A DNA stretch of 55,409 nucleotides from Deltaproteobacteria bacterium (GTDB taxonomy: Bacteria; Myxococcota_A; JAADFL01): assembly GCA_013152945.1 (NCBI GenBank), contig JAADFL010000165.1, forward strand, positions 1 to 55,409, written 5' to 3'. Under the pieces are notes generated by a model. That model was not told the DNA's origin. It ran no database searches and worked only from the letters and a program-made list of their open reading frames with translations. Shown piece by piece: positions 1-55,409 of this stretch (position 1 is the first letter of the stretch; each line of letters opens with the position of its first letter). The position numbers and the translations under genes are program-made.

Positions 1-66
1 GATTGTTTGGTACCAATAATTCCTGGGGCGTTGCCCCAGGCTATTTTATTTCGCCCCTTTGGGGCT
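1..66 (+). repeat. Dispersed repeat family A, partial copy at window edge
   Basis: The stretch holds an 8-bp-arm hairpin (CCTGGGGC, loop GTT, GCCCCAGG at 22-40) followed by a second small hairpin (GCCCC/GGGGC at 53-65). The same block recurs on the minus strand at about 55151-55220, and related sequence lies at 13.9 and 14.8 kb. The copy is cut by the window edge. It has the look of an intergenic REP/MITE-like element. Bases 67-393 hold a second degenerate copy and otherwise nothing I can identify. Confidence 0.75.
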
Positions 67-169
67 TTTGGGGAATTGGTTTTATTTGATTCAATTGGAA
101 ATGATTCAATCGGAATGATGTCCCTATGATGCGGGATGTATGGCCGGATGCTTTGAATGCCTGGCACCA

Positions 170-235
170 ATTAAGCCCTGAAGGGGCGTAATATGTCATA
201 CACGGGCAATGCCCCTGGAATTATGTGTATGTGAG
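170..235 (+). repeat. Degenerate copy of repeat family A
   Basis: The segments AGCCCTGAAGGGGCGTAAT and ACGGGCAATGCCCCTGGAAT match the pattern of the family A hairpins (an 'AGCCC…GGGGCG' block followed by 'GGGCAAYGCCCC'), with substitutions. No credible coding frame covers it. Confidence 0.5.
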
Positions 236-393
236 ATATTTGTGGCTTACGACACGGCAAACAGGGGACCAAGGATGATTTTGTACTTGTGATCCAGGAA
301 CGGCTATAAACGTATAGACAACACAGCCAGGTTTGAAGTAAAAAGATAATCAATGTTATTGTAATAGATCTCCAAACGGTGAGTACATAGAAA

Positions 394-966
394 ATGGTTG
401 AGAAAAATCATCCTGTAAAACCTGTTACCTTGGTCTTTTTTGTAACAATCGTCTTCGCGTCAGCCGTGAGAACATCAGTATTGCAGCCTCCTGCGCCCCA
501 AGAGGCCAGACCGATTCCGTACTCCCAAACATCGGACAGGGACGGTGAGGGAGCCACCGGATCCATCAGGATGATCTTCTCGCTGTATGGTGACCAGACC
601 GGCAGAGCCCCCCTCTGGTCCGAGATCCACCAGGTCGATGTGTACAACAGCGTGTTCCAGGTCCTCCCGGGCTCAACAAGCCTGGAAAAGGCCGGGAATC
701 CGGTGCTGTCGCATAACACTAAAATCACGGGGCAAAGGCAATCCCTGCCCCTGCAACTCTCTCCATGGCTCTCTGTTTACACGCTTGGCTCCACTGACCT
801 GCTGACAGCCTTAAATCGACCTACAAGAACCAAGACCGGCTCAAAGAGCACTGTACCTGTAATCTCGGCGCCTGCAAATTGGTTGCTTGCGTGGGACTGG
901 ATTGTTTCAAATGAAGGGGTTATCTGCTTCTCAGCCCCTTCAAACTTTGAAAGGAGTTTATGTTAA
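394..966 (+). CDS. Short secreted protein, possibly a truncated structural-type domain
   Basis: This 190-aa product has an N-terminal hydrophobic stretch (about residues 11-27) ending in an ASA-like signal peptidase site, so it is probably exported. Residues about 55-95 contain a pattern (LYGDQTGRAPLWSE, then a V.VYNSVFQVLPGS stretch) resembling a small beta-rich domain seen in many secreted bacterial proteins, where 'LYd…g..LWsE…v.v.nG.F.v.LGs' is typical. The usual continuation of that domain is not visible after residue about 100, so the C-terminal half may be degenerate; no clean frameshift explains it. The stop codon overlaps the first in-frame ATG of the giant lipoprotein gene downstream, which suggests translational coupling. 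The upstream ribosome-binding site is weak. No specific function can be assigned. Confidence 0.5.
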   Translation: MVEKNHPVKPVTLVFFVTIVFASAVRTSVLQPPAPQEARPIPYSQTSDRDGEGATGSIRMIFSLYGDQTGRAPLWSEIHQVDVYNSVFQVLPGSTSLEKAGNPVLSHNTKITGQRQSLPLQLSPWLSVYTLGSTDLLTALNRPTRTKTGSKSTVPVISAPANWLLAWDWIVSNEGVICFSAPSNFERSLC

Positions 967-3900
967 TGTATAATGCGCGCCAAATTTTTCTTGTTCTCCT
1001 ATGCATGGTCAATGCAGCCTGCGGAGAGGTTGCGCCCGATAATCCGTACGATCCGAGCACTCCGGACTCCATGAAGGAACCGGCCAAGCTCATAGGCACG
1101 GCGCGGGCCGAGGCTGCCCGGGCCGAGGATGTCACGGTATCCATCCCAGAACTCGGCATGGCTATGAACCCTGCTTCTGACGGACGCTTCGAGCTGAAAG
1201 GCGTCGTCCCCGGCAGTCACATGGTACAGGTATCAGCGGACGGACATAATCCGTACAAGGTTACCTTGATTTTCGAGGTCGGCGGCGTGGCAGTACTTGA
1301 TGCATTCCTCAAGGCTTACAAGGGGTCTGTCATCGGATCGGTCCGCCTTGATGGAGAGACCAGTCACGGCGGTGTAATCGCCAGCCTCAAGCGCAAGGAT
1401 CAGGACAAGAAGCTCCCGGCCCCGGGTGATGTAGCCATACAGCAGGTGACGATAAGTGGAGCAGACGGGCGGTATGCCTTCAACGACGTACCGGTAGGCA
1501 CTTACGTGCTGACGCTCGAGAAGGAGCATTTTACGCGAGGAGGCATCGAGAACGTCCCGGTGCAGCGCGATGCCCTTTTCGATGCGGGCGAAAGCGTGCT
1601 CATGCCGCTGAGCGGCGCTGTAAGCATACTGGGCGGCCCGGACTATGACTCCCCGGATTACGACAATACCAAGTACACCCGAACGCGCACCGTGCGGCTC
1701 GGCGTGCACGGTTTCAACGCTATCGAGATGAAGATCTCCGAGGACCGCGATCTCGATGGAGCCGATTGGCGGCCGTACTCCGCGGAACCGGAGTTCGAGC
1801 TGTCGCCGGGAGACGGAGAGAAGCATGTGTACGTCCTGTTCCGCGACAGCACAGGTGGGCTGAGCGATCTCCTCTCCGGGGTGACCACGCTTGATACCAC
1901 GGCTCCTGATGCTGCTCACGGCTCGCTCGTAATCGACGGCGGAGAGGCATTTTCAAACGACCCCTCGGGGCTCGTGGACCTGGAAATCTCGGGTTATGAT
2001 GAAGTCGCAGGCGTGGGTGAGATGATGCTGGCGACCGACAGCGGCTTTACCGGCTCCACGTGGGAGAACTTCAGGAATCGTGTCAATGGCCTGCGCATAG
2101 GTACTTCGGATCCTGCGGACGACGGTGCGAAGACAGTGTACTTGAAGCTGCGTGATCGGGCCGGGAACGAGAGCGATGTCCTGTCTTCCTCGATATACCT
2201 GGACAGAGAGGCGCCGGATTGTACTATCGAGATCAACAGCGGCGCCCCCTTCACCAGGTCGGCATCTGTCTCGCTCGGCGTAGCCGGCACAGACGTATGC
2301 GCGGACGGGTACCCGGGCTGTAACCTGGGCACGGCCCGGCCGGCCGGGATGTTGATCTCCAACTCACCGGACTTCGAGGGCGCATCCTGGTCCCCCATGG
2401 CCGAGTTGGTTCCGTGGAACCTGCTCCCGGGAGAAGGGGAACATAAGGTCTACCTAAAGGTTCGTGACGCCGCAGGCAACACGAGTCAAGGCTGCGAGTC
2501 GGAGATCGGGCTCGATACGACGCCGCCGCGGTCCGGGTGGTTACGTCTCGCCGGCGGCGCGAAGTGGACTGCCGATGCTAGGGTGAACGCAGAGCTGGGA
2601 TGCGAGGGTGCATCCGAGTACGCTCTTTCCGTGGGCCTTCCGCCGGATGAGCCAATCTCATGGATATCTTGCCCTTCCAACAACTGCAGCGTACCGATTG
2701 ATAAGGAGATAGACCTGGGCCCGGACGAGGGTCCGGTTTATGCGTACGCGCTCTTTCGCGATGAGGCCGGAAATGTCTCTGCATTGTTTGGAGATGAGGT
2801 GATCCTGGATTTGACACCGCCCGAGGTCATTAGCTTTTCGGCAGTGGACCAGGACGGATACACGGCCCAGGTCAGCATGATCCTCGAGGCACGCGTGACA
2901 GACGCGGCGGAAATGAAGGTCTCAGAAAATATCGATCTCGCGGATGCCGACTGGGAGCCGTTCACCGGGGTGCGAACATTCCTGCTTTCACCGGGAGACG
3001 GGGACAAGACCGTATATGCCTGTTTCAAAGATAGAGCCGGCAACCTGGACGAGGCATGCGCCTCTGGAACACCTGTTTCCGTCTCGACCGTGCTGGACAC
3101 GGAGTCGCCGTCCGTACCTTCCTTCGATCCAAGCTCTGCGCAGGCATATAACGGAACGGCTTGGGCTCCCCTTGCAACCTTTCCATACACGCGCCTCAAC
3201 AGGTTGAGGCTGTTTCTCCTGGCTCCGTCGTCCGATTCTACCAGCGGTGTCGCTGCGTACGAGGTCAGGCGCGGAGCAGAGGCATGGAGCACCTTGACTC
3301 CGGAGCAGGTCGAGCAGGGAGTGGAGTTCCTCCTGCCGGCCGAAGGTACGTACAGCCTGTACATCCGGGCAAGGGACAGCGCAGGTAATGTGAGCGCCGA
3401 TACCTTTGCATACGCAGTGCTGGACACGACCCCCCCATCGGCTGTGTTCTTGGCAGGGCGGGACTCGCGCAGGTTCGTGAATGCAGATACCTTGGTGGTA
3501 AACATAGACTCGAGCATGTACGCCGCCGATCCGTTTCCACACGCCGATCCCAACTTCGCACTTTACGAGGTGCGAAGCGAGAGCCTTGGCAATGCATGGA
3601 CACCCACCGCGGCTACGGACGGCTTCCTTTTCAGCCTGGTTCCCGAGTCGGAGAACAACCTTTGCGTGCGGGCCCGCGATAAGGCAGGCAACATGTCCGT
3701 GGAAGGTTGCCTGGTAGTGGAGGAGGACTCGACTCCGCCTGTTGCTCCGAGATTCCTTCCGGATGACCTGCGTGTAAACTCTACTTATTTGGATCTTCGT
3801 CCGTACGCGCCGGCCAAGGATCCATCCCTGGCAAGACAGGGCTGGGACAACCTGGATCACTACGAGGTGTCCGGCGGTCAGGGCTGTGAAGACATGCAGG

Positions 3901-6900
3901 ACAACGTGTACAGGAACATAGGCGATAATCCGTTTTACCGGGTATGTTTGCAAAAATCAGGGGTCACGCATCCCTTCCTGGCCGACGATACGCACACGGT
4001 CGAGGTGTACGCGGTAGACAAGGCCGGCAATCGCAGCGCCCCTGCAAGGCTCGACATACGAACACAAAGCTCGCGGAACCTTTTCGAGTCCGGCGATAAA
4101 TCCCCGACAGACGTGGAAGCCGGCGCGCCCGGTGTGCTGTACCGCCTGGATGACAATACCTTCAGCCACTATTGGCAGACGGGTTCAGGTGAGCACGACC
4201 TCTTCAACTACATGCAACTCTGCATGAGCAATCCGAATGACAGCTCGTGCTTCGAAGAGGAGCATAACGAGACGAGCGCCACGATACAGGGTGAGTACCT
4301 CATCCTCGACACCAGCGGCGGCACCACGGTATCCACGATGCGCCCGGACAGGGTCCTTGGATTGACGCGGTTCGCAAGGGGTTGGGACCTGGACGTGGAA
4401 AAACGAGGGGTGCTTCTATTCAACCCACGTTATGCGGGCAGCGATTCGGGTGCGCTTCAAATCGACCACAGAGGCGGCTTCGTCGCCGACGGACCGAACA
4501 TCGCTTGGGGGGCAGCCTATGCACCGCTCGTCCAGGAGTTCGGCGCCGGCGCTGCGGGCGGGAACCTCGGTGCAAAGATATGCGCGGGTAATGTTTACAG
4601 GAGCCTGAAGGAGACAAGGCTTCTGGGCTTCTGGCAGGAGCACTCGAGTCACGAGAAGCTATGGGCCGTAATCGCCACGCGTGACTCGGACAAAGGTACA
4701 GGCAATGACTTCGACGTGTACTACACCTGGAATCTGGACTCGTTGCACGGCGAGAGCACACCCAGGGACGTCCCGGCCGGATGGGATTACGTCCCGGTGC
4801 CGGGCCGTGGTCTCCGGCTGACTCCCGACACCAGGGTTTACCTGGCCATTTGCAGCAGCGATAGGGGAACCATCTACTGGAGGTATGACGAGGATCCGCC
4901 GCCTGAAAGCGGAGCAGGGTTCGAGTTCGTCCAAGGAGCCACGTTCGGCTATGCCCCGGAGAATCACCCGCCGCTCAGACCAGGCACGTCGTTTCCGGGC
5001 GTGAGCCTGACTCCCGACTCCTCCCCGGCCAAGCTGTACCACCAGAGGTTGATAACGCGGGATAATCTCCTGGAGGAGGAACTGTCAGCAGTGCTGTACA
5101 GCGGGGCCCGCAGCGATCGCCCGCTGACCGGCGCATCCGGCAATGACGAGATACATGTTTTGGACAAAGTTTCAGGTGAGCTGAACGGCCTGGACGAGGT
5201 CGGTGAACGAACGAGTTCGCCGTCTTCCGATGATTCCATCCACGGCGTGCTGGTGCGCCTGGATCGCGATGTAACCATGACATCCGTTCGCTGCTACCTG
5301 GATTGCGCCGGCACCGGCCAGGTGGAGGCCGCACTGTACATCGCGGATAACGCCGCAGGACCGTACACAATCGTATCGAACAGCGGTACAAAGGGCCAGG
5401 TCGCCGGGTACCATACCTATGTATTCAGCTCCATCTCATCAAGCCCCGTATCCGGCCAGTACGCAGTGGCGCTTTGCCGTTGGAGCGGCGGAGCCTGCAC
5501 CTACGAGGAGAGCGGAGCCTCCGGGTTTCCGGAAAACAGGCCGTACGGTTCGGTCGTAGAATCCGTGGAGCTGGATGGGAGCAGTTTTCCGGCCCTGATC
5601 GACAGTGGCGAGTTCACGAGAACGGACAGGGCGCTGCACATCGCGTACGAGGTCCGGGAAACACACGGGAATTCCGGCAGCAGTATCGGGCCAATGGACA
5701 TCCGCGGCAGGTACCTTGCGTGGTACGCGAGGCCGGACGGGGCGGACGGGAGAATATCGGTTCTGGATTTGGGGCCGAATCTTGCCTATGACACGGGGGA
5801 CCCCGTGAAGGTGCTTTTCAGCGGTGAGGGGGATGTACATGCCCTGGAGATAGGCGAGTGGGGCGTAAATGCGCTCGTATGCACGGGCGCCGACATGTCA
5901 GCCTCTTGCGAGCTGAAGATCTTCCACTTCGGTGCGGATCGGGTTCCGGGCACTGCAGACGACCGGGAGATAGATACGAGCTGGTCCCCGGTCTTTTCCT
6001 ACCAGAAACCCAGGGTGGCTCCGGGATACCTTGTCCTTCCCAATGCCGGGTTCGGGAGTTCATTCGAATTCTCGTACTACTCGATCGAGGACATCGTTAA
6101 GGCCGGCGACGGGTGGTCTGATGATATTGAGCCAAGCTTCAGCAACTTCATACAGCAGCTCGTAGTTCACTCTGATTCGTACGGCTTCATCGGTGCGGTC
6201 TCCGCCAAGGACGTGGAGGGTGTCAAGGGGATTCTTTCCATGGAAAGCACGCAGACCCACACGGTCGCGAACCAGCCCATGGGAGAGGGAGCTTTCGTTG
6301 AGCTGGAGGACGACTATGCATTCGTAACCGACCTGCGGACACTGTCGGGCGGTGGTCTCCAGACCAAGCTGCAGGCAATCGACCTGGAGCACGGTGAGCC
6401 ACGGACCGTTTGCACCTCCACGGACGGAAAGCACATGTGCTGGTATGGGAAGACCTGGGGACCATACGCGCTGATATCCTACATAGACATCGAGAGCTTT
6501 CCGAACTTCGGATTCATGATTCGTCCTCTTGACAGGGATGTGCATTTCGAACTCCCCGGAATGGTGCCGGCCACTCCGAAAGAGATGAGCTCGGGCAGGC
6601 GAAGCTTTGTAACCGAAGACAACGTGATGCTGTACTATGCCGCGCAGTCCGGGCAAGACGGCGAGGTGCACATGTACGACCTCGGAACAGACGGTTTACA
6701 CGTGCTTGACTCCGGAACGGATGACGACGTGTCGGATCCGCTTCCATTCCCGGTCGTTTTTACAGGGAAAGATGTACCGCGCATAGACCTTGAAGCTCCC
6801 TTTTTCGCGCTCGAGTACGTGGATACCTCTGACGTGCACCACGTGGTTCACGGTGAGATCGGCTCGGCCGGCGTGGTCACCCTGCCCGGCCCGGCCAGGC

Positions 6901-7286
6901 TCGCGGGAATCGAGGACGGGTACCTGGCGTACGTGACCCAGGCCGATGATGACGGGTTGGGCACATGGTTCCACGCCCTGGATTTGACGTCGGGAAAAGA
7001 AGTATCGGCCCCGCTTCCCGACTACGTGGGAAAGTACGACCAATGGGGCAAGATGGGCAAGGCAAAGGACTGGTTCGTGCTCGGAATGAGAAAGAGCAGC
7101 ATAGGGTCCTTCATCGTGGTCCTGGTCAACCCCTTTGTGGGAACCTGGTACACTGCCGGCATGTCGTACCTGGACTACATGAGAACCATGGAATTCACCG
7201 TGCCGGACATGGAGGACGGCGAAATCCTGTTCCTCAAGGATCGCGGTGGAATGCGGCAGCTCTATACCATGAATCCACCCATATGA
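966..7286 (+). CDS. Giant modular lipoprotein with repeated RDxAGN beta-sandwich modules
   Basis: I chose ATG 966 because AAGGAG at 951-956 is 9 nt upstream; the ATG at 960 is only 3 nt away. The product is 2,106 aa and opens with a lipoprotein signal (MYNARQIFLVLLCMVNAAC), so it is probably lipid-anchored at the cell surface or periplasmic face. Residues about 45-215 hold two carboxypeptidase-regulatory-like modules ('DGRFELKGVVPG', 'DGRYAFNDVPVGTY'). Residues about 220-1035 carry about eight tandem modules, most ending in a 'V.LKxRDxAGN.S' strand followed by 'LDTTPP' or a variant, as in Ig-like repeat proteins of large deltaproteobacterial adhesins. The remaining 1,000 residues contain strands such as 'DIRGRYLAWYARP' that look like beta-propeller blades. 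Ligand-binding or adhesion is an inference from architecture. No catalytic motif was seen. Confidence 0.9.
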   Translation: MYNARQIFLVLLCMVNAACGEVAPDNPYDPSTPDSMKEPAKLIGTARAEAARAEDVTVSIPELGMAMNPASDGRFELKGVVPGSHMVQVSADGHNPYKVTLIFEVGGVAVLDAFLKAYKGSVIGSVRLDGETSHGGVIASLKRKDQDKKLPAPGDVAIQQVTISGADGRYAFNDVPVGTYVLTLEKEHFTRGGIENVPVQRDALFDAGESVLMPLSGAVSILGGPDYDSPDYDNTKYTRTRTVRLGVHGFNAIEMKISEDRDLDGADWRPYSAEPEFELSPGDGEKHVYVLFRDSTGGLSDLLSGVTTLDTTAPDAAHGSLVIDGGEAFSNDPSGLVDLEISGYDEVAGVGEMMLATDSGFTGSTWENFRNRVNGLRIGTSDPADDGAKTVYLKLRDRAGNESDVLSSSIYLDREAPDCTIEINSGAPFTRSASVSLGVAGTDVCADGYPGCNLGTARPAGMLISNSPDFEGASWSPMAELVPWNLLPGEGEHKVYLKVRDAAGNTSQGCESEIGLDTTPPRSGWLRLAGGAKWTADARVNAELGCEGASEYALSVGLPPDEPISWISCPSNNCSVPIDKEIDLGPDEGPVYAYALFRDEAGNVSALFGDEVILDLTPPEVISFSAVDQDGYTAQVSMILEARVTDAAEMKVSENIDLADADWEPFTGVRTFLLSPGDGDKTVYACFKDRAGNLDEACASGTPVSVSTVLDTESPSVPSFDPSSAQAYNGTAWAPLATFPYTRLNRLRLFLLAPSSDSTSGVAAYEVRRGAEAWSTLTPEQVEQGVEFLLPAEGTYSLYIRARDSAGNVSADTFAYAVLDTTPPSAVFLAGRDSRRFVNADTLVVNIDSSMYAADPFPHADPNFALYEVRSESLGNAWTPTAATDGFLFSLVPESENNLCVRARDKAGNMSVEGCLVVEEDSTPPVAPRFLPDDLRVNSTYLDLRPYAPAKDPSLARQGWDNLDHYEVSGGQGCEDMQDNVYRNIGDNPFYRVCLQKSGVTHPFLADDTHTVEVYAVDKAGNRSAPARLDIRTQSSRNLFESGDKSPTDVEAGAPGVLYRLDDNTFSHYWQTGSGEHDLFNYMQLCMSNPNDSSCFEEEHNETSATIQGEYLILDTSGGTTVSTMRPDRVLGLTRFARGWDLDVEKRGVLLFNPRYAGSDSGALQIDHRGGFVADGPNIAWGAAYAPLVQEFGAGAAGGNLGAKICAGNVYRSLKETRLLGFWQEHSSHEKLWAVIATRDSDKGTGNDFDVYYTWNLDSLHGESTPRDVPAGWDYVPVPGRGLRLTPDTRVYLAICSSDRGTIYWRYDEDPPPESGAGFEFVQGATFGYAPENHPPLRPGTSFPGVSLTPDSSPAKLYHQRLITRDNLLEEELSAVLYSGARSDRPLTGASGNDEIHVLDKVSGELNGLDEVGERTSSPSSDDSIHGVLVRLDRDVTMTSVRCYLDCAGTGQVEAALYIADNAAGPYTIVSNSGTKGQVAGYHTYVFSSISSSPVSGQYAVALCRWSGGACTYEESGASGFPENRPYGSVVESVELDGSSFPALIDSGEFTRTDRALHIAYEVRETHGNSGSSIGPMDIRGRYLAWYARPDGADGRISVLDLGPNLAYDTGDPVKVLFSGEGDVHALEIGEWGVNALVCTGADMSASCELKIFHFGADRVPGTADDREIDTSWSPVFSYQKPRVAPGYLVLPNAGFGSSFEFSYYSIEDIVKAGDGWSDDIEPSFSNFIQQLVVHSDSYGFIGAVSAKDVEGVKGILSMESTQTHTVANQPMGEGAFVELEDDYAFVTDLRTLSGGGLQTKLQAIDLEHGEPRTVCTSTDGKHMCWYGKTWGPYALISYIDIESFPNFGFMIRPLDRDVHFELPGMVPATPKEMSSGRRSFVTEDNVMLYYAAQSGQDGEVHMYDLGTDGLHVLDSGTDDDVSDPLPFPVVFTGKDVPRIDLEAPFFALEYVDTSDVHHVVHGEIGSAGVVTLPGPARLAGIEDGYLAYVTQADDDGLGTWFHALDLTSGKEVSAPLPDYVGKYDQWGKMGKAKDWFVLGMRKSSIGSFIVVLVNPFVGTWYTAGMSYLDYMRTMEFTVPDMEDGEILFLKDRGGMRQLYTMNPPI

Positions 7287-7408
7287 GGGACGGAGGGTGG
7301 TTTTATATTGAAATCACAACAGGTTTCTTGTTTCGTGGCATCAATTTGCAATCTTTGCTTATCACGGGAAACAGATTTTAACAGTGCTGAATCTCCCGAG
7401 TTCGGGCC

Positions 7409-7612
7409 TTAGAATCCAGATAATTTTTCTTCTATGGTTCCGTCAGGGAGCATCCAATCCGGATGCGCTTTGCCGTTTTCTTCCATTTGATAACGGATGC
7501 ATTTTCCCCAGTTTCCCTTACAATACGATTCTATCCACTTTTTTTCCAACATTCCTGATTCATAGTATTCCCTCATGGGACACACAGGATACCATTTGCA
7601 TTCCTTCATCAA
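7409..7612 (-). CDS. Small conserved Cys-containing protein
   Basis: The 67-aa product reads like a widespread short family with the pattern C-K-W-Y-P-V-C-P-M, then K-W-I-E-x-Y-C-K-G-N-W, then C-I-R-Y-Q-M-E-E and P-D-W-M-L-P-D-G. Four cysteines at conserved spacing suggest a metal or Fe-S site; I recall such proteins sometimes being mis-annotated as uracil-DNA glycosylase fragments. The real function is unknown to me. A ribosome-binding site (AAGGAG) lies upstream, with a second purine run (AAGGG) nearer the start. The second codon is also ATG and could be the start. The gene is alone between the giant lipoprotein and the CapA-MltB gene and is the only coding sequence in 7287-7678. Confidence 0.75.
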   Translation of the reverse strand: MMKECKWYPVCPMREYYESGMLEKKWIESYCKGNWGKCIRYQMEENGKAHPDWMLPDGTIEEKLSGF

Positions 7613-7678
7613 TCCCTTGAATCTCCTTTAACTTTGCACTCGCTTCCACCTTTATTTATTGGTAAATTTTATCATGCC

Positions 7679-9511
7679 TCAATCCTTGTACCCGAAAATA
7701 TGCGCCAGCTCGGCCACAACTCCGGCATAGTGGTGGCTGGGATTGTACTTGAGCACCGCCCGGTAGTTCTTGCTCCCTCTTTTAAGAGGCCCTCCCTTTT
7801 GCCAGCCATATTTTTTCAGATAGTTGGCGCACGACATGACCGCATCCGGCCATGTCGAAAGATCCACTTTGCCGTCCCTGTCCGCATCTACACCGAATCG
7901 CCTTATACTCGAAGGCATGAATTGCGGATAACCGATTGCGCCTGCATAGCTGCCCACGGGCTCCAGGGGGTCCTGGTCCCTGTACATCAACAAGAGATTG
8001 AAAAGCTCCCTTTTTGCCCAGGCAGAACGCCGCGGATAGCCAAGTGCGATCGAGGCAAGAGAGTTGAAGGCCCTGTATGTTCCCTTGTGCCTGCCGAACC
8101 TGGTCTCCACCGCAACCACTGCGGCCAGTGCCGGGTAATCCACGTTGTATTTACGCTCGGCCTCCTTGAGCAGGTCCAGGTGAGCCTTTAAAAAAGTCCT
8201 GCCCTCGGCAATACGCTCCTTGGTGATGAAAAGAGCCCTGTATTTCTTGTATGTAAAGCGTTTTTCCGCGGGTTTGGTTAGTTTTCTAATCACCCCGTCC
8301 AGGAACCCTGCCCTCTTGTCCCCGAACCACTTGGCAAGATCCGCTCTCTTCAGCTTTCCCCGGCCTTTTTTCTCCAGGTCTTTCAAAAGCAATTTCAGTG
8401 CCTCCCTTTGTTCCAAAGAAGGCATGGTAAAAAAACCGTATCCACTGGTCTCACCGGTTACGACCTCGCCATTGTCCTTTACAACCGGGCCTGTATAGGG
8501 GAAATCCAGGTCTGTCAGCTTTTGAAGCTCTGCAACCGCCCTTGCCCCGGGATCAGGAACAGGACCGCCCCTGCCCTTTTGCACGACCGGCACCACCATG
8601 GCCCTGACAAAGCCTCCGTCCCCGGACAGTGCGGCTTGGAGGACCATGCTGACACCCATCTTGCCGTGCAGGTTGAACCTGCCGTAAGTGCAGAAATTTC
8701 CTAGTGAATATACAATCAGCCTTCCCCTGTACACTTCCATGGCCCTTAAAACGTGCGGTCCACTACCCAACACGAGATCCGCCCCTGCATCAACCACCCT
8801 ATGGGCAAACTGCACCACGTTTCCCCTGTCCTCGTTCCCGAGAAACTCTTCCTCGTCCCTGACCCTGTCCGCCGACGATCCCTCTGCACCGCCATGAAAG
8901 GATACGATTACAAGGTCGAATTTTTTCGATAACCGCTTTATGAACGAGTACGCACCCTGGATATCCCTAACATCATTACAATGGTCAGCAGTGTGAAACG
9001 CAGCCAGGACAATTTTTCGGCCCCTGACTTCCATTATTGCATAAGTGCCCTTTGGACCGGACCACTTGATGCCCTGTGCATCCAAGGCGTCTTGGGAAGA
9101 CTTCCAGCCTTCCTCGCCGAAATCCATTGCATGGTTATTGGCAATGGACATTACGGTAAAGCCTGCTTCCTTCAGGTATTTTGCGTACCGGACAGGAGAC
9201 CTGAATGCATAACAGTTGCCGGATTTTCCGCACTTTTCAGTACGGCCCCCGTCAATGAGCGGGCCCTCCAGGTTTCCGAACCTGATATCACCCCACCTGA
9301 TGGCCTTGAACATGGGCTTCAAAAGCTCTGCTCCGTCCCCGGGCGAAAGATATGCCTTGGGGTCGGGAAAGGTTGTTCCCATCATGATGTCACCCACGGC
9401 GCTGACCTTGATTATCTCCTTTCGGGCTGCAATATCGCCGGCCGCGGTATTGCCCGCGTGTACAGGTATCGACAATATGACAAACGACAAGACAACAACC
9501 AGACGCTTCAT
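7679..9511 (-). CDS. CapA-type metallophosphatase fused to MltB-type lytic transglycosylase
   Basis: Start ATG 9511 is preceded by GGAG at good spacing and begins a clear signal peptide (MKRLVVVLSFVILSIPVHA); the frame extends 19 codons further upstream, but that part lacks such features. The product is 610 aa. Residues about 30-330 match the CapA/PGA_cap fold with the metal-site motifs AVGDIMMG, FGNLEGPL, SIANNHAMDFG and GSGPHVLRAMEVY. Residues about 420-610 match the MltB (SLT_2) lytic transglycosylase, including the catalytic Glu in AVETRFGRHKGTYRAFNSL and the IGYPQFMPSS block. CapA-like proteins act in poly-gamma-glutamate or related surface-polymer metabolism, while MltB cleaves the glycan backbone of peptidoglycan. 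The fusion therefore links two envelope activities in one exported polypeptide. No gene is tightly linked to it. Confidence 0.9.
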   Translation of the reverse strand: MKRLVVVLSFVILSIPVHAGNTAAGDIAARKEIIKVSAVGDIMMGTTFPDPKAYLSPGDGAELLKPMFKAIRWGDIRFGNLEGPLIDGGRTEKCGKSGNCYAFRSPVRYAKYLKEAGFTVMSIANNHAMDFGEEGWKSSQDALDAQGIKWSGPKGTYAIMEVRGRKIVLAAFHTADHCNDVRDIQGAYSFIKRLSKKFDLVIVSFHGGAEGSSADRVRDEEEFLGNEDRGNVVQFAHRVVDAGADLVLGSGPHVLRAMEVYRGRLIVYSLGNFCTYGRFNLHGKMGVSMVLQAALSGDGGFVRAMVVPVVQKGRGGPVPDPGARAVAELQKLTDLDFPYTGPVVKDNGEVVTGETSGYGFFTMPSLEQREALKLLLKDLEKKGRGKLKRADLAKWFGDKRAGFLDGVIRKLTKPAEKRFTYKKYRALFITKERIAEGRTFLKAHLDLLKEAERKYNVDYPALAAVVAVETRFGRHKGTYRAFNSLASIALGYPRRSAWAKRELFNLLLMYRDQDPLEPVGSYAGAIGYPQFMPSSIRRFGVDADRDGKVDLSTWPDAVMSCANYLKKYGWQKGGPLKRGSKNYRAVLKYNPSHHYAGVVAELAHIFGYKD

Positions 9512-9724
9512 CAGCCAGGCTCCTTTCCCGAGACCCTGTCCCGTTTGTAGAAGATTAACGCCATACAATGCATTGTGGCAACAATTCGGATGCGCATCCG
9601 GACATGAGGCTTAAAAATATTTTACCGGGTTCAACGGCCCCGCTCTTGCGTAAACACACGCCGTGGTGATAAAAATCCGAAAGCTCATGGAACCTTGGCG
9701 ATCGAGATAGGTCCGGTGACTGGG

Positions 9725-12358
9725 ATGACGCGACAAAACTTCGTGCAAAGCAAGAGGGACAAGCTTGTTACCACTTCTTCCTCCATGTATGGAAGCCATC
9801 ACGGCCCTCTATTCAGGCTCCTGCTTGCTCCGAGGTTTGCAAAGGTCCATATCGAGGCATCCACGGCAGAGCATATTTCTGACCTTGCCGAACAGGGTGT
9901 GGTTGTATACGCCATGCGACATGCGTCATCCCTGGACTACCTGTTCTTCAACTGGCTTTACGGCAAGCTGAACCTGCCCCTGCCCAGGTTCGGCAACCGG
10001 TTGTCCCCGGTTTTGTGGATGCCGATGATGATGCTCATCAAGCTTATATTCGGCGCCAGCAAGGTGAATTCAGTCACCAGGGCCGGAGGACTCGTCAGCT
10101 CCGGGTATTCCATCCTCTTGTTCCTGAAGAGCCGGCCGAAAGATCCCGGCCCTGATCCGCTGGAATATCTTGCCGAACTGGTCAAGAGGCAAAGAGAACT
10201 CGTTCGCCCGATTTTCCTTGTGCCCCAGATGCTCCTGGAAAAAGAGCCTGTACGACTGCGGGGAGAGCGGTTGGACAGGCTTTTCGGATACCGGTTCAGG
10301 ACATCCGGGTGGCGACAGGTTCTTCGGTTTTGGTGGAAGCCTCATAATGCGCGAGTAATGCTCGGGGACATCATCAACTTGATGCATGAAATCGATATGA
10401 ATCCCGGTTCGAGCGACGAGGAGATTGCAAGGAGCATCAGGCGGAAACTCCTTGGAGGGCTCGCAGCCGAGAGAAGAGTGGTGCTGGGTCCCCCGGTCAA
10501 GCCCCAGGCCAGGATGAAGGCCTCGATACTGGCCAGCAAGTCATTCAGGGAAGCAGTATCCAAGCTTGCGCGAGAACAAGGAAAAAGTGAAGAAGCACTG
10601 TTCAAGAGATCTTCAAAATTGTTGGACGAAATAGCCGCCGATTTCAGGGTGAGCATGATCCGGTTCATGAGCGTGGTTCTACACCACCTTGCATGGAAGA
10701 AAATGTACGGCGGAGATCAGAATTTCATTGTCGATCCGTACGGGTTCGAGAGAATGCGTAAGACGGCCAAGTCCGCATCTCTCATCCTCATGCCGTGTCA
10801 TAAGAGCCACATGGATTACCTTCTGATTTCCTACATGATGTATAAACTCGATATGATCCCGCCTCACATAGCTGCAGGAATAAATTTGTCGTTCTGGCCT
10901 CTCGGATACTTTTTCAGGCATGCGGGAGCATTTTTCTTAAGGCGGACATTCAGGGGAGACGAGCTGTACGCCTTGGTTTTCAGGAATTACATAAAACAGC
11001 TTTTCAAGGAAGGATTCTCAATCGAGTTCTTTGTCGAAGGCACGCGGAGTCGAACAGGTAAGCTTTTAAGACCCAAGTTGGGGATACTGACCATGCTCGT
11101 AGAGGCCTTCATGGAACTGAAAGGAAGGGATGTCGCATTGGTTCCTATTTCCCTTTCGTACGAAGACGTGGCAGAGGATTCCTCGTACAGCAATGAACTC
11201 TTGGGCGGTCACAAACAAAAAGAAGATCTCAAGGGGCTGGCAAAAACGACCCACGTTTTGAAAAAAGAGTTCGGCAAGGTATTTATCAGGTTCGCCGAGC
11301 CCATTTTCTTAAGTTCTTATGCAGCGGATTGCATGGCAAAGGGCAAAGATCCGCTGGACAAGAAATCGATCAACGGGCTTGCATACAAGGTTCTCCATAA
11401 TATCGACAGAGAGACAGCCCTTACCCCTACGGCACTTGCGGCAACCTCGATTTTAACGAGAAGAAAGTCACCGGTCTCCCAGGCCGAAGTCGTTGAAGAC
11501 ATGGAATACCTGGCAGAGGCACTGGGAAATGCAGGCATGCCGCTCGCTCCAAGGCTGAAAAACCCGGTTGCCGCCTTTATCGAGGTAAGGAACAGGTTCC
11601 TTGGAAAAGGCCTGATCGGACTGCAGCACCAGGGCAGCGAAATTTTCCTGACCATCCCGGACAACAAGCGGATTCAAATCGATTATTACAAGAACAACGC
11701 GATTCCATGGCTTGTTCCAAGGGCAATGGTGGCGCTGTCCATCCTTACCGATCATGGGCATGTCTCGAGGGAAACAATTTACGAGCGCGTAAAGGAGCTG
11801 TCCACATTGTTCGGAGACGAATTCGTATTTCCACCAAAGGAAGATTTTTCCAAGAACCTGGAACAGGCCATAAACGCACTCACCTCTGAAGGGCTGATAA
11901 TCCGGGATTCGTCGAATGCCTTTCATGCAAACCGGGAACAAGCAGACAAGCTGCGCTTCAACGCCGACCTGATGGCGGTATTCATCGAGGGATATCATGC
12001 CATTTTGTCCTGTATCACCGGCTTGGTGAAAGAACCTGTAGAGGAAAGGGAGCTTTCCAAGCAGGTACGGTCCGAAGTGAACGGCATGTATATCAAGGGG
12101 ATTATCAAGAGACCGGAAATCCTGTCAAAAACACTTATCGACAATGCAATAAGAATGATGAAGCGCCTTGGAATACTGGACGAGGAGATGGTTCCTGTTT
12201 CAGGCTCGAAGAACAGATATTCCAAGCAGTTGTCGCTTTCGGACCAGGGTTCAAAAACAGCCGCGGACCTGGCGGCGCTGTTGGAAAAATATCACCCGGA
12301 GAACGGGAAATATCCTGCCCTCCTGTCGAAGTCCGGGGAATCCGGAAACGCTTCATAA
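9725..12358 (+). CDS. plsB: Glycerol-3-phosphate O-acyltransferase PlsB
   Basis: The enzyme transfers an acyl chain to the sn-1 position of glycerol-3-phosphate, the first step of phospholipid synthesis at the inner membrane. All four acyltransferase blocks are visible: CHKSHMDY (HX4D, about residue 357), GAFFLRRTFRGDELY, FFVEGTRSRTGK and VALVPISLSYED. The length (about 877 aa) and a long N-terminal region with its own acyltransferase-like segment fit the PlsB family. The start is uncertain. The frame opens with TTG at 9695; ATG 9725 is chosen because it is the first ATG, but neither has a strong ribosome-binding site. A weak promoter-like pair may lie around 9646-9674. The gene appears to be monocistronic and is followed by a tRNA gene. 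Confidence 0.9.
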   Translation: MTRQNFVQSKRDKLVTTSSSMYGSHHGPLFRLLLAPRFAKVHIEASTAEHISDLAEQGVVVYAMRHASSLDYLFFNWLYGKLNLPLPRFGNRLSPVLWMPMMMLIKLIFGASKVNSVTRAGGLVSSGYSILLFLKSRPKDPGPDPLEYLAELVKRQRELVRPIFLVPQMLLEKEPVRLRGERLDRLFGYRFRTSGWRQVLRFWWKPHNARVMLGDIINLMHEIDMNPGSSDEEIARSIRRKLLGGLAAERRVVLGPPVKPQARMKASILASKSFREAVSKLAREQGKSEEALFKRSSKLLDEIAADFRVSMIRFMSVVLHHLAWKKMYGGDQNFIVDPYGFERMRKTAKSASLILMPCHKSHMDYLLISYMMYKLDMIPPHIAAGINLSFWPLGYFFRHAGAFFLRRTFRGDELYALVFRNYIKQLFKEGFSIEFFVEGTRSRTGKLLRPKLGILTMLVEAFMELKGRDVALVPISLSYEDVAEDSSYSNELLGGHKQKEDLKGLAKTTHVLKKEFGKVFIRFAEPIFLSSYAADCMAKGKDPLDKKSINGLAYKVLHNIDRETALTPTALAATSILTRRKSPVSQAEVVEDMEYLAEALGNAGMPLAPRLKNPVAAFIEVRNRFLGKGLIGLQHQGSEIFLTIPDNKRIQIDYYKNNAIPWLVPRAMVALSILTDHGHVSRETIYERVKELSTLFGDEFVFPPKEDFSKNLEQAINALTSEGLIIRDSSNAFHANREQADKLRFNADLMAVFIEGYHAILSCITGLVKEPVEERELSKQVRSEVNGMYIKGIIKRPEILSKTLIDNAIRMMKRLGILDEEMVPVSGSKNRYSKQLSLSDQGSKTAADLAALLEKYHPENGKYPALLSKSGESGNAS

Positions 12359-12456
12359 CACGGGTTTACTTGTTCCGCCGTGATACGGGACGGGTTGTAA
12401 AATTTTCCTCATGCAAGGCCGGACAACCAGGCTCGGCCGGCGTGAATACTTTTCCC

Positions 12457-12486
12457 TTGCCAGGAATCCAGGTGCTGTTGTATCTA
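12457..12486 (+). promoter_or_regulatory. Candidate promoter for tRNA-Val
   Basis: TTGCCA at 12457-12462 and TATCTA at 12481-12486 are separated by 18 nt and lie 27 nt before the mature tRNA 5' end. Match to the sigma-70 consensus is moderate. It is proposed only because position and spacing fit. Confidence 0.3.
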
Positions 12487-12513
12487 TCTTGGCCGTTGTC
12501 TCTTTGAAACAGT

Positions 12514-12588
12514 GGGCGATTAACTCAGTGGGAGAGTGCCATCCTCACACGGTGGAAGTCGCTGGTTCGAATCCAGTATCGCCCACCA
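12514..12588 (+). tRNA. tRNA-Val (anticodon CAC)
   Basis: The cloverleaf folds by eye. The acceptor GGGCGAT (12514-12520) pairs with ATCGCCC (12578-12584). The D arm is ACTC/GAGT, and the anticodon stem CCATC/GGTGG carries loop CTCACAC with anticodon CAC at 12546-12548. The T arm has GCTGG, loop TTCGAAT and CCAGT. The discriminator A and an encoded CCA end at 12588. CAC reads the valine codon GUG. No other tRNA lies next to it. Confidence 0.95.
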
Positions 12589-12653
12589 GATTTCCCGTTT
12601 TTATTATTGCATCACTCGCCGTGTCTTGTTTGTTTATTCAACTCGTCTGCAAA

Positions 12654-13739
12654 TCAGGGCAGATTGATGTCAGGTACATCCGTATGTGGAAGCTTTACCC
12701 CTCCTCCTGACGAGGAGGAACCCTGCTCTACACCGATTGGGACAGCTATTGACGCGGCCACGACAACGGCAACCGCCGTCCAGAACCACCACCTCGTGTA
12801 CCAGGCGCCCGGACCCTCTTCGACCTTTGAAGGCTGCTTGCCGGGTTGCGGTATCTTTAAAGCAACCGGCCCTTTCCCGGCCTTTTCTTTGTTCAAGGTT
12901 TCGGGATTCACTTCAAGGGAAGTTTCCCCGGATGATGCAGGTACGCCCTCTTGTGTTTCCGCCAGGGACGGCCCGGGCTGGTGCAATGGATTAAGCTGCG
13001 CGTTTATGGAGTAACTCCTGCCTGCGGCTACTTTCAATTTTTTCCTGTAATTCGTGTACCCGTCTTTCTTCACTTCCACCTCGTGCTCACCTACGAAAAT
13101 TTCCTTTTCAAGGGGGACTACGCCGGCCTCCTTGCCGTCGACGTAAATCCTGGCGCCGGGCACAGAGGCCCGTACATCCAGTATCCCTGCAAAGGCCAAC
13201 AGGTCCGCCTGCACTTTGATCTTTTTTCCCTTCTTTATCTTGATTTTCTTGGAAAACGCCGTGAAACCGAGTTTCGTGACCTTGATCTCGTGCTTGCCCG
13301 GTTCGAGCGCCAGGGGTTTTTCCAACGGCACGGTGCCGATCTGGAAGTCATCGATAAAGACCATGGCGTCCTTTGTCATTGAAACCACGACCAGCTTGCC
13401 GCCCTTGGCGGATTCGAGAAACGCAGTTACTTGTGCCGTGTCACCCGGAGTCATGCTGAGTTTTTTCTTATAGGTCTTGAATCCCTTTGCCCTGATGGTC
13501 AAAGTATGTTCTCCGGGCTTGATTCCCTTTACCGTGTCCAAAGGTGATTGACCGAGTAACTTGCCGTCCAGATAGATAGAAGCCCCTGTTTGACTTACCG
13601 TGACCGCCAGGCTGGAGGTTTCGTTCTCATCGATTGCCCGTGCAAAGGCCACAGAAGAAAGCATAAAAAAAGAAACAAGGATCAACAAAAAATAAAACCT
13701 TGAGAAACCACATAACATTGGCGAACATTTTTTCATCAT
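12654..13739 (-). CDS. PEGA-domain protein with C-terminal membrane segment
   Basis: The 361-aa product starts with a signal peptide or anchor (about residues 10-33). Three consecutive PEGA modules follow, at about residues 42-110, 115-180 and 185-255. Each has the pattern 'a.v.lDGk..G..Pl......pGeH.v.v...Gy..y.kk', for example ASIYLDGKLLGQSPL, MVFIDDFQIGTVPLEKP and ARIYVDGKEAGVVPLEKE. A Pro/Gly/Ser-rich linker follows, then a hydrophobic helix near residues 318-338 (WFWTAVAVVVAASIAVPIG) and a Ser/Gly tail. PEGA domains are usually periplasmic or surface beta-sandwiches in Myxococcota and relatives. The partner is unknown. The gene is transcribed toward the tRNA and no operon partner is seen. 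Confidence 0.88.
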   Translation of the reverse strand: MMKKCSPMLCGFSRFYFLLILVSFFMLSSVAFARAIDENETSSLAVTVSQTGASIYLDGKLLGQSPLDTVKGIKPGEHTLTIRAKGFKTYKKKLSMTPGDTAQVTAFLESAKGGKLVVVSMTKDAMVFIDDFQIGTVPLEKPLALEPGKHEIKVTKLGFTAFSKKIKIKKGKKIKVQADLLAFAGILDVRASVPGARIYVDGKEAGVVPLEKEIFVGEHEVEVKKDGYTNYRKKLKVAAGRSYSINAQLNPLHQPGPSLAETQEGVPASSGETSLEVNPETLNKEKAGKGPVALKIPQPGKQPSKVEEGPGAWYTRWWFWTAVAVVVAASIAVPIGVEQGSSSSGGGVKLPHTDVPDINLP

Positions 13740-13890
13740 TCACACCATTTCCATTTCAGCAAAAGGATACCCGGCCATTTTATCGGGTGTCAACCCTTTG
13801 GCGCGGAAATGGCGCCGGGGCGATGCCCTTGGCACCCCGGATGCCTATGGCATGTCACGTGTTCATTTCGCCCCTTTGGGGCTTGGCCGT

Positions 13891-14047
13891 CACCCTCACC
13901 CCCTTTTGTCCCCCTCTCCCGCAGAGCGGGCGAGGGGGATCGTTTGGTACCAACGATTCCACGGGCAACGCCCCCGGAATCGTTGCGGACAGCCTGAATC
14001 CGTATGGGACGAATCCCCTTCACTGACATTTTATTTCAGGTACCACA
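13891..14047 (+). repeat. Repeat family A, left direct copy flanking the toxin-antitoxin cassette
   Basis: This 157-bp block matches 14775-14931 in the same orientation with no indels and 5 mismatches counted by eye. It contains the hairpin-forming CTCCCGCAGAGCGGG region and CGATTCCACGGGC…CCGGAATCG. The segment just before it (13801-13885) has related GC hairpins. Nothing in 13740-14170 looks like a protein-coding gene. Confidence 0.9.
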
Positions 14048-14060
14048 GTTTTTCACTCCA

Positions 14061-14113
14061 TGTATCGTATTGATATCACGGCTATATTCGGCCCCCGGAA
14101 AATCAACCACCCA
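14061..14113 (+). repeat. Repeat family B, copy 1
   Basis: It shares TTGATATCACGGCTATAT and a following GGAAAATCAACCAC with 46625-46677 on the same strand. The right end resembles the 22-bp units at 46.35-46.40 kb (inverted) and at the window end. It lies 13 nt after the left family A copy. Confidence 0.7.
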
Positions 14114-14170
14114 AGGGGCGAATCAATCAGGGCGGAAAAAAGAATTAGAAAGAAACAATTAATAAATAAT

Positions 14171-14200
14171 TTGACGAAACGTACGTCATATGGTACGTTT
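14171..14200 (+). promoter_or_regulatory. Promoter with palindromic operator of the toxin-antitoxin pair
   Basis: TTGACG (14171-14176) and TACGTT (14194-14199) are 17 nt apart and form a plausible sigma-70 promoter. An inverted repeat, AAACGTAC (14177-14184) and GTACGTTT (14193-14200) with an 8-nt centre, occupies the spacer and -10 element. This is where an antitoxin such as YefM would bind to autoregulate. The antitoxin ATG follows 18 nt downstream. Confidence 0.6.
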
Positions 14201-14218
14201 TATTTGGAGGTGATAATT

Positions 14219-14461
14219 ATGACTACCTTAACAGCAAGTCAAGCAAGAAGCATGTTATATAAATTGCTAGATAAAGCTGCATTATCTCACGAGCCTATAC
14301 AAATTACAGGCAAAAGACATAATGCTGTATTGATTTCGGAGGATGATTGGAGATCTATACAAGAAACCTTGTATCTTCTTTCCATTCCAGGAATGAGAGA
14401 ATCTATCCTAAAAGGGCTAAAAACCCCAGTCAAAGAATGCAGTAAAAAACTGACATGGTAA
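14219..14461 (+). CDS. YefM/Phd-family antitoxin
   Basis: ATG 14219 is preceded by GGAGG (14206-14210) at 8 nt. The 80-aa product shows the family pattern MTTLTASQARSMLYKLLDKA, then PIQITGKRHNAVLISEDDWRSIQETLYLLSIPGM, which is the DNA-binding and dimerisation half of YefM-like antitoxins. The C-terminal tail would wrap the toxin. It overlaps the toxin gene by 7 nt. Its composition is much more AT-rich than its neighbours, and it lies between two direct repeats, which points to recent acquisition. The antitoxin neutralises the RNase toxin and should repress the shared promoter through the palindrome upstream. Confidence 0.92.
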   Translation: MTTLTASQARSMLYKLLDKAALSHEPIQITGKRHNAVLISEDDWRSIQETLYLLSIPGMRESILKGLKTPVKECSKKLTW

Positions 14462-14721
14462 ATTGGAAATTAGTTTATACAAAACAAGCTCTAAAAGACG
14501 CAAAAAAACTTTCGAGTAATGGATTGCGGCCTAAAACCGAGGCCATCTTGGAAATCATAAAGAAAAACCCATTCAAGACTACACCCCCTTTTGAGAAGCT
14601 TGTTGGTGACTTATCTGGAGCATATTCAAGAAGAATCAATATTCAACATAGGATTGTTTATCAAGTCTTAAAGAGGTATAAAACTATAAAAATTATTCGC
14701 ATGTGGACTCATTATGAATAG
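14455..14721 (+). CDS. YoeB-family mRNA interferase toxin
   Basis: The 88-aa product fits the Txe/YoeB family: W near the N terminus (VNWKLVYTKQALKDAKKL), a PF..PPFEKLVGDLSGAYSRRI core, QHRIVYQV, and a terminal THYE. By alignment with E. coli YoeB, the catalytic Glu (in FEKL), Arg (in SRRI) and His-Tyr (HYE) appear to be kept, so the toxin looks intact. Such toxins bind the ribosome A site and cut mRNA. The start codon ATG lies inside the antitoxin gene, giving coupled translation. AT-rich composition matches its antitoxin and not the surrounding genes. Confidence 0.92.
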   Translation: MVNWKLVYTKQALKDAKKLSSNGLRPKTEAILEIIKKNPFKTTPPFEKLVGDLSGAYSRRINIQHRIVYQVLKRYKTIKIIRMWTHYE

Positions 14722-14774
14722 AATTTGTACTGGTTCATTTGTATTTTGTTTCCTGGACCAGGCCCGCTTTCCAC

Positions 14775-14931
14775 CACCCTCACCCCCTTTTGTCCCTCTC
14801 TCCCGCAGAGCGGGCAAGGGGGATCGTTTGGTGCCAACGATTCCACGGGCAACGCCCCCGGAATCGTTGCGGACAGCCTGAATCCGTATGGGACGAATCC
14901 CATTCACTGACATTTTATTTCGGGTACCACA
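14775..14931 (+). repeat. Repeat family A, right direct copy
   Basis: This is the second 157-bp copy, in direct orientation with 13891-14047. Together they bracket the toxin-antitoxin cassette. The rest of 14722-15033 shows no gene. Confidence 0.9.
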
Positions 14932-15033
14932 CGGATGAGCCGGAAATATTGACAACATGGACTTATCAAAATAGATTCAACATGAGATCATTTCAAAGAA
15001 ATCGGTTCAAAGGTGCGGGGGTGATCTACTACT

Positions 15034-17310
15034 ATGGAGAGGCAGGTGAACCGGAAAGACCTACATGCTTGGCGGCAGCCCCGGTGCATGGAACAGGCGG
15101 CGAAAAAACTGGGGGTTATTGTTTTCCTGGTATTCATCAACTGCCCTGCACCTGTCGCCTTTGCCGGAAACAACAACCCGCAGGTGATATCCAACCCGGA
15201 TGTCAATACGGCAGAAGAACTATTGAAAAACGCGTCCGATTCCAGGAGCAAGCTCAAAGCGCTCAAAGAGACCAACGACATGGCAAGGGCTGCAAGCGAG
15301 GGAATGGCAAAGATCTTTTTCTGGTCCGCCATAGGCATCCTTGGAATAGGATTGGGCCTTTTTATCCTCAAGCTGTTTTATAACATCTTCATCGGCCCGA
15401 TGAGACAAAGGGCCGCATACAAACGTTATGTCGACGGCAGAACTTCGCCTATGGAAAAGCTCCTTGCCCAAGCCGAACAACTGGCGACATCTGATAAGAC
15501 TCTCACGGATGCAATCCGATTATTCGAACGTGCGGGCGACCTTGCGAGAGCCGCCCAATGCAAGATAAGACTCAACGATCCCCTGGGTGCAGCAGCACTA
15601 TTCGAGAGGTCCGGCCACCTGGACAAGGCAGCCAACCTTTACGAGTCGGCCGGTGATTACCTTCAAGCCGCAAAAGTCCTAAGGAAGGCCGGTGCATATC
15701 GGCAAGCTGCAGAGCATTTCAAAACTGCGGATAAAATCGACATGGCGGCCGAGTGCCTCGAAGAAGGAGGTTTCACAATAGAGGCCGCCCGTATTTACGA
15801 AGGAATCGGCCAAATCCAGCGAGCCGCCATGTTGTATGAAGAAGCCGGCGACTCGGCCAAGGCAGGCGAACTGGTGGCCGCCCTTGCAAGCAAGGGAGCT
15901 GAAACCTCTCCACAACTGGCGGACAAGGCGGCAAAGCTCATGGAGAAGGCCGGACAAAAAGAACAGGCTGCTGAATTCTATGCCCTTGCAGGCGAGGTCA
16001 TCCGGGCTGTAGAAATCTTTGTTTTGAGCAACCAGGTCAAACGTGCCGCCGGCCTGTATTCGAGCTGTTCCGCCGACTTGGCGGATGAACTCGTAACCAG
16101 GATTCGTTTCGATTCCCTCGAAGCTCCCAAGTTCGCCCAGATGCTGCTTATGGCACGAGATTACAAGACTGCAGCACGGGTATTCGAGGGCTTGGGCAAG
16201 TACCACGAAGCAGCCGAGTTGTACACCAGGTGCGGTGATCATTACAGGGCCGGGGAAATGTATACTCTCATGGGCGACCGCAAATCGGCTGCAGAAGCCA
16301 TGGAGCGGGCAGGTGATTTCCAGACCGCCGCCGAATTGTACGATGTCGAAAACAACATCGACAGGGCGGCGCGTTGCTTCAAGGCTGCGTGCCGCTGGTT
16401 CGATGCAGGAAAACGTTTTTTCCAGCTCGATCAGGGCCAGGAAGCCCTGACCTTGCTCCAGAAAGTGGAACCTACCGACCAGAATTATTTCGAGGCGTCA
16501 GTCATGGTGGCCAAACTGATGCTGGACAACGGACTTAACGGCGGCGCCAAGAGAAGGCTGGACGAAATTACAAGTGGTCGGCAATGCACGCGTTCTTCCA
16601 TAGAAGCATTCTATCTGCTCGCGATTTCCTCACTTTCCCTGGGTGACGAAGAAACGGCACGTAAGGCACTAAGTTCTGTCGTGGACAAGGATGTCAGATA
16701 CGAAAATGCTTCTGAATTGCTTACCACACTTCAGAAAAAAGGCATCGAAGCAGCGTCCGGGCTGACAGGCATTGAACCCAAGGGCTCGGGAGAACTCGGA
16801 TTCCTTTCACCGCCCATCGAGCAGGTTTCACGCAGGGAGTCCATGGTGGTCAATGTGAGGGAAGATCTCGATTCCCTTCACAAGCTCCCGTTGTTCCTCG
16901 ACCTGGGACTGGAGGAAATTCGCGCCTTGCGTGGCATCATCATGGAAAAATACTTTGAAAAAGGGACCATAGTGCTTGAGTTCGGAGGTACCGGCCCGGG
17001 CCTTTTTATCATAAAATCAGGCACGGTGGCAGTAGAACGAAAAGACCAGGGACAGGAAATGAAACTTACAACATTGCAACAGGGCGAGCATTTCGGAGAG
17101 ATATCCCTGCTTGCTGAAATTCCGGTTACAGCCAGGGTCAAGGCTGAAAGCGATGTCTCGGTTCTGTACATGCCGAGGCAGGATCTATTGAAGCTTCTTG
17201 AAAACAATCAAAACCTGGCACTGAAACTATACAAGGCCCTGACCAAGGCCTTGTCATCCAGGCTGAGGGACACGAGCGACCTGGTCTTCAAGAAATTGGC
17301 GGTGGAATAG
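15034..17310 (+). CDS. Membrane TPR-like repeat protein with degenerate cyclic-nucleotide-binding domain
   Basis: The 758-aa product begins with a signal-like segment (a start at Met19, position 15088, is also possible) and has a membrane helix at about residues 92-120 (IFFWSAIGILGIGLGLFILKL). Residues about 130-540 are alpha-helical repeats of the type 'A..LYE.AGD...AA..Y..AG....AAE', resembling TPR/Sel1 or clathrin-like arrays. Residues about 615-758 match a cNMP-binding fold (LFIIKSGTVAV, FGEISLLAEIP). The ligand-contacting Arg of the canonical 'R-T/S-A' motif is replaced: the text reads PVTARVKA where CRP has RSAWVRA. The domain may therefore bind another ligand or act as a scaffold. The next gene starts 5 nt after the stop, so the two form an operon. 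Confidence 0.85.
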   Translation: MERQVNRKDLHAWRQPRCMEQAAKKLGVIVFLVFINCPAPVAFAGNNNPQVISNPDVNTAEELLKNASDSRSKLKALKETNDMARAASEGMAKIFFWSAIGILGIGLGLFILKLFYNIFIGPMRQRAAYKRYVDGRTSPMEKLLAQAEQLATSDKTLTDAIRLFERAGDLARAAQCKIRLNDPLGAAALFERSGHLDKAANLYESAGDYLQAAKVLRKAGAYRQAAEHFKTADKIDMAAECLEEGGFTIEAARIYEGIGQIQRAAMLYEEAGDSAKAGELVAALASKGAETSPQLADKAAKLMEKAGQKEQAAEFYALAGEVIRAVEIFVLSNQVKRAAGLYSSCSADLADELVTRIRFDSLEAPKFAQMLLMARDYKTAARVFEGLGKYHEAAELYTRCGDHYRAGEMYTLMGDRKSAAEAMERAGDFQTAAELYDVENNIDRAARCFKAACRWFDAGKRFFQLDQGQEALTLLQKVEPTDQNYFEASVMVAKLMLDNGLNGGAKRRLDEITSGRQCTRSSIEAFYLLAISSLSLGDEETARKALSSVVDKDVRYENASELLTTLQKKGIEAASGLTGIEPKGSGELGFLSPPIEQVSRRESMVVNVREDLDSLHKLPLFLDLGLEEIRALRGIIMEKYFEKGTIVLEFGGTGPGLFIIKSGTVAVERKDQGQEMKLTTLQQGEHFGEISLLAEIPVTARVKAESDVSVLYMPRQDLLKLLENNQNLALKLYKALTKALSSRLRDTSDLVFKKLAVE

Positions 17311-17315
17311 AGAAA

Positions 17316-18068
17316 ATGAGAGCCAGGCACCAAACAGTCATTAACCTGGTTTTCCTGATTGCAGCCTTGTTGTACCTTTTGACATTCTCATGCTCATCCG
17401 CATTCTCCGGCCAGGTAAAAAGCAACAGGGCGGAATCACAGGAAACCAATAACATAAAACATGCCGGCGAAATAAGATTCAACGCTGAAGTAATGCCTTT
17501 GTCCGAGGAAATGAAAAACAAGATGAACGGTGTCACCTTCAGGCCCGGTTGCCCGGTTCCTTTATCGGATCTCGTATTGATCAGGGTCGATTACCATGGA
17601 TTCGATCACAAGATTCATCATGGACAATTGGTTGTACACAAGAAAGTCGGTCCCGAACTGATAGAGATCTTCAGGGATATCTTCAATGCAGGTTTTCCCA
17701 TCGACAAGATCAAGCCTGCAAGCGATTATAATGGAAATGACGACGCATCCATGGCGGATGACAACACGTCAGCCTTTAATTGCCGACCCGTAACCGGCGG
17801 CAAGAGGTTTTCAGCCCATGCATACGGCCTGGCAATAGACATCAACCCCATGCTCAACCCGTATATCAAGGGTAAGATCGTAGAACCGCAAAACGGAAAG
17901 ATTTATTCGAACAGGCGACTCAAGAGGCCGGGAATGATCCGAAAGCCCGGGCCCGTGTACAAGGCCTTTACATCAAGGGGCTGGAAATGGGGCGGGTCAT
18001 GGCACACCCTGAAAGACTATCAGCACTTTGAATTCCCCCTGGAAAATTTGGCCAGCAAGCTCGAGTAG
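17316..18068 (+). CDS. M15-family peptidase (VanY/L,D- or D,D-carboxypeptidase-like), exported
   Basis: The 250-aa product starts with a signal peptide (hydrophobic residues about 8-24, followed by Cys-containing LTFSCSS, possibly but not clearly a lipobox). The zinc-peptidase signature is complete: FSAHAYGLAIDI supplies a His and an Asp, and WHTLKDYQHFEF supplies the third ligand His. Family members trim peptide stems of peptidoglycan. It is co-transcribed with the TPR/cNMP-like membrane protein just upstream. The last 16 codons, including the HFEF zinc ligand, overlap the 3' end of the convergent RND permease gene by 49 bp. Confidence 0.9.
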   Translation: MRARHQTVINLVFLIAALLYLLTFSCSSAFSGQVKSNRAESQETNNIKHAGEIRFNAEVMPLSEEMKNKMNGVTFRPGCPVPLSDLVLIRVDYHGFDHKIHHGQLVVHKKVGPELIEIFRDIFNAGFPIDKIKPASDYNGNDDASMADDNTSAFNCRPVTGGKRFSAHAYGLAIDINPMLNPYIKGKIVEPQNGKIYSNRRLKRPGMIRKPGPVYKAFTSRGWKWGGSWHTLKDYQHFEFPLENLASKLE

Positions 18069-21000
18069 ACCTTGGACAAGTCGTCCAGGTAGGTATATGC
18101 AATAGGAACCACGAAGAGGGTAAACAAGGTCGATGCCAAGAGTCCGCCAATTACGGCTCTCCCTAGAGGCGCATATGGAACGCCAATAACCTGGGCCTTT
18201 CCGATGGCCATGGGAATCAATCCGAATATCGTGGTCAGGGCGGTCATGAGTATGGGCCTCAAGCGGTGCCTGCCCCCTTGAACCACTGCCTGGGTCCTTT
18301 CCAGTCCCTCGGACTTGAGCCTGTTTATCAAGTCCACGAGGACGATCGCATTGTTGACCACTATCCCTATCAATATTACGACCCCGACTCCTGCCATGAC
18401 ATCAAAGACAGTACCTGAAAGGTAGAGGGTCCAATACACACCGAGTACGGCGAACGGCACGGATGTGATTACCGAAATGGGCAGTATAAAGGATTCGAAG
18501 AGACCGGCCAGGATAAGGTAAACAAAGACCACGCCCAACAGCACGGAGAAAAAGATATCCCCAAACAACTCGCTCATGCGGGCGAACCTGTCACCCTTGT
18601 CTACCTTGTACCCCCTTGGAAAGGAGAATCCGGCGATAACCCTGTCTATCTCTGCTCCGACTTCGGACAGGTTTTGCTTTGTCGTATATGCCTTGATCTC
18701 CAGGGCGGTCTTTCGATTTTCCCGTCGTATCTCGGCAAATCCCTTGGAGATGTCGAAATCGGCCATGGTATCGAGTGCAAGGTCGGACGCCAGGGAAGGA
18801 GACCCGGGCTTGGGGCCGAATTTTGTCACATCTCCGAACTGCCTGACCCAGTTAGAATAGGTCGATGCCCACACAGACGCTGCACGGCTTTCGAAAGCAT
18901 TGCTGAAATTCGCCATTCCCGCAGCCTGGGCCGCTGCTGCAGCACTTGAGACCTCGCTTGCGGTCGAACTCTCACGTCCAAAATTTGCAATCGAATTATT
19001 GTTACCTGAACCGGTTTCCAAGAGTGATGTCCCGGCCGACTGCAAGGCTTGCAGGACAAGTTCGGCGGCGCCTTTCATGGGCAGGTCCCGAATATCGTCC
19101 AGGGATTGCATCTCGTCCTTGGCAAAGAGCACCCGCATAGGCATATCCCGTTCAGGCAATCGCAGGTCTTTCAGTTTCATGCCCCTCAAGGCGTATGACA
19201 CACTTGCTCCAAGCACCCTTGGTGATAATCCCCTGGCCTGTACAATTCCTCTCCTGGGTACCACCCTTACCTCGTCTGCAGCGCCTTCATCTGCATCCAC
19301 CTCCACGGAAGTCAATGAAGGAATTTTACGCAACCTGGCCACCAACTGGTCAGCCAATTCTTTCAACTTTTCACTGTCCCGGCCCAGAAGCTTCACGGTT
19401 ACGGCGTTTTCAGTCCCTGTCCTGCCATGCCACCCTATCCTTGCATCGACTCCAGGTAGCTTCGGCATGGTTTTCTTTAGTGTGCTTATTATAGCCCTCC
19501 TGGAGATTTTTCTCGTTTCAGGAGGCTCGAGAAAAACCCGTATCCTTGCCCTGGGGTTATGGGGCATCAATAAAGTATGTATATCCTTGATACCCAGGGT
19601 CTTTCTCTTGGCATTTAACCAATTTTCGTATTTTTTCAATATGTTATCTTTCTCTTTGAAAGTCAGATTCGAGGGTAAGTCTATAATCAGCCGGATATCA
19701 TTGATGTTTCCTTCCATCCGATCCGTGCTGCCTGTCCTCGAGTAAGGTATTATTATACTTACAAGAACCAGGGCCAAACCTATGGCGACATCCAGTCTTT
19801 TATTAATGGCAGCTCCCAGCGCCCTCTCGTACAGCTTCTCCATGCCGCCTATCAGCTTTGAAAACGGAGCAGCCTTGCCGCCCAGCCTGTTGGTGGCAAG
19901 CGGGATAGCAAGCAGGGCTATCAACAGGGAAGCCACCAGAGCATAGCAAACAGGCAAACCGATGGCCTTGAGGTAAAAAGAAAGTGTCTGGCTGCCTGTG
20001 AGAAACATGAGGGGAATAAAGACCGCCAAAGTCGTCAACGTAGCGAGCAGAACTGCCAGTGCAACTTCGCCCGCGCCCCTCAAAGACGCCCTCTTCGATG
20101 AATCACCAAGCTGCCTTCTCCTGAAAATATTTTCCACCACCACTATCGAGTTGTCCACCACCATGCCCACGGACAGCATCAAACCTATCATGGTAAGAAC
20201 ATTCAACGAGTCCTTGTCGAAATACAAGACAACCAGGCTGGCGACCAGGGAAAGAGGTATGGCCAGGGTTATGACCAGTGTCATCCTCACTCTCCGCAAG
20301 AATGCGAACAACACGGCAATCGCGAAAACAGCGCCCCAGGCCGCGGTTTCCTCCAGGTTCTCCATTGATTCGGTTATCTGTTCACCCTGGTCGAAGAAAA
20401 AATGCGCCTTGCAACCAGCCAGAGCCGGATCCGTCTTGAAGGCCTTGTCGAGTTCCTGTTTTACATGTTTGCATATTTCCACGGTGTTTGCGCCGGACTC
20501 CTTGTACACCGCCAACGCCAGGCCAGGACCGTTGTTCAGCCTGCTGATCCACTCCTCCGGAGGGTAGCCCACGGAAACCTTGGCAACATCTCCCAAGCGA
20601 ATGCCGGGCAATAAGGGAAGAGACCGCACCTGTTGTATGTCTTCATACCTGGCGACTGAACGAATAAGGAGTTTCGTGCCGCCTTCGACCACTGTTCCGC
20701 CCGTCTGGGCAAAGTTGTCCTGTGAAAGCTTGTTGACCAGCCAAAACGGATCGATCCTGTGTTTCCTGGCCTTGTCCGGGTCGATCTCTATCAAGGCCAT
20801 ACGCTCCGCGGCTCCCCACACCTCGACCATGGACACACCCTTTAGACGTTCAATGGGTTTCTTGATGTGATCTTCCACCAAATGCCTTGGATCGTTCTCG
20901 GAACCCGGAACGCCGACGCCAAGAAAAAGTATTGGTTCGCTCTGGGGGTTCCATTTCCAGATATAAATCTGTTCGACATCTTCCGGCAGCTCGCTCTTGA

Positions 21001-21373
21001 CCCTGTCTATCCTGTCTCGTACCTGCATGTACGAGAGATCCATGTCGGTGCCGTCTTCGAACTCGATGAAAAATCTCGCAAAGTTGGGTTCGGACTTGGA
21101 AACCATGCGCCTAAGATTGTGAAGGGTTCCAAGGACCTCCTCCACAGGTTTCGTAATTTGCTCTTCCACTTCCCTGGGCGTGGCGTTCCAATAGTTGATA
21201 TGAACCAAGAGGAAAGGAAAGGAAAGACCTTCGGGAAGCAACTTGACGGGTATCTTCAAATAAGCCATTGCGCCCAGAACCAGCAAGGCGCACAAACCCA
21301 CGGCCACGGTAACAGGCCTTTTAAGGGCCAGAGATGGCAGCCACCAACCCCTTTCCTGCCGTTGCTCGCTCAT
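18020..21373 (-). CDS. RND efflux permease (HAE1-like), second permease of the operon
   Basis: The 1,117-aa protein has the RND layout: a first membrane helix (RPVTVAVGLCALLVLGAMAYL), a large periplasmic loop, helices 2-6, a second periplasmic loop, and helices 8-12. The proton-relay region in helix 4 reads GMVVDNSIVVVENIFRR, keeping one of the two Asp residues of AcrB (VDD) and having Asn at the other, a common variant. Residues about 770-880 contain an unusual Ser/Ala/Asn-rich insertion in the second periplasmic loop (TSLLETGSGNNNSIANF onward). The start ATG is 37 nt after the stop of the upstream permease. Together with that permease and the adaptor it suggests a heteromeric MdtB/C-like pump. 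No outer-membrane partner lies in this operon, so TolC must come from elsewhere. Confidence 0.93.
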   Translation of the reverse strand: MSEQRQERGWWLPSLALKRPVTVAVGLCALLVLGAMAYLKIPVKLLPEGLSFPFLLVHINYWNATPREVEEQITKPVEEVLGTLHNLRRMVSKSEPNFARFFIEFEDGTDMDLSYMQVRDRIDRVKSELPEDVEQIYIWKWNPQSEPILFLGVGVPGSENDPRHLVEDHIKKPIERLKGVSMVEVWGAAERMALIEIDPDKARKHRIDPFWLVNKLSQDNFAQTGGTVVEGGTKLLIRSVARYEDIQQVRSLPLLPGIRLGDVAKVSVGYPPEEWISRLNNGPGLALAVYKESGANTVEICKHVKQELDKAFKTDPALAGCKAHFFFDQGEQITESMENLEETAAWGAVFAIAVLFAFLRRVRMTLVITLAIPLSLVASLVVLYFDKDSLNVLTMIGLMLSVGMVVDNSIVVVENIFRRRQLGDSSKRASLRGAGEVALAVLLATLTTLAVFIPLMFLTGSQTLSFYLKAIGLPVCYALVASLLIALLAIPLATNRLGGKAAPFSKLIGGMEKLYERALGAAINKRLDVAIGLALVLVSIIIPYSRTGSTDRMEGNINDIRLIIDLPSNLTFKEKDNILKKYENWLNAKRKTLGIKDIHTLLMPHNPRARIRVFLEPPETRKISRRAIISTLKKTMPKLPGVDARIGWHGRTGTENAVTVKLLGRDSEKLKELADQLVARLRKIPSLTSVEVDADEGAADEVRVVPRRGIVQARGLSPRVLGASVSYALRGMKLKDLRLPERDMPMRVLFAKDEMQSLDDIRDLPMKGAAELVLQALQSAGTSLLETGSGNNNSIANFGRESSTASEVSSAAAAAQAAGMANFSNAFESRAASVWASTYSNWVRQFGDVTKFGPKPGSPSLASDLALDTMADFDISKGFAEIRRENRKTALEIKAYTTKQNLSEVGAEIDRVIAGFSFPRGYKVDKGDRFARMSELFGDIFFSVLLGVVFVYLILAGLFESFILPISVITSVPFAVLGVYWTLYLSGTVFDVMAGVGVVILIGIVVNNAIVLVDLINRLKSEGLERTQAVVQGGRHRLRPILMTALTTIFGLIPMAIGKAQVIGVPYAPLGRAVIGGLLASTLFTLFVVPIAYTYLDDLSKVYSSLLAKFSRGNSKC

Positions 21374-21410
21374 GATCCACCCGAAGTTCGTCTATTCAAT
21401 GCTCCCGGAC

Positions 21411-24400
21411 CTAACCAAAACTCGGCCTTTTACGGCTCGAACGCCTCGAAAGAATCGAATCGAACAAATCGTACACCACCGGAATAACCACCAATGTCAG
21501 CAGGGTCGCACTCGTCAACCCGGCCATCACCACAACCGCCATGGGTTGGCGCAACTCGGAGCCTTCCCCGATGCCCAGGGCCATGGGCAAGAGCCCCAGG
21601 ACCGTGGTAACAGTGGTTATCAATATGGGCCTCAATCTTACCGGTCCGGCCCGAAGTAAGGCGTCACGCCTGGAAAAGCCCCTGGCCCGCAACTGGTTCA
21701 CGTAGTCCACCAGGACAATCGCATCGTTCACCACGATTCCGGCAAGCACGATGAAACCGAGGAGCACGAACACGGACAAGGGCCATCCACCGATATAAAG
21801 CGCAAAGCCTGCGCCCGCCGCAGCCAGGGGCAGGGTGAACAGTATGACAAAAGGCTGAAAAAGCGATTCAAAGGTGGAGGCCATCACCACGTAAACCAGG
21901 AATATGGCGAGTGCAAGTGCTATCCATAAGCTCTCCAGACTTCGCTCCATTTCCTGGTCCTGTCCTGTTACTTCCATCGAGAAATCGGCAGGCAGCTTTA
22001 TTCCCGAGAGCAAAGATCTCACCTTTTGCGCGGCACTGGCCAAATCCACGCCCCTGCTCACATCGGATGTAATGTCGGCCGCCCTCCTGGTGTCGATGCG
22101 CCTTATCTCTGCAGGGCCTTCAACAATCTTTACATCCGCCACCGCCGCGAGAGGCACGGCCTTTTTATTCCTTGTGCCCACGGTCAGCATCTTGAGGTTT
22201 TGAAGGTTTGACCGGTCAAAGGCATTCAACCTGACCACGACATCATAGCGCCTATCTCCCCTCGTAAAATGTGTCGCCGTATTACCCTGGACCTTGTTCC
22301 TGACCTCTCTTGCCACTTCGGCCACCGACAGTCCCATGTACGCAAGTCTCTCCCTCTTGTAGGTTATCCTTACCTCCGGGTGCCCGGGATGCACACTGGT
22401 ATTGAGATCCTGAAGGAACTCCTGGTCCTTAAGAACTCCGTAGACCTTGGATGCGACCTTGCGCAAGAGCGCCAGGTCGTGTCCCTTGATCTCCACCTCG
22501 AGGGGAGTTCTGAAACTGAATAACGTAGGTCGTGATATTTTTCCGTCCAAGCCCGGCGTGTTCAAAAGAAAGCGCCTCAACTTGCCGATGACCCTGTCTT
22601 CGGCGGATGCAGTATCCAGGCCCAGTTTTCCGAGTTCGTCCGCGCCGGCCAATCTCACCATGATGTCCGCCGTATGCTCTCCCTTTCCGGACTTCGTGTA
22701 ATCACTCTTGTCCAGGCCGATCACCGAGGTTACCGCCTCCACCTCGTCCATGTTTTTGAGCATCCGTTCGATGGGGGCGACCCTTCTTGCCGTTTCACGA
22801 AGTGGTGTGCCTATGGGAGCAAATGCCTCCAAGGTAAACTCACCCTGGGCCACTTCGGGGATAAGTTCCGCGCCAAGGGAAGAAAGGGCCCACATGGCGC
22901 CGAGGAACATCAGGAAAGCGATTGCAAGGACCGAACCGCGGTTATCCAATGACCAGGCGAGCAGCCTCGGATAAGATTTGCGGAGTCCTGACAATGCAAT
23001 GTCGTTCGCCTTTACCAGTGGCGAAAGGACATTGGCCAGCACCTTTTCGCCAAGCACCCTGAATGCCAGGAACGAAAGGCCCCTGGCAAGCATTACCGCG
23101 GAAATGTAAATAATCTTTCCGAATAATAGTTCCAAGGGAAGCAATATCAAGAAACGCAATACATAATATACGTACCCGGCAATTTTTTTGGCGATTCCCT
23201 TTTCTTTCAATGATGCAAGATCCTGCACTGTCACGTGCAAGCTCCTGAATTCAGCGTCCAGCCACAAAGACCCGCCGGTTTTTTCAGCGCCGGCTCCACT
23301 CTTTTGCGCGTCAGCCCTGGCCTTCCTGGCTGTCATCATGGGCACGAAGAATGCAGCGGTCCCGAGAGAGGCCAGCAAAGAAAACACTACCGTCATGGAT
23401 AAATCGCCGAATATCTGGCCTGCCACGCCCTCGACAAATACGATTGGAAAGAAGACTGCAACCGTTGTCAGGGTTGATGCGGTAATGGCGCCCAGCACTT
23501 CCTTTGAGCCCCTTACCGATGCAGCTATCGGTTCGTCTCCTTCCTCCATGCATCTCTGTATACTCTCAAGGACGACAATGGCATTATCCACCAACATCCC
23601 GACACCCAGCGCCAGCCCGCCGAGGCTCATCACGTTCAACGAAACACCGAACAAGTACATGGGTGCAAACGTGGCGACAACAGAGATGGGAATGGAAAGG
23701 CCGACGACCCAGGTGGCATGGCTGGACTTTAGGAACATGTACAATACCAGTACAGCCAACAGCCCGCCCAGGATCATTGCCGACTCCACCTCGCCCACGG
23801 CGCTCGTCACGAACCTTGATTGGTCGGAAAGCACTGTCATGCGCAGGCCGGCCGGGGCCTTGAAGACAAGAAAATCCGTCATTCGCTTGTAAAGTTTGGC
23901 CATGGCCGCTGCCTTTTTCCGGTCCTTTACTCTTTCGGAAAAAGTGCCGCTGCTGTCGGCCTTGGTATACTTGACATACTTTTGCTGGGCGCTCGTGCCG
24001 AAAATCTTGTCCCTTACCCGTTGGGCCACCTTGACCAGGTTGGCATCGGCCTCCCTGTATACGGCTACCTCGACCGCCTCCTTGCCGTCTATCCTGGTGA
24101 TGACTTCACGATCCTTGTGTGTCTCCTCGACCTTTGCAATTTCACCCAACCTTATCACCGCACCGTTTCGAACCGTGATCACCACTTGGCGAATCTCGTC
24201 CAGGTTCTTGAACTCGGACAATGTACGCACAAGGTACTCTGTTTGGCCCTCCTTGAGCCTGCCGCCGGCAAGATTGATATTTTCAGCCTTTAGCCTGGCC
24301 ACGATCCACTCGCTCGTGAGTCCGAGTGAAGCAATCCTTCCCTCGTCCAGTGAAATTCTCACCTCCCTTTCAAGTCCGCCTCTCACTTTTGCGACCGCTA

Positions 24401-24926
24401 CACCATCGACAGACTCAAGGGCCGGGGCAATTTCCTCTTCCGCATAAAGCCTAAGGCCGTATAAGTCCATGTCACCGAATATGCCTACACGCATAACGGG
24501 ATCCAGGGCCGGGTCATATCGAAGTATCAACGGCCTTTCTATTTCGTCGGCAAAGGGCACGAGGTCCAGTTGCTCGCGTATGTCCCTGGCCGCCTTGTCA
24601 ACGTCCTCGCTCCAGGTGAATTCCAGGACCACATCCGAGACTTCCGCCCTGGAAATAGACTCCATCCTGATGAGCCCGCCGACGGTGGAGAGTACTTCCT
24701 CGATGGGCTTGGTGACCTCGCTCTCCACCTCTTCGGGAGCAGCGCCGGGGTAAGTGGTTCTTACCGTTATGGTGGGGTAGGAAATATCCGGCATGAGGGC
24801 TACAGGGAGTTTCTTGAAGCTGAAATATCCGAACACAAGGACAGCGGCCACCATCATCAAAACAGCCACAGGCCTTTCCACCGGGAAAAAAGGCCCGTAC
24901 CTATCAGGAGCCTTTTTCTGCATCAC
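21411..24926 (-). CDS. RND efflux permease (HAE1-like), first permease of the operon
   Basis: The 1,171-aa protein is a proton-driven inner-membrane exporter. Recognisable blocks are VALMPDISYPTITVRTTYPG at the N terminus, GMLVDNAIVVLESIQRCMEEG in helix 4, FVEGVAGQIFGDLSMTVVFSL in helix 6, and VLAGIVVNDAIVLVDYVNQL near helix 10. It is longer than typical RND permeases (about 1,040 aa) because the cytoplasmic linker between the two halves (residues about 535-660) is enlarged and contains two extra hydrophobic stretches (YYVLRFLILLPLELLF and SAVMLARGLSFLAF). The first codon is GTG at 24926, overlapping the adaptor stop (GTGA); the ATG directly after it is an alternative. Confidence 0.94.
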   Translation of the reverse strand: MMQKKAPDRYGPFFPVERPVAVLMMVAAVLVFGYFSFKKLPVALMPDISYPTITVRTTYPGAAPEEVESEVTKPIEEVLSTVGGLIRMESISRAEVSDVVLEFTWSEDVDKAARDIREQLDLVPFADEIERPLILRYDPALDPVMRVGIFGDMDLYGLRLYAEEEIAPALESVDGVAVAKVRGGLEREVRISLDEGRIASLGLTSEWIVARLKAENINLAGGRLKEGQTEYLVRTLSEFKNLDEIRQVVITVRNGAVIRLGEIAKVEETHKDREVITRIDGKEAVEVAVYREADANLVKVAQRVRDKIFGTSAQQKYVKYTKADSSGTFSERVKDRKKAAAMAKLYKRMTDFLVFKAPAGLRMTVLSDQSRFVTSAVGEVESAMILGGLLAVLVLYMFLKSSHATWVVGLSIPISVVATFAPMYLFGVSLNVMSLGGLALGVGMLVDNAIVVLESIQRCMEEGDEPIAASVRGSKEVLGAITASTLTTVAVFFPIVFVEGVAGQIFGDLSMTVVFSLLASLGTAAFFVPMMTARKARADAQKSGAGAEKTGGSLWLDAEFRSLHVTVQDLASLKEKGIAKKIAGYVYYVLRFLILLPLELLFGKIIYISAVMLARGLSFLAFRVLGEKVLANVLSPLVKANDIALSGLRKSYPRLLAWSLDNRGSVLAIAFLMFLGAMWALSSLGAELIPEVAQGEFTLEAFAPIGTPLRETARRVAPIERMLKNMDEVEAVTSVIGLDKSDYTKSGKGEHTADIMVRLAGADELGKLGLDTASAEDRVIGKLRRFLLNTPGLDGKISRPTLFSFRTPLEVEIKGHDLALLRKVASKVYGVLKDQEFLQDLNTSVHPGHPEVRITYKRERLAYMGLSVAEVAREVRNKVQGNTATHFTRGDRRYDVVVRLNAFDRSNLQNLKMLTVGTRNKKAVPLAAVADVKIVEGPAEIRRIDTRRAADITSDVSRGVDLASAAQKVRSLLSGIKLPADFSMEVTGQDQEMERSLESLWIALALAIFLVYVVMASTFESLFQPFVILFTLPLAAAGAGFALYIGGWPLSVFVLLGFIVLAGIVVNDAIVLVDYVNQLRARGFSRRDALLRAGPVRLRPILITTVTTVLGLLPMALGIGEGSELRQPMAVVVMAGLTSATLLTLVVIPVVYDLFDSILSRRSSRKRPSFG

Positions 24927-26086
24927 TTTCCCTGTCCTCTTTTTCGTTCTTTGGAAGAGGTAACAGTCTTGCCGGTCGTCTTTACATGATTCTCATCGGC
25001 ATGTTTCGAGTAATCAACCACCTTGACCCTGGAACCGTCTTTCAGGCCTGCCTGGCCTATTACCATGACCATATCCCCAGGCGATACACCTTCCATTACT
25101 TCCACGCTTTCCTTGTTCGAAGCCCCAAGCTTCAACGGACCGACCTTGCGTGCCTTGCCTTGCTCCACGAGGAAAATAATGGGCAGGCCTTCCTCGAAAA
25201 CTATGGCTCTCTTTGGAATGAGTACCACGCCTTTTTTAATGCCCAGTTCGATATCCACTTTTACGAACATTCCGGGGACAAGTTTCTTGTTCACTGTTTG
25301 CTTGGGGGTTGAATCAACTTTCAGGGTAACCTCGACCGTGCCGGTGGTGGAGTCCACAACAGGATTGATCCTTTCAATCTCAGCCGGAAAACTCATTTGC
25401 AGAGAATCACTATGGGCCTCGGCCTTTAAGCCGGGCCTGAGCCTGGCCAGATGCCGTTCAGGCACATGGACCTTGACAATCAGGTGTTCGAGGTCCACCA
25501 CGGTGAACAGGCGGCGGTTCGGCAACAAGTACTCACCAAGGCTGATGTCTCTCTGGGTGACCGTACCTGCTATTGGGGACCTCACGAATGTGTGCGCCAA
25601 CTCCCATGTCATTTGTTCCAAATTCAGCTTTGCCTGCTCGGCCTGGTATTGGAGATCCCTCACCTGCTTCCATGAAACAGCACCCTTTTGGGCCAGTTTC
25701 TTAGTATCCACAAGGTCTGCTTCGAGCTTATTTACCGTGCTCTGGGCCCTTGCCCGGCTGTTCACAACGGTTGCATTGTCCAAATGGCAAAGAAGCGAAC
25801 CCTTCCTGACCGTGTCACCTTCTTCCACCGCCAATCGATCCACCTTCCCGGATACCTCTGCCAGGACATCAACATGGTTGACCGATTCAACAGTCGCCGA
25901 GGCCCAGAGCTTCTCGATAAGATCACCGGTCACGGCCTTTACCGCTTCAACAGGCACGGCCTCGTCCGCATCACCCCCGGACTTGCTGTCTCCACCCGGT
26001 CCCAACCCGGAGCCGATGCACCCCGTAAATACCGAGATTATAAAAAACAAGATCACCACGGACCAATTCCGCATATTCAACGCCAT
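24923..26086 (-). CDS. RND periplasmic adaptor (membrane fusion) lipoprotein
   Basis: ATG 26086 is chosen because AGGGGG lies about 10 nt upstream and the protein then opens with a lipoprotein signal (ALNMRNWSVVILFFIISVFTGC). The frame runs further upstream without further support. The 387-aa product shows the adaptor order: lipoyl half-motif (VDVLAEVSGKVDRLAVEEGDTVRKGSLLCHLD), alpha-hairpin (about residues 105-155), second lipoyl half (FVRSPIAGTVTQRDISLGEYL) and beta-barrel (IVKVHVPERHLARLRPGL). It bridges the two downstream RND permeases to an outer-membrane channel. It is divergent from the two-component system, so the 194-bp gap up to 26280 should hold both promoters. Confidence 0.93.
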   Translation of the reverse strand: MALNMRNWSVVILFFIISVFTGCIGSGLGPGGDSKSGGDADEAVPVEAVKAVTGDLIEKLWASATVESVNHVDVLAEVSGKVDRLAVEEGDTVRKGSLLCHLDNATVVNSRARAQSTVNKLEADLVDTKKLAQKGAVSWKQVRDLQYQAEQAKLNLEQMTWELAHTFVRSPIAGTVTQRDISLGEYLLPNRRLFTVVDLEHLIVKVHVPERHLARLRPGLKAEAHSDSLQMSFPAEIERINPVVDSTTGTVEVTLKVDSTPKQTVNKKLVPGMFVKVDIELGIKKGVVLIPKRAIVFEEGLPIIFLVEQGKARKVGPLKLGASNKESVEVMEGVSPGDMVMVIGQAGLKDGSRVKVVDYSKHADENHVKTTGKTVTSSKERKRGQGK

Positions 26087-26280
26087 GCCCTTGCGCCCCC
26101 TGATATCCGGTTTTTTCCAATCACTTCGAGTTATCTCCGTTCGCTTCAATTTAAAACTATTCAACTTACCTTGAGTAATTCTTAAGCCTGCGGAAAACAA
26201 GTGTCTTGAATGAAATCAGTATAAATGGCAGCATCGGTACACAGGAATTCATTGTCCCGGGCTCAAAGGAATGGATCGAC

Positions 26281-26967
26281 ATGGCCGTTGTCCTGGTTAT
26301 TGAAGACGACAAGGCTCTGGGCGAACAGATCGAAACGGTCCTCAAGGAGGCCGGCTACGAAGTCACCTGGAAACCGGACGGCCTTCTGGGGCTCAAAGCC
26401 GTCAAGGAAATTGAACCCGACATGGTGGTCCTGGACATCATGCTGCCCAAGATGGACGGCTTTGCAGTACTATCCAGGATCAGAGACTTTTCGTCCGTGC
26501 CCGTCATCATACTTACGGCACTTTCCGAAGGTGAAGACAAGGTCAGGGGATTGGACCTGGGAGCCGACGACTACCTGACCAAGCCTTTCTGGATGGAGGA
26601 ACTCCTTGCCAGGATCAGGGCACGCCTGCGAAGGCCGAACCTGGCGCAGGATGAAAACATTTTCTCGTTTGGAGACGTAGTGGTCGAACCGGATGCCAGG
26701 AGGGTCGAGGTCCACGGCAAACCTGCGGAATTGACACGGGTCGAATTCGACCTGCTGCTGTATCTCTTGCAACGGCCCGGCCGGGCAATCACCAGGGAAC
26801 ACTTGGTAGAGGCGGCCCTGGAACCTGAAAAAGAAGGAACTTACAGGACACTGGACACCCACTTTTCAAGGATCAGGAAAAAGCTGGGATCGAGCGGCGG
26901 TTATATCAAGACAGTATGGGGTATTGGGTACAGGTTTGTCCCTGACCAGGGCGACGACCGGCAATAG
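26281..26967 (+). CDS. OmpR-family response regulator
   Basis: ATG 26281 follows AAAGGA at 10 nt; the frame extends 25 codons further back, but that part has no homology to receivers. The 228-aa protein has an N-terminal receiver with the acidic pair (VIEDDKAL), the phosphoacceptor Asp at residue 52 (VVLDIMLPK), the conserved Thr (ILTALSEG) and Lys (YLTKPFWMEELLARI). A C-terminal winged helix follows (LTRVEFDLLLYLLQRPGRAITREHLVEAAL … LDTHFSRIRKKLG … IKTVWGIGYRF). It should act with the kinase 18 nt downstream and probably controls the divergent RND operon; this is inferred from position. Confidence 0.95.
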   Translation: MAVVLVIEDDKALGEQIETVLKEAGYEVTWKPDGLLGLKAVKEIEPDMVVLDIMLPKMDGFAVLSRIRDFSSVPVIILTALSEGEDKVRGLDLGADDYLTKPFWMEELLARIRARLRRPNLAQDENIFSFGDVVVEPDARRVEVHGKPAELTRVEFDLLLYLLQRPGRAITREHLVEAALEPEKEGTYRTLDTHFSRIRKKLGSSGGYIKTVWGIGYRFVPDQGDDRQ

Positions 26968-26985
26968 CCGGAAAACGGCGGGAAA

Positions 26986-28347
26986 ATGCGGCGTAAGTTA
27001 CTTTTCAGGTTGACCGTTACCTTGCTTGCCGTGCTGGTCTTGTACGGCCTCATTCTCGGATTACCGGCAATGGCATGGCAGAGCTTTGCTGCCAAGAGGG
27101 CATTCAAAGAACTGATCCTGGCCTCCATGCTGGCAGGTGAAAGGCGGAAATGCGAGTCATCTCCGGCGGACTTTGTCTTCACGAGCCCGTCGGGAGGGCA
27201 TTACTATCCCTATGGGCCGGACGGCTCACCGTCCAATCCCAAGGCCCCTGCCCTTCCGAAAAGACTCTTGGCCCAACTGGACCGAATAAGAGGAGTAGCT
27301 TTGGACATGGGCCTTTTCGAGCCTGACAAGGGAGGCCGCATGGCAGCGGCCAGGATGCCCTGGAAAGGTCCCTGCTCGATAATCGGCGGCAAGCTGCCTC
27401 TCGAGTCCGCGATGGTGGCACGAACCGTGTTGACGGCCACCATTTTTTGGGCACTGGTCTGCGCCTTGCTCGCTCTTGGCGCAGGCCTGCTCGTGTACAG
27501 CCCGATGGTAAAAAGGATCAGGAAACTTGAAAGGGCCGCAGCTTCCATTGCAGACGGCAACTACTCGGGCCGCCTGACGCTTCAAGGCCACGACGAATTG
27601 GCCGACTTGGCAAGGTCCTTCAACAAGGCGGCCGACGAGATAACCAAGAGAGACATGGCAATGACCAAGTTGCTCCAGGATGTGTCCCATGACCTCGTAA
27701 CTCCCTTGGCATCGTTACAAGCAGCGGTCGAGGCAATCTCCAGGGCCGACAACAGGAAAAGTGAAAAATTTGAAGATAATATTTCCAGGGCCCTCGAAGA
27801 AGTTACTTACATGGCCGGACTTGTCCGCGACCTCAAGGCTGCATCCAAGAGTGACGCAGGCAACTGGGAGCCGCAGATTCGCAGTCTTGACTTGAATGAA
27901 ATCGTGAAGCGCGTAGTCAACAGGTTCATTCCCCTTGCAAGGAGAAGGGGAATTTCCCTGGATTATTCGGTTCCGGATGAATCAATCATAGTGGATGCCG
28001 ACGATTCTCTCGTTCAACAGACTCTTTCCAACATAGTCCAGAACTCTGTTCAGTACAACCATGATGGAGGACACATTGCAGTTGTCCTCCAACACGACAA
28101 GGAAGCAGATGCCTTCAGGCTGGAAATCACGGACGACGGCCCGGGCGTCGGCAAGGAACAAATCCCGCACCTTACACAAAGACTCTTCAGGGGGGACCAG
28201 GCGCGGGCAAGGAGACCGGGAGGCATGGGACTGGGGCTTTCGATTGCGGAAAAGGTCACGGCTTCCCACGGTTGGAAACTCGAATTCTTCCAAATCGAGC
28301 CAAGCGGACTCGGCGTCGCAATTTCAGGCGATACCCGGAAACCATGA
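26986..28347 (+). CDS. Sensor histidine kinase with HAMP domain
   Basis: The 453-aa protein has two membrane helices (about residues 6-28 and 146-168) around a periplasmic sensor region of about 115 residues. A HAMP domain follows (about residues 173-225), then the H-box DVSHDLVTPLASLQ with His near residue 235. The ATPase N box (QNSVQYN), G1 (DDGPGVG) and G2 (GMGLGLSI) are present. It pairs with the response regulator immediately upstream. The periplasmic part has no signature I recognise, so the signal is unknown. The RND operon on the other side suggests an envelope or toxic-compound stress. Confidence 0.95.
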   Translation: MRRKLLFRLTVTLLAVLVLYGLILGLPAMAWQSFAAKRAFKELILASMLAGERRKCESSPADFVFTSPSGGHYYPYGPDGSPSNPKAPALPKRLLAQLDRIRGVALDMGLFEPDKGGRMAAARMPWKGPCSIIGGKLPLESAMVARTVLTATIFWALVCALLALGAGLLVYSPMVKRIRKLERAAASIADGNYSGRLTLQGHDELADLARSFNKAADEITKRDMAMTKLLQDVSHDLVTPLASLQAAVEAISRADNRKSEKFEDNISRALEEVTYMAGLVRDLKAASKSDAGNWEPQIRSLDLNEIVKRVVNRFIPLARRRGISLDYSVPDESIIVDADDSLVQQTLSNIVQNSVQYNHDGGHIAVVLQHDKEADAFRLEITDDGPGVGKEQIPHLTQRLFRGDQARARRPGGMGLGLSIAEKVTASHGWKLEFFQIEPSGLGVAISGDTRKP

Positions 28348-28354
28348 AAAACCA

Positions 28355-28402
28355 TTGACAAACTACGACACGTGTCGTAGGTTTAATATACGACATGCGT
28401 CG
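28355..28402 (+). promoter_or_regulatory. Promoter with two BlaI-type operators
   Basis: TTGACA (28355-28360) and TAGGTT (28378-28383) form a 17-nt-spaced promoter. A perfect 18-bp palindrome, CTACGACACGTGTCGTAG (28363-28380), fills the spacer and the first part of the -10 hexamer. A second, weaker dyad CGACATGCGTCG (28391-28402, within TACGACATGCGTCGG) lies 25 bp further, centre to centre. BlaI/MecI repressors bind dyads containing TAC/GTA ends at promoters, so both are good candidate operators for the repressor gene starting at 28448. Confidence 0.75.
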
Positions 28403-28447
28403 GACTTTGGAGATAGATGAATAGGTCAGGCGGGAAAAGGATAAAAC

Positions 28448-28861
28448 ATGATTTCAAAGGATGATAACCCTATTCCGGGCGGCGACCTCGAAAGAGCATT
28501 GCTGGTCCTGCTCTGGGAACACCGTGATTCGCCATGCACGGCCCGGGACCTGCACGATAAAATTGCAAAGGACCGTAATATCGTTTACACCACGGTTACA
28601 AAGGTTCTCGATCGCATGGTCGAGAAGGGCCTAATCGAACGCCGCCGTGCCGGCCGGGCTTTTGTGTACAATGCCAGAGTAAACCAGGAGCAGACTCAAC
28701 GTTCTATTGTCCGAGATGCCCTGCGCAGCGTGCTCGGCAAGAATCCAAGACCTGCCGTGGCAGCGCTGGTGGGCGCAATCGAGGATGTTTCTCCCGAATT
28801 GTTGGACGAACTGGCCGCACAACTGGCGGACCGCCGCAAGGAGCCGGGCAATGGAACGTGA
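28448..28861 (+). CDS. BlaI/MecI-family transcriptional repressor
   Basis: The 137-aa product has the family winged helix: LERALLVLLWEHRDSPCTARDL, IVYTTVTKVLDRMVEKGLIERRRAGRAFVYNA, followed by a dimerisation tail. BlaI-type proteins bind their promoter as dimers and are cleaved after activation of an M56 metallopeptidase. A ribosome-binding site (AAAAGGA) precedes ATG 28448. The perfect palindrome 70-85 nt upstream fits autorepression. The gene overlaps the M56 peptidase gene by 11 nt and heads an operon for a tripartite RND pump. Confidence 0.93.
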   Translation: MISKDDNPIPGGDLERALLVLLWEHRDSPCTARDLHDKIAKDRNIVYTTVTKVLDRMVEKGLIERRRAGRAFVYNARVNQEQTQRSIVRDALRSVLGKNPRPAVAALVGAIEDVSPELLDELAAQLADRRKEPGNGT

Positions 28862-29705
28862 GGAATTGCTCTGCCTTCTGAGCACAGCGCTCTTCGGAAT
28901 GGCTGTGTGGGTTGCAGCCCTGGCCCTGGACAAGTTCCCGTCACGTCCGGTCATATCAGAACGCAGGGCTTGGTGGGCGCTTGTGGCCCCGCTGTTCGTG
29001 GGACTCATGACAACAGCCTTCCTGGCGGGCTGGGCTCTACAGGAGCCGGATCCGACCGACGAATGGGCAAGCGGGTTGACATGGGCGATTGCGGGTTGGA
29101 TGTCTGCCGGACTCATTCGTGCCCTGTGGCGAAGTTGGCTGGCTGCCCGTACACCCCGCCTTGAAAATACTCCGGTTGCCACTCTCGGACTTTTTCGCCA
29201 TCGTATCGTTGTCTCGCCGGTCTTTGTCGAGGCCGCCGGCCCTGCCGTACTCGCGGCAGCCTTATCGCACGAGTTGGCGCACAAGCAGGCGCACGATCCT
29301 GTTCGGATATGGCTGGCCCAGTTTTTCGCCGACCTGCAGTGGCCTGTCCCGGGAACAGCAAAACGCTTACGAACCTGGCTGCTGGCTCTCGAAATGCGAC
29401 GTGACGACGAGGCTGTTGCAAACGGCGCCGGGCCTATGACACTGGCCGAAGCCATCATCCTCGCCGCCCGGCTCGGCAACAACTTTTCAATACCAAGGGC
29501 ACGAGCAGCCGGGAGCTCGCGAGAGATATCGGCCAGGGTGCAAAGACTTATCGAAGCAAAAGACCCGGTTCTTCATAGAGACAGAGCCCGCGCATCCCAC
29601 CTGACTGCCCCGGGGGCATTGGTAATCTGTCTTGGGACATCGTTGTGGCTGGGTTTCATATACGGGGAACGCTTGTTGGCCTTCTTTCCGGGCATCATAC
29701 GGTGA
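28851..29705 (+). CDS. M56-family (BlaR1/MecR1-like) membrane metallopeptidase without sensor domain
   Basis: The 284-aa protein has N-terminal membrane segments (LLCLLSTALFGMAVWVAALAL; WWALVAPLFVGLMTTAFLAGW; a third near residues 75-95), a zinc HExxH motif in ALSHELAHKQAHDP (about residue 141) and a downstream acidic ligand region (LALEMRRDDEAV). A final helix (APGALVICLGTSLWLGF) is near the C terminus. BlaR1 and MecR1 carry an additional penicillin-binding-like extracellular domain of about 250 residues; here it is absent and only a few residues follow the last helix. The inducer must therefore be sensed by another part or another protein. The start overlaps blaI, and the stop overlaps the adaptor start (GTGA). 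Confidence 0.9.
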   Translation: MEREELLCLLSTALFGMAVWVAALALDKFPSRPVISERRAWWALVAPLFVGLMTTAFLAGWALQEPDPTDEWASGLTWAIAGWMSAGLIRALWRSWLAARTPRLENTPVATLGLFRHRIVVSPVFVEAAGPAVLAAALSHELAHKQAHDPVRIWLAQFFADLQWPVPGTAKRLRTWLLALEMRRDDEAVANGAGPMTLAEAIILAARLGNNFSIPRARAAGSSREISARVQRLIEAKDPVLHRDRARASHLTAPGALVICLGTSLWLGFIYGERLLAFFPGIIR

Positions 29706-30883
29706 GCTTGCGTGGAACTGTAACTCTTACCCTCGTGACGTTCCTGCTCGCGGGATGTCAAGGCATCGCCCCACAAGAGGAAACGTTCCGATCCACATCA
29801 CATGTGGACTCCGAAGGCAGGGTAGTCCTGACACAAAAGGAAATTAAAGCCGTCAACCTACAAGTTGCGGAGGCAAAGAGCGGCAAAGTGTACACCACAA
29901 ATATTCGTTTTGGAAAAGTTATCCCACGACCCAACGACAACGTAATGGTCGTCGCACCGGTGCAGTCCCGGCTCGCCGACATCAAGGTATCGTACGGACA
30001 AAGCGTAACCGCAGGTGATGTTCTCGCCGCCTTGCAACCGGCTGTAAATGCCGTGGCTCAAGCCGATATGACTACAAGGCTGGCTGGAATCAACGCACAG
30101 ATAACCGCCGGCAGGTCCCGCATACGGGCAGCCGGGGTCGAACTCGATCGGATCTCAAAGCTCTTGGAATCAGGCCTTGCAACTTTGGCACAACGAGAAC
30201 AGGCAAAAGCCGAGCTGGAATCGGAAAAGGCGTTGATAAGCGGCCTTGAACGTTCGGCGCATGTCCTTCGCGGTTACGCGGGCGGGCATATTGTGTTAAC
30301 CGCGCCGGTTTCAGGGAACATCGTTGAAATAAAAGCACGAATCGGCGCCCTTCTCAAGCAGGGACAAGTAGTGGCGCAAATCGTAACCCCGGGACCAAGG
30401 TTCATCGATCTCGGAGTACCGCCCGACGATCCGACCGGCGATGCATACCTCGTCGAAACAGCCGGTCGTCACTTTACCGGCGAGCTGCTTGCTCGCGGCA
30501 GCTTTATCGTAAACGGGATGCGCACGGATCGAATAAGAATCCGAACCGGCGACATGCCTTCATTGTCACCCGGCCGGATAGTACCAGTACAGGTCCGACA
30601 TGAACTTTCCGGCATTGTCGTGCCGTTGATGTCGGTTGTAAGGCTCCACATGGATCGCATCGTATTCATCGAGATTCATCCCGGTCTATACAAGCCGCAA
30701 AAAGTCGTGCTTTCAGGCAATAATGGAAGTCTTGCCGTGGTGTCCCGGGGGGTTGCGCCCGGGGAACATGTCGTTGTACAGGGTGCGGCTTCCCTTCTCG
30801 GGGAAATCGGTTTTTCCGGCCGTCTTGGCGACCTTGATAAAAGGAACAAGATCAAGACCGGCAACAGGGCGTCCGGAAAATGA
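29702..30883 (+). CDS. RND periplasmic adaptor lipoprotein (HlyD/CusB type)
   Basis: GTG 29702 overlaps the M56 stop as GTGA and gives a compact lipoprotein signal (SLRGTVTLTLVTFLLAGC). The 393-aa product shows the first lipoyl half (MVVAPVQSRLADIKVSYGQSV), an alpha-hairpin (residues about 115-190), the second lipoyl half (VLTAPVSGNIVEIKARIG) and a beta-barrel and membrane-proximal part ending with VVQGAASLLGEIGFSG. It couples the inner-membrane permease to the TolC-like protein of the same operon. It overlaps the permease gene by 4 nt (ATGA), so translation is coupled. Confidence 0.93.
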   Translation: MSLRGTVTLTLVTFLLAGCQGIAPQEETFRSTSHVDSEGRVVLTQKEIKAVNLQVAEAKSGKVYTTNIRFGKVIPRPNDNVMVVAPVQSRLADIKVSYGQSVTAGDVLAALQPAVNAVAQADMTTRLAGINAQITAGRSRIRAAGVELDRISKLLESGLATLAQREQAKAELESEKALISGLERSAHVLRGYAGGHIVLTAPVSGNIVEIKARIGALLKQGQVVAQIVTPGPRFIDLGVPPDDPTGDAYLVETAGRHFTGELLARGSFIVNGMRTDRIRIRTGDMPSLSPGRIVPVQVRHELSGIVVPLMSVVRLHMDRIVFIEIHPGLYKPQKVVLSGNNGSLAVVSRGVAPGEHVVVQGAASLLGEIGFSGRLGDLDKRNKIKTGNRASGK

Positions 30884-33800
30884 ATGCATTGTTCGACGCG
30901 GTTATTCGTGGTGCGATTCGCAATCGCATCGCTGTAATCCTGACCGCCCTGGTCATTACACTAATCGGTGTCCGGCAAATTCAGCAGGCCCGCCTTGATG
31001 CCCTGCCCGGATTCACGCCACCCATGGTCACGATCCAGACTGAAGCCCCGGGGTACGGCAGCTCCGAGGTTGAACAGCGAGTCACAGCTCCGCTGGAGCA
31101 GGGTTTGCCGGGCATCCCGGGTGTCACACAGGTTCGTTCTACATCTTACGCCGGTCTATCAGTCATTGAACTCACCTTCAGGGACGGCACGAACATCTTT
31201 CATGCACGCCAGCTCGTTAACGAACGCCTCACGCAGTCGATTGCGGAACTGCCGGTTACCATACCGGCTCCACAACTCGCACCGATCGTATCGCCGATCG
31301 GCGCCCTATTGAAATTCACTTATACTGTCGATAGTGACAATACCGGGGTTTTTCGCGATCTCTCACGGTTCGTCCGATGGAGCCTCGCACCCAGGCTAAG
31401 GGCAATAGGCGGCGTGGCGCGCGTTACAGTGCACGGTGCGGCCGCCTTGAGGGTTGAAATACGTCCCGACTTTTCCCACATGATAGCGCGGAATATACGA
31501 TTTTCGGACCTACGCCGGGCAGTGGCACATGCCCAAGGCACTGCCGCGCCGGGTCATGTCAACGTTGGGGCGCAACGAATCCCTCTGCGGGCAAAGGTGC
31601 ACTGGTCCAATAAAGAAATAAACAAACTTGCAGACACTGTCGTGAAAATGCATGGGCAACGGCCCATCCGTTTACGTGATGTAGCGGACATTGATATCGG
31701 AAGTGCGCCTGCGGTGGGTTATGCCGTTCAAGACGGCCGCCGGGCCGTGTACGTCCAAGTGGACAAGCTTCCATGGGCCGATACCTTGGACCTGACCGAA
31801 CGCGTGCAGCACATTATTGCCGAAACCGATCATCTTGTGCCCCGGGGTTGCCGTAGAGAAGCACCGGTCTTCAGGCAGGCCGACTTCATTCGAACGTCCT
31901 TGTGGTCGGTGGGCCGGGCCATGCTCATTGGTTCGGGCCTTGTAATAATTATGCTGCTCATGTTCCTTGGGTCCTTACGTGTTGCCGGCATCAGTTTGAT
32001 TGCCCTGCCCTTGTCCATGCTTACGGCGGTAACGGTTTTATTGCTTAAAGGCGCGACAATCAACGGAATGGTACTGGGTGGGCTTGCAATTGCGGTAGGA
32101 GAAGTAGTGGACGATGCAATCGTGGACGTGGAAAACATCTGGAGACGCCTGCAGCAGAACGCCGGACTTTCGTCGCCACGCCCCATGCTTGAAGTAATAC
32201 ACGATGCTTCGATCGAGATCCGGGGCGCGGTCGTTTACGCATCCTTGATCATCGTGGTGGTCCTGGTTCCAATACTGGCGGTAGGCGGGTTGGCCGGGCG
32301 AATATTCTCTCCCCTTGCCGAGGCCTATGCCCTTGCAATCAGTTCCTCGCTGATCGTGGCCCTCACAATTACACCCGCTATGAGTGCCTTACTGCTTAAT
32401 AAAAAGAAAACTCTCGGAACAAGAGACAGCACGATAACTCTGTATGCAGACCGGACATATGAACGCATCCTCGCCATTGTCCGCCGCCGCCCGGGGACAA
32501 CAGTGCTGACAACACTTGTAATCGGTATTTCCTTCATGATTATGTTGCCCTTGATCGGCGGTGGATTCCTTCCTGAATTTCGCGAGGGAGTACTCATCGC
32601 GGAGGTAAGTGCCTGGCCCGGCACCTCACTCGGGGAGACCACGCGCCTGGCCAAACGAATAATGGGCCGCCTTTTGGGCCCGGGACATGTACCACATGTA
32701 GCGGCACGCATTGGTCGTGCCGCCTTGGACGAGGATTCGGCCCCGGTCTACCGCATAGAGATGGATCTGAAGTTGCCGCCTGACAGCGGAGATCCGGAGG
32801 AAGTCGCCGCACGGGTCCGGCGCCAATTTTCAACTATGCCCGGCATTCGGTTTTCCGTGGATGGTTTCCTTGGCGAGCGAATCAACGAGTTACTCGCGGG
32901 CGAACGTGCCCCGATTGCAATAAAGCTCAAGGGAGATGACCTGGCGGTTCTCCGTAAGGCCGCATCAATATTGATTGGCCGGCTTGCACGGATACCTGGT
33001 CTGCAAAGCATACGGTCCCGTAACCTGGTGGACGTGCCTACTATGGATATCGTGCCAAGGGATGCAGCACTCGTGCCGGCGGGAGTCATGCCGGCCGAGA
33101 TTGCAAGAACCATAGCCGCAGGAAAAGAAGGCTTGCCTGTAACCGAGCTTACAGGCCCGAACGGCTTCAAGGTCCCGGTTGTGTTTGCTCCGTCTTCCGC
33201 CTTTGCCGATGCAGGCAGACTTCCCGATTTTCCAATATGGACAAATACAGGCAATGTACTGCCGATGTCCGCATTGACAAACATAGTGGACGGCACGGAA
33301 CCGGCATACATTCAGCACGAGATGGGGCAACGTGTTGTTACACTTACAGCAACTGCAAGGCAGGCCGATCTTTCCGCAATTGCCGGGGCCATCGGGCTGC
33401 TCTTGAGAGACGGGAATCTCCCTCCGGGAATTACGTGGGAAACGGCGGGACAGGCTGTTGAACGGCACCGGGCGAGTACCCGCTTGTTTCTCATTGCAAT
33501 AATTGTGATTGGCGCCGTCATGGTATTCCTGTGGATGGCCTTCAGGTCGTTCACCGACTCTTTGGTCATAATCCTCGGCATTCCCGTCGGCCTTGCTGGA
33601 GGTGTTATAGCCGCACTTCTCCTGCCTGATGGTCTCTCGTTGGCGGGATTAATCGGGTTCGTTACGCTGACCGGTATCATTTGTCGAAACGGTATCATGC
33701 TCGTATCGCACAAGAACCATCTTTTTTCCCGGTATCCGGGCGAAGATCCCGGCCGGTTGATTGTCCGGGCTGCAAGAGATCGACTCCGGCCAATCCTGAT

Positions 33801-33990
33801 GACCGCATTCACGGCGTTCGGAGGATTGTTACCTTTGGCAATATCTCTTGGCAAGGCAGGCAGCGAACTTGAGTCTCCCATGGCCGTGATAGTATGCGGA
33901 GGGTTGCTTACCTCAACGATCCTGAACCTGCTCGCCGTACCTGCATTCTACCTCTGGCGCTCTCGATCGAGCATTTCACAGGAGTTTTGA
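30880..33990 (+). CDS. Heavy-metal-type (HME, CzcA/CusA-like) RND efflux permease
   Basis: The 1,036-aa length and motifs fit HME-RND pumps: LDALPGFTPPMVTIQTEAPG, EVEQRVTAPLEQGLPGIPGV, and the helix-4 proton-relay segment GEVVDDAIVDVENIWRRL with both Asp residues present. Twelve membrane helices and two large periplasmic loops are evident. The helix-4 pattern matches metal-type RNDs, but the substrate cannot be read from the sequence; metals or other toxic compounds are possible. The gene belongs to the BlaI/M56-controlled operon and follows the adaptor with an ATGA overlap. A 64-nt gap separates it from the metallophosphoesterase gene. Confidence 0.93.
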   Translation: MNALFDAVIRGAIRNRIAVILTALVITLIGVRQIQQARLDALPGFTPPMVTIQTEAPGYGSSEVEQRVTAPLEQGLPGIPGVTQVRSTSYAGLSVIELTFRDGTNIFHARQLVNERLTQSIAELPVTIPAPQLAPIVSPIGALLKFTYTVDSDNTGVFRDLSRFVRWSLAPRLRAIGGVARVTVHGAAALRVEIRPDFSHMIARNIRFSDLRRAVAHAQGTAAPGHVNVGAQRIPLRAKVHWSNKEINKLADTVVKMHGQRPIRLRDVADIDIGSAPAVGYAVQDGRRAVYVQVDKLPWADTLDLTERVQHIIAETDHLVPRGCRREAPVFRQADFIRTSLWSVGRAMLIGSGLVIIMLLMFLGSLRVAGISLIALPLSMLTAVTVLLLKGATINGMVLGGLAIAVGEVVDDAIVDVENIWRRLQQNAGLSSPRPMLEVIHDASIEIRGAVVYASLIIVVVLVPILAVGGLAGRIFSPLAEAYALAISSSLIVALTITPAMSALLLNKKKTLGTRDSTITLYADRTYERILAIVRRRPGTTVLTTLVIGISFMIMLPLIGGGFLPEFREGVLIAEVSAWPGTSLGETTRLAKRIMGRLLGPGHVPHVAARIGRAALDEDSAPVYRIEMDLKLPPDSGDPEEVAARVRRQFSTMPGIRFSVDGFLGERINELLAGERAPIAIKLKGDDLAVLRKAASILIGRLARIPGLQSIRSRNLVDVPTMDIVPRDAALVPAGVMPAEIARTIAAGKEGLPVTELTGPNGFKVPVVFAPSSAFADAGRLPDFPIWTNTGNVLPMSALTNIVDGTEPAYIQHEMGQRVVTLTATARQADLSAIAGAIGLLLRDGNLPPGITWETAGQAVERHRASTRLFLIAIIVIGAVMVFLWMAFRSFTDSLVIILGIPVGLAGGVIAALLLPDGLSLAGLIGFVTLTGIICRNGIMLVSHKNHLFSRYPGEDPGRLIVRAARDRLRPILMTAFTAFGGLLPLAISLGKAGSELESPMAVIVCGGLLTSTILNLLAVPAFYLWRSRSSISQEF

Positions 33991-34054
33991 TAATGGTTTT
34001 TCTTTCCGGTATTCTGCTTGAAGAACTTGCCGGCCTACTAACAAGGAGGTTGCC

Positions 34055-35152
34055 GTGTCTTCTCAAACTTTCGGAAAATATGAACGGTCCATCTTATTTT
34101 TCGCATCACTTTTCATACCGGCTGTTTTACTTGCAGCATGTAATTCGACCGGCAACAACACTCACACCATGGATAAGGATGCTGCTGAAAACAACGATGC
34201 AGACGCTGCTATCGATGAAGGCGACGATACCGTAACCCCAGATCAAGAGAGCCTGGCCGATCAGGAGAGAACAAATCAAGGCGACGAAATCGACGCCTGG
34301 GCGGATCAAGTCGATCGAAATGAATCAAACAATAATTGGATTGGTCCTGACGGAGGATCGGTCGACCGACTCAGGTTCGTGGCCTTTGGCGATGTCAGGC
34401 CCCCGGCTATCGACCAGGATGATGCCTACCCGTCACATGTGGTAAACCAAATTTTCAGGCAACTTGCAGTAAGGAACCCCCAATTCGTGATTGGTGTCGG
34501 TGACTGGGTCTTCGCATCAGACTATAATCATGCAAAAACACAGATGCAGTTTCTTCTGGACGCAGAGAAGCCTTATGCACATTTCGTCTTTCATATCATG
34601 GGTAATCACGAATGCAATGGATGGACGGACAGCAACTGCCCAGAAGGCGATGAAACAGGCCAGGTCAGGGCTTATTACGAGCTTCTCTGGAACTTCAGCA
34701 CAAAACCGTACTTCAGGTTCGACGTGCAAACTTCTTTCGGCGATGCCAAGTTCGTTATCACGGCTCCGAACGCCTGGAATAGTGCGCAGGAAGACTGGCT
34801 TCGCCGTACCTTGAACGATCCTACCCCGTATACGTTCATATTGCGCCACGAGCCGCCGGATGCAACGCGTGCTCCGGGTGTGGGACCAAGTGAAACGATT
34901 ATCAAGAGCCACAAAGACAACACGCTTATCATCTATGGTCATGTCCATCACTATGAACACCTCTCCACCAACGAGGTCATCAGTGGAAACGGCGGGGCTC
35001 CACTCAGCGGCCCGGACTCCGGTCATTTCTTTGGATACTTGCTCGTGGAACAGCTTTTTGACGGAAACATTCAGGTCAGTGAGTACAAAGAAGGAAGTGA
35101 TGAATTGAAGGATCGATTCGTACTCGGTCCGAACGGCAAGGCGGTCAATTGA
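34055..35152 (+). CDS. Lipoprotein metallophosphoesterase (calcineurin-like)
   Basis: Start GTG 34055 has a strong ribosome-binding site (AAGGAGG, 5 nt away). The 365-aa product opens with a lipobox (PAVLLAAC) and an acidic Asp/Glu-rich linker (about residues 40-95), then a calcineurin-like phosphatase domain. The metal-site motifs are in order: AFGDVRPP, VGVGDWVF, IMGNHECNGW, LRHEPPD and YGHVHHYEHL. It would work outside the inner membrane, on a phosphoester not identifiable here. Its position inside an RND-pump operon, between the permease and the TolC-like gene (TTGA overlap with the latter), is unusual. Confidence 0.93.
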   Translation: MSSQTFGKYERSILFFASLFIPAVLLAACNSTGNNTHTMDKDAAENNDADAAIDEGDDTVTPDQESLADQERTNQGDEIDAWADQVDRNESNNNWIGPDGGSVDRLRFVAFGDVRPPAIDQDDAYPSHVVNQIFRQLAVRNPQFVIGVGDWVFASDYNHAKTQMQFLLDAEKPYAHFVFHIMGNHECNGWTDSNCPEGDETGQVRAYYELLWNFSTKPYFRFDVQTSFGDAKFVITAPNAWNSAQEDWLRRTLNDPTPYTFILRHEPPDATRAPGVGPSETIIKSHKDNTLIIYGHVHHYEHLSTNEVISGNGGAPLSGPDSGHFFGYLLVEQLFDGNIQVSEYKEGSDELKDRFVLGPNGKAVN

Positions 35153-36513
35153 TTGAAAACAGACCCGAAAATACAAGCCGGCGGTTAGTGCTGCGACCGG
35201 TCCTGCTCATGCCCGTATTCCTGGCGGGATGCCTCGCCGGCTTGCACCAATCTCCTCCGGGTCCGGTACCTGTTCCCGTTTCCTGGCAACCAAAAGCAGT
35301 TTTCCGGGCCCTGCTCGAAACCCGTGACCCGGGGAGCACGGTTTTGGACGGCCGGGATGGCTTTTCACCCGATGAAGCAGCTCTCTTCTCATTGGATCAC
35401 AACCCGATGCTCCGTGCCGTTAGAGCGGAAAAGGGCATCGCCCGTGCAGAAATCCTCAGGGCGGGTCTCCTGCCGAACCCGAAACTCGAAGGAAATATTT
35501 CCGTGCCGGCCGGCGGCCGTGACGCCCTGATGCTTGGATACGGCGGGGGATTGTCCTGGAACGTCATGCCATTGTTACCGCGGTCGTCACGTATCCAGGC
35601 GGCGCGGGAGCGTTCAGTATCCGTAGATCTCGACATTGCCTGGCGGGAATGGCAGGTGGCGCAAAGTGCAAGGTTGCATGCCATACGGCTTATCTTTCTC
35701 GGCAGGCAGGTCAATGTTGCAAGAGAAGCGGGAAAGTATTGGCGGAAACGGGTAAAAAGCTACCAATGTGCACTTGCCGCAAAGGCGACAACAAAGCTAC
35801 AACTTGCCGGAGCACAAAGATCCCTGGCAGAGTGGAGATTGCAGCGGCAAGAGTTTGAACGACAGCGTCTGATCGAACGCGCAGCATTGGCCCGTTCTCT
35901 CGGTATAGAACCGAGCCAGGTTCCTGCAATGCAGGCATCATGGCACCCGGGCCGGGACATTCCGGATTCATCCGGTCTTGTTGCCGGACTCGGCAGACAC
36001 CGGCTCGACCTCATTGCCCTTCAACACGCGCAGCAATCCAGGGACCATGCACTACGTGCAGCCGCCCTTGCACGTTTTCCGCCCATTGAACTCGGTATAC
36101 ATGGAGGCAGGGATGTCGATGGGGTCGGGTCGGCCGGTTTCACCCTGAGCTTCACCATGCCCGTCTTTGACCACAACCAGTACCAGACGGCCCTGGAACA
36201 TGCACGAAGACATAAGGTGAAGGAAGAATACAAGGCACGGCTCTTGCGAGCCGAAACACAGACCGATCGATATGTTAAGGAACTCTCTCTCCTCAAAAAG
36301 CAATTGGCCACTGCCGAGGCTGCTGACAAGACTGCGAACCGGCTGGCTGTGCTTGCGGATTCATCGGCCTCTCTCGGAGTATTGAATCCCATGATTGCAG
36401 CAGGCAGTCAGGACGCTGCATATCGTGCTCAACTGAAAAAACTGGCTATCGAAAAAGCTTATGCCGAAACAACGGTCGCATTATCCATCACTGCCGGTGT
36501 GACGATTCGATAG
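35149..36513 (+). CDS. TolC-family outer-membrane efflux protein (lipoprotein)
   Basis: The start is TTG 35149, overlapping the previous stop as TTGA. The 454-aa product has a lipobox (LLMPVFLAGC) after an unusually basic N terminus. The OEP domain is recognisable: 'ALFSLDHNPMLRAVRAEKGIARAEILRAGLLPNPKLEG' near the N terminus and a second repeat ending in TALEHARRHKVKEEYKARLL, with long coiled-coil helices. It would supply the outer-membrane channel for the adaptor and HME permease upstream. It is the last gene of the operon; the 129-bp gap before the convergent CNT transporter gene holds no obvious terminator. Confidence 0.9.
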   Translation: MIENRPENTSRRLVLRPVLLMPVFLAGCLAGLHQSPPGPVPVPVSWQPKAVFRALLETRDPGSTVLDGRDGFSPDEAALFSLDHNPMLRAVRAEKGIARAEILRAGLLPNPKLEGNISVPAGGRDALMLGYGGGLSWNVMPLLPRSSRIQAARERSVSVDLDIAWREWQVAQSARLHAIRLIFLGRQVNVAREAGKYWRKRVKSYQCALAAKATTKLQLAGAQRSLAEWRLQRQEFERQRLIERAALARSLGIEPSQVPAMQASWHPGRDIPDSSGLVAGLGRHRLDLIALQHAQQSRDHALRAAALARFPPIELGIHGGRDVDGVGSAGFTLSFTMPVFDHNQYQTALEHARRHKVKEEYKARLLRAETQTDRYVKELSLLKKQLATAEAADKTANRLAVLADSSASLGVLNPMIAAGSQDAAYRAQLKKLAIEKAYAETTVALSITAGVTIR

Positions 36514-36642
36514 CCACTCCAACAACACCCCGCTGTTACCGGTATGTATCCCATTAATGCGCTTCCCGCAGACCACGCCGGCCAAAACCTGTATTCGGTA
36601 CGCCTGAAGCAATCACCCGGTTGATTGGTGCATCAGAGCATG

Positions 36643-38442
36643 TCACAAAATTATTCCGGCAATCGTGGCAGTCATGTTGGCTGCCAGGAAACCGCCGAAC
36701 ATGGCCCTCAAGCAGACCTTTGCCAAGTCCCCTCTCCTGCCTGGAGCAATCCCGCCGATCCCCCCGAGTTGTATGCCTATGGAAGCGAAGTTGGAGAAAC
36801 CGCACAATGCATAACTAGCGATTATGGCGCTCCTCGCGGATAATATGCCTCCCTGTGCGATTATGTGCCCCAAGTTGAGATAAGCAACGAACTCGGTAAG
36901 AACGATTTTTTCACCAAGCAACGAGCCGACCGTCATGGCCTCGTCAGCCGGAACACCCATCATGAATGCGAACGGCCAAAAAATGTAACCGAAGATCTCC
37001 TGCAAACTGGTTCCCACCATGCCCAGAAAGTAGTTTATCATTGCCATGAGGCCCACAAAGGCCACGAGCATGGCCACCACGTTCAATAACAAGGTCATTC
37101 CTTCGGTGGCTCCCCTTGCAGCAGCCTCTATTACGTTCCTGTCCACCTTCTCGACGGAAATTTCGAGGCCGCCCATTGTTGCGCTCTTCTCTGTCTCGGG
37201 ATAGATGATCTTGGCGACTGCAAGGGCTGCAGGGGCGCTCATGATGCTTGCAGTCACCAAGTGACCGGCAATGCCGGGGATATCCCGCAGGAAGCCCACG
37301 TATGCAGCCATCACACCGCCGGCAACAGTGGCGAAACCGCCTACCATTATTGCATGCAACTCGCTGTTCGTCATGTTTGCCACAAAGGGCTTGACGACCA
37401 GCGGGGCCTCTGTCTGTCCCACGAAGATATTTGCGGCCGCGGAAAGGGTTTCAGAGCCGGAGGTCTTCATGGTCTTTTGCATGGCCCATGCAAACGCCTT
37501 GACCACCTTTTGCATTATGCCAAGGTGATAAAGGACCGTCATGAGTGATGAAAAGAATATTATTGTAGGCAGTATCCAAAAAGTGAATGTCTTTACAGCC
37601 GAAGACATGGTGCCTGCAAAGCCCTGTCCCTGGAGAACCCTGTTGGTGGAAGGATCCCATGAAAACAAGAGGTGCGGCGCAGTTGCCTGAAAAACGAACT
37701 CGGCGCCTTTTTCACTGAATGAAAGGAGGATCTTTACACCGGTGTCTATACTGTTGAAGAAAAATTGTGCAACCCCGGGGCTCAGGATTATCAATGCAAA
37801 TATAACTTGCAGGCCGACGCCCCAAAGGACCGTCTTCCACCGGATCTTCCCGCGGTTTACCGAGATGAGCCAGGCTATACCCAACAGAAACGGAATGCCG
37901 AGCAAGGAAAAGAGCCTTTCCCACAGGGTGGTGGTTCTTTCCTTGAATTCACCTTTCTTGTTTCCAATCGAAGATGATCGTACTTCGCCTGTAAGATAGT
38001 ACCGTCCATCCTCCTCGACAAGATCGAACCGTAACACCCTTGACACGCCTTCCTTGTTTTTCAGGACAACACGGTTCTGGCGTGATATCCAACCGAAGCG
38101 ATCCCGTTCAAGGGGCGCAATGTTGCAATAACCTGGCACAAGGGAATCAAAAAACATTCCTTCGGCCGTCAGTTCCCGTCCCAGGCGAACGGCTTCGGCA
38201 ACGGCCTGAATCCTCTGTTCCCTGGGGAAAACAGGGTTTTTAGTCCAAAGGCCGTCGAGATATTCACTGTCCTTGGACAACAAAGCATGGGTCAACATAA
38301 TGCAAATTTTTGAATTCGGCTTGGTCCCGAGCCCTAAAGTCATGTCTTTTCTTTCTCCCGCGTTACAGGCGGAGGAATAAAACAGTCCTTGGAGACCAAA
38401 CACCAGCATTCCAAGAAAACATCCGTAAACCCGGTGCTTCAT
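36643..38442 (-). CDS. CNT-family concentrative nucleoside transporter with N-terminal periplasmic extension
   Basis: The C-terminal 410 residues match NupC/CNT transporters: TEAPLVVKPFVANMTNSELHAIMVGGFATVAGGVMAAY, MSAPAALAVAKIIYPE, FVAYLNLG and ALCGFSNFASIGIQLGG. These import nucleosides with Na+ or H+. The protein is 599 aa, about 180-200 longer than typical bacterial CNTs (about 400-420 aa). The extra N-terminal region has its own signal peptide (MLVFGLQGLFYSSACNA) and a soluble domain of about 150 residues, with no recognised motif. The gene starts 2 nt after the deoA stop and belongs to a nucleoside salvage operon (deoB-deoA-transporter). Confidence 0.9.
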   Translation of the reverse strand: MKHRVYGCFLGMLVFGLQGLFYSSACNAGERKDMTLGLGTKPNSKICIMLTHALLSKDSEYLDGLWTKNPVFPREQRIQAVAEAVRLGRELTAEGMFFDSLVPGYCNIAPLERDRFGWISRQNRVVLKNKEGVSRVLRFDLVEEDGRYYLTGEVRSSSIGNKKGEFKERTTTLWERLFSLLGIPFLLGIAWLISVNRGKIRWKTVLWGVGLQVIFALIILSPGVAQFFFNSIDTGVKILLSFSEKGAEFVFQATAPHLLFSWDPSTNRVLQGQGFAGTMSSAVKTFTFWILPTIIFFSSLMTVLYHLGIMQKVVKAFAWAMQKTMKTSGSETLSAAANIFVGQTEAPLVVKPFVANMTNSELHAIMVGGFATVAGGVMAAYVGFLRDIPGIAGHLVTASIMSAPAALAVAKIIYPETEKSATMGGLEISVEKVDRNVIEAAARGATEGMTLLLNVVAMLVAFVGLMAMINYFLGMVGTSLQEIFGYIFWPFAFMMGVPADEAMTVGSLLGEKIVLTEFVAYLNLGHIIAQGGILSARSAIIASYALCGFSNFASIGIQLGGIGGIAPGRRGDLAKVCLRAMFGGFLAANMTATIAGIIL

Positions 38443-38444
38443 TT

Positions 38445-39752
38445 TCAGGCGCTCATCCTCAATTTCAAGAGTGAAGGCGCTTCAACCGGGCCCCGGCCGA
38501 TTCGCATTGCTTTGCGCAGCTTCTCCATGCAGTTTCCAAGTCTTTCCCTGTCCGAATAGAATATTTCCACGAGAGGCTCTCCTTTTTCGATCCGATCGCC
38601 TATCTTCCGGTTAACGAGCAGGCCGACGGAAGGATCGATCTCATCCTCCTTGGTCTTTCGCCCGGCACCAAGCTCCAATGCAGCCATGCCTACCGCCTCG
38701 GTATCGACAGACACCAAGTACCCTTCCTGCGCCGCTTCGAACACTGCATGTTCCCCGGCCTTGGGCAACAAGCTCGTATCATCGATCGCCCGCGGATCAC
38801 CGTCTTGCGCTTTCACCACCTCCTTAAGTTTTTCAAGGCCCCTTCCATCTTCAACAGCAGCTTCCAACATGGACCTCGCCTCCTGCCTGCCGGATGCCGC
38901 CTTGCCGAGGATCAACATTTCTTCCCCAAGCGTCATGGTGATTTCAGTCGTATCTTTCGGCCCCCGCCCTTTCAGAACATCGATTGCCTCCTCGACCTCC
39001 AGGGCATTGCCCACTGCTTTTCCTATCGGCTGGCTCATGTCGGTCACTACAGCTACCACATCCTTTCCCATGGACGATCCTATGGCGATCAGGGTATCGG
39101 CCAACAGCCTGGCCTCATCGAGCGTCTTCATAAAGGCTCCGGAGCCCACCTTTACGTCTAGCACCAGTGCGCCTATCCCCTCGGCGAGTTTCTTGCTCAT
39201 TATGGAAGAAGAAATCAAGTCTATACTGTCTACGGTAGCCGTCACGTCCCGCAAGGCGTACAACTTCCGGTCCGCCGGCGCCAACGTCGGCGTCTGGCCT
39301 ATCAATGAACAACCGACTTTCCTGACTTGTTCCCTGAAGCGTTCGGTGGAAAGGTCCACCCTGAATCCGGGAATGGATTCGAGCTTGTCCAGGGTTCCGC
39401 CGGTGTGACCCAGGCCCCTGCCGCTGACCATGGGCACCTTGACGCCGCAGGCCGCAGCCAAGGGCGCCAGGCATATGGATATCTTGTCGCCTACACCCCC
39501 GGTGGAATGCTTGTCCACCTTGGCCCCGGGTATGCCGGAAAGGTCCAGCACATCACCGGAGTACAACATGCTCCTTGTCCAGGCTGAAAGCTCGTTCCTG
39601 TCCAAGCCCTGGATGAAAACCGCCATGAGCATGGCCGACATCTGGTAATCCGGGATTTCTCCGCATGTATATGCAGAGATGAACCAGTCTATCTGTTCGG
39701 GCGACAGGCTTTCCTTGTTCCGTTTCTTTTTCAATATCTCGTACACGTTCAT
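38445..39752 (-). CDS. deoA: Pyrimidine-nucleoside (thymidine) phosphorylase
   Basis: The 435-aa protein has the nucleoside phosphorylase family II signature: KVDKHSTGGVGDKISICLAPLAAACGVKVPMVSGRGLGHTGG (phosphate and dimer region) and RDVTATVDSIDLISSSIMSKKLAEG. It cleaves thymidine, and probably uridine, with phosphate to a base and (deoxy)ribose-1-phosphate; whether it is DeoA-specific or the broader Pdp type cannot be told from motifs alone. GGAG precedes ATG 39752 at 6 nt. The gene sits between deoB (63 nt upstream) and the nucleoside transporter (2 nt downstream). Confidence 0.95.
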   Translation of the reverse strand: MNVYEILKKKRNKESLSPEQIDWFISAYTCGEIPDYQMSAMLMAVFIQGLDRNELSAWTRSMLYSGDVLDLSGIPGAKVDKHSTGGVGDKISICLAPLAAACGVKVPMVSGRGLGHTGGTLDKLESIPGFRVDLSTERFREQVRKVGCSLIGQTPTLAPADRKLYALRDVTATVDSIDLISSSIMSKKLAEGIGALVLDVKVGSGAFMKTLDEARLLADTLIAIGSSMGKDVVAVVTDMSQPIGKAVGNALEVEEAIDVLKGRGPKDTTEITMTLGEEMLILGKAASGRQEARSMLEAAVEDGRGLEKLKEVVKAQDGDPRAIDDTSLLPKAGEHAVFEAAQEGYLVSVDTEAVGMAALELGAGRKTKEDEIDPSVGLLVNRKIGDRIEKGEPLVEIFYSDRERLGNCMEKLRKAMRIGRGPVEAPSLLKLRMSA

Positions 39753-39815
39753 TCGAAACTCCAGCTTTAATCATTCAAAGCACGGACAACACGGGGCACG
39801 ATGGTTGTAGTTTGC

Positions 39816-40991
39816 CTATTCGAGTAACATGGAATAGAAACTATCACCGTTTTCCAATATACCGGCACCAAGAACATCTGCAATAGTTTGCCCCAGGTCT
39901 GCAAATGTCTGCCTTGTTCCCAGGTCGACTCCCTTTCTGAGTGACGGACCGGCAACCAGCAAAGGCACCTCCTCCCTGGAGTGGTCGGTAGACTCGGTAG
40001 TGGGATCGCATCCATGGTCAGCGGTAATCGCCAACATGTCCGTGGTAGTCATTCTCGCCAGCAACCTCGGAAGCCATGCATCGAACTCTTCAAGCCCTTT
40101 TGCATATCCCTCGGGGTTGTTCCTGTGCCCCCAAAGCATGTCGAAATCCACCAGATTGATAAAGGCCAAGCCGTTGAAATCGCGCTTCATCAGCTCTTCC
40201 GTCTTTTGCATGCCGTCGGCGTTTCCATCCGTGTGTATGGACTCCGTCACTCCGCTGCCCGAAAAAACAGACGATATCTTTCCTACTGCAATACAGTCGA
40301 GCCCGGCCTCTTTAACATGGTCGAGCAAAGTCGGGCCCGTGGGCGGCAAAGAAAAATCCTTGCGGTTGTAAGTCCTCCTGTATGATCCGGGTTCACCGAT
40401 AAACGGTCTTGCTATAACCCTGCCTACATTGAGCGGATCAAGCATTTTCCTTGCGATCTCGCAATATCTGTAAAGCTCGGCCAAGGGAACCGTATCCTCG
40501 TGTGCAGCAACCTGAAATACACTGTCAGCCGATGTGTACACGATCAGGTCGCCCGTTCTCTGGTGCTCGGGCCCGAGTTCCTCGATGATTTCAGTGCCTG
40601 ACGCAGCCTTATTGCCCAGCACACCCCTGCCGGTCTGTTGTTTGAATGGTTCTATGATACCCGGCGGAAAGCCGTTCGGAAAGGTCGGGAAGGGTTTGTC
40701 CAGGTACAACCCGGCGATTTCCCAGTGGCCCGTGGTCGTATCCTTTCCCTTGCTCCTTTCCCTCATCCGGCCGTAACAGGCCATCGGCCTCAATGCCGGC
40801 GCTACTCCCTCGATTTTATGGAGCCTGCCAAGCCCCATGTTTCCAAGGTTGGGGAGCTTGAGCCCACCCATCACCCTGGATATGTTACCCAGGGTGTCGG
40901 AGCCCTGGTCTCCGTAATCGCTCGCATCAGGCGCTTTGCCGACACCAACCGAGTCCAGCACGATCAGTATCACTCTTTCTATCAATCCCAT
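39816..40991 (-). CDS. deoB: Phosphopentomutase
   Basis: The 391-aa protein has the alkaline-phosphatase-like metal-site motifs of DeoB: LIVLDSVGVGKAPDASDYGDQGSDTLGNI, GKDTTTGHWEIAG, VDFDMLWGHRNNPEGY and ITADHGCDPTTESTDHSREEVP. It converts (deoxy)ribose-1-phosphate to the 5-phosphate, the step after phosphorolysis by the DeoA-like enzyme encoded next. GGAGGTGAT precedes ATG 40991. It is the first gene of the operon; a perfect TATAAT on this strand (41071-41076) lies about 80 nt upstream and may be its -10 element. Confidence 0.96.
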   Translation of the reverse strand: MGLIERVILIVLDSVGVGKAPDASDYGDQGSDTLGNISRVMGGLKLPNLGNMGLGRLHKIEGVAPALRPMACYGRMRERSKGKDTTTGHWEIAGLYLDKPFPTFPNGFPPGIIEPFKQQTGRGVLGNKAASGTEIIEELGPEHQRTGDLIVYTSADSVFQVAAHEDTVPLAELYRYCEIARKMLDPLNVGRVIARPFIGEPGSYRRTYNRKDFSLPPTGPTLLDHVKEAGLDCIAVGKISSVFSGSGVTESIHTDGNADGMQKTEELMKRDFNGLAFINLVDFDMLWGHRNNPEGYAKGLEEFDAWLPRLLARMTTTDMLAITADHGCDPTTESTDHSREEVPLLVAGPSLRKGVDLGTRQTFADLGQTIADVLGAGILENGDSFYSMLLE

Positions 40992-41049
40992 TTCGTATCA
41001 CCTCCGCCAACAACTTCGGCATTGTCCGACAAAAGTCTATTAACACAAC

Positions 41050-41078
41050 GTGACTGTTTTTCAAAAACTGATTATATT
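41050..41078. promoter_or_regulatory. Candidate divergent promoter region between deoB and the YfhO-like gene
   Basis: On the plus strand GTGACT (41050-41055) and TATATT (41073-41078) are 17 nt apart. On the minus strand TATAAT lies at 41071-41076. The AT-rich stretch lies in the 235-bp gap between divergent genes, as expected for a shared promoter region. Confidence 0.35.
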
Positions 41079-41226
41079 AAAAAAGACGCTTGGCCGGGGT
41101 GTTCCATCATTCCATCCTCTGCCGATATAAAACCATCGGCAATGGCTTTACTGGACATCACTGGCAAGGCGGCTATATCTTCGTATCATTGCAGAATGCA
41201 GTGAAAACCGGGAGGCAAACTTAAGG

Positions 41227-43590
41227 TTGAAGTTGAACCGCAAAACAAGAGCCGGGGTAGTGGCCGGTTTCACCCTTGCAGTGATAATCGTTTCCTACGG
41301 CAGTTTCCTGGTTCGGCCCGATTTTTCTTACGGAGATGATGATCTTGAATATACCGTCCCCATCACCACCCACGCATTGTCCGAAATCAACCATGGGGGA
41401 TTGTCCTGGTGGGTCTTCGGCACCGGCATGGGCACTCCGGCCTGGACAGTGTCCCCTGCACTCGGTCCATGCTATCCTGTTCTCCCCTTATTCATGCTCT
41501 TCGACACCGGAACCGCTCTGGCCTTCTCATACCTGTTGTTCCTGCTCCTTGCGGGATTGGGCACCTGGCTCTTGATAAAGAGACTGGGCTGTCCTGTCCA
41601 GGCCCGTGCAATTGGAGCAATCTGGTTCGTTCTGTGTGGTCACATCGCGATGCAGGTGAACCAGGGCTATTTCCAGGCTATAATAGCATCCAGCTTCCTG
41701 CCCTGGCTGTTACTTGTCGCGGAAGCAGCCATGGATGATGGAATCATCTATTCACTGCTTGCAGGCCTTGTCCTTGCCGTGCCCCTGCTTTCAGGTCACC
41801 TGGTCGTAGATTCCATTATATTAATCACCTTTTTGTCGTACTGCCTGGCCAGGGGAATCTTCAAAAACGGGATAAGGGGCGCCTTCAAGGGAGGATTAAT
41901 CTTTGCCACGGCCATCATCGCAGGATTTCTTGCTGCAGCCTTTCTTTGGCTGCCCGGCCTGTCCGACCTGTTGGCCAATGCCTCACCACGGCCATACCTC
42001 ACCCAAACGCTGTCATGGAGTTCATTGTGGAGAATCGCCTGCTATTGGTTGCCTCTCTCCGACCCGGGGCAAAAGGGTATGGAGTTCGCGGGTTCTGCAA
42101 GTATAATGCTTGCAATTTCAGGACTTTTCTCCAACAAGTTCCTGAAAAAAAATAGCAAGGCAGTACCAGTGGGCTTTGTAATCGTCTTGGTAGGCATCCT
42201 GGCTATATTGAGCCCGAGATCGGGTTTGCTGGAAAAAATCAGGCAACTGTCGCCGGTATTCAAGATGTTCAGTCACGTTTGGTTCTTCGGCCTCACCTTT
42301 TCAATGGGTATGGTTATTGCCGGAGCAGCCGGACTTTCTTCACTACTCTCTCTTGCAAAGGAAAAGCCCTGGCTTCTCGACACACCGATTCGGGCGGTTG
42401 TGATTACGGCCCTGGTGTTGGCGCTCGTTCCGCCTGCATTGTATCTTTTTGTTTCCGGTAACACTGTGGATACAAAAATACTGAATGGAGCAATCAGCAG
42501 TGTTCCCTGGATACTTATCGTCGCCGCAGGCCTGTCAATTCCCCTGGTCCTGGCCCGCCAAGGCATGTTGAAGGCAAATACCCTGGCTGATTATCTAGTC
42601 ATGACGGCGGTCATCGAGATGATCGTATTCTCCTTTTTTTCATTGGATCACGAAGGGCCCCGTTTCCATGAGAACAATTACTACAAGGCGGACCCCCTGA
42701 TTCATGCCGTCAAAAAAGAGGGAATTGCCGCCAGGGTCCTGATGCAACAGAGCATCACACCTGAAAAAAACTGGATGATCCACAGAAACCAGGGCCTGAT
42801 GCAGGCCCTGGACCTGGCAAATTTTTCCGGAAAGGTATTCCCATGGTTCAAGAAAAATTTTTCAGACGAACTGGACGGCTTCACCATGCTTCACACAGAA
42901 CTGGCGCTTGCATCAAAGGGCGGTTCGGATCCCAGGCATTTAAAGAAAAGACTGCTCACGATCAAACCTGGTTCTCCAAACAATAGACTGTTTAACCTGG
43001 CCAATGTGGGTTACATCATACTCGACAGGCAGCGACGCCTTTTCGGCGGCGTGTTCAAACCCGTACTCGATTGGGGCACGGCCCGTGTATGGCTCAATCG
43101 CAACGTACAAAAAGGATATAGATTGGTTCACAAGGCCCGGTCGGTTTCAGACTCGATCGTGTTTGGAGAGTTGGGCGCTCCTGATCACAATATATCGAAA
43201 GAAGTTTTTCTCGCTCCAGGTGCCCATACTCGTATCGACGTTTCCGGCTGCCTGCCAGGCGACCAGTCTGCTCAAGTAAAGGATGACGATGTCAAATTGA
43301 TCAGAAAGGGCAAAGATTCCATGTATTTCGTCACAAATTCGTCCTGTTCCGCCTACCTGGTCGTTTCCGAAACTTGGCACAGGTATTGGAGGGCCATGAT
43401 CGATGGTATTGAAAAACCGGTCCTGCGCGCGGAAGGATGTTTCATGGCGGTGGCACTGCCAAAAGGCAAGCATGAAGTTTTACTGAAGTTTTCCCCGCCC
43501 GTCTTTACAGGACTTGCAATAAGCATTGGGTGGTTGGCGATGCTTGCGATCTTGTTTTTCTTCCACCGGGTTAAGAGACCGCGCAAATAG
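41227..43590 (+). CDS. YfhO-like polytopic membrane protein (GT-C-like fold)
   Basis: Start TTG 41227 follows GGGAGG by 11 nt. The 787-aa protein opens with a membrane segment and a loop carrying acidic residues (FSYGDDDLEYTVPI), the usual place of the catalytic motif in GT-C-type transferases. Ten or more further hydrophobic segments follow, and the C-terminal domain has the YfhO-like pattern 'YLVVSETWHRYWRAMIDGIEKPVLRAEGCFMAVALPKGKHEVLLKF'. YfhO proteins contribute to glycosylation of surface polymers, probably using lipid-linked sugars; here that is inferred from architecture. No clear neighbour in the same strand supports a specific pathway. Confidence 0.88.
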   Translation: MKLNRKTRAGVVAGFTLAVIIVSYGSFLVRPDFSYGDDDLEYTVPITTHALSEINHGGLSWWVFGTGMGTPAWTVSPALGPCYPVLPLFMLFDTGTALAFSYLLFLLLAGLGTWLLIKRLGCPVQARAIGAIWFVLCGHIAMQVNQGYFQAIIASSFLPWLLLVAEAAMDDGIIYSLLAGLVLAVPLLSGHLVVDSIILITFLSYCLARGIFKNGIRGAFKGGLIFATAIIAGFLAAAFLWLPGLSDLLANASPRPYLTQTLSWSSLWRIACYWLPLSDPGQKGMEFAGSASIMLAISGLFSNKFLKKNSKAVPVGFVIVLVGILAILSPRSGLLEKIRQLSPVFKMFSHVWFFGLTFSMGMVIAGAAGLSSLLSLAKEKPWLLDTPIRAVVITALVLALVPPALYLFVSGNTVDTKILNGAISSVPWILIVAAGLSIPLVLARQGMLKANTLADYLVMTAVIEMIVFSFFSLDHEGPRFHENNYYKADPLIHAVKKEGIAARVLMQQSITPEKNWMIHRNQGLMQALDLANFSGKVFPWFKKNFSDELDGFTMLHTELALASKGGSDPRHLKKRLLTIKPGSPNNRLFNLANVGYIILDRQRRLFGGVFKPVLDWGTARVWLNRNVQKGYRLVHKARSVSDSIVFGELGAPDHNISKEVFLAPGAHTRIDVSGCLPGDQSAQVKDDDVKLIRKGKDSMYFVTNSSCSAYLVVSETWHRYWRAMIDGIEKPVLRAEGCFMAVALPKGKHEVLLKFSPPVFTGLAISIGWLAMLAILFFFHRVKRPRK

Positions 43591-43653
43591 TGCCCCTGCC
43601 CCAAAAAAATTTTTGAAATCATGCCGTAGAGCATCCATTGCAACAGGGAAAGA

Positions 43654-46269
43654 TCAATAACCGGCGTCATGCAGGTTTTTCATCCCGGCAATAACACCAT
43701 CCACAGTGCCTACAACAAGGTACAATGTCTTTACGAACGTGCCGGCTTTCACGCCGCCCGGTGGCCTGTAAAGAGCATTCCACTTACTGGTGGAGGCATC
43801 CGTGGGTCCATTTCCGCCACCCTGCCCGAGAAAGTTACATAGTCCGTAACTGACCTCCGGGCCGTTGTGGTACACACCAAGGGCATAATTTTGATCCGCC
43901 GTGCTTATCAATACGCCTCCGGCTTCCGGTCTCTGGTCAGGGTCTGCCGAAGGATCGACGCATCCACCCGAAGGTACTGCAGCAGTCTTCTCCGTCTTTT
44001 TTCCGGACACTGCATCGTACGTGAAGAACCTGTTGAAATCGCCGTTAAGGTACGCGGTCACCAGTTCCATGTTCAGGAAACTCTGGTTTCTCGGGAACAC
44101 CACCTTGGTCGTCCATCTCAAGACATCGGGCCACCCGTTGAAATCGAGATCTATCTTCTTTCCGATTATCCCGTCCCACATGACCGGCTGATCCTGATTT
44201 CCTCCATGCAACTCAGGTCTCCACTGTAACGGCAAACAGATGGTCTCCATCTCCTTTCCGGAGCTGTTGGCATAAAGTATCGCTGAGCCATGGGCATAAG
44301 GCGCATCTTTCACGCCCGGAGCACCGTACTTATCTCCCGCCTCTGTCGGATTATCTTGTTCACCCGTGTTCGATAAGTTAAAGGCAACCTGTATCTCCCG
44401 GCCGTAGTCGAAGTCATTGACGAACTGCTTGTTGTTCCATGTCAGGCCCGAAACCGCGCCTCCCGCCACCTCGTTAACCTCCATTTTCACCAGGCTTCCA
44501 CTAAACGCCACCGGAATGGACCAATAGTTTCCTCCCCTTGGATATGCATATCCCAGCACACTTTCCTGCTCGTAACCCAGGGTATCCAGGTTGTCCAAAA
44601 GGAGACCAACCGCATGATCTCCCGTGCTCTTGTTGACCCAGCGCCTCACCTCGTACAAGCCTGCGTGCAAGGAACTATAAGGGTATCCGGCGGTGTACTC
44701 TGTCTGGTACCCGCTTTCTCCCTGGATAGTCGACATCATGTGATCGGTTGAAGCGCCACTATATAGCCTGTATACCTCGCCCTTGCCGTTGCCGGATGTG
44801 GCAGGTACGTAGAACGCCTGCCCTTCCTGAATGCAGTTGTCACATTGCTCGGTTTGCATTCCGGAAATCATCCGGTCATTCCATGCCGTGATGTTCCACC
44901 TGGTCCAGACTTTCATTATCCCGCCGCACTCGTAATCACAGGTATTGCAATTCCCGCCGGCACATCCAAAGACGCAGTTCAAATCAACATAATCCATTTG
45001 ACATGATCCATTGACACATCTAAGCGGACTCACAAAATGTCGCAAGGTATTGCCGTCGGTGCAGGTATCCGCAGGAGCAGTCCCACAGCCCCCGCATTGT
45101 GCCTGTCCGCCGCAACCGTCGTCAAAGGTACCGCATTGTTTCCCAAGATCCGCGCATGTCTTCGGCTTACAACAAGATCCATTGAAGCAAACCTCGCCCT
45201 GGTTGCAGCAGGCCTTGTTGCACTCCTCATAATTGCACTCGCATTGCCCCAGGTTGGTACAATTCGAATTCACCGGGCATGTCCCGCAATCCTGTGTTCC
45301 ACCGCAACCATTGGTACGCCGGCCACATGCGAAACCAAGTTCAAAACAACTTTGGGGCGTACAGCATGCTCCTGCATAACAGGCCTGTCCGGCCCCGCAA
45401 CACTTGGCCTCACAGCAGGTATCAGGACAATCGTCGGAGGGGCAGTTTCCACCGCACCCGTCATCGGCCCCTGCGCACTTTCCGGTACAGTCCGGCGTGC
45501 AACCTGGTTTGCATTCACCCTGTTTGCATGACCAATCGGTATCACATATTGTTTTAGTGTTTCCGCACGAGCATATTCCATCCAGGCACCTGTCGCTCCT
45601 GTTGCCGTATGCTACGGAACAATCCAGGCAAGAAGAACCCGGAGGACCGCAATGATTCAGGTTCATGTCTGTTCCGGTTATACACTCCACTCCGTTGCAA
45701 CACCCTGTGCAAAGGTTTTGTTTACACGTCCCATCACACCCGTTGTCTGCCCCGGGACACTTGCCCGCACACGCTGGAATGCAATTCTCCTTTTCATTTT
45801 CCAACAGACTTTCATCCATATTGTCTTTATTAAGGTCACGTGCATCCCCATTATCCCAGGCATCCATTTCAGACAGGGACTCCCTGGAATCGGAAAATCC
45901 AGGATCCGTTTCATCGACATCTCGTTCCCTTGAGTCCTGGTCAAGCAGGTCCGCATCATGTGCAAATTCGCTTGATTCACTTGATTCGATATTCTTGTCT
46001 ATGCACTTGAATCGTTCCGAGCATACCTGCCCGGTCGGACATTGGCTATCGGAATCGCATTCAACACATTTTCCGAAAGAATCGCCTTTTTGGCCGCAAA
46101 TCAGCCGGCCGGGACAATCGGAGTCCAGCACGCATCGATCCGAGTCCCTGGATTTTGTTCCCGAGCCGCACCCGGCCAAAACCAGGAGACCGGCCAACAG
46201 TACAATACGACGTGACACAGCCGAAAAACAGCGCCCGGCTACGATTGTCCTTGTCTTTGCAGCTTCCAT
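43654..46269 (-). CDS. Large Cys-rich lipoprotein with DUF5648-like domain
   Basis: The 871-aa product opens with a lipobox (VLLAGLLVLAGC), with GGGGAG upstream of ATG 46269. Residues about 40-90 contain two short Cys repeats ('DSDCPGRLICG', 'DSQCPTGQVCS'), then an acidic linker (about residues 95-160). Residues about 160-445 hold many Cys-rich repeats of the types 'C.GKC.GAD.GC.G.C' and 'CG..C..G.CC'. Residues about 485-600 match the pattern of DUF5648 ('VYRLYSGASTDHMMSTI', 'GLYEVRRWVNKSTGDH'). The C-terminal half looks like a beta-rich secreted domain without a recognised catalytic site. Such proteins are typical of Myxococcota-like genomes and are likely surface-exposed. No function is assigned. 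Confidence 0.88.
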   Translation of the reverse strand: MEAAKTRTIVAGRCFSAVSRRIVLLAGLLVLAGCGSGTKSRDSDRCVLDSDCPGRLICGQKGDSFGKCVECDSDSQCPTGQVCSERFKCIDKNIESSESSEFAHDADLLDQDSRERDVDETDPGFSDSRESLSEMDAWDNGDARDLNKDNMDESLLENEKENCIPACAGKCPGADNGCDGTCKQNLCTGCCNGVECITGTDMNLNHCGPPGSSCLDCSVAYGNRSDRCLDGICSCGNTKTICDTDWSCKQGECKPGCTPDCTGKCAGADDGCGGNCPSDDCPDTCCEAKCCGAGQACYAGACCTPQSCFELGFACGRRTNGCGGTQDCGTCPVNSNCTNLGQCECNYEECNKACCNQGEVCFNGSCCKPKTCADLGKQCGTFDDGCGGQAQCGGCGTAPADTCTDGNTLRHFVSPLRCVNGSCQMDYVDLNCVFGCAGGNCNTCDYECGGIMKVWTRWNITAWNDRMISGMQTEQCDNCIQEGQAFYVPATSGNGKGEVYRLYSGASTDHMMSTIQGESGYQTEYTAGYPYSSLHAGLYEVRRWVNKSTGDHAVGLLLDNLDTLGYEQESVLGYAYPRGGNYWSIPVAFSGSLVKMEVNEVAGGAVSGLTWNNKQFVNDFDYGREIQVAFNLSNTGEQDNPTEAGDKYGAPGVKDAPYAHGSAILYANSSGKEMETICLPLQWRPELHGGNQDQPVMWDGIIGKKIDLDFNGWPDVLRWTTKVVFPRNQSFLNMELVTAYLNGDFNRFFTYDAVSGKKTEKTAAVPSGGCVDPSADPDQRPEAGGVLISTADQNYALGVYHNGPEVSYGLCNFLGQGGGNGPTDASTSKWNALYRPPGGVKAGTFVKTLYLVVGTVDGVIAGMKNLHDAGY

Positions 46270-46346
46270 CTTCTCTCCCCTCAGTTTCTTTCCCTGATTA
46301 TTAAATCATGACATGGAAAAAAAACAAACAACTCCAAACGCCAATC

Positions 46347-46403
46347 CCCCCCACCCGGGTTGATTTTCAGCACCCCAACCTCCCCACCCGGGTTGATTTT
46401 CAG
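46347..46403 (-). repeat. Two tandem 22-24-bp repeat units (family C)
   Basis: CCCCACCCGGGTTGATTTTCAG occurs at 46349-46370 and at 46382-46403 with a 11-bp spacer. The reverse complement matches the right end of family B copy 2 (46661-46681) and the unit at the window end (55386-55409). These units and copy B2 are in inverted orientation around about 260 bp. The interval 46404-46624 shows nothing else I can name. Confidence 0.7.
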
Positions 46404-46624
46404 GGCATCAAAATTATTCCGTCATTTCAAGGAGTTTCGTGCCAGCGAAAAATCCATCAGCGTACAAACACCGGCCAACCACACAATGCTCGAGTCAAAA
46501 AATACAACAATCTAAACCTTGGATTCCCGGACAAGCGAAAATTTTTTAGCCTGAAACGGCCTCCTTGAAACCTTGCCCACATGCCCGGCACTCGTATCGC
46601 GTATGGTACAAATTTTTTGGTACT

Positions 46625-46681
46625 TGTATCCTGTTGATATCACGGCTATATCCAGCCTTTGGAAAATCAACCACGGTGGGG
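46625..46681 (+). repeat. Repeat family B, copy 2
   Basis: It shares TTGATATCACGGCTATAT and GGAAAATCAACCAC with 14061-14113. The right end, GAAAATCAACCACGGTGGGG, is an inverted partner of the C units at 46.35-46.40 kb. It borders the GC-rich block that begins just after it. Confidence 0.65.
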
Positions 46682-46700
46682 ACCACTGGACCGAACCCCC

Positions 46701-47642
46701 TCAACCAAGCGGCTTGTGGCGGTCGGCGCCGAAGTGGCGGCGCCGGTCGTTCATGTAACGCCGGCCGAGGCTATGGCCGCTTTCGAGGAGCCAGGCGCGC
46801 ACCGAGGCCTTGCCGGCCGGAGGCTCGGAAGACAGGAGCAGTTCCTGTTGCAACCCCTGGAGTTCCTGCCGGGAGAGGATCACGTCGGAGAGCAGCAGGC
46901 CGAGCAATGACACGGCAAGCAGCGCCAGGGAAGAGGGAGCCGGTATGAGAAGACGGCGTAGCTTCGCACTCTCGGCGAGCAGTGCCACCCACTCGCGGAA
47001 GGTGTAAGCCTCGGGTCCGGCCAGGTCGGCGACGCGGCTGCCGGTTTCGTCAACCGCATCGGCGATGATTCGCGCGGTCTCGTCAAGGAGGATCGGCTGC
47101 AACCGTGCGCGCCCGCAACCCGGCAGGAGGAAGACGGGAAAGCGGCGCAGGAGCCACACGATGTTGTTCGTCAGGACGTCGCGATGGCTCACCACGAGTG
47201 TCGGTCGCAGGATGGTGTGCGGCAGGCCCGTGTCGCGCAGGATATCCTCCACGTCCGCCTTGCCGCGGTAGTATGCGAGGTTCCTGCCCTCGGGCGCGTT
47301 GCAGACGCTAATGTGCACCACCCGGCCGACGCCCGCCTCGCGGGCGGCATCGAAGAGCAGGCGGCTGTTTGCGACCGCACCCTCGAAGGACCGACCGGCC
47401 ATGGGGAGTCGAATCCAGTAGGTGTTTACCAGGGCATCGGCACCCTCGAGTTCGCGCACCAGGTGCAACCGCTCGAAGTGCAGCGGAGCCCGGGTGATGG
47501 GCGTGGCCGGGTCCGCCGGGCAGCGTCCGGTGAGTGTATGGACCTGCCTGCCGCGTTCGAGGAGCACCCTCGCCACGGCGGCGCCGATGTTCGTGAAGGC
47601 ACCGGTGACGATCACGCGGCGCGTATCTTTCGTCGAGGTCAC
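46701..47642 (-). CDS. NmrA/SDR-like NAD(P)-binding oxidoreductase
   Basis: Start GTG 47642 follows GGAG at 8 nt. The 313-aa product begins with a Rossmann motif (RRVIVTGAFTNIGAAVARVLLERG) and the extended-SDR/NmrA features VVHISVCNAPEGRNLAYYRGKADVEDIL, which lacks a clear YxxxK but has a Y-x-x-x-K spacing in 'YYRGK', and 'LPHTILRPTLVV'. The family includes NADH-ubiquinone oxidoreductase chain-like and NmrA-type proteins that bind dinucleotides. Codon use is markedly GC-rich relative to neighbours. It stands next to a DUF1670 remnant and an IS element, so it looks acquired. Confidence 0.8.
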   Translation of the reverse strand: MTSTKDTRRVIVTGAFTNIGAAVARVLLERGRQVHTLTGRCPADPATPITRAPLHFERLHLVRELEGADALVNTYWIRLPMAGRSFEGAVANSRLLFDAAREAGVGRVVHISVCNAPEGRNLAYYRGKADVEDILRDTGLPHTILRPTLVVSHRDVLTNNIVWLLRRFPVFLLPGCGRARLQPILLDETARIIADAVDETGSRVADLAGPEAYTFREWVALLAESAKLRRLLIPAPSSLALLAVSLLGLLLSDVILSRQELQGLQQELLLSSEPPAGKASVRAWLLESGHSLGRRYMNDRRRHFGADRHKPLG

Positions 47643-47678
47643 TTCTCTTGCTCCGCCTCCAGCCGGTCCAACTGTATA

Positions 47679-47994
47679 TTACCCAATCGATAGCGGCAAC
47701 AGTGTGTTCTCCCCCAACACGGCATGAATGCCGCGGCAACGGCGCACGAGCCGCCGCACCGTGGACACGTCCATCAACAGCAGCAAGAACAGGTCCTCGT
47801 AGGAGAGCGCCCCCTTCGTCCCATGCCTCGTGAGTCATCCGCACCAGCCGCGTTTGCCGCAGCCCCCGACTCCCCTCGATTCGCTGCACCTTCGCGTACG
47901 AAGGCGTAACCGCCGTCACCAGCACTGGCAGCATCACGCACTGCGCAAGCGGCCGCCCGGCAGGCTGTCCTGTTGTCACCGCCACCGACTGCAC
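47679..47994 (-). pseudogene. Frameshifted remnant of a DUF1670 gene
   Basis: The minus strand reads AGRPLAQCVMLPVLVTAVTP … SRGLRQTRLVRMTHEAWDEG up to a G5 run near 47810. In another frame it continues as GALSYEDLFLLLLMDVSTVRRLVRRCRGIHAVLGENTLLPLSIG to a stop at 47679. Removing one G from the run restores a continuous protein with a helix-turn-helix, the DUF1670 layout. The 5' part is missing: an in-frame stop and the IS border lie just upstream. The family members are often found near IS or phage-like regions, and their role is not established. Confidence 0.75.
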
Positions 47995-48001
47995 TCACCC
48001 C

Positions 48002-49357
48002 ATACGCGCTAACTTAAGGTTGTTGGGAGGGTTGAGGCAAAGGCCTGGGCCTGCTGCATAAAGCGTTTGCGAGGGGTATTAAAAGTAGCGATGCAAACTG
48101 TCAGCGTTTTCGACCCAATCTCGAACACTGACCGGGCCGACGGTAGCGTAGCGCATGCCATCGAGCAGAGCCCGTTGTATCCTCCATAACGATGGAGGAC
48201 GTTCACACCAATGGGTATCCCCAGGGGGAAAAAACGAGGAATCGGTCACTGAGATCCTCAAGGAGCAGAGCTGCAAGTAGCTTTGCGTAGATGAAAGTGC
48301 GCGTTAAAGAGTGGTCCTTTGCTGGTAGTTCGTCTATGTGCAGTAGACTCTTGAGGCGTTTGAATGCTAGTTCCACCTGCCAGCGGAAACGATAGAGGTC
48401 AAGGACCTCAGTGTCAGACAATACATCGTGTAACAGCGGGTAAGCACGAAGACATAGCCTGCGCTTTCAAGGGTCCTAGGGTCTATATTGCGGCACTTCC
48501 TTGCACGTTCTCGCATAACCTTGGCTCGCGAGGCCTCGGCAGCAGCCTCGCTTTTACGCACAGCGACAAGCCTTGCCGGTATCGGTGATAACTCCTTGGT
48601 TGGCGCCACTCGTACCATCGTACCTCTGGCTTCGGCATCTGGTAGCTTTCGTAGGAAATCCATAATATCGAAGCTCTTTCCATCTGGTGTCTGCAGCGGT
48701 AAATTTTGCCAATTGAGACGCACAAGGAAGTCTGCGCCGGTGGTTACGAGGCTATGCAGTCCTGCACGATGGGCGTATCCTCGATCACCGATTGCGATTT
48801 CGCCGGGACGTAGTGTGAAACGCTTGAAGGTCTCACCACCCCGCCCGTCGGTAAGTTCGACGTGCTCGATGGCCAGACTATCGAGGTTAAAGCAAAGATG
48901 TACACGCCAATTTGTGCCTTTGCTTCCTGGCCGATTGATAGTCGTTGCGTCAATGAGACATACGCGTAGATTCCCCTTACTAGGGGGTGGGGGTGCCCTT
49001 TCTGCTAACTTAATGGCCAAAAGCATGCCTAGCCAGGAATCTGCTTTCTTTAGCCGCTTAAGTAGTGCAACGTCAGAAATGTCAGCTACATTAGCTACTT
49101 TGGCCCAAGCCGCAGTCTGGCGAAGAGTAAGTCCGCAGAACCCATAGGCCATGGCAAGCCTGAGTAGCGTCTTTGCACTTGAAACACCACGTCTTCTGAC
49201 CAGAGCACCACTTTCCTTGGCTGTTCGCTCCAGTTCTTCTTCAGGAGGAAGAAAAGTCAGTAGATATGGCCACTCGTATTCAATTATAATCCTGCTATCC
49301 ATGATAAACATATAATGCCAACCACCAGTTATGTCAATTTCTTAAGTTAGCGCGTAT
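48002..49357 (-). mobile_element. IS4-family insertion sequence (decayed)
   Basis: Perfect 17-bp terminal inverted repeats, ATACGCGCTAACTTAAG at 48002-48018 and its complement at 49341-49357, bound a 1,356-bp element with one transposase gene. No target-site duplication is visible in the flanking sequence. The transposase is broken, so the element is probably immobile unless complemented. Confidence 0.9.
48009..49311 (-). pseudogene. IS4-family transposase, disrupted by frameshifts
   Basis: The reading frame from ATG 49311 runs to about 48437 with catalytic Asp motifs (LIDATTINRPG and AIGDRGYAHRAG). It then switches frame, giving LSDTEVLDLYRFRWQVELAFKRLKS, which contains the IS4 YREK signature with the catalytic Glu. 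It switches again near 48218 and near 48082 (TACTTTTAAT run). The complete protein can be followed only by changing frame three times. IS4 elements are not known for such multiple frameshifts, so this is decay. Confidence 0.88.
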
Positions 49358-49409
49358 AGGGCCACTGCATGCATGGATAACGAGACATAAGTACTTTGTT
49401 GACAGTGTA

Positions 49410-51362
49410 TCAGTGGGAAGACAACAATTTTTCAAGCCTGTTTAAGCCATCCTGCGCCATGTCGGCTGAATCGTTCACCAATACTTCCAATAACGTGGCC
49501 ATGTCGACCATGGTTGCCTTCAATCCCCGGCGCATGCCCTCGCGGTATACCTCCACCGCATGCCTTGCCACGGAAAGCCTTTCCAATCCCCTGGCCCTGT
49601 TGCCGCGAAGGTGCTCGTCCAGGGCCATTAGAAAACCCGCCAATGCGCGCAGCACACTCGGTTCAATGAGCGGATCGAGATGAGATACTATCATCTTTGC
49701 AACGGCAGCCTCGCTTATTCCCTCCTCGTCAGGCCTGTATCTACGTATTTGCCCCTTGCCGGTAAACACTATTTCGGTTCTGTCTCCGTTGCCGTCTGAT
49801 TCATACAGGTTTATCCTTAGGCTCCGCGTGTTGTGACCCCAAAGTCCGAGCAACGTGAAATCTTTCATCTTGTCGGCCGGCATCAGGTCAGGCACATATC
49901 CTGTATCCAAATAATGACGAACGACCAAGGTAAAAAACACCACCAACTTCTCGAGGAGAGCCACGTTTTTCACCATGTGTACCGAATGCCTTGGAACCTT
50001 TGCATCAGCCAGCGTGAACGAGTCAACAAGTTTCTCGCCCGGTCGTGCCCTGGGGACCGGGCTTTGGAAGAGCGTATACAATATCATTTTGGGACGCACA
50101 TACTCCGCCGCAGGACCGGAGGTTCCGCTCAAAGTCTCTTCTATGATCCGGTAGATGTCTTTTTTTTCACTTTCTTCAAGTCCACCCAGCAACTCCTGCT
50201 CAATACCGATCGACCTGCAATAAACGCCGACATTGGTATTGCGTCTCGGTTCCAGTTCCATGCCCAGCATCTTTCTTAGGACATCCGCCGCAGCCTTTGC
50301 CGCAAAGCCCGCCGATACACCACCCGGTATCCTCCCCCTGGCTTCAATCTCGTAATCCGGGTAGTCATGGTGGTAATCCAGGCATACGGCGCATAACCGC
50401 TCCAGTCGCCCGTCGCTCAGTGCCTCCCTGGTCCGCGCAATCAACTGCGGTTTTATCAACCCTGCAAGCCGATATACGACCTTGGTGTTGCTTTCGAGAA
50501 TTGTCTTTATTTCCGATTCCTCCAGGTCCAGGTCGTACGTATATATTCTAAGAAAAGAAGGAAGGAATGACTCGCTCCCGTGTTCTTTGAAACTATGTTC
50601 AATCAAATCCCTGGCGCGATTCCATCCGAACCATGGATGGCGCGAACCCAGGGCCCAGCGCATGGTATCCCTGAATCCCACGGTTATCTTGCGGGAATAA
50701 AACTCACGTAACTTCATGACGGTCGCCCCGTCCAGCACATCTTCCCTCAGCTTTTCCTGGAAACTCTTGATATCATCTTCACTACCGAAGGACTTCTGGA
50801 TCGATCGATCCCTTTCAAGGAGTTCACGTACCGTCCAGTTCTTGTTCCAGAGCGGGGCATCCTCCAGAAAAAGCTCTTTACCCGAGGCGGACAAGTCTTC
50901 TCCTTTGCCTGCCATATCCACCAAAACTGAAGGACTTGCCAAAACAGGCAGGGGATTTTTACCATCACCGCCGAAATAGAGCACCTCCCTTGCAGCCGCC
51001 ATGCTCTCCTGGATGGCCCTCCGCCTCGTGGGCAAAAGATCCGATGCCAATGCTCCAAGCGCCTCGGCGACAAGGGACCTGTTTATTCTCAACACCCTAC
51101 CGCCCAATTTCACCTCGATAGGTTCGTTCTTCCAGATCCTGAGCCTCAAATTATGTCCAATACTTCGTGCCGCCTTTGCAGCGCGGCCTCGGCTGAAACC
51201 CATTCGCTTGACCAATGCTTTTTCAAGCGGACCGGGTTCCAACATGAAACCCGCATATGAAAGATCCTTAAGGTCTTCCACCCGAACGGCTGATTCAAGC
51301 ATGCAGGAAAGTATGTCCCTGTCCCGGGCCCGGCCCTTATCGCCCCTCGAAACTTTCATCAT
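49410..51362 (-). CDS. Unrecognised 650-aa protein
   Basis: Start ATG 51362 is chosen because AGGAG lies 8 nt upstream; the frame can be extended 11 codons. I do not recognise the family. It is rich in Arg, Leu and Glu, without a clear signal peptide or multi-pass membrane segments; the most hydrophobic stretch is LLEKLVVFFTLVVRHYLDTGYVPDL (about residues 480-505). A Cys/His-containing segment CAVCLDYHHDYPDYE lies near residue 330, and 'GLWGHNTRSLRINLYESDGNGDRT' follows the hydrophobic stretch. The gene is last in a minus-strand operon with psd, a permease, a thiamine-binding-like gene and a lipid kinase, so a role linked to lipids or a membrane-associated kinase-like function is possible but unproven. 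Confidence 0.8.
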   Translation of the reverse strand: MMKVSRGDKGRARDRDILSCMLESAVRVEDLKDLSYAGFMLEPGPLEKALVKRMGFSRGRAAKAARSIGHNLRLRIWKNEPIEVKLGGRVLRINRSLVAEALGALASDLLPTRRRAIQESMAAAREVLYFGGDGKNPLPVLASPSVLVDMAGKGEDLSASGKELFLEDAPLWNKNWTVRELLERDRSIQKSFGSEDDIKSFQEKLREDVLDGATVMKLREFYSRKITVGFRDTMRWALGSRHPWFGWNRARDLIEHSFKEHGSESFLPSFLRIYTYDLDLEESEIKTILESNTKVVYRLAGLIKPQLIARTREALSDGRLERLCAVCLDYHHDYPDYEIEARGRIPGGVSAGFAAKAAADVLRKMLGMELEPRRNTNVGVYCRSIGIEQELLGGLEESEKKDIYRIIEETLSGTSGPAAEYVRPKMILYTLFQSPVPRARPGEKLVDSFTLADAKVPRHSVHMVKNVALLEKLVVFFTLVVRHYLDTGYVPDLMPADKMKDFTLLGLWGHNTRSLRINLYESDGNGDRTEIVFTGKGQIRRYRPDEEGISEAAVAKMIVSHLDPLIEPSVLRALAGFLMALDEHLRGNRARGLERLSVARHAVEVYREGMRRGLKATMVDMATLLEVLVNDSADMAQDGLNRLEKLLSSH

Positions 51363-51363
51363 G

Positions 51364-51438
51364 TCAAATACTCCTCGCCCGGTCGCACAGGTCATCAGCC
51401 GAATAATAGGTCAAAAGGCGTTTCAATGCTGCTTCCAT
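51364..51438 (-). CDS. Possible 24-aa small open reading frame between lipid kinase and unknown gene
   Basis: MEAALKRLLTYYSADDLCDRA… starts 5 nt after the lipid kinase stop and ends at a TGA just before the ATG of the next gene, so the junction is TGACATG. The amino-acid composition looks protein-like, and an AGG lies 4 nt before the start. It could be a leader for translational coupling or chance. Confidence 0.25.
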   Translation of the reverse strand: MEAALKRLLTYYSADDLCDRARSI

Positions 51439-51443
51439 GTCGC

Positions 51444-52445
51444 CTAGAGCATGTACCTCATGGCCCACGGACCGATCCTGGTTGTCCTTACCATCTTGTC
51501 CTTCCGAAGGCCGAGGCCGGGCACGACAAAGCAAAGCTCAGGCCCTGCAGTTATAAGGAATTCGGTTTCCGGCTCGTACAATTCTCCATCAAGGGTATAA
51601 CTCTCGGGGCTTTCCAAAACCAGTTGCAGGGTCCTTGCCATGGTCCTGCCTACTTGTTTCTGGCGGTCTATCCTGCCGAGCCACAAGGCGGGAATTTGTT
51701 TCCCCAATGAAACAGGTGTAGCCCAGGTCCAGGCCGCTTCGAAAACATTCTTGTCCCATCCGGCCCTTGGAAAGAGCTTGAACCCCAAGGCCAACTTTTC
51801 CACAAAGCTGCAGAAGAAAGCATGCGCCGAAACCCTGACCGCCGGGCCTTCGTCGGCCCTGTAACTTATTTCCATGTTCCTTGTGATGTTGGATGCCATC
51901 TCTCCCCCCATTATACTGTCGCCTATCACCTCGGCCACGAGTTTAGCCGCCCCTAAAGCACTCGTGGCATCCCTGTCATAGTATAGCTTCAAGAACCTGG
52001 TTGCAGACCCGATGCCGAACATGAAACTGTAATGACCGTTTACACGAAGTATATTCCTCTTGATGCAACGTATAGGCACATTGTGCTTGTACCTGGCGAT
52101 GGTCAATAACAAGGTCGATAAGCTGCTTCCCCTGATTCCGAAAGACTTGGGCACCATGTTCTGTGTTCCAGAGGGCAACAACAACACCGGAGGAACGGGT
52201 TGATCACCGTACACCTTCAGCATTAGTTCTATGGTCCTGTGTGCCGTTCCGTCACCACCGCTTATCGCCACAATGTCTATCTCGAATTTTTTGAATGCCC
52301 TTGCCGCTGCCTCGGCATCATCCAATGTTCCGGTTGACACCAATTCACCGTCCTGGCCCAGGATCAAGGCAAGGCGATCCTTGAATTTGGGGGATAGCTT
52401 GTTCAGGCCTGCGTTCGGATTGCTTATTATTCCTATACCGGGCAC
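51444..52445 (-). CDS. Diacylglycerol/sphingosine kinase-like lipid kinase
   Basis: Start GTG 52445 follows GGAG at 6 nt. The 333-aa protein has the catalytic motif ISGGDGTAHRTIELM and LLPSGTQNMVPKSFG of the diacylglycerol kinase catalytic domain, and a beta-sandwich C-terminal part with FGIGSATRFLKLYYD and SYTLDGELYEPE. It phosphorylates a lipid hydroxyl with ATP; the substrate cannot be read. It precedes the unrecognised 650-aa gene and follows the thiamine-binding-like gene after 66 nt. Confidence 0.92.
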   Translation of the reverse strand: MPGIGIISNPNAGLNKLSPKFKDRLALILGQDGELVSTGTLDDAEAAARAFKKFEIDIVAISGGDGTAHRTIELMLKVYGDQPVPPVLLLPSGTQNMVPKSFGIRGSSLSTLLLTIARYKHNVPIRCIKRNILRVNGHYSFMFGIGSATRFLKLYYDRDATSALGAAKLVAEVIGDSIMGGEMASNITRNMEISYRADEGPAVRVSAHAFFCSFVEKLALGFKLFPRAGWDKNVFEAAWTWATPVSLGKQIPALWLGRIDRQKQVGRTMARTLQLVLESPESYTLDGELYEPETEFLITAGPELCFVVPGLGLRKDKMVRTTRIGPWAMRYML

Positions 52446-52511
52446 GTTTCACTCCAAAAGATCATTCCGGACCATGGTAGTTGCCGATTAGCGCCGGCGC
52501 CGGACCACGGC

Positions 52512-52817
52512 CTATTTTTTCAATTCCCGGCCCAACTTGGCCTCAACACTGGCCTGCTTGCCGGTAAGCCTGCCGGTTGCACCTTTCTTGTCATCCACGA
52601 CTATTCGCAAGAGCACCCGGTCCGCTTTTTCCAAGGCCGCATCCCTGCACTTCTTCATCAAGTCCATGACAGCATCCCAATCTCCTTCCACTGACGTGGA
52701 CATGGGCCCGAACTTGTACTGAAGGCCGGACTTATCTATGATATCCAGGATCGGGGCAAGATCCCCGGAAAGTGAAGCTCCCGAACCCAGGGGAACCACT
52801 GAAAATTCAACTATCAT
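52512..52817 (-). CDS. MTH1187/YkoF-family thiamine-binding-like protein
   Basis: ATG 52817 is preceded by GGAG at 9 nt; the frame extends 17 codons further into non-conserved sequence. The 101-aa product fits the family pattern MIVEFSVVPLGSGASLSGDLAPILDIIDKSGLQYKFGPMSTSVEGDW, with VLLRIVVDDKKG near the C terminus. Members bind thiamine or a similar ligand and form small oligomers. It starts 16 nt after the NCS2 permease stop. Whether the permease handles a related pyrimidine is speculation. Confidence 0.9.
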   Translation of the reverse strand: MIVEFSVVPLGSGASLSGDLAPILDIIDKSGLQYKFGPMSTSVEGDWDAVMDLMKKCRDAALEKADRVLLRIVVDDKKGATGRLTGKQASVEAKLGRELKK

Positions 52818-52833
52818 TTGATGGTCTCCTCTC

Positions 52834-54213
52834 TCATCCCTTGATGAGACCCGTCGCAAGTAACACATACCTCAACAGGAACAATACGCTGAAGGCATGT
52901 ACCCACATACTCGAATCCCTGAGCCTTCCCCTCAAGAGTTTCAGCAGGCTGTACGATACGAAACCTGCGGAAATGCCCTCGGTAATGGAAAAGGTAAGCG
53001 GCATTACCGAAATCGCCAGGAACGCGGGCAAGGCCTCTTCAAATTCTTTCCATTTAACTTTTTCGATACCCTTCATCATGAACATTCCGACAAGTATCAG
53101 CACAGGGGCTATAACCGGATGCACGAAGACGCCGGGACTGATCTGGTATTCGCCCGCCACCATGGCCACTAATGGATAGAAGAAAAGCGAGATGATGAAC
53201 AGAAATGCAGTGGCAATATTTGCAAGGCCTGTCCTTGCCCCTGCAGCCACTCCTGCGCTCGATTCCACATAGCTCGTAACAGTCGAGGTGCCGAGCAATG
53301 TTCCGACCACGGTTCCGACTGCGTCCGCAAACAACGCTCCTCCCGCCCGCGGCAGGTTGCCTTCATCATCCAGGAGTCCGGCCTGGCCGGAAACACCGAT
53401 GAGAGTTCCGATGGTGTCGAACAGATCGAGAAAGAAGAAAACAAAGACCACCGCCAACAGCGAACCGAAACCGCTTGAGAACAGGCCCTTGAAATCCAGT
53501 TGAAAAGCAGTTTCCCGGAGCGAAGGCGGCAATTGAACTACTCCCTGGTAATTGACCAGGCCGATAGCGAGCGCCACCATTGTCGATACAAGCAGACCCA
53601 CGAGAAGTGCCCCGGGTACCTTGAATGCAGTAAGCACCACTATGACCAGGAAACCGCTTATTGCGACGAGAACGGCGGGGTTGCCGAGGTCTCCCCTGGT
53701 GATATAGGTAGCCGGGCTGCCGACTATGATCCCGGCCCACTCGAACCCTATTACCGCTATCAAGAGACCGATTCCCACGGCAATACCGTGCTTGAGGCAC
53801 GATGGCACGGCATTCAACAGTTTTTTACGGAAACCGAAAAATGTCAGGCCGAGAAAGACCGCACCGGAGATGAAGTTGGCGGCCAGTGCTTGCTGCCAGG
53901 TGTACCCGAGAACACCGCATACAGTGAATGCAAAGAAGGCATTATGGCCCATTGCAGGGGCCAGGGCGACCGGGTAGTTGGCGGAAAACGCCATGACCAG
54001 TGTGGCCGCAGCAGATGAAATACAGGTGGCCGCCATTACTGCGGAGCCGGACATTCCACAGCTTTGCAATATTGCGGGTTGCACGAAAATGATATAGCAC
54101 ATGGTGAAAAACGTGGTCGTTCCCCCGCGCAGTTCCCTGCCGACCGTTGTATCCCTCTCGGAAAGCCTGAATGTCCTTTCCAAAAATGACTGATCCAATT
54201 TGGCTGTCCTCAA
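52834..54213 (-). CDS. NCS2-family purine permease (AzgA-like)
   Basis: The 459-aa protein has about 13 hydrophobic segments and family motifs: GGTTTFFTMCYIIFVQP, ALAPAMGHNAFFAFTVCG, FFFLDLFDTIGTLIGVS and LLGTSTVTSYVESSAGVAAGARTGLANI. These match AzgA/GhxP-type permeases for adenine, guanine or hypoxanthine. One key site reads MGHNAFFAFT, where the common sequence is GMNAYFAFT. The start is TTG 54213, overlapping the psd stop (TTGA) with only a weak ribosome-binding site, so translational coupling is likely. Confidence 0.92.
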   Translation of the reverse strand: MRTAKLDQSFLERTFRLSERDTTVGRELRGGTTTFFTMCYIIFVQPAILQSCGMSGSAVMAATCISSAAATLVMAFSANYPVALAPAMGHNAFFAFTVCGVLGYTWQQALAANFISGAVFLGLTFFGFRKKLLNAVPSCLKHGIAVGIGLLIAVIGFEWAGIIVGSPATYITRGDLGNPAVLVAISGFLVIVVLTAFKVPGALLVGLLVSTMVALAIGLVNYQGVVQLPPSLRETAFQLDFKGLFSSGFGSLLAVVFVFFFLDLFDTIGTLIGVSGQAGLLDDEGNLPRAGGALFADAVGTVVGTLLGTSTVTSYVESSAGVAAGARTGLANIATAFLFIISLFFYPLVAMVAGEYQISPGVFVHPVIAPVLILVGMFMMKGIEKVKWKEFEEALPAFLAISVMPLTFSITEGISAGFVSYSLLKLLRGRLRDSSMWVHAFSVLFLLRYVLLATGLIKG

Positions 54214-55076
54214 CCTTGCCGTTCTTTTTTTCGTGCCCGGGCCAAAACCTGCCCGAGCTTCACCAGGGAACCGGCTTGAACCTCTTCAAAGTGTATCCGC
54301 CCGGGTTCGAACAGAAGCACCACGGAGGAACCCAGTTCGAACACTCCCAGTTCATCTCCTGCTTCAACAGGTATAGGCTTATCATACTCCCTAAAATCCA
54401 GTATTCTTCCCCTGGAGCCATTTGTAACGATGTTGTCAAAGGCGGCCCTTATTCTTCCAACCACCATTGCACCAATCATTACTACCGCAACCTGTCCCAA
54501 TCCTGTTTGCAAATAAATCGTCAATCTCTCGTTCAAGGTGAACAGTGCAGGCACCCTGGCTATAGTCAAACCGTTCACCGGCAGGAGACCGCCGGGTATG
54601 TAACGCCAACCCGTGATTTTTCCGGGCAACGGAGAATGGACCCTGTGGTAGTCGCTCGGCGACAAGTAAAGGTTCACTTGATCACCATTGCGAAACAGGC
54701 TGGTCCTCTCCGGATCCAACAACAAGGAATCCACGTTGTAGTAGATTCCTTTAACCTGCTCCAACCGTCCGTTTTCCACAGGGCCGATGGCTCTAAGTAA
54801 ACCATCTACCGGGCATGCGACTTTTGTCAGGGACCCGGGGAAAGTTCTTACACCCGGTTTCAATCGCCTGGTAAAAAAATCCGCCAGGCTCTTGTACTGC
54901 CCCGGCGCCTTCTCCGCCTCTCTCACGTCGGCACCCAACATCCGTGCGAATGCAGTAACTACGGGCTCCCGCAAATAAGCAGGCATTTTAAGGCGGGCCA
55001 GGTCTCCAAGAGTCCTGGAAATAGTATTCTGAGGAAGAATCTTCAATAAAGTTACGACATGGTTCATGTCGAGCAT
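54210..55076 (-). CDS. psd: Phosphatidylserine decarboxylase proenzyme
   Basis: ATG 55076 is preceded by GGAGGAG at 4-7 nt. The 288-aa length fits bacterial Psd. The motifs VACPVDGLLRAIGP, LYLSPSDYHRVHSPLPG and the self-cleavage site in FELGSSVVLLFE (cut between G and S, about residue 247) are present. After autocleavage the new N-terminal Ser becomes a pyruvoyl cofactor, and the enzyme makes phosphatidylethanolamine at the inner membrane. It heads a minus-strand operon with the NCS2 permease, the MTH1187-like protein and the lipid kinase. Upstream DNA (55077-55409) contains only repeats. Confidence 0.95.
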   Translation of the reverse strand: MLDMNHVVTLLKILPQNTISRTLGDLARLKMPAYLREPVVTAFARMLGADVREAEKAPGQYKSLADFFTRRLKPGVRTFPGSLTKVACPVDGLLRAIGPVENGRLEQVKGIYYNVDSLLLDPERTSLFRNGDQVNLYLSPSDYHRVHSPLPGKITGWRYIPGGLLPVNGLTIARVPALFTLNERLTIYLQTGLGQVAVVMIGAMVVGRIRAAFDNIVTNGSRGRILDFREYDKPIPVEAGDELGVFELGSSVVLLFEPGRIHFEEVQAGSLVKLGQVLARARKKERQG

Positions 55077-55150
55077 CCAGCTCCTCCACGTTTCCAAAGT
55101 GACTTTGATATCACAGCCCGGTTAACGCGGCAAGTAATAGAGTTTTTTTT

Positions 55151-55290
55151 GGGGGGGGTGAAAGCCCCAAAGGGGCGAAATAAAATAGCCTGGGGCAACG
55201 CCCCAGGAATTATTGGCACCAAACGATCCCCCTCGCCCGCTCTGCGGGAGAGGACAAAAGGGGGTGAGGGCGGTGGAAAGCCGGCCCGGT
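55151..55290 (-). repeat. Repeat family A, inverted copy at right edge
   Basis: Read on the minus strand this region repeats the start of the window (GGGGCGTTGCCCCAGG hairpin, TATTTCGCCCCTTTGGGGCTTT) and the CACCCTCACCCCCTTTTGT…CGCAGAGCGGGCGAGGGGGATCG part of the copies at 13.9 and 14.8 kb. It thereby joins the two versions into one element of about 140 bp. Confidence 0.85.
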
Positions 55291-55331
55291 CCGGGAGATA
55301 AATTACAAATTGTTCGGATTGGATCTCGCAA

Positions 55332-55351
55332 GGGCGGTTCGCGAACCGCCC
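55332..55351. repeat. Perfect 20-bp palindrome
   Basis: GGGCGGTTCGCGAACCGCCC is its own reverse complement. It lies in the repeat-rich region upstream of psd and would form a strong hairpin or a cruciform site. Confidence 0.8.
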
Positions 55352-55385
55352 CTACTTCATGAAATAACAGCATATTTTAGGCACC

Positions 55386-55409
55386 CTGAAAATCAACCTG
55401 GGTGGGGAG
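55386..55409 (+). repeat. Family C unit at window edge
   Basis: CTGAAAATCAACCTGGGTGGGG matches, in the opposite orientation, the two units at 46.35-46.40 kb with one to two mismatches. The window ends inside it. Confidence 0.65.

Follow-up and report, generated by a model that had tools for sequence, protein, structure and literature searches.

Organization of the operon

The 55,409-nt stretch of DNA analysed here, which we call the window, contains a run of six open reading frames, all on the + strand, spanning positions 28448-36513 (Table 1). They encode a repressor, a membrane protease, a periplasmic adaptor (MFP), an RND permease, a lipoprotein metallophosphoesterase (MPE) and an outer-membrane factor (OEP). 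These six genes had been named in a reading made from the sequence alone (the sequence-only reading), and ORFs and Pfam matches place all of them where that reading had put them. Lipoboxes are present in the MFP, the MPE and the OEP. In addition to its HlyD_3 match, the MFP matches the RND_mfp model at 2.2e-26, just under the cut-off. Adjacent genes overlap at four junctions, as had been noted, but the 4-nt GTGA, ATGA and TTGA overlaps are confined to M56/MFP, MFP/RND and MPE/OEP; the BlaI/M56 overlap is 11 nt long. The gap between RND and MPE is 64 nt and contains an AAGGAGG ribosome site. From this spacing we infer a single transcript for all six genes. Beyond the OEP gene, genes for a Na+-dependent nucleoside transporter and a pyrimidine nucleoside phosphorylase (36643-39752, - strand) face the operon.

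Table 1. Features of the BlaI-M56-pump locus; positions are those of the window.
Feature	Position	Strand	Description
Possible -35 element	28355..28360	+	TTGACA; from sequence
Operator box 1	28363..28380	no strand	CTACGACACGTGTCGTAG; perfect 18-bp palindrome, predicted BlaI site
Operator box 2	28389..28404	no strand	TACGACATGCGTCGGA; predicted, imperfect copy with one mismatch, 25 bp downstream of box 1 (centre to centre)
BlaI/MecI-family repressor	28448..28861	+	137 aa; PF03965 Penicillinase_R 1.8e-22
M56 (BlaR1-type) membrane metalloprotease	28851..29705	+	284 aa; HELAH + ExxxD; Peptidase_M56 6e-6
EL1 loop of M56	29031..29075	+	WALQEPDPTDEWASG; residues 61-75, identified by analogy with BlaR1 (PMC9834060)
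Periplasmic adaptor, MFP/HlyD family	29702..30883	+	GTG start; lipobox LLAGC; HlyD_3 1.5e-8
RND permease	30880..33990	+	1036 aa; ACR_tran 7e-211; VDDAIVDVEN in TM4
Lipoprotein calcineurin-type metallophosphoesterase (MPE)	34055..35152	+	365 aa; GTG start; lipobox LLAAC; PF00149 Metallophos 1.2e-10
TolC/CusC-type outer-membrane factor (OEP)	35149..36513	+	TTG start; lipobox FLAGC; PF02321 5.2e-21

The repressor scores 80.3 bits against Penicillinase_R (cut-off 22.6), which places it in the BlaI family, and it is the single BlaI gene in the host genome, a 4.84-Mb assembly of 218 contigs. Its best NCBIfam match is CopY/TcrY, at 47 bits against a 122-bit cut-off. The CopY/TcrY copper repressors share the BlaI-family fold; the window BlaI has only one cysteine and therefore no CopY-type cysteine motif. 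A short M56 protein paired with BlaI, as found here, is also known from Mycobacterium tuberculosis (BlaI/BlaR, Rv1846c/Rv1845c), where the targets are different (blaC and ATP synthase genes).

A predicted operator in the BlaI promoter

The dyad at 28363-28380 that the sequence-only reading reported is real and perfect, and a second box that it had missed lies in the same promoter. Besides box 1, the window has just one other perfect palindrome of at least 16 bp, and the exact pattern TACGAC-N1..5-GTCGTA occurs nowhere else in the genome. A 20-bp perfect palindrome, GGGCGGTTCGCGAACCGCCC, is located near the window end (55332-55351). The genome contains five matches to the operator with at most one mismatch, including boxes 1 and 2, fewer than the 20 counted for the control; BlaI therefore looks unlikely to govern a large regulon in this organism. 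The upstream region of BlaI contains no scoring standard sigma-70 promoter and no -10 partner for TTGACA.

The predicted operator in BlaI's own promoter, with its two boxes, belongs to a class of sites conserved in relatives. With a spacer of 3-9 and at most 1 mismatch allowed, the motif CTACKA-N-TMGTAG was found upstream of 31 of the 44 BlaI genes in related loci, compared with 2.1% of 250-nt windows drawn at random. The relatives nearly always have a spacer of 7 (CTACKA-N7-TMGTAG), and the window has one of 6. The second BlaI-M56 pair at locus L213 of genome G227, a window-type relative, has ATACGACGAGCGTCGTAC, with a 6-base spacer and the 18-bp spacing of box 1. No recognised operator was found at the BlaI-M56-MPE run of genome G356 discussed below.

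Upstream of the operon lies a second RND locus (18020-28347), in which an MFP gene and two RND genes, MdtABC-like and on the - strand, are divergent from genes for an OmpR-type response regulator and a histidine kinase. The two-component genes (26206-28347) point at the operon and the kinase gene, on the same strand, stops 100 bp short of BlaI, so that transcription could read through, and between the two genes there is no clear terminator except the dyad itself. The operon might then be driven mainly from upstream, with BlaI only tuning it. We consider this quite improbable: the double-RND locus (18020-26200), from which the two-component genes diverge, is their more likely target, and BlaI-M56-pump units elsewhere in the phylum have their own operators. 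We favour control from the predicted BlaI operator.

Conservation of the BlaI-M56-pump core

The known regulators of RND pumps are mostly TetR, MarR, MerR or two-component proteins. Our searches, in which the sampled relatives belong to the same phylum as the window, suggest that a BlaI-M56 switch is a further arrangement. A search of 140 genomes with the window M56 identified 34 M56 genes, a sample skewed to relatives of the window M56, and 31 of them have an RND gene downstream. Of the remaining three, two are followed by an OEP gene at the end of the contig or of the retrieved stretch, and one is pumpless. The commonest related order is BlaI-M56-OEP-MFP-RND; one locus (L104) has BlaI-M56-MFP-RND-OEP, which is the window order minus the MPE. 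In eight large genomes checked separately, just one BlaI is near a pump. The unit thus appears widespread yet patchy. The exact six-gene order with an MPE inside has no second case among the 377 sampled genomes. A plasmid search with M56 returned nothing, and four genomes searched outside the phylum gave only weak M56 matches. At L164:12307-13946, a BlaI-M56 pair whose EL1 loop is rich in His and Cys has no pump gene downstream.

These data support the idea that a BlaI/M56 proteolytic switch governs the tripartite pump, since the core and its operator are conserved in many genomes. They also answer, for the core, the objection that the arrangement might be unique to this genome; conserved co-occurrence holds for BlaI, M56 and the pump, while the MPE-containing order is found only here. 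A BlaI/M56-controlled pump is thus supported, and such units are commoner than had been thought. A literature search covering few subscription papers found no published description of a BlaI-M56-RND unit. The phylum operons share with the window the switch genes, the pump parts and the operator type. They differ in that the OEP gene usually precedes the MFP gene, the MPE is missing, EL1 is rich in His and Cys, and the RND proteins belong to other clades.

Classification of the RND permease

The tripartite MFP-RND-OEP composition resembles CusCBA/CzcCBA, and the nearest named model to the window RND is CusA/CzcA (TIGR00914). Its earlier description as an HME-type (CusA/CzcA) permease is nevertheless rejected on three grounds. 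It scores 543.6 bits against this model, for which the cut-off is 701.45. In a FastTree phylogeny built from 67 RND proteins together with CusA and ZneA, the clade that unites CusA and ZneA leaves out the window RND, with a support of 0.998 (1.0 with added sequences). It has E, R and E where CusA has M573, M623 and M672, and thus no methionine triad. The protein is best called, from these comparisons, an unassigned RND permease that is closest to HME by profile. Its clade in the FastTree phylogeny has nine other members, none adjoining BlaI, and a contig scan of genomes with the window RND gave four distant loci, all without BlaI. The nearest relative (53%; L072 in genome G257) is in an MFP-RND-OEP operon with a weakly BNR-like gene upstream. 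In-frame TGA codons were flagged in some RND matches; at least in genome G183, the TGA resembles a normal stop.

The M56 protease and its EL1 loop

The window M56 has a zinc site composed of HELAH (H140-H144) and E181-D185, which is invariant in the M56 alignment and corresponds to the HEXXH and EXXXD zinc motifs of S. aureus BlaR1 (PMC9834060). It has four predicted helices and stops just past the last one. A penicillin-binding sensor domain is absent from its C-terminus, which sets it apart from the BlaR1 sensor-transducers. The Pfam Peptidase_M56 gathering score is not reached (26.1 bits versus 31); its homologue in genome G356 passes with 35.6. A profile of the M56 family matched BlaR1 weakly in the PDB (E 0.013), and phmmer searches of the PDB with M56 or MPE singly gave no match. 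A single-sequence AlphaFold model of M56 had a pLDDT of 46, too poor for use.

In S. aureus BlaR1, the protease receives the beta-lactam signal by way of the EL1 loop between helices 2 and 3 (PMC9834060). With the EL1 position and topology transferred from BlaR1, the loop in aligned M56 proteins of the phylum contains 6.49 His+Cys residues, compared with 1.98 in random stretches of the same proteins; none of 5000 permutations reached this excess. Three His/Cys forms were distinguished, DHC..H..HLC..H in 26 cases with pumps outside the CusA/ZneA clade, HQxE..C..DH..C in 13 cases with pumps inside it, and a third form in four loops with pumps inside it, although these categories were drawn up after the data were seen and shared ancestry can account for the match between loop and pump. 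The presence of a His/Cys-rich loop in nearly all relatives suggests direct metal sensing, as in the copper-responsive PetR/PetP pair, and in most of the phylum relatives EL1 is probably a direct metal sensor. The M56 had been called 'sensorless', which is correct for the penicillin-binding domain, but in the relatives EL1 is probably the sensing element.

The EL1 loop of the window is different from those of the relatives. It is short and acidic and has no His or Cys in its 15 residues, and all five window-type M56 proteins have a 14-15-aa loop of the form W(A/G)L(Q/R)EP... without His or Cys. A soft or borderline metal is thus probably not the signal in this lineage, and the operon probably answers another one. 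This bears on the possibility, implied by the earlier HME-type label, that it is a metal-efflux operon, in which the metal detected by M56 is the one that the pump exports. The relatives' metal-binding-like loops and the best named RND model, CusA/CzcA, although under its cut-off, are consistent with it. So is PetR/PetP of Synechocystis, described in a commentary as a BlaI-family regulator and a BlaR1-family protease that respond to copper (PMC7896320); BlaI/M56 pairs are thus able to react to a metal. PetR/PetP controls plastocyanin/cytochrome c6, however, and the window EL1 is without metal-type ligands. Together with the missing methionine triad and the position of the RND outside the CusA/ZneA clade, this makes metal efflux an unlikely account of the window operon, and we prefer a non-metal signal.

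The phosphoesterase and the origin of the operon

The metal-ligand motifs of calcineurin-like phosphoesterases (GD, GD, GNH, H and GHxH) are all present in the MPE, and GD.R, GD, GNHEC, RH and GHxH are invariant in 14 aligned members. These shared ligands suggest that the MPE is likely an active phosphoesterase. Among solved folds, that of purple acid phosphatase is closest in sequence, with a weak match (E 0.002, PDB). The iron-binding Tyr of that enzyme after the second GD is missing; the MPE has GDWVFAS there, with Phe instead, as read by eye.

The window switch has its closest relatives in two genomes. BlaI is nearest to proteins in G227 (contig C361, 43%) and G356 (contig C106, 44%), with other BlaI proteins clearly lower, and M56 scores 110 bits against G356, 86-108 against G227 and at most 61 against all others. 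In G356 (L135), BlaI and M56 are followed, all in the same orientation, by a 278-aa gene, a lipoprotein-like gene of 455 aa and an MPE gene. A second MPE gene faces this one, the two lying at L135:3470-6678, and encodes the best match of the window MPE (239 bits, 47%); the genome contains five members of the MPE family. On contig C361 of G227, the second BlaI-M56 pair of the window-type group sits with a pump. The first pair (L213:2138-6273) is followed by ferric-reductase-like and cytochrome-c-like genes, a possible redox or copper regulon. Another pair in G227 (contig C153, L214:545-4144, minus strand) is followed by a DsbA-like gene. The variety of genes next to window-type pairs, for a pump, ferric-reductase/cytochrome-c-like proteins, a DsbA-like protein or an MPE, suggests that the switch has been reused for different envelope functions.

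The MPE is missing from every other pump operon read, and it is therefore rejected as a fixed pump component. In the sequence-only reading, the phosphatase would act on the pump substrate or its conjugate. Its family members mostly stand alone, and one is in a BlaI-M56 run without a pump (G356), so that it resembles a regulon component in its own right. It may instead have been inserted between RND and OEP by chance and be functionally unrelated to either the switch or the pump. We give this a substantial chance, a little short of even. The nearest pump relative (L072) and L104 have no MPE, the G+C content of the gene is lower (50.2% versus 55-60%), and most of its relatives are solitary. However, it overlaps the OEP gene by 4 nt, and close relatives of BlaI and M56 meet its nearest relative in one G356 locus. 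Since this MPE-bearing locus holds the closest relatives of the window BlaI and M56, the MPE may have accompanied the switch, and on the basis of two genomes its arrival with the switch is more likely than arrival with the pump. The pump may be the newcomer. The operon looks like a composite of a BlaI-M56 switch of the G356/G227 lineage, perhaps already linked to an MPE, and a pump from a clade with no other sampled BlaI-linked member.

Proposed mechanism and implications

Combining these data, we put at roughly 60% the probability that the operon is self-regulated by a proteolytic switch of the BlaR1/BlaI type, including its composite origin and a non-metal signal. In this model, BlaI would bind both tandem dyads in its own promoter and keep the operon off. 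M56, a membrane gluzincin with a presumably cytosolic HELAH...ExxxD site, would perceive an envelope signal by way of its short EL1 loop or its membrane helices and then cleave BlaI, as homology to the BlaR1 of S. aureus and to PetR/PetP suggests. Derepression would produce the MFP-RND-OEP pump together with the lipid-anchored phosphoesterase. The closest precedent is S. aureus BlaR1/BlaI (MecR1/MecI), which combines a BlaI-family repressor with an M56 gluzincin carrying HEXXH/EXXXD and is derepressed by proteolysis (PMC9834060). The window M56 differs in having no penicillin-binding domain (284 aa versus about 585), and the window switch adjoins a pump rather than a beta-lactamase.

A broader proposal, which we hold tentatively and doubt rather more than we trust, is that BlaI-M56 with a sensory EL1 is a widespread, undescribed proteolytic metal switch for RND efflux in the phylum, with a loop type that tracks the pump clade. 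The window operon would then be a derived branch with a changed loop, another pump, a co-regulated surface phosphoesterase and a non-metal envelope signal.

Our study introduces the phylum-wide unit and its operator, the hypothesis of a sensory loop and the composite origin of this operon. It points to dozens of genomes in which RND pumps are linked to a BlaI/M56 switch whose proposed sensory loop varies with the pump type. It provides a testable model for how an M56 protease that lacks a sensor domain could perceive a signal, and would tie regulation of the beta-lactamase type to metal or envelope-stress efflux.
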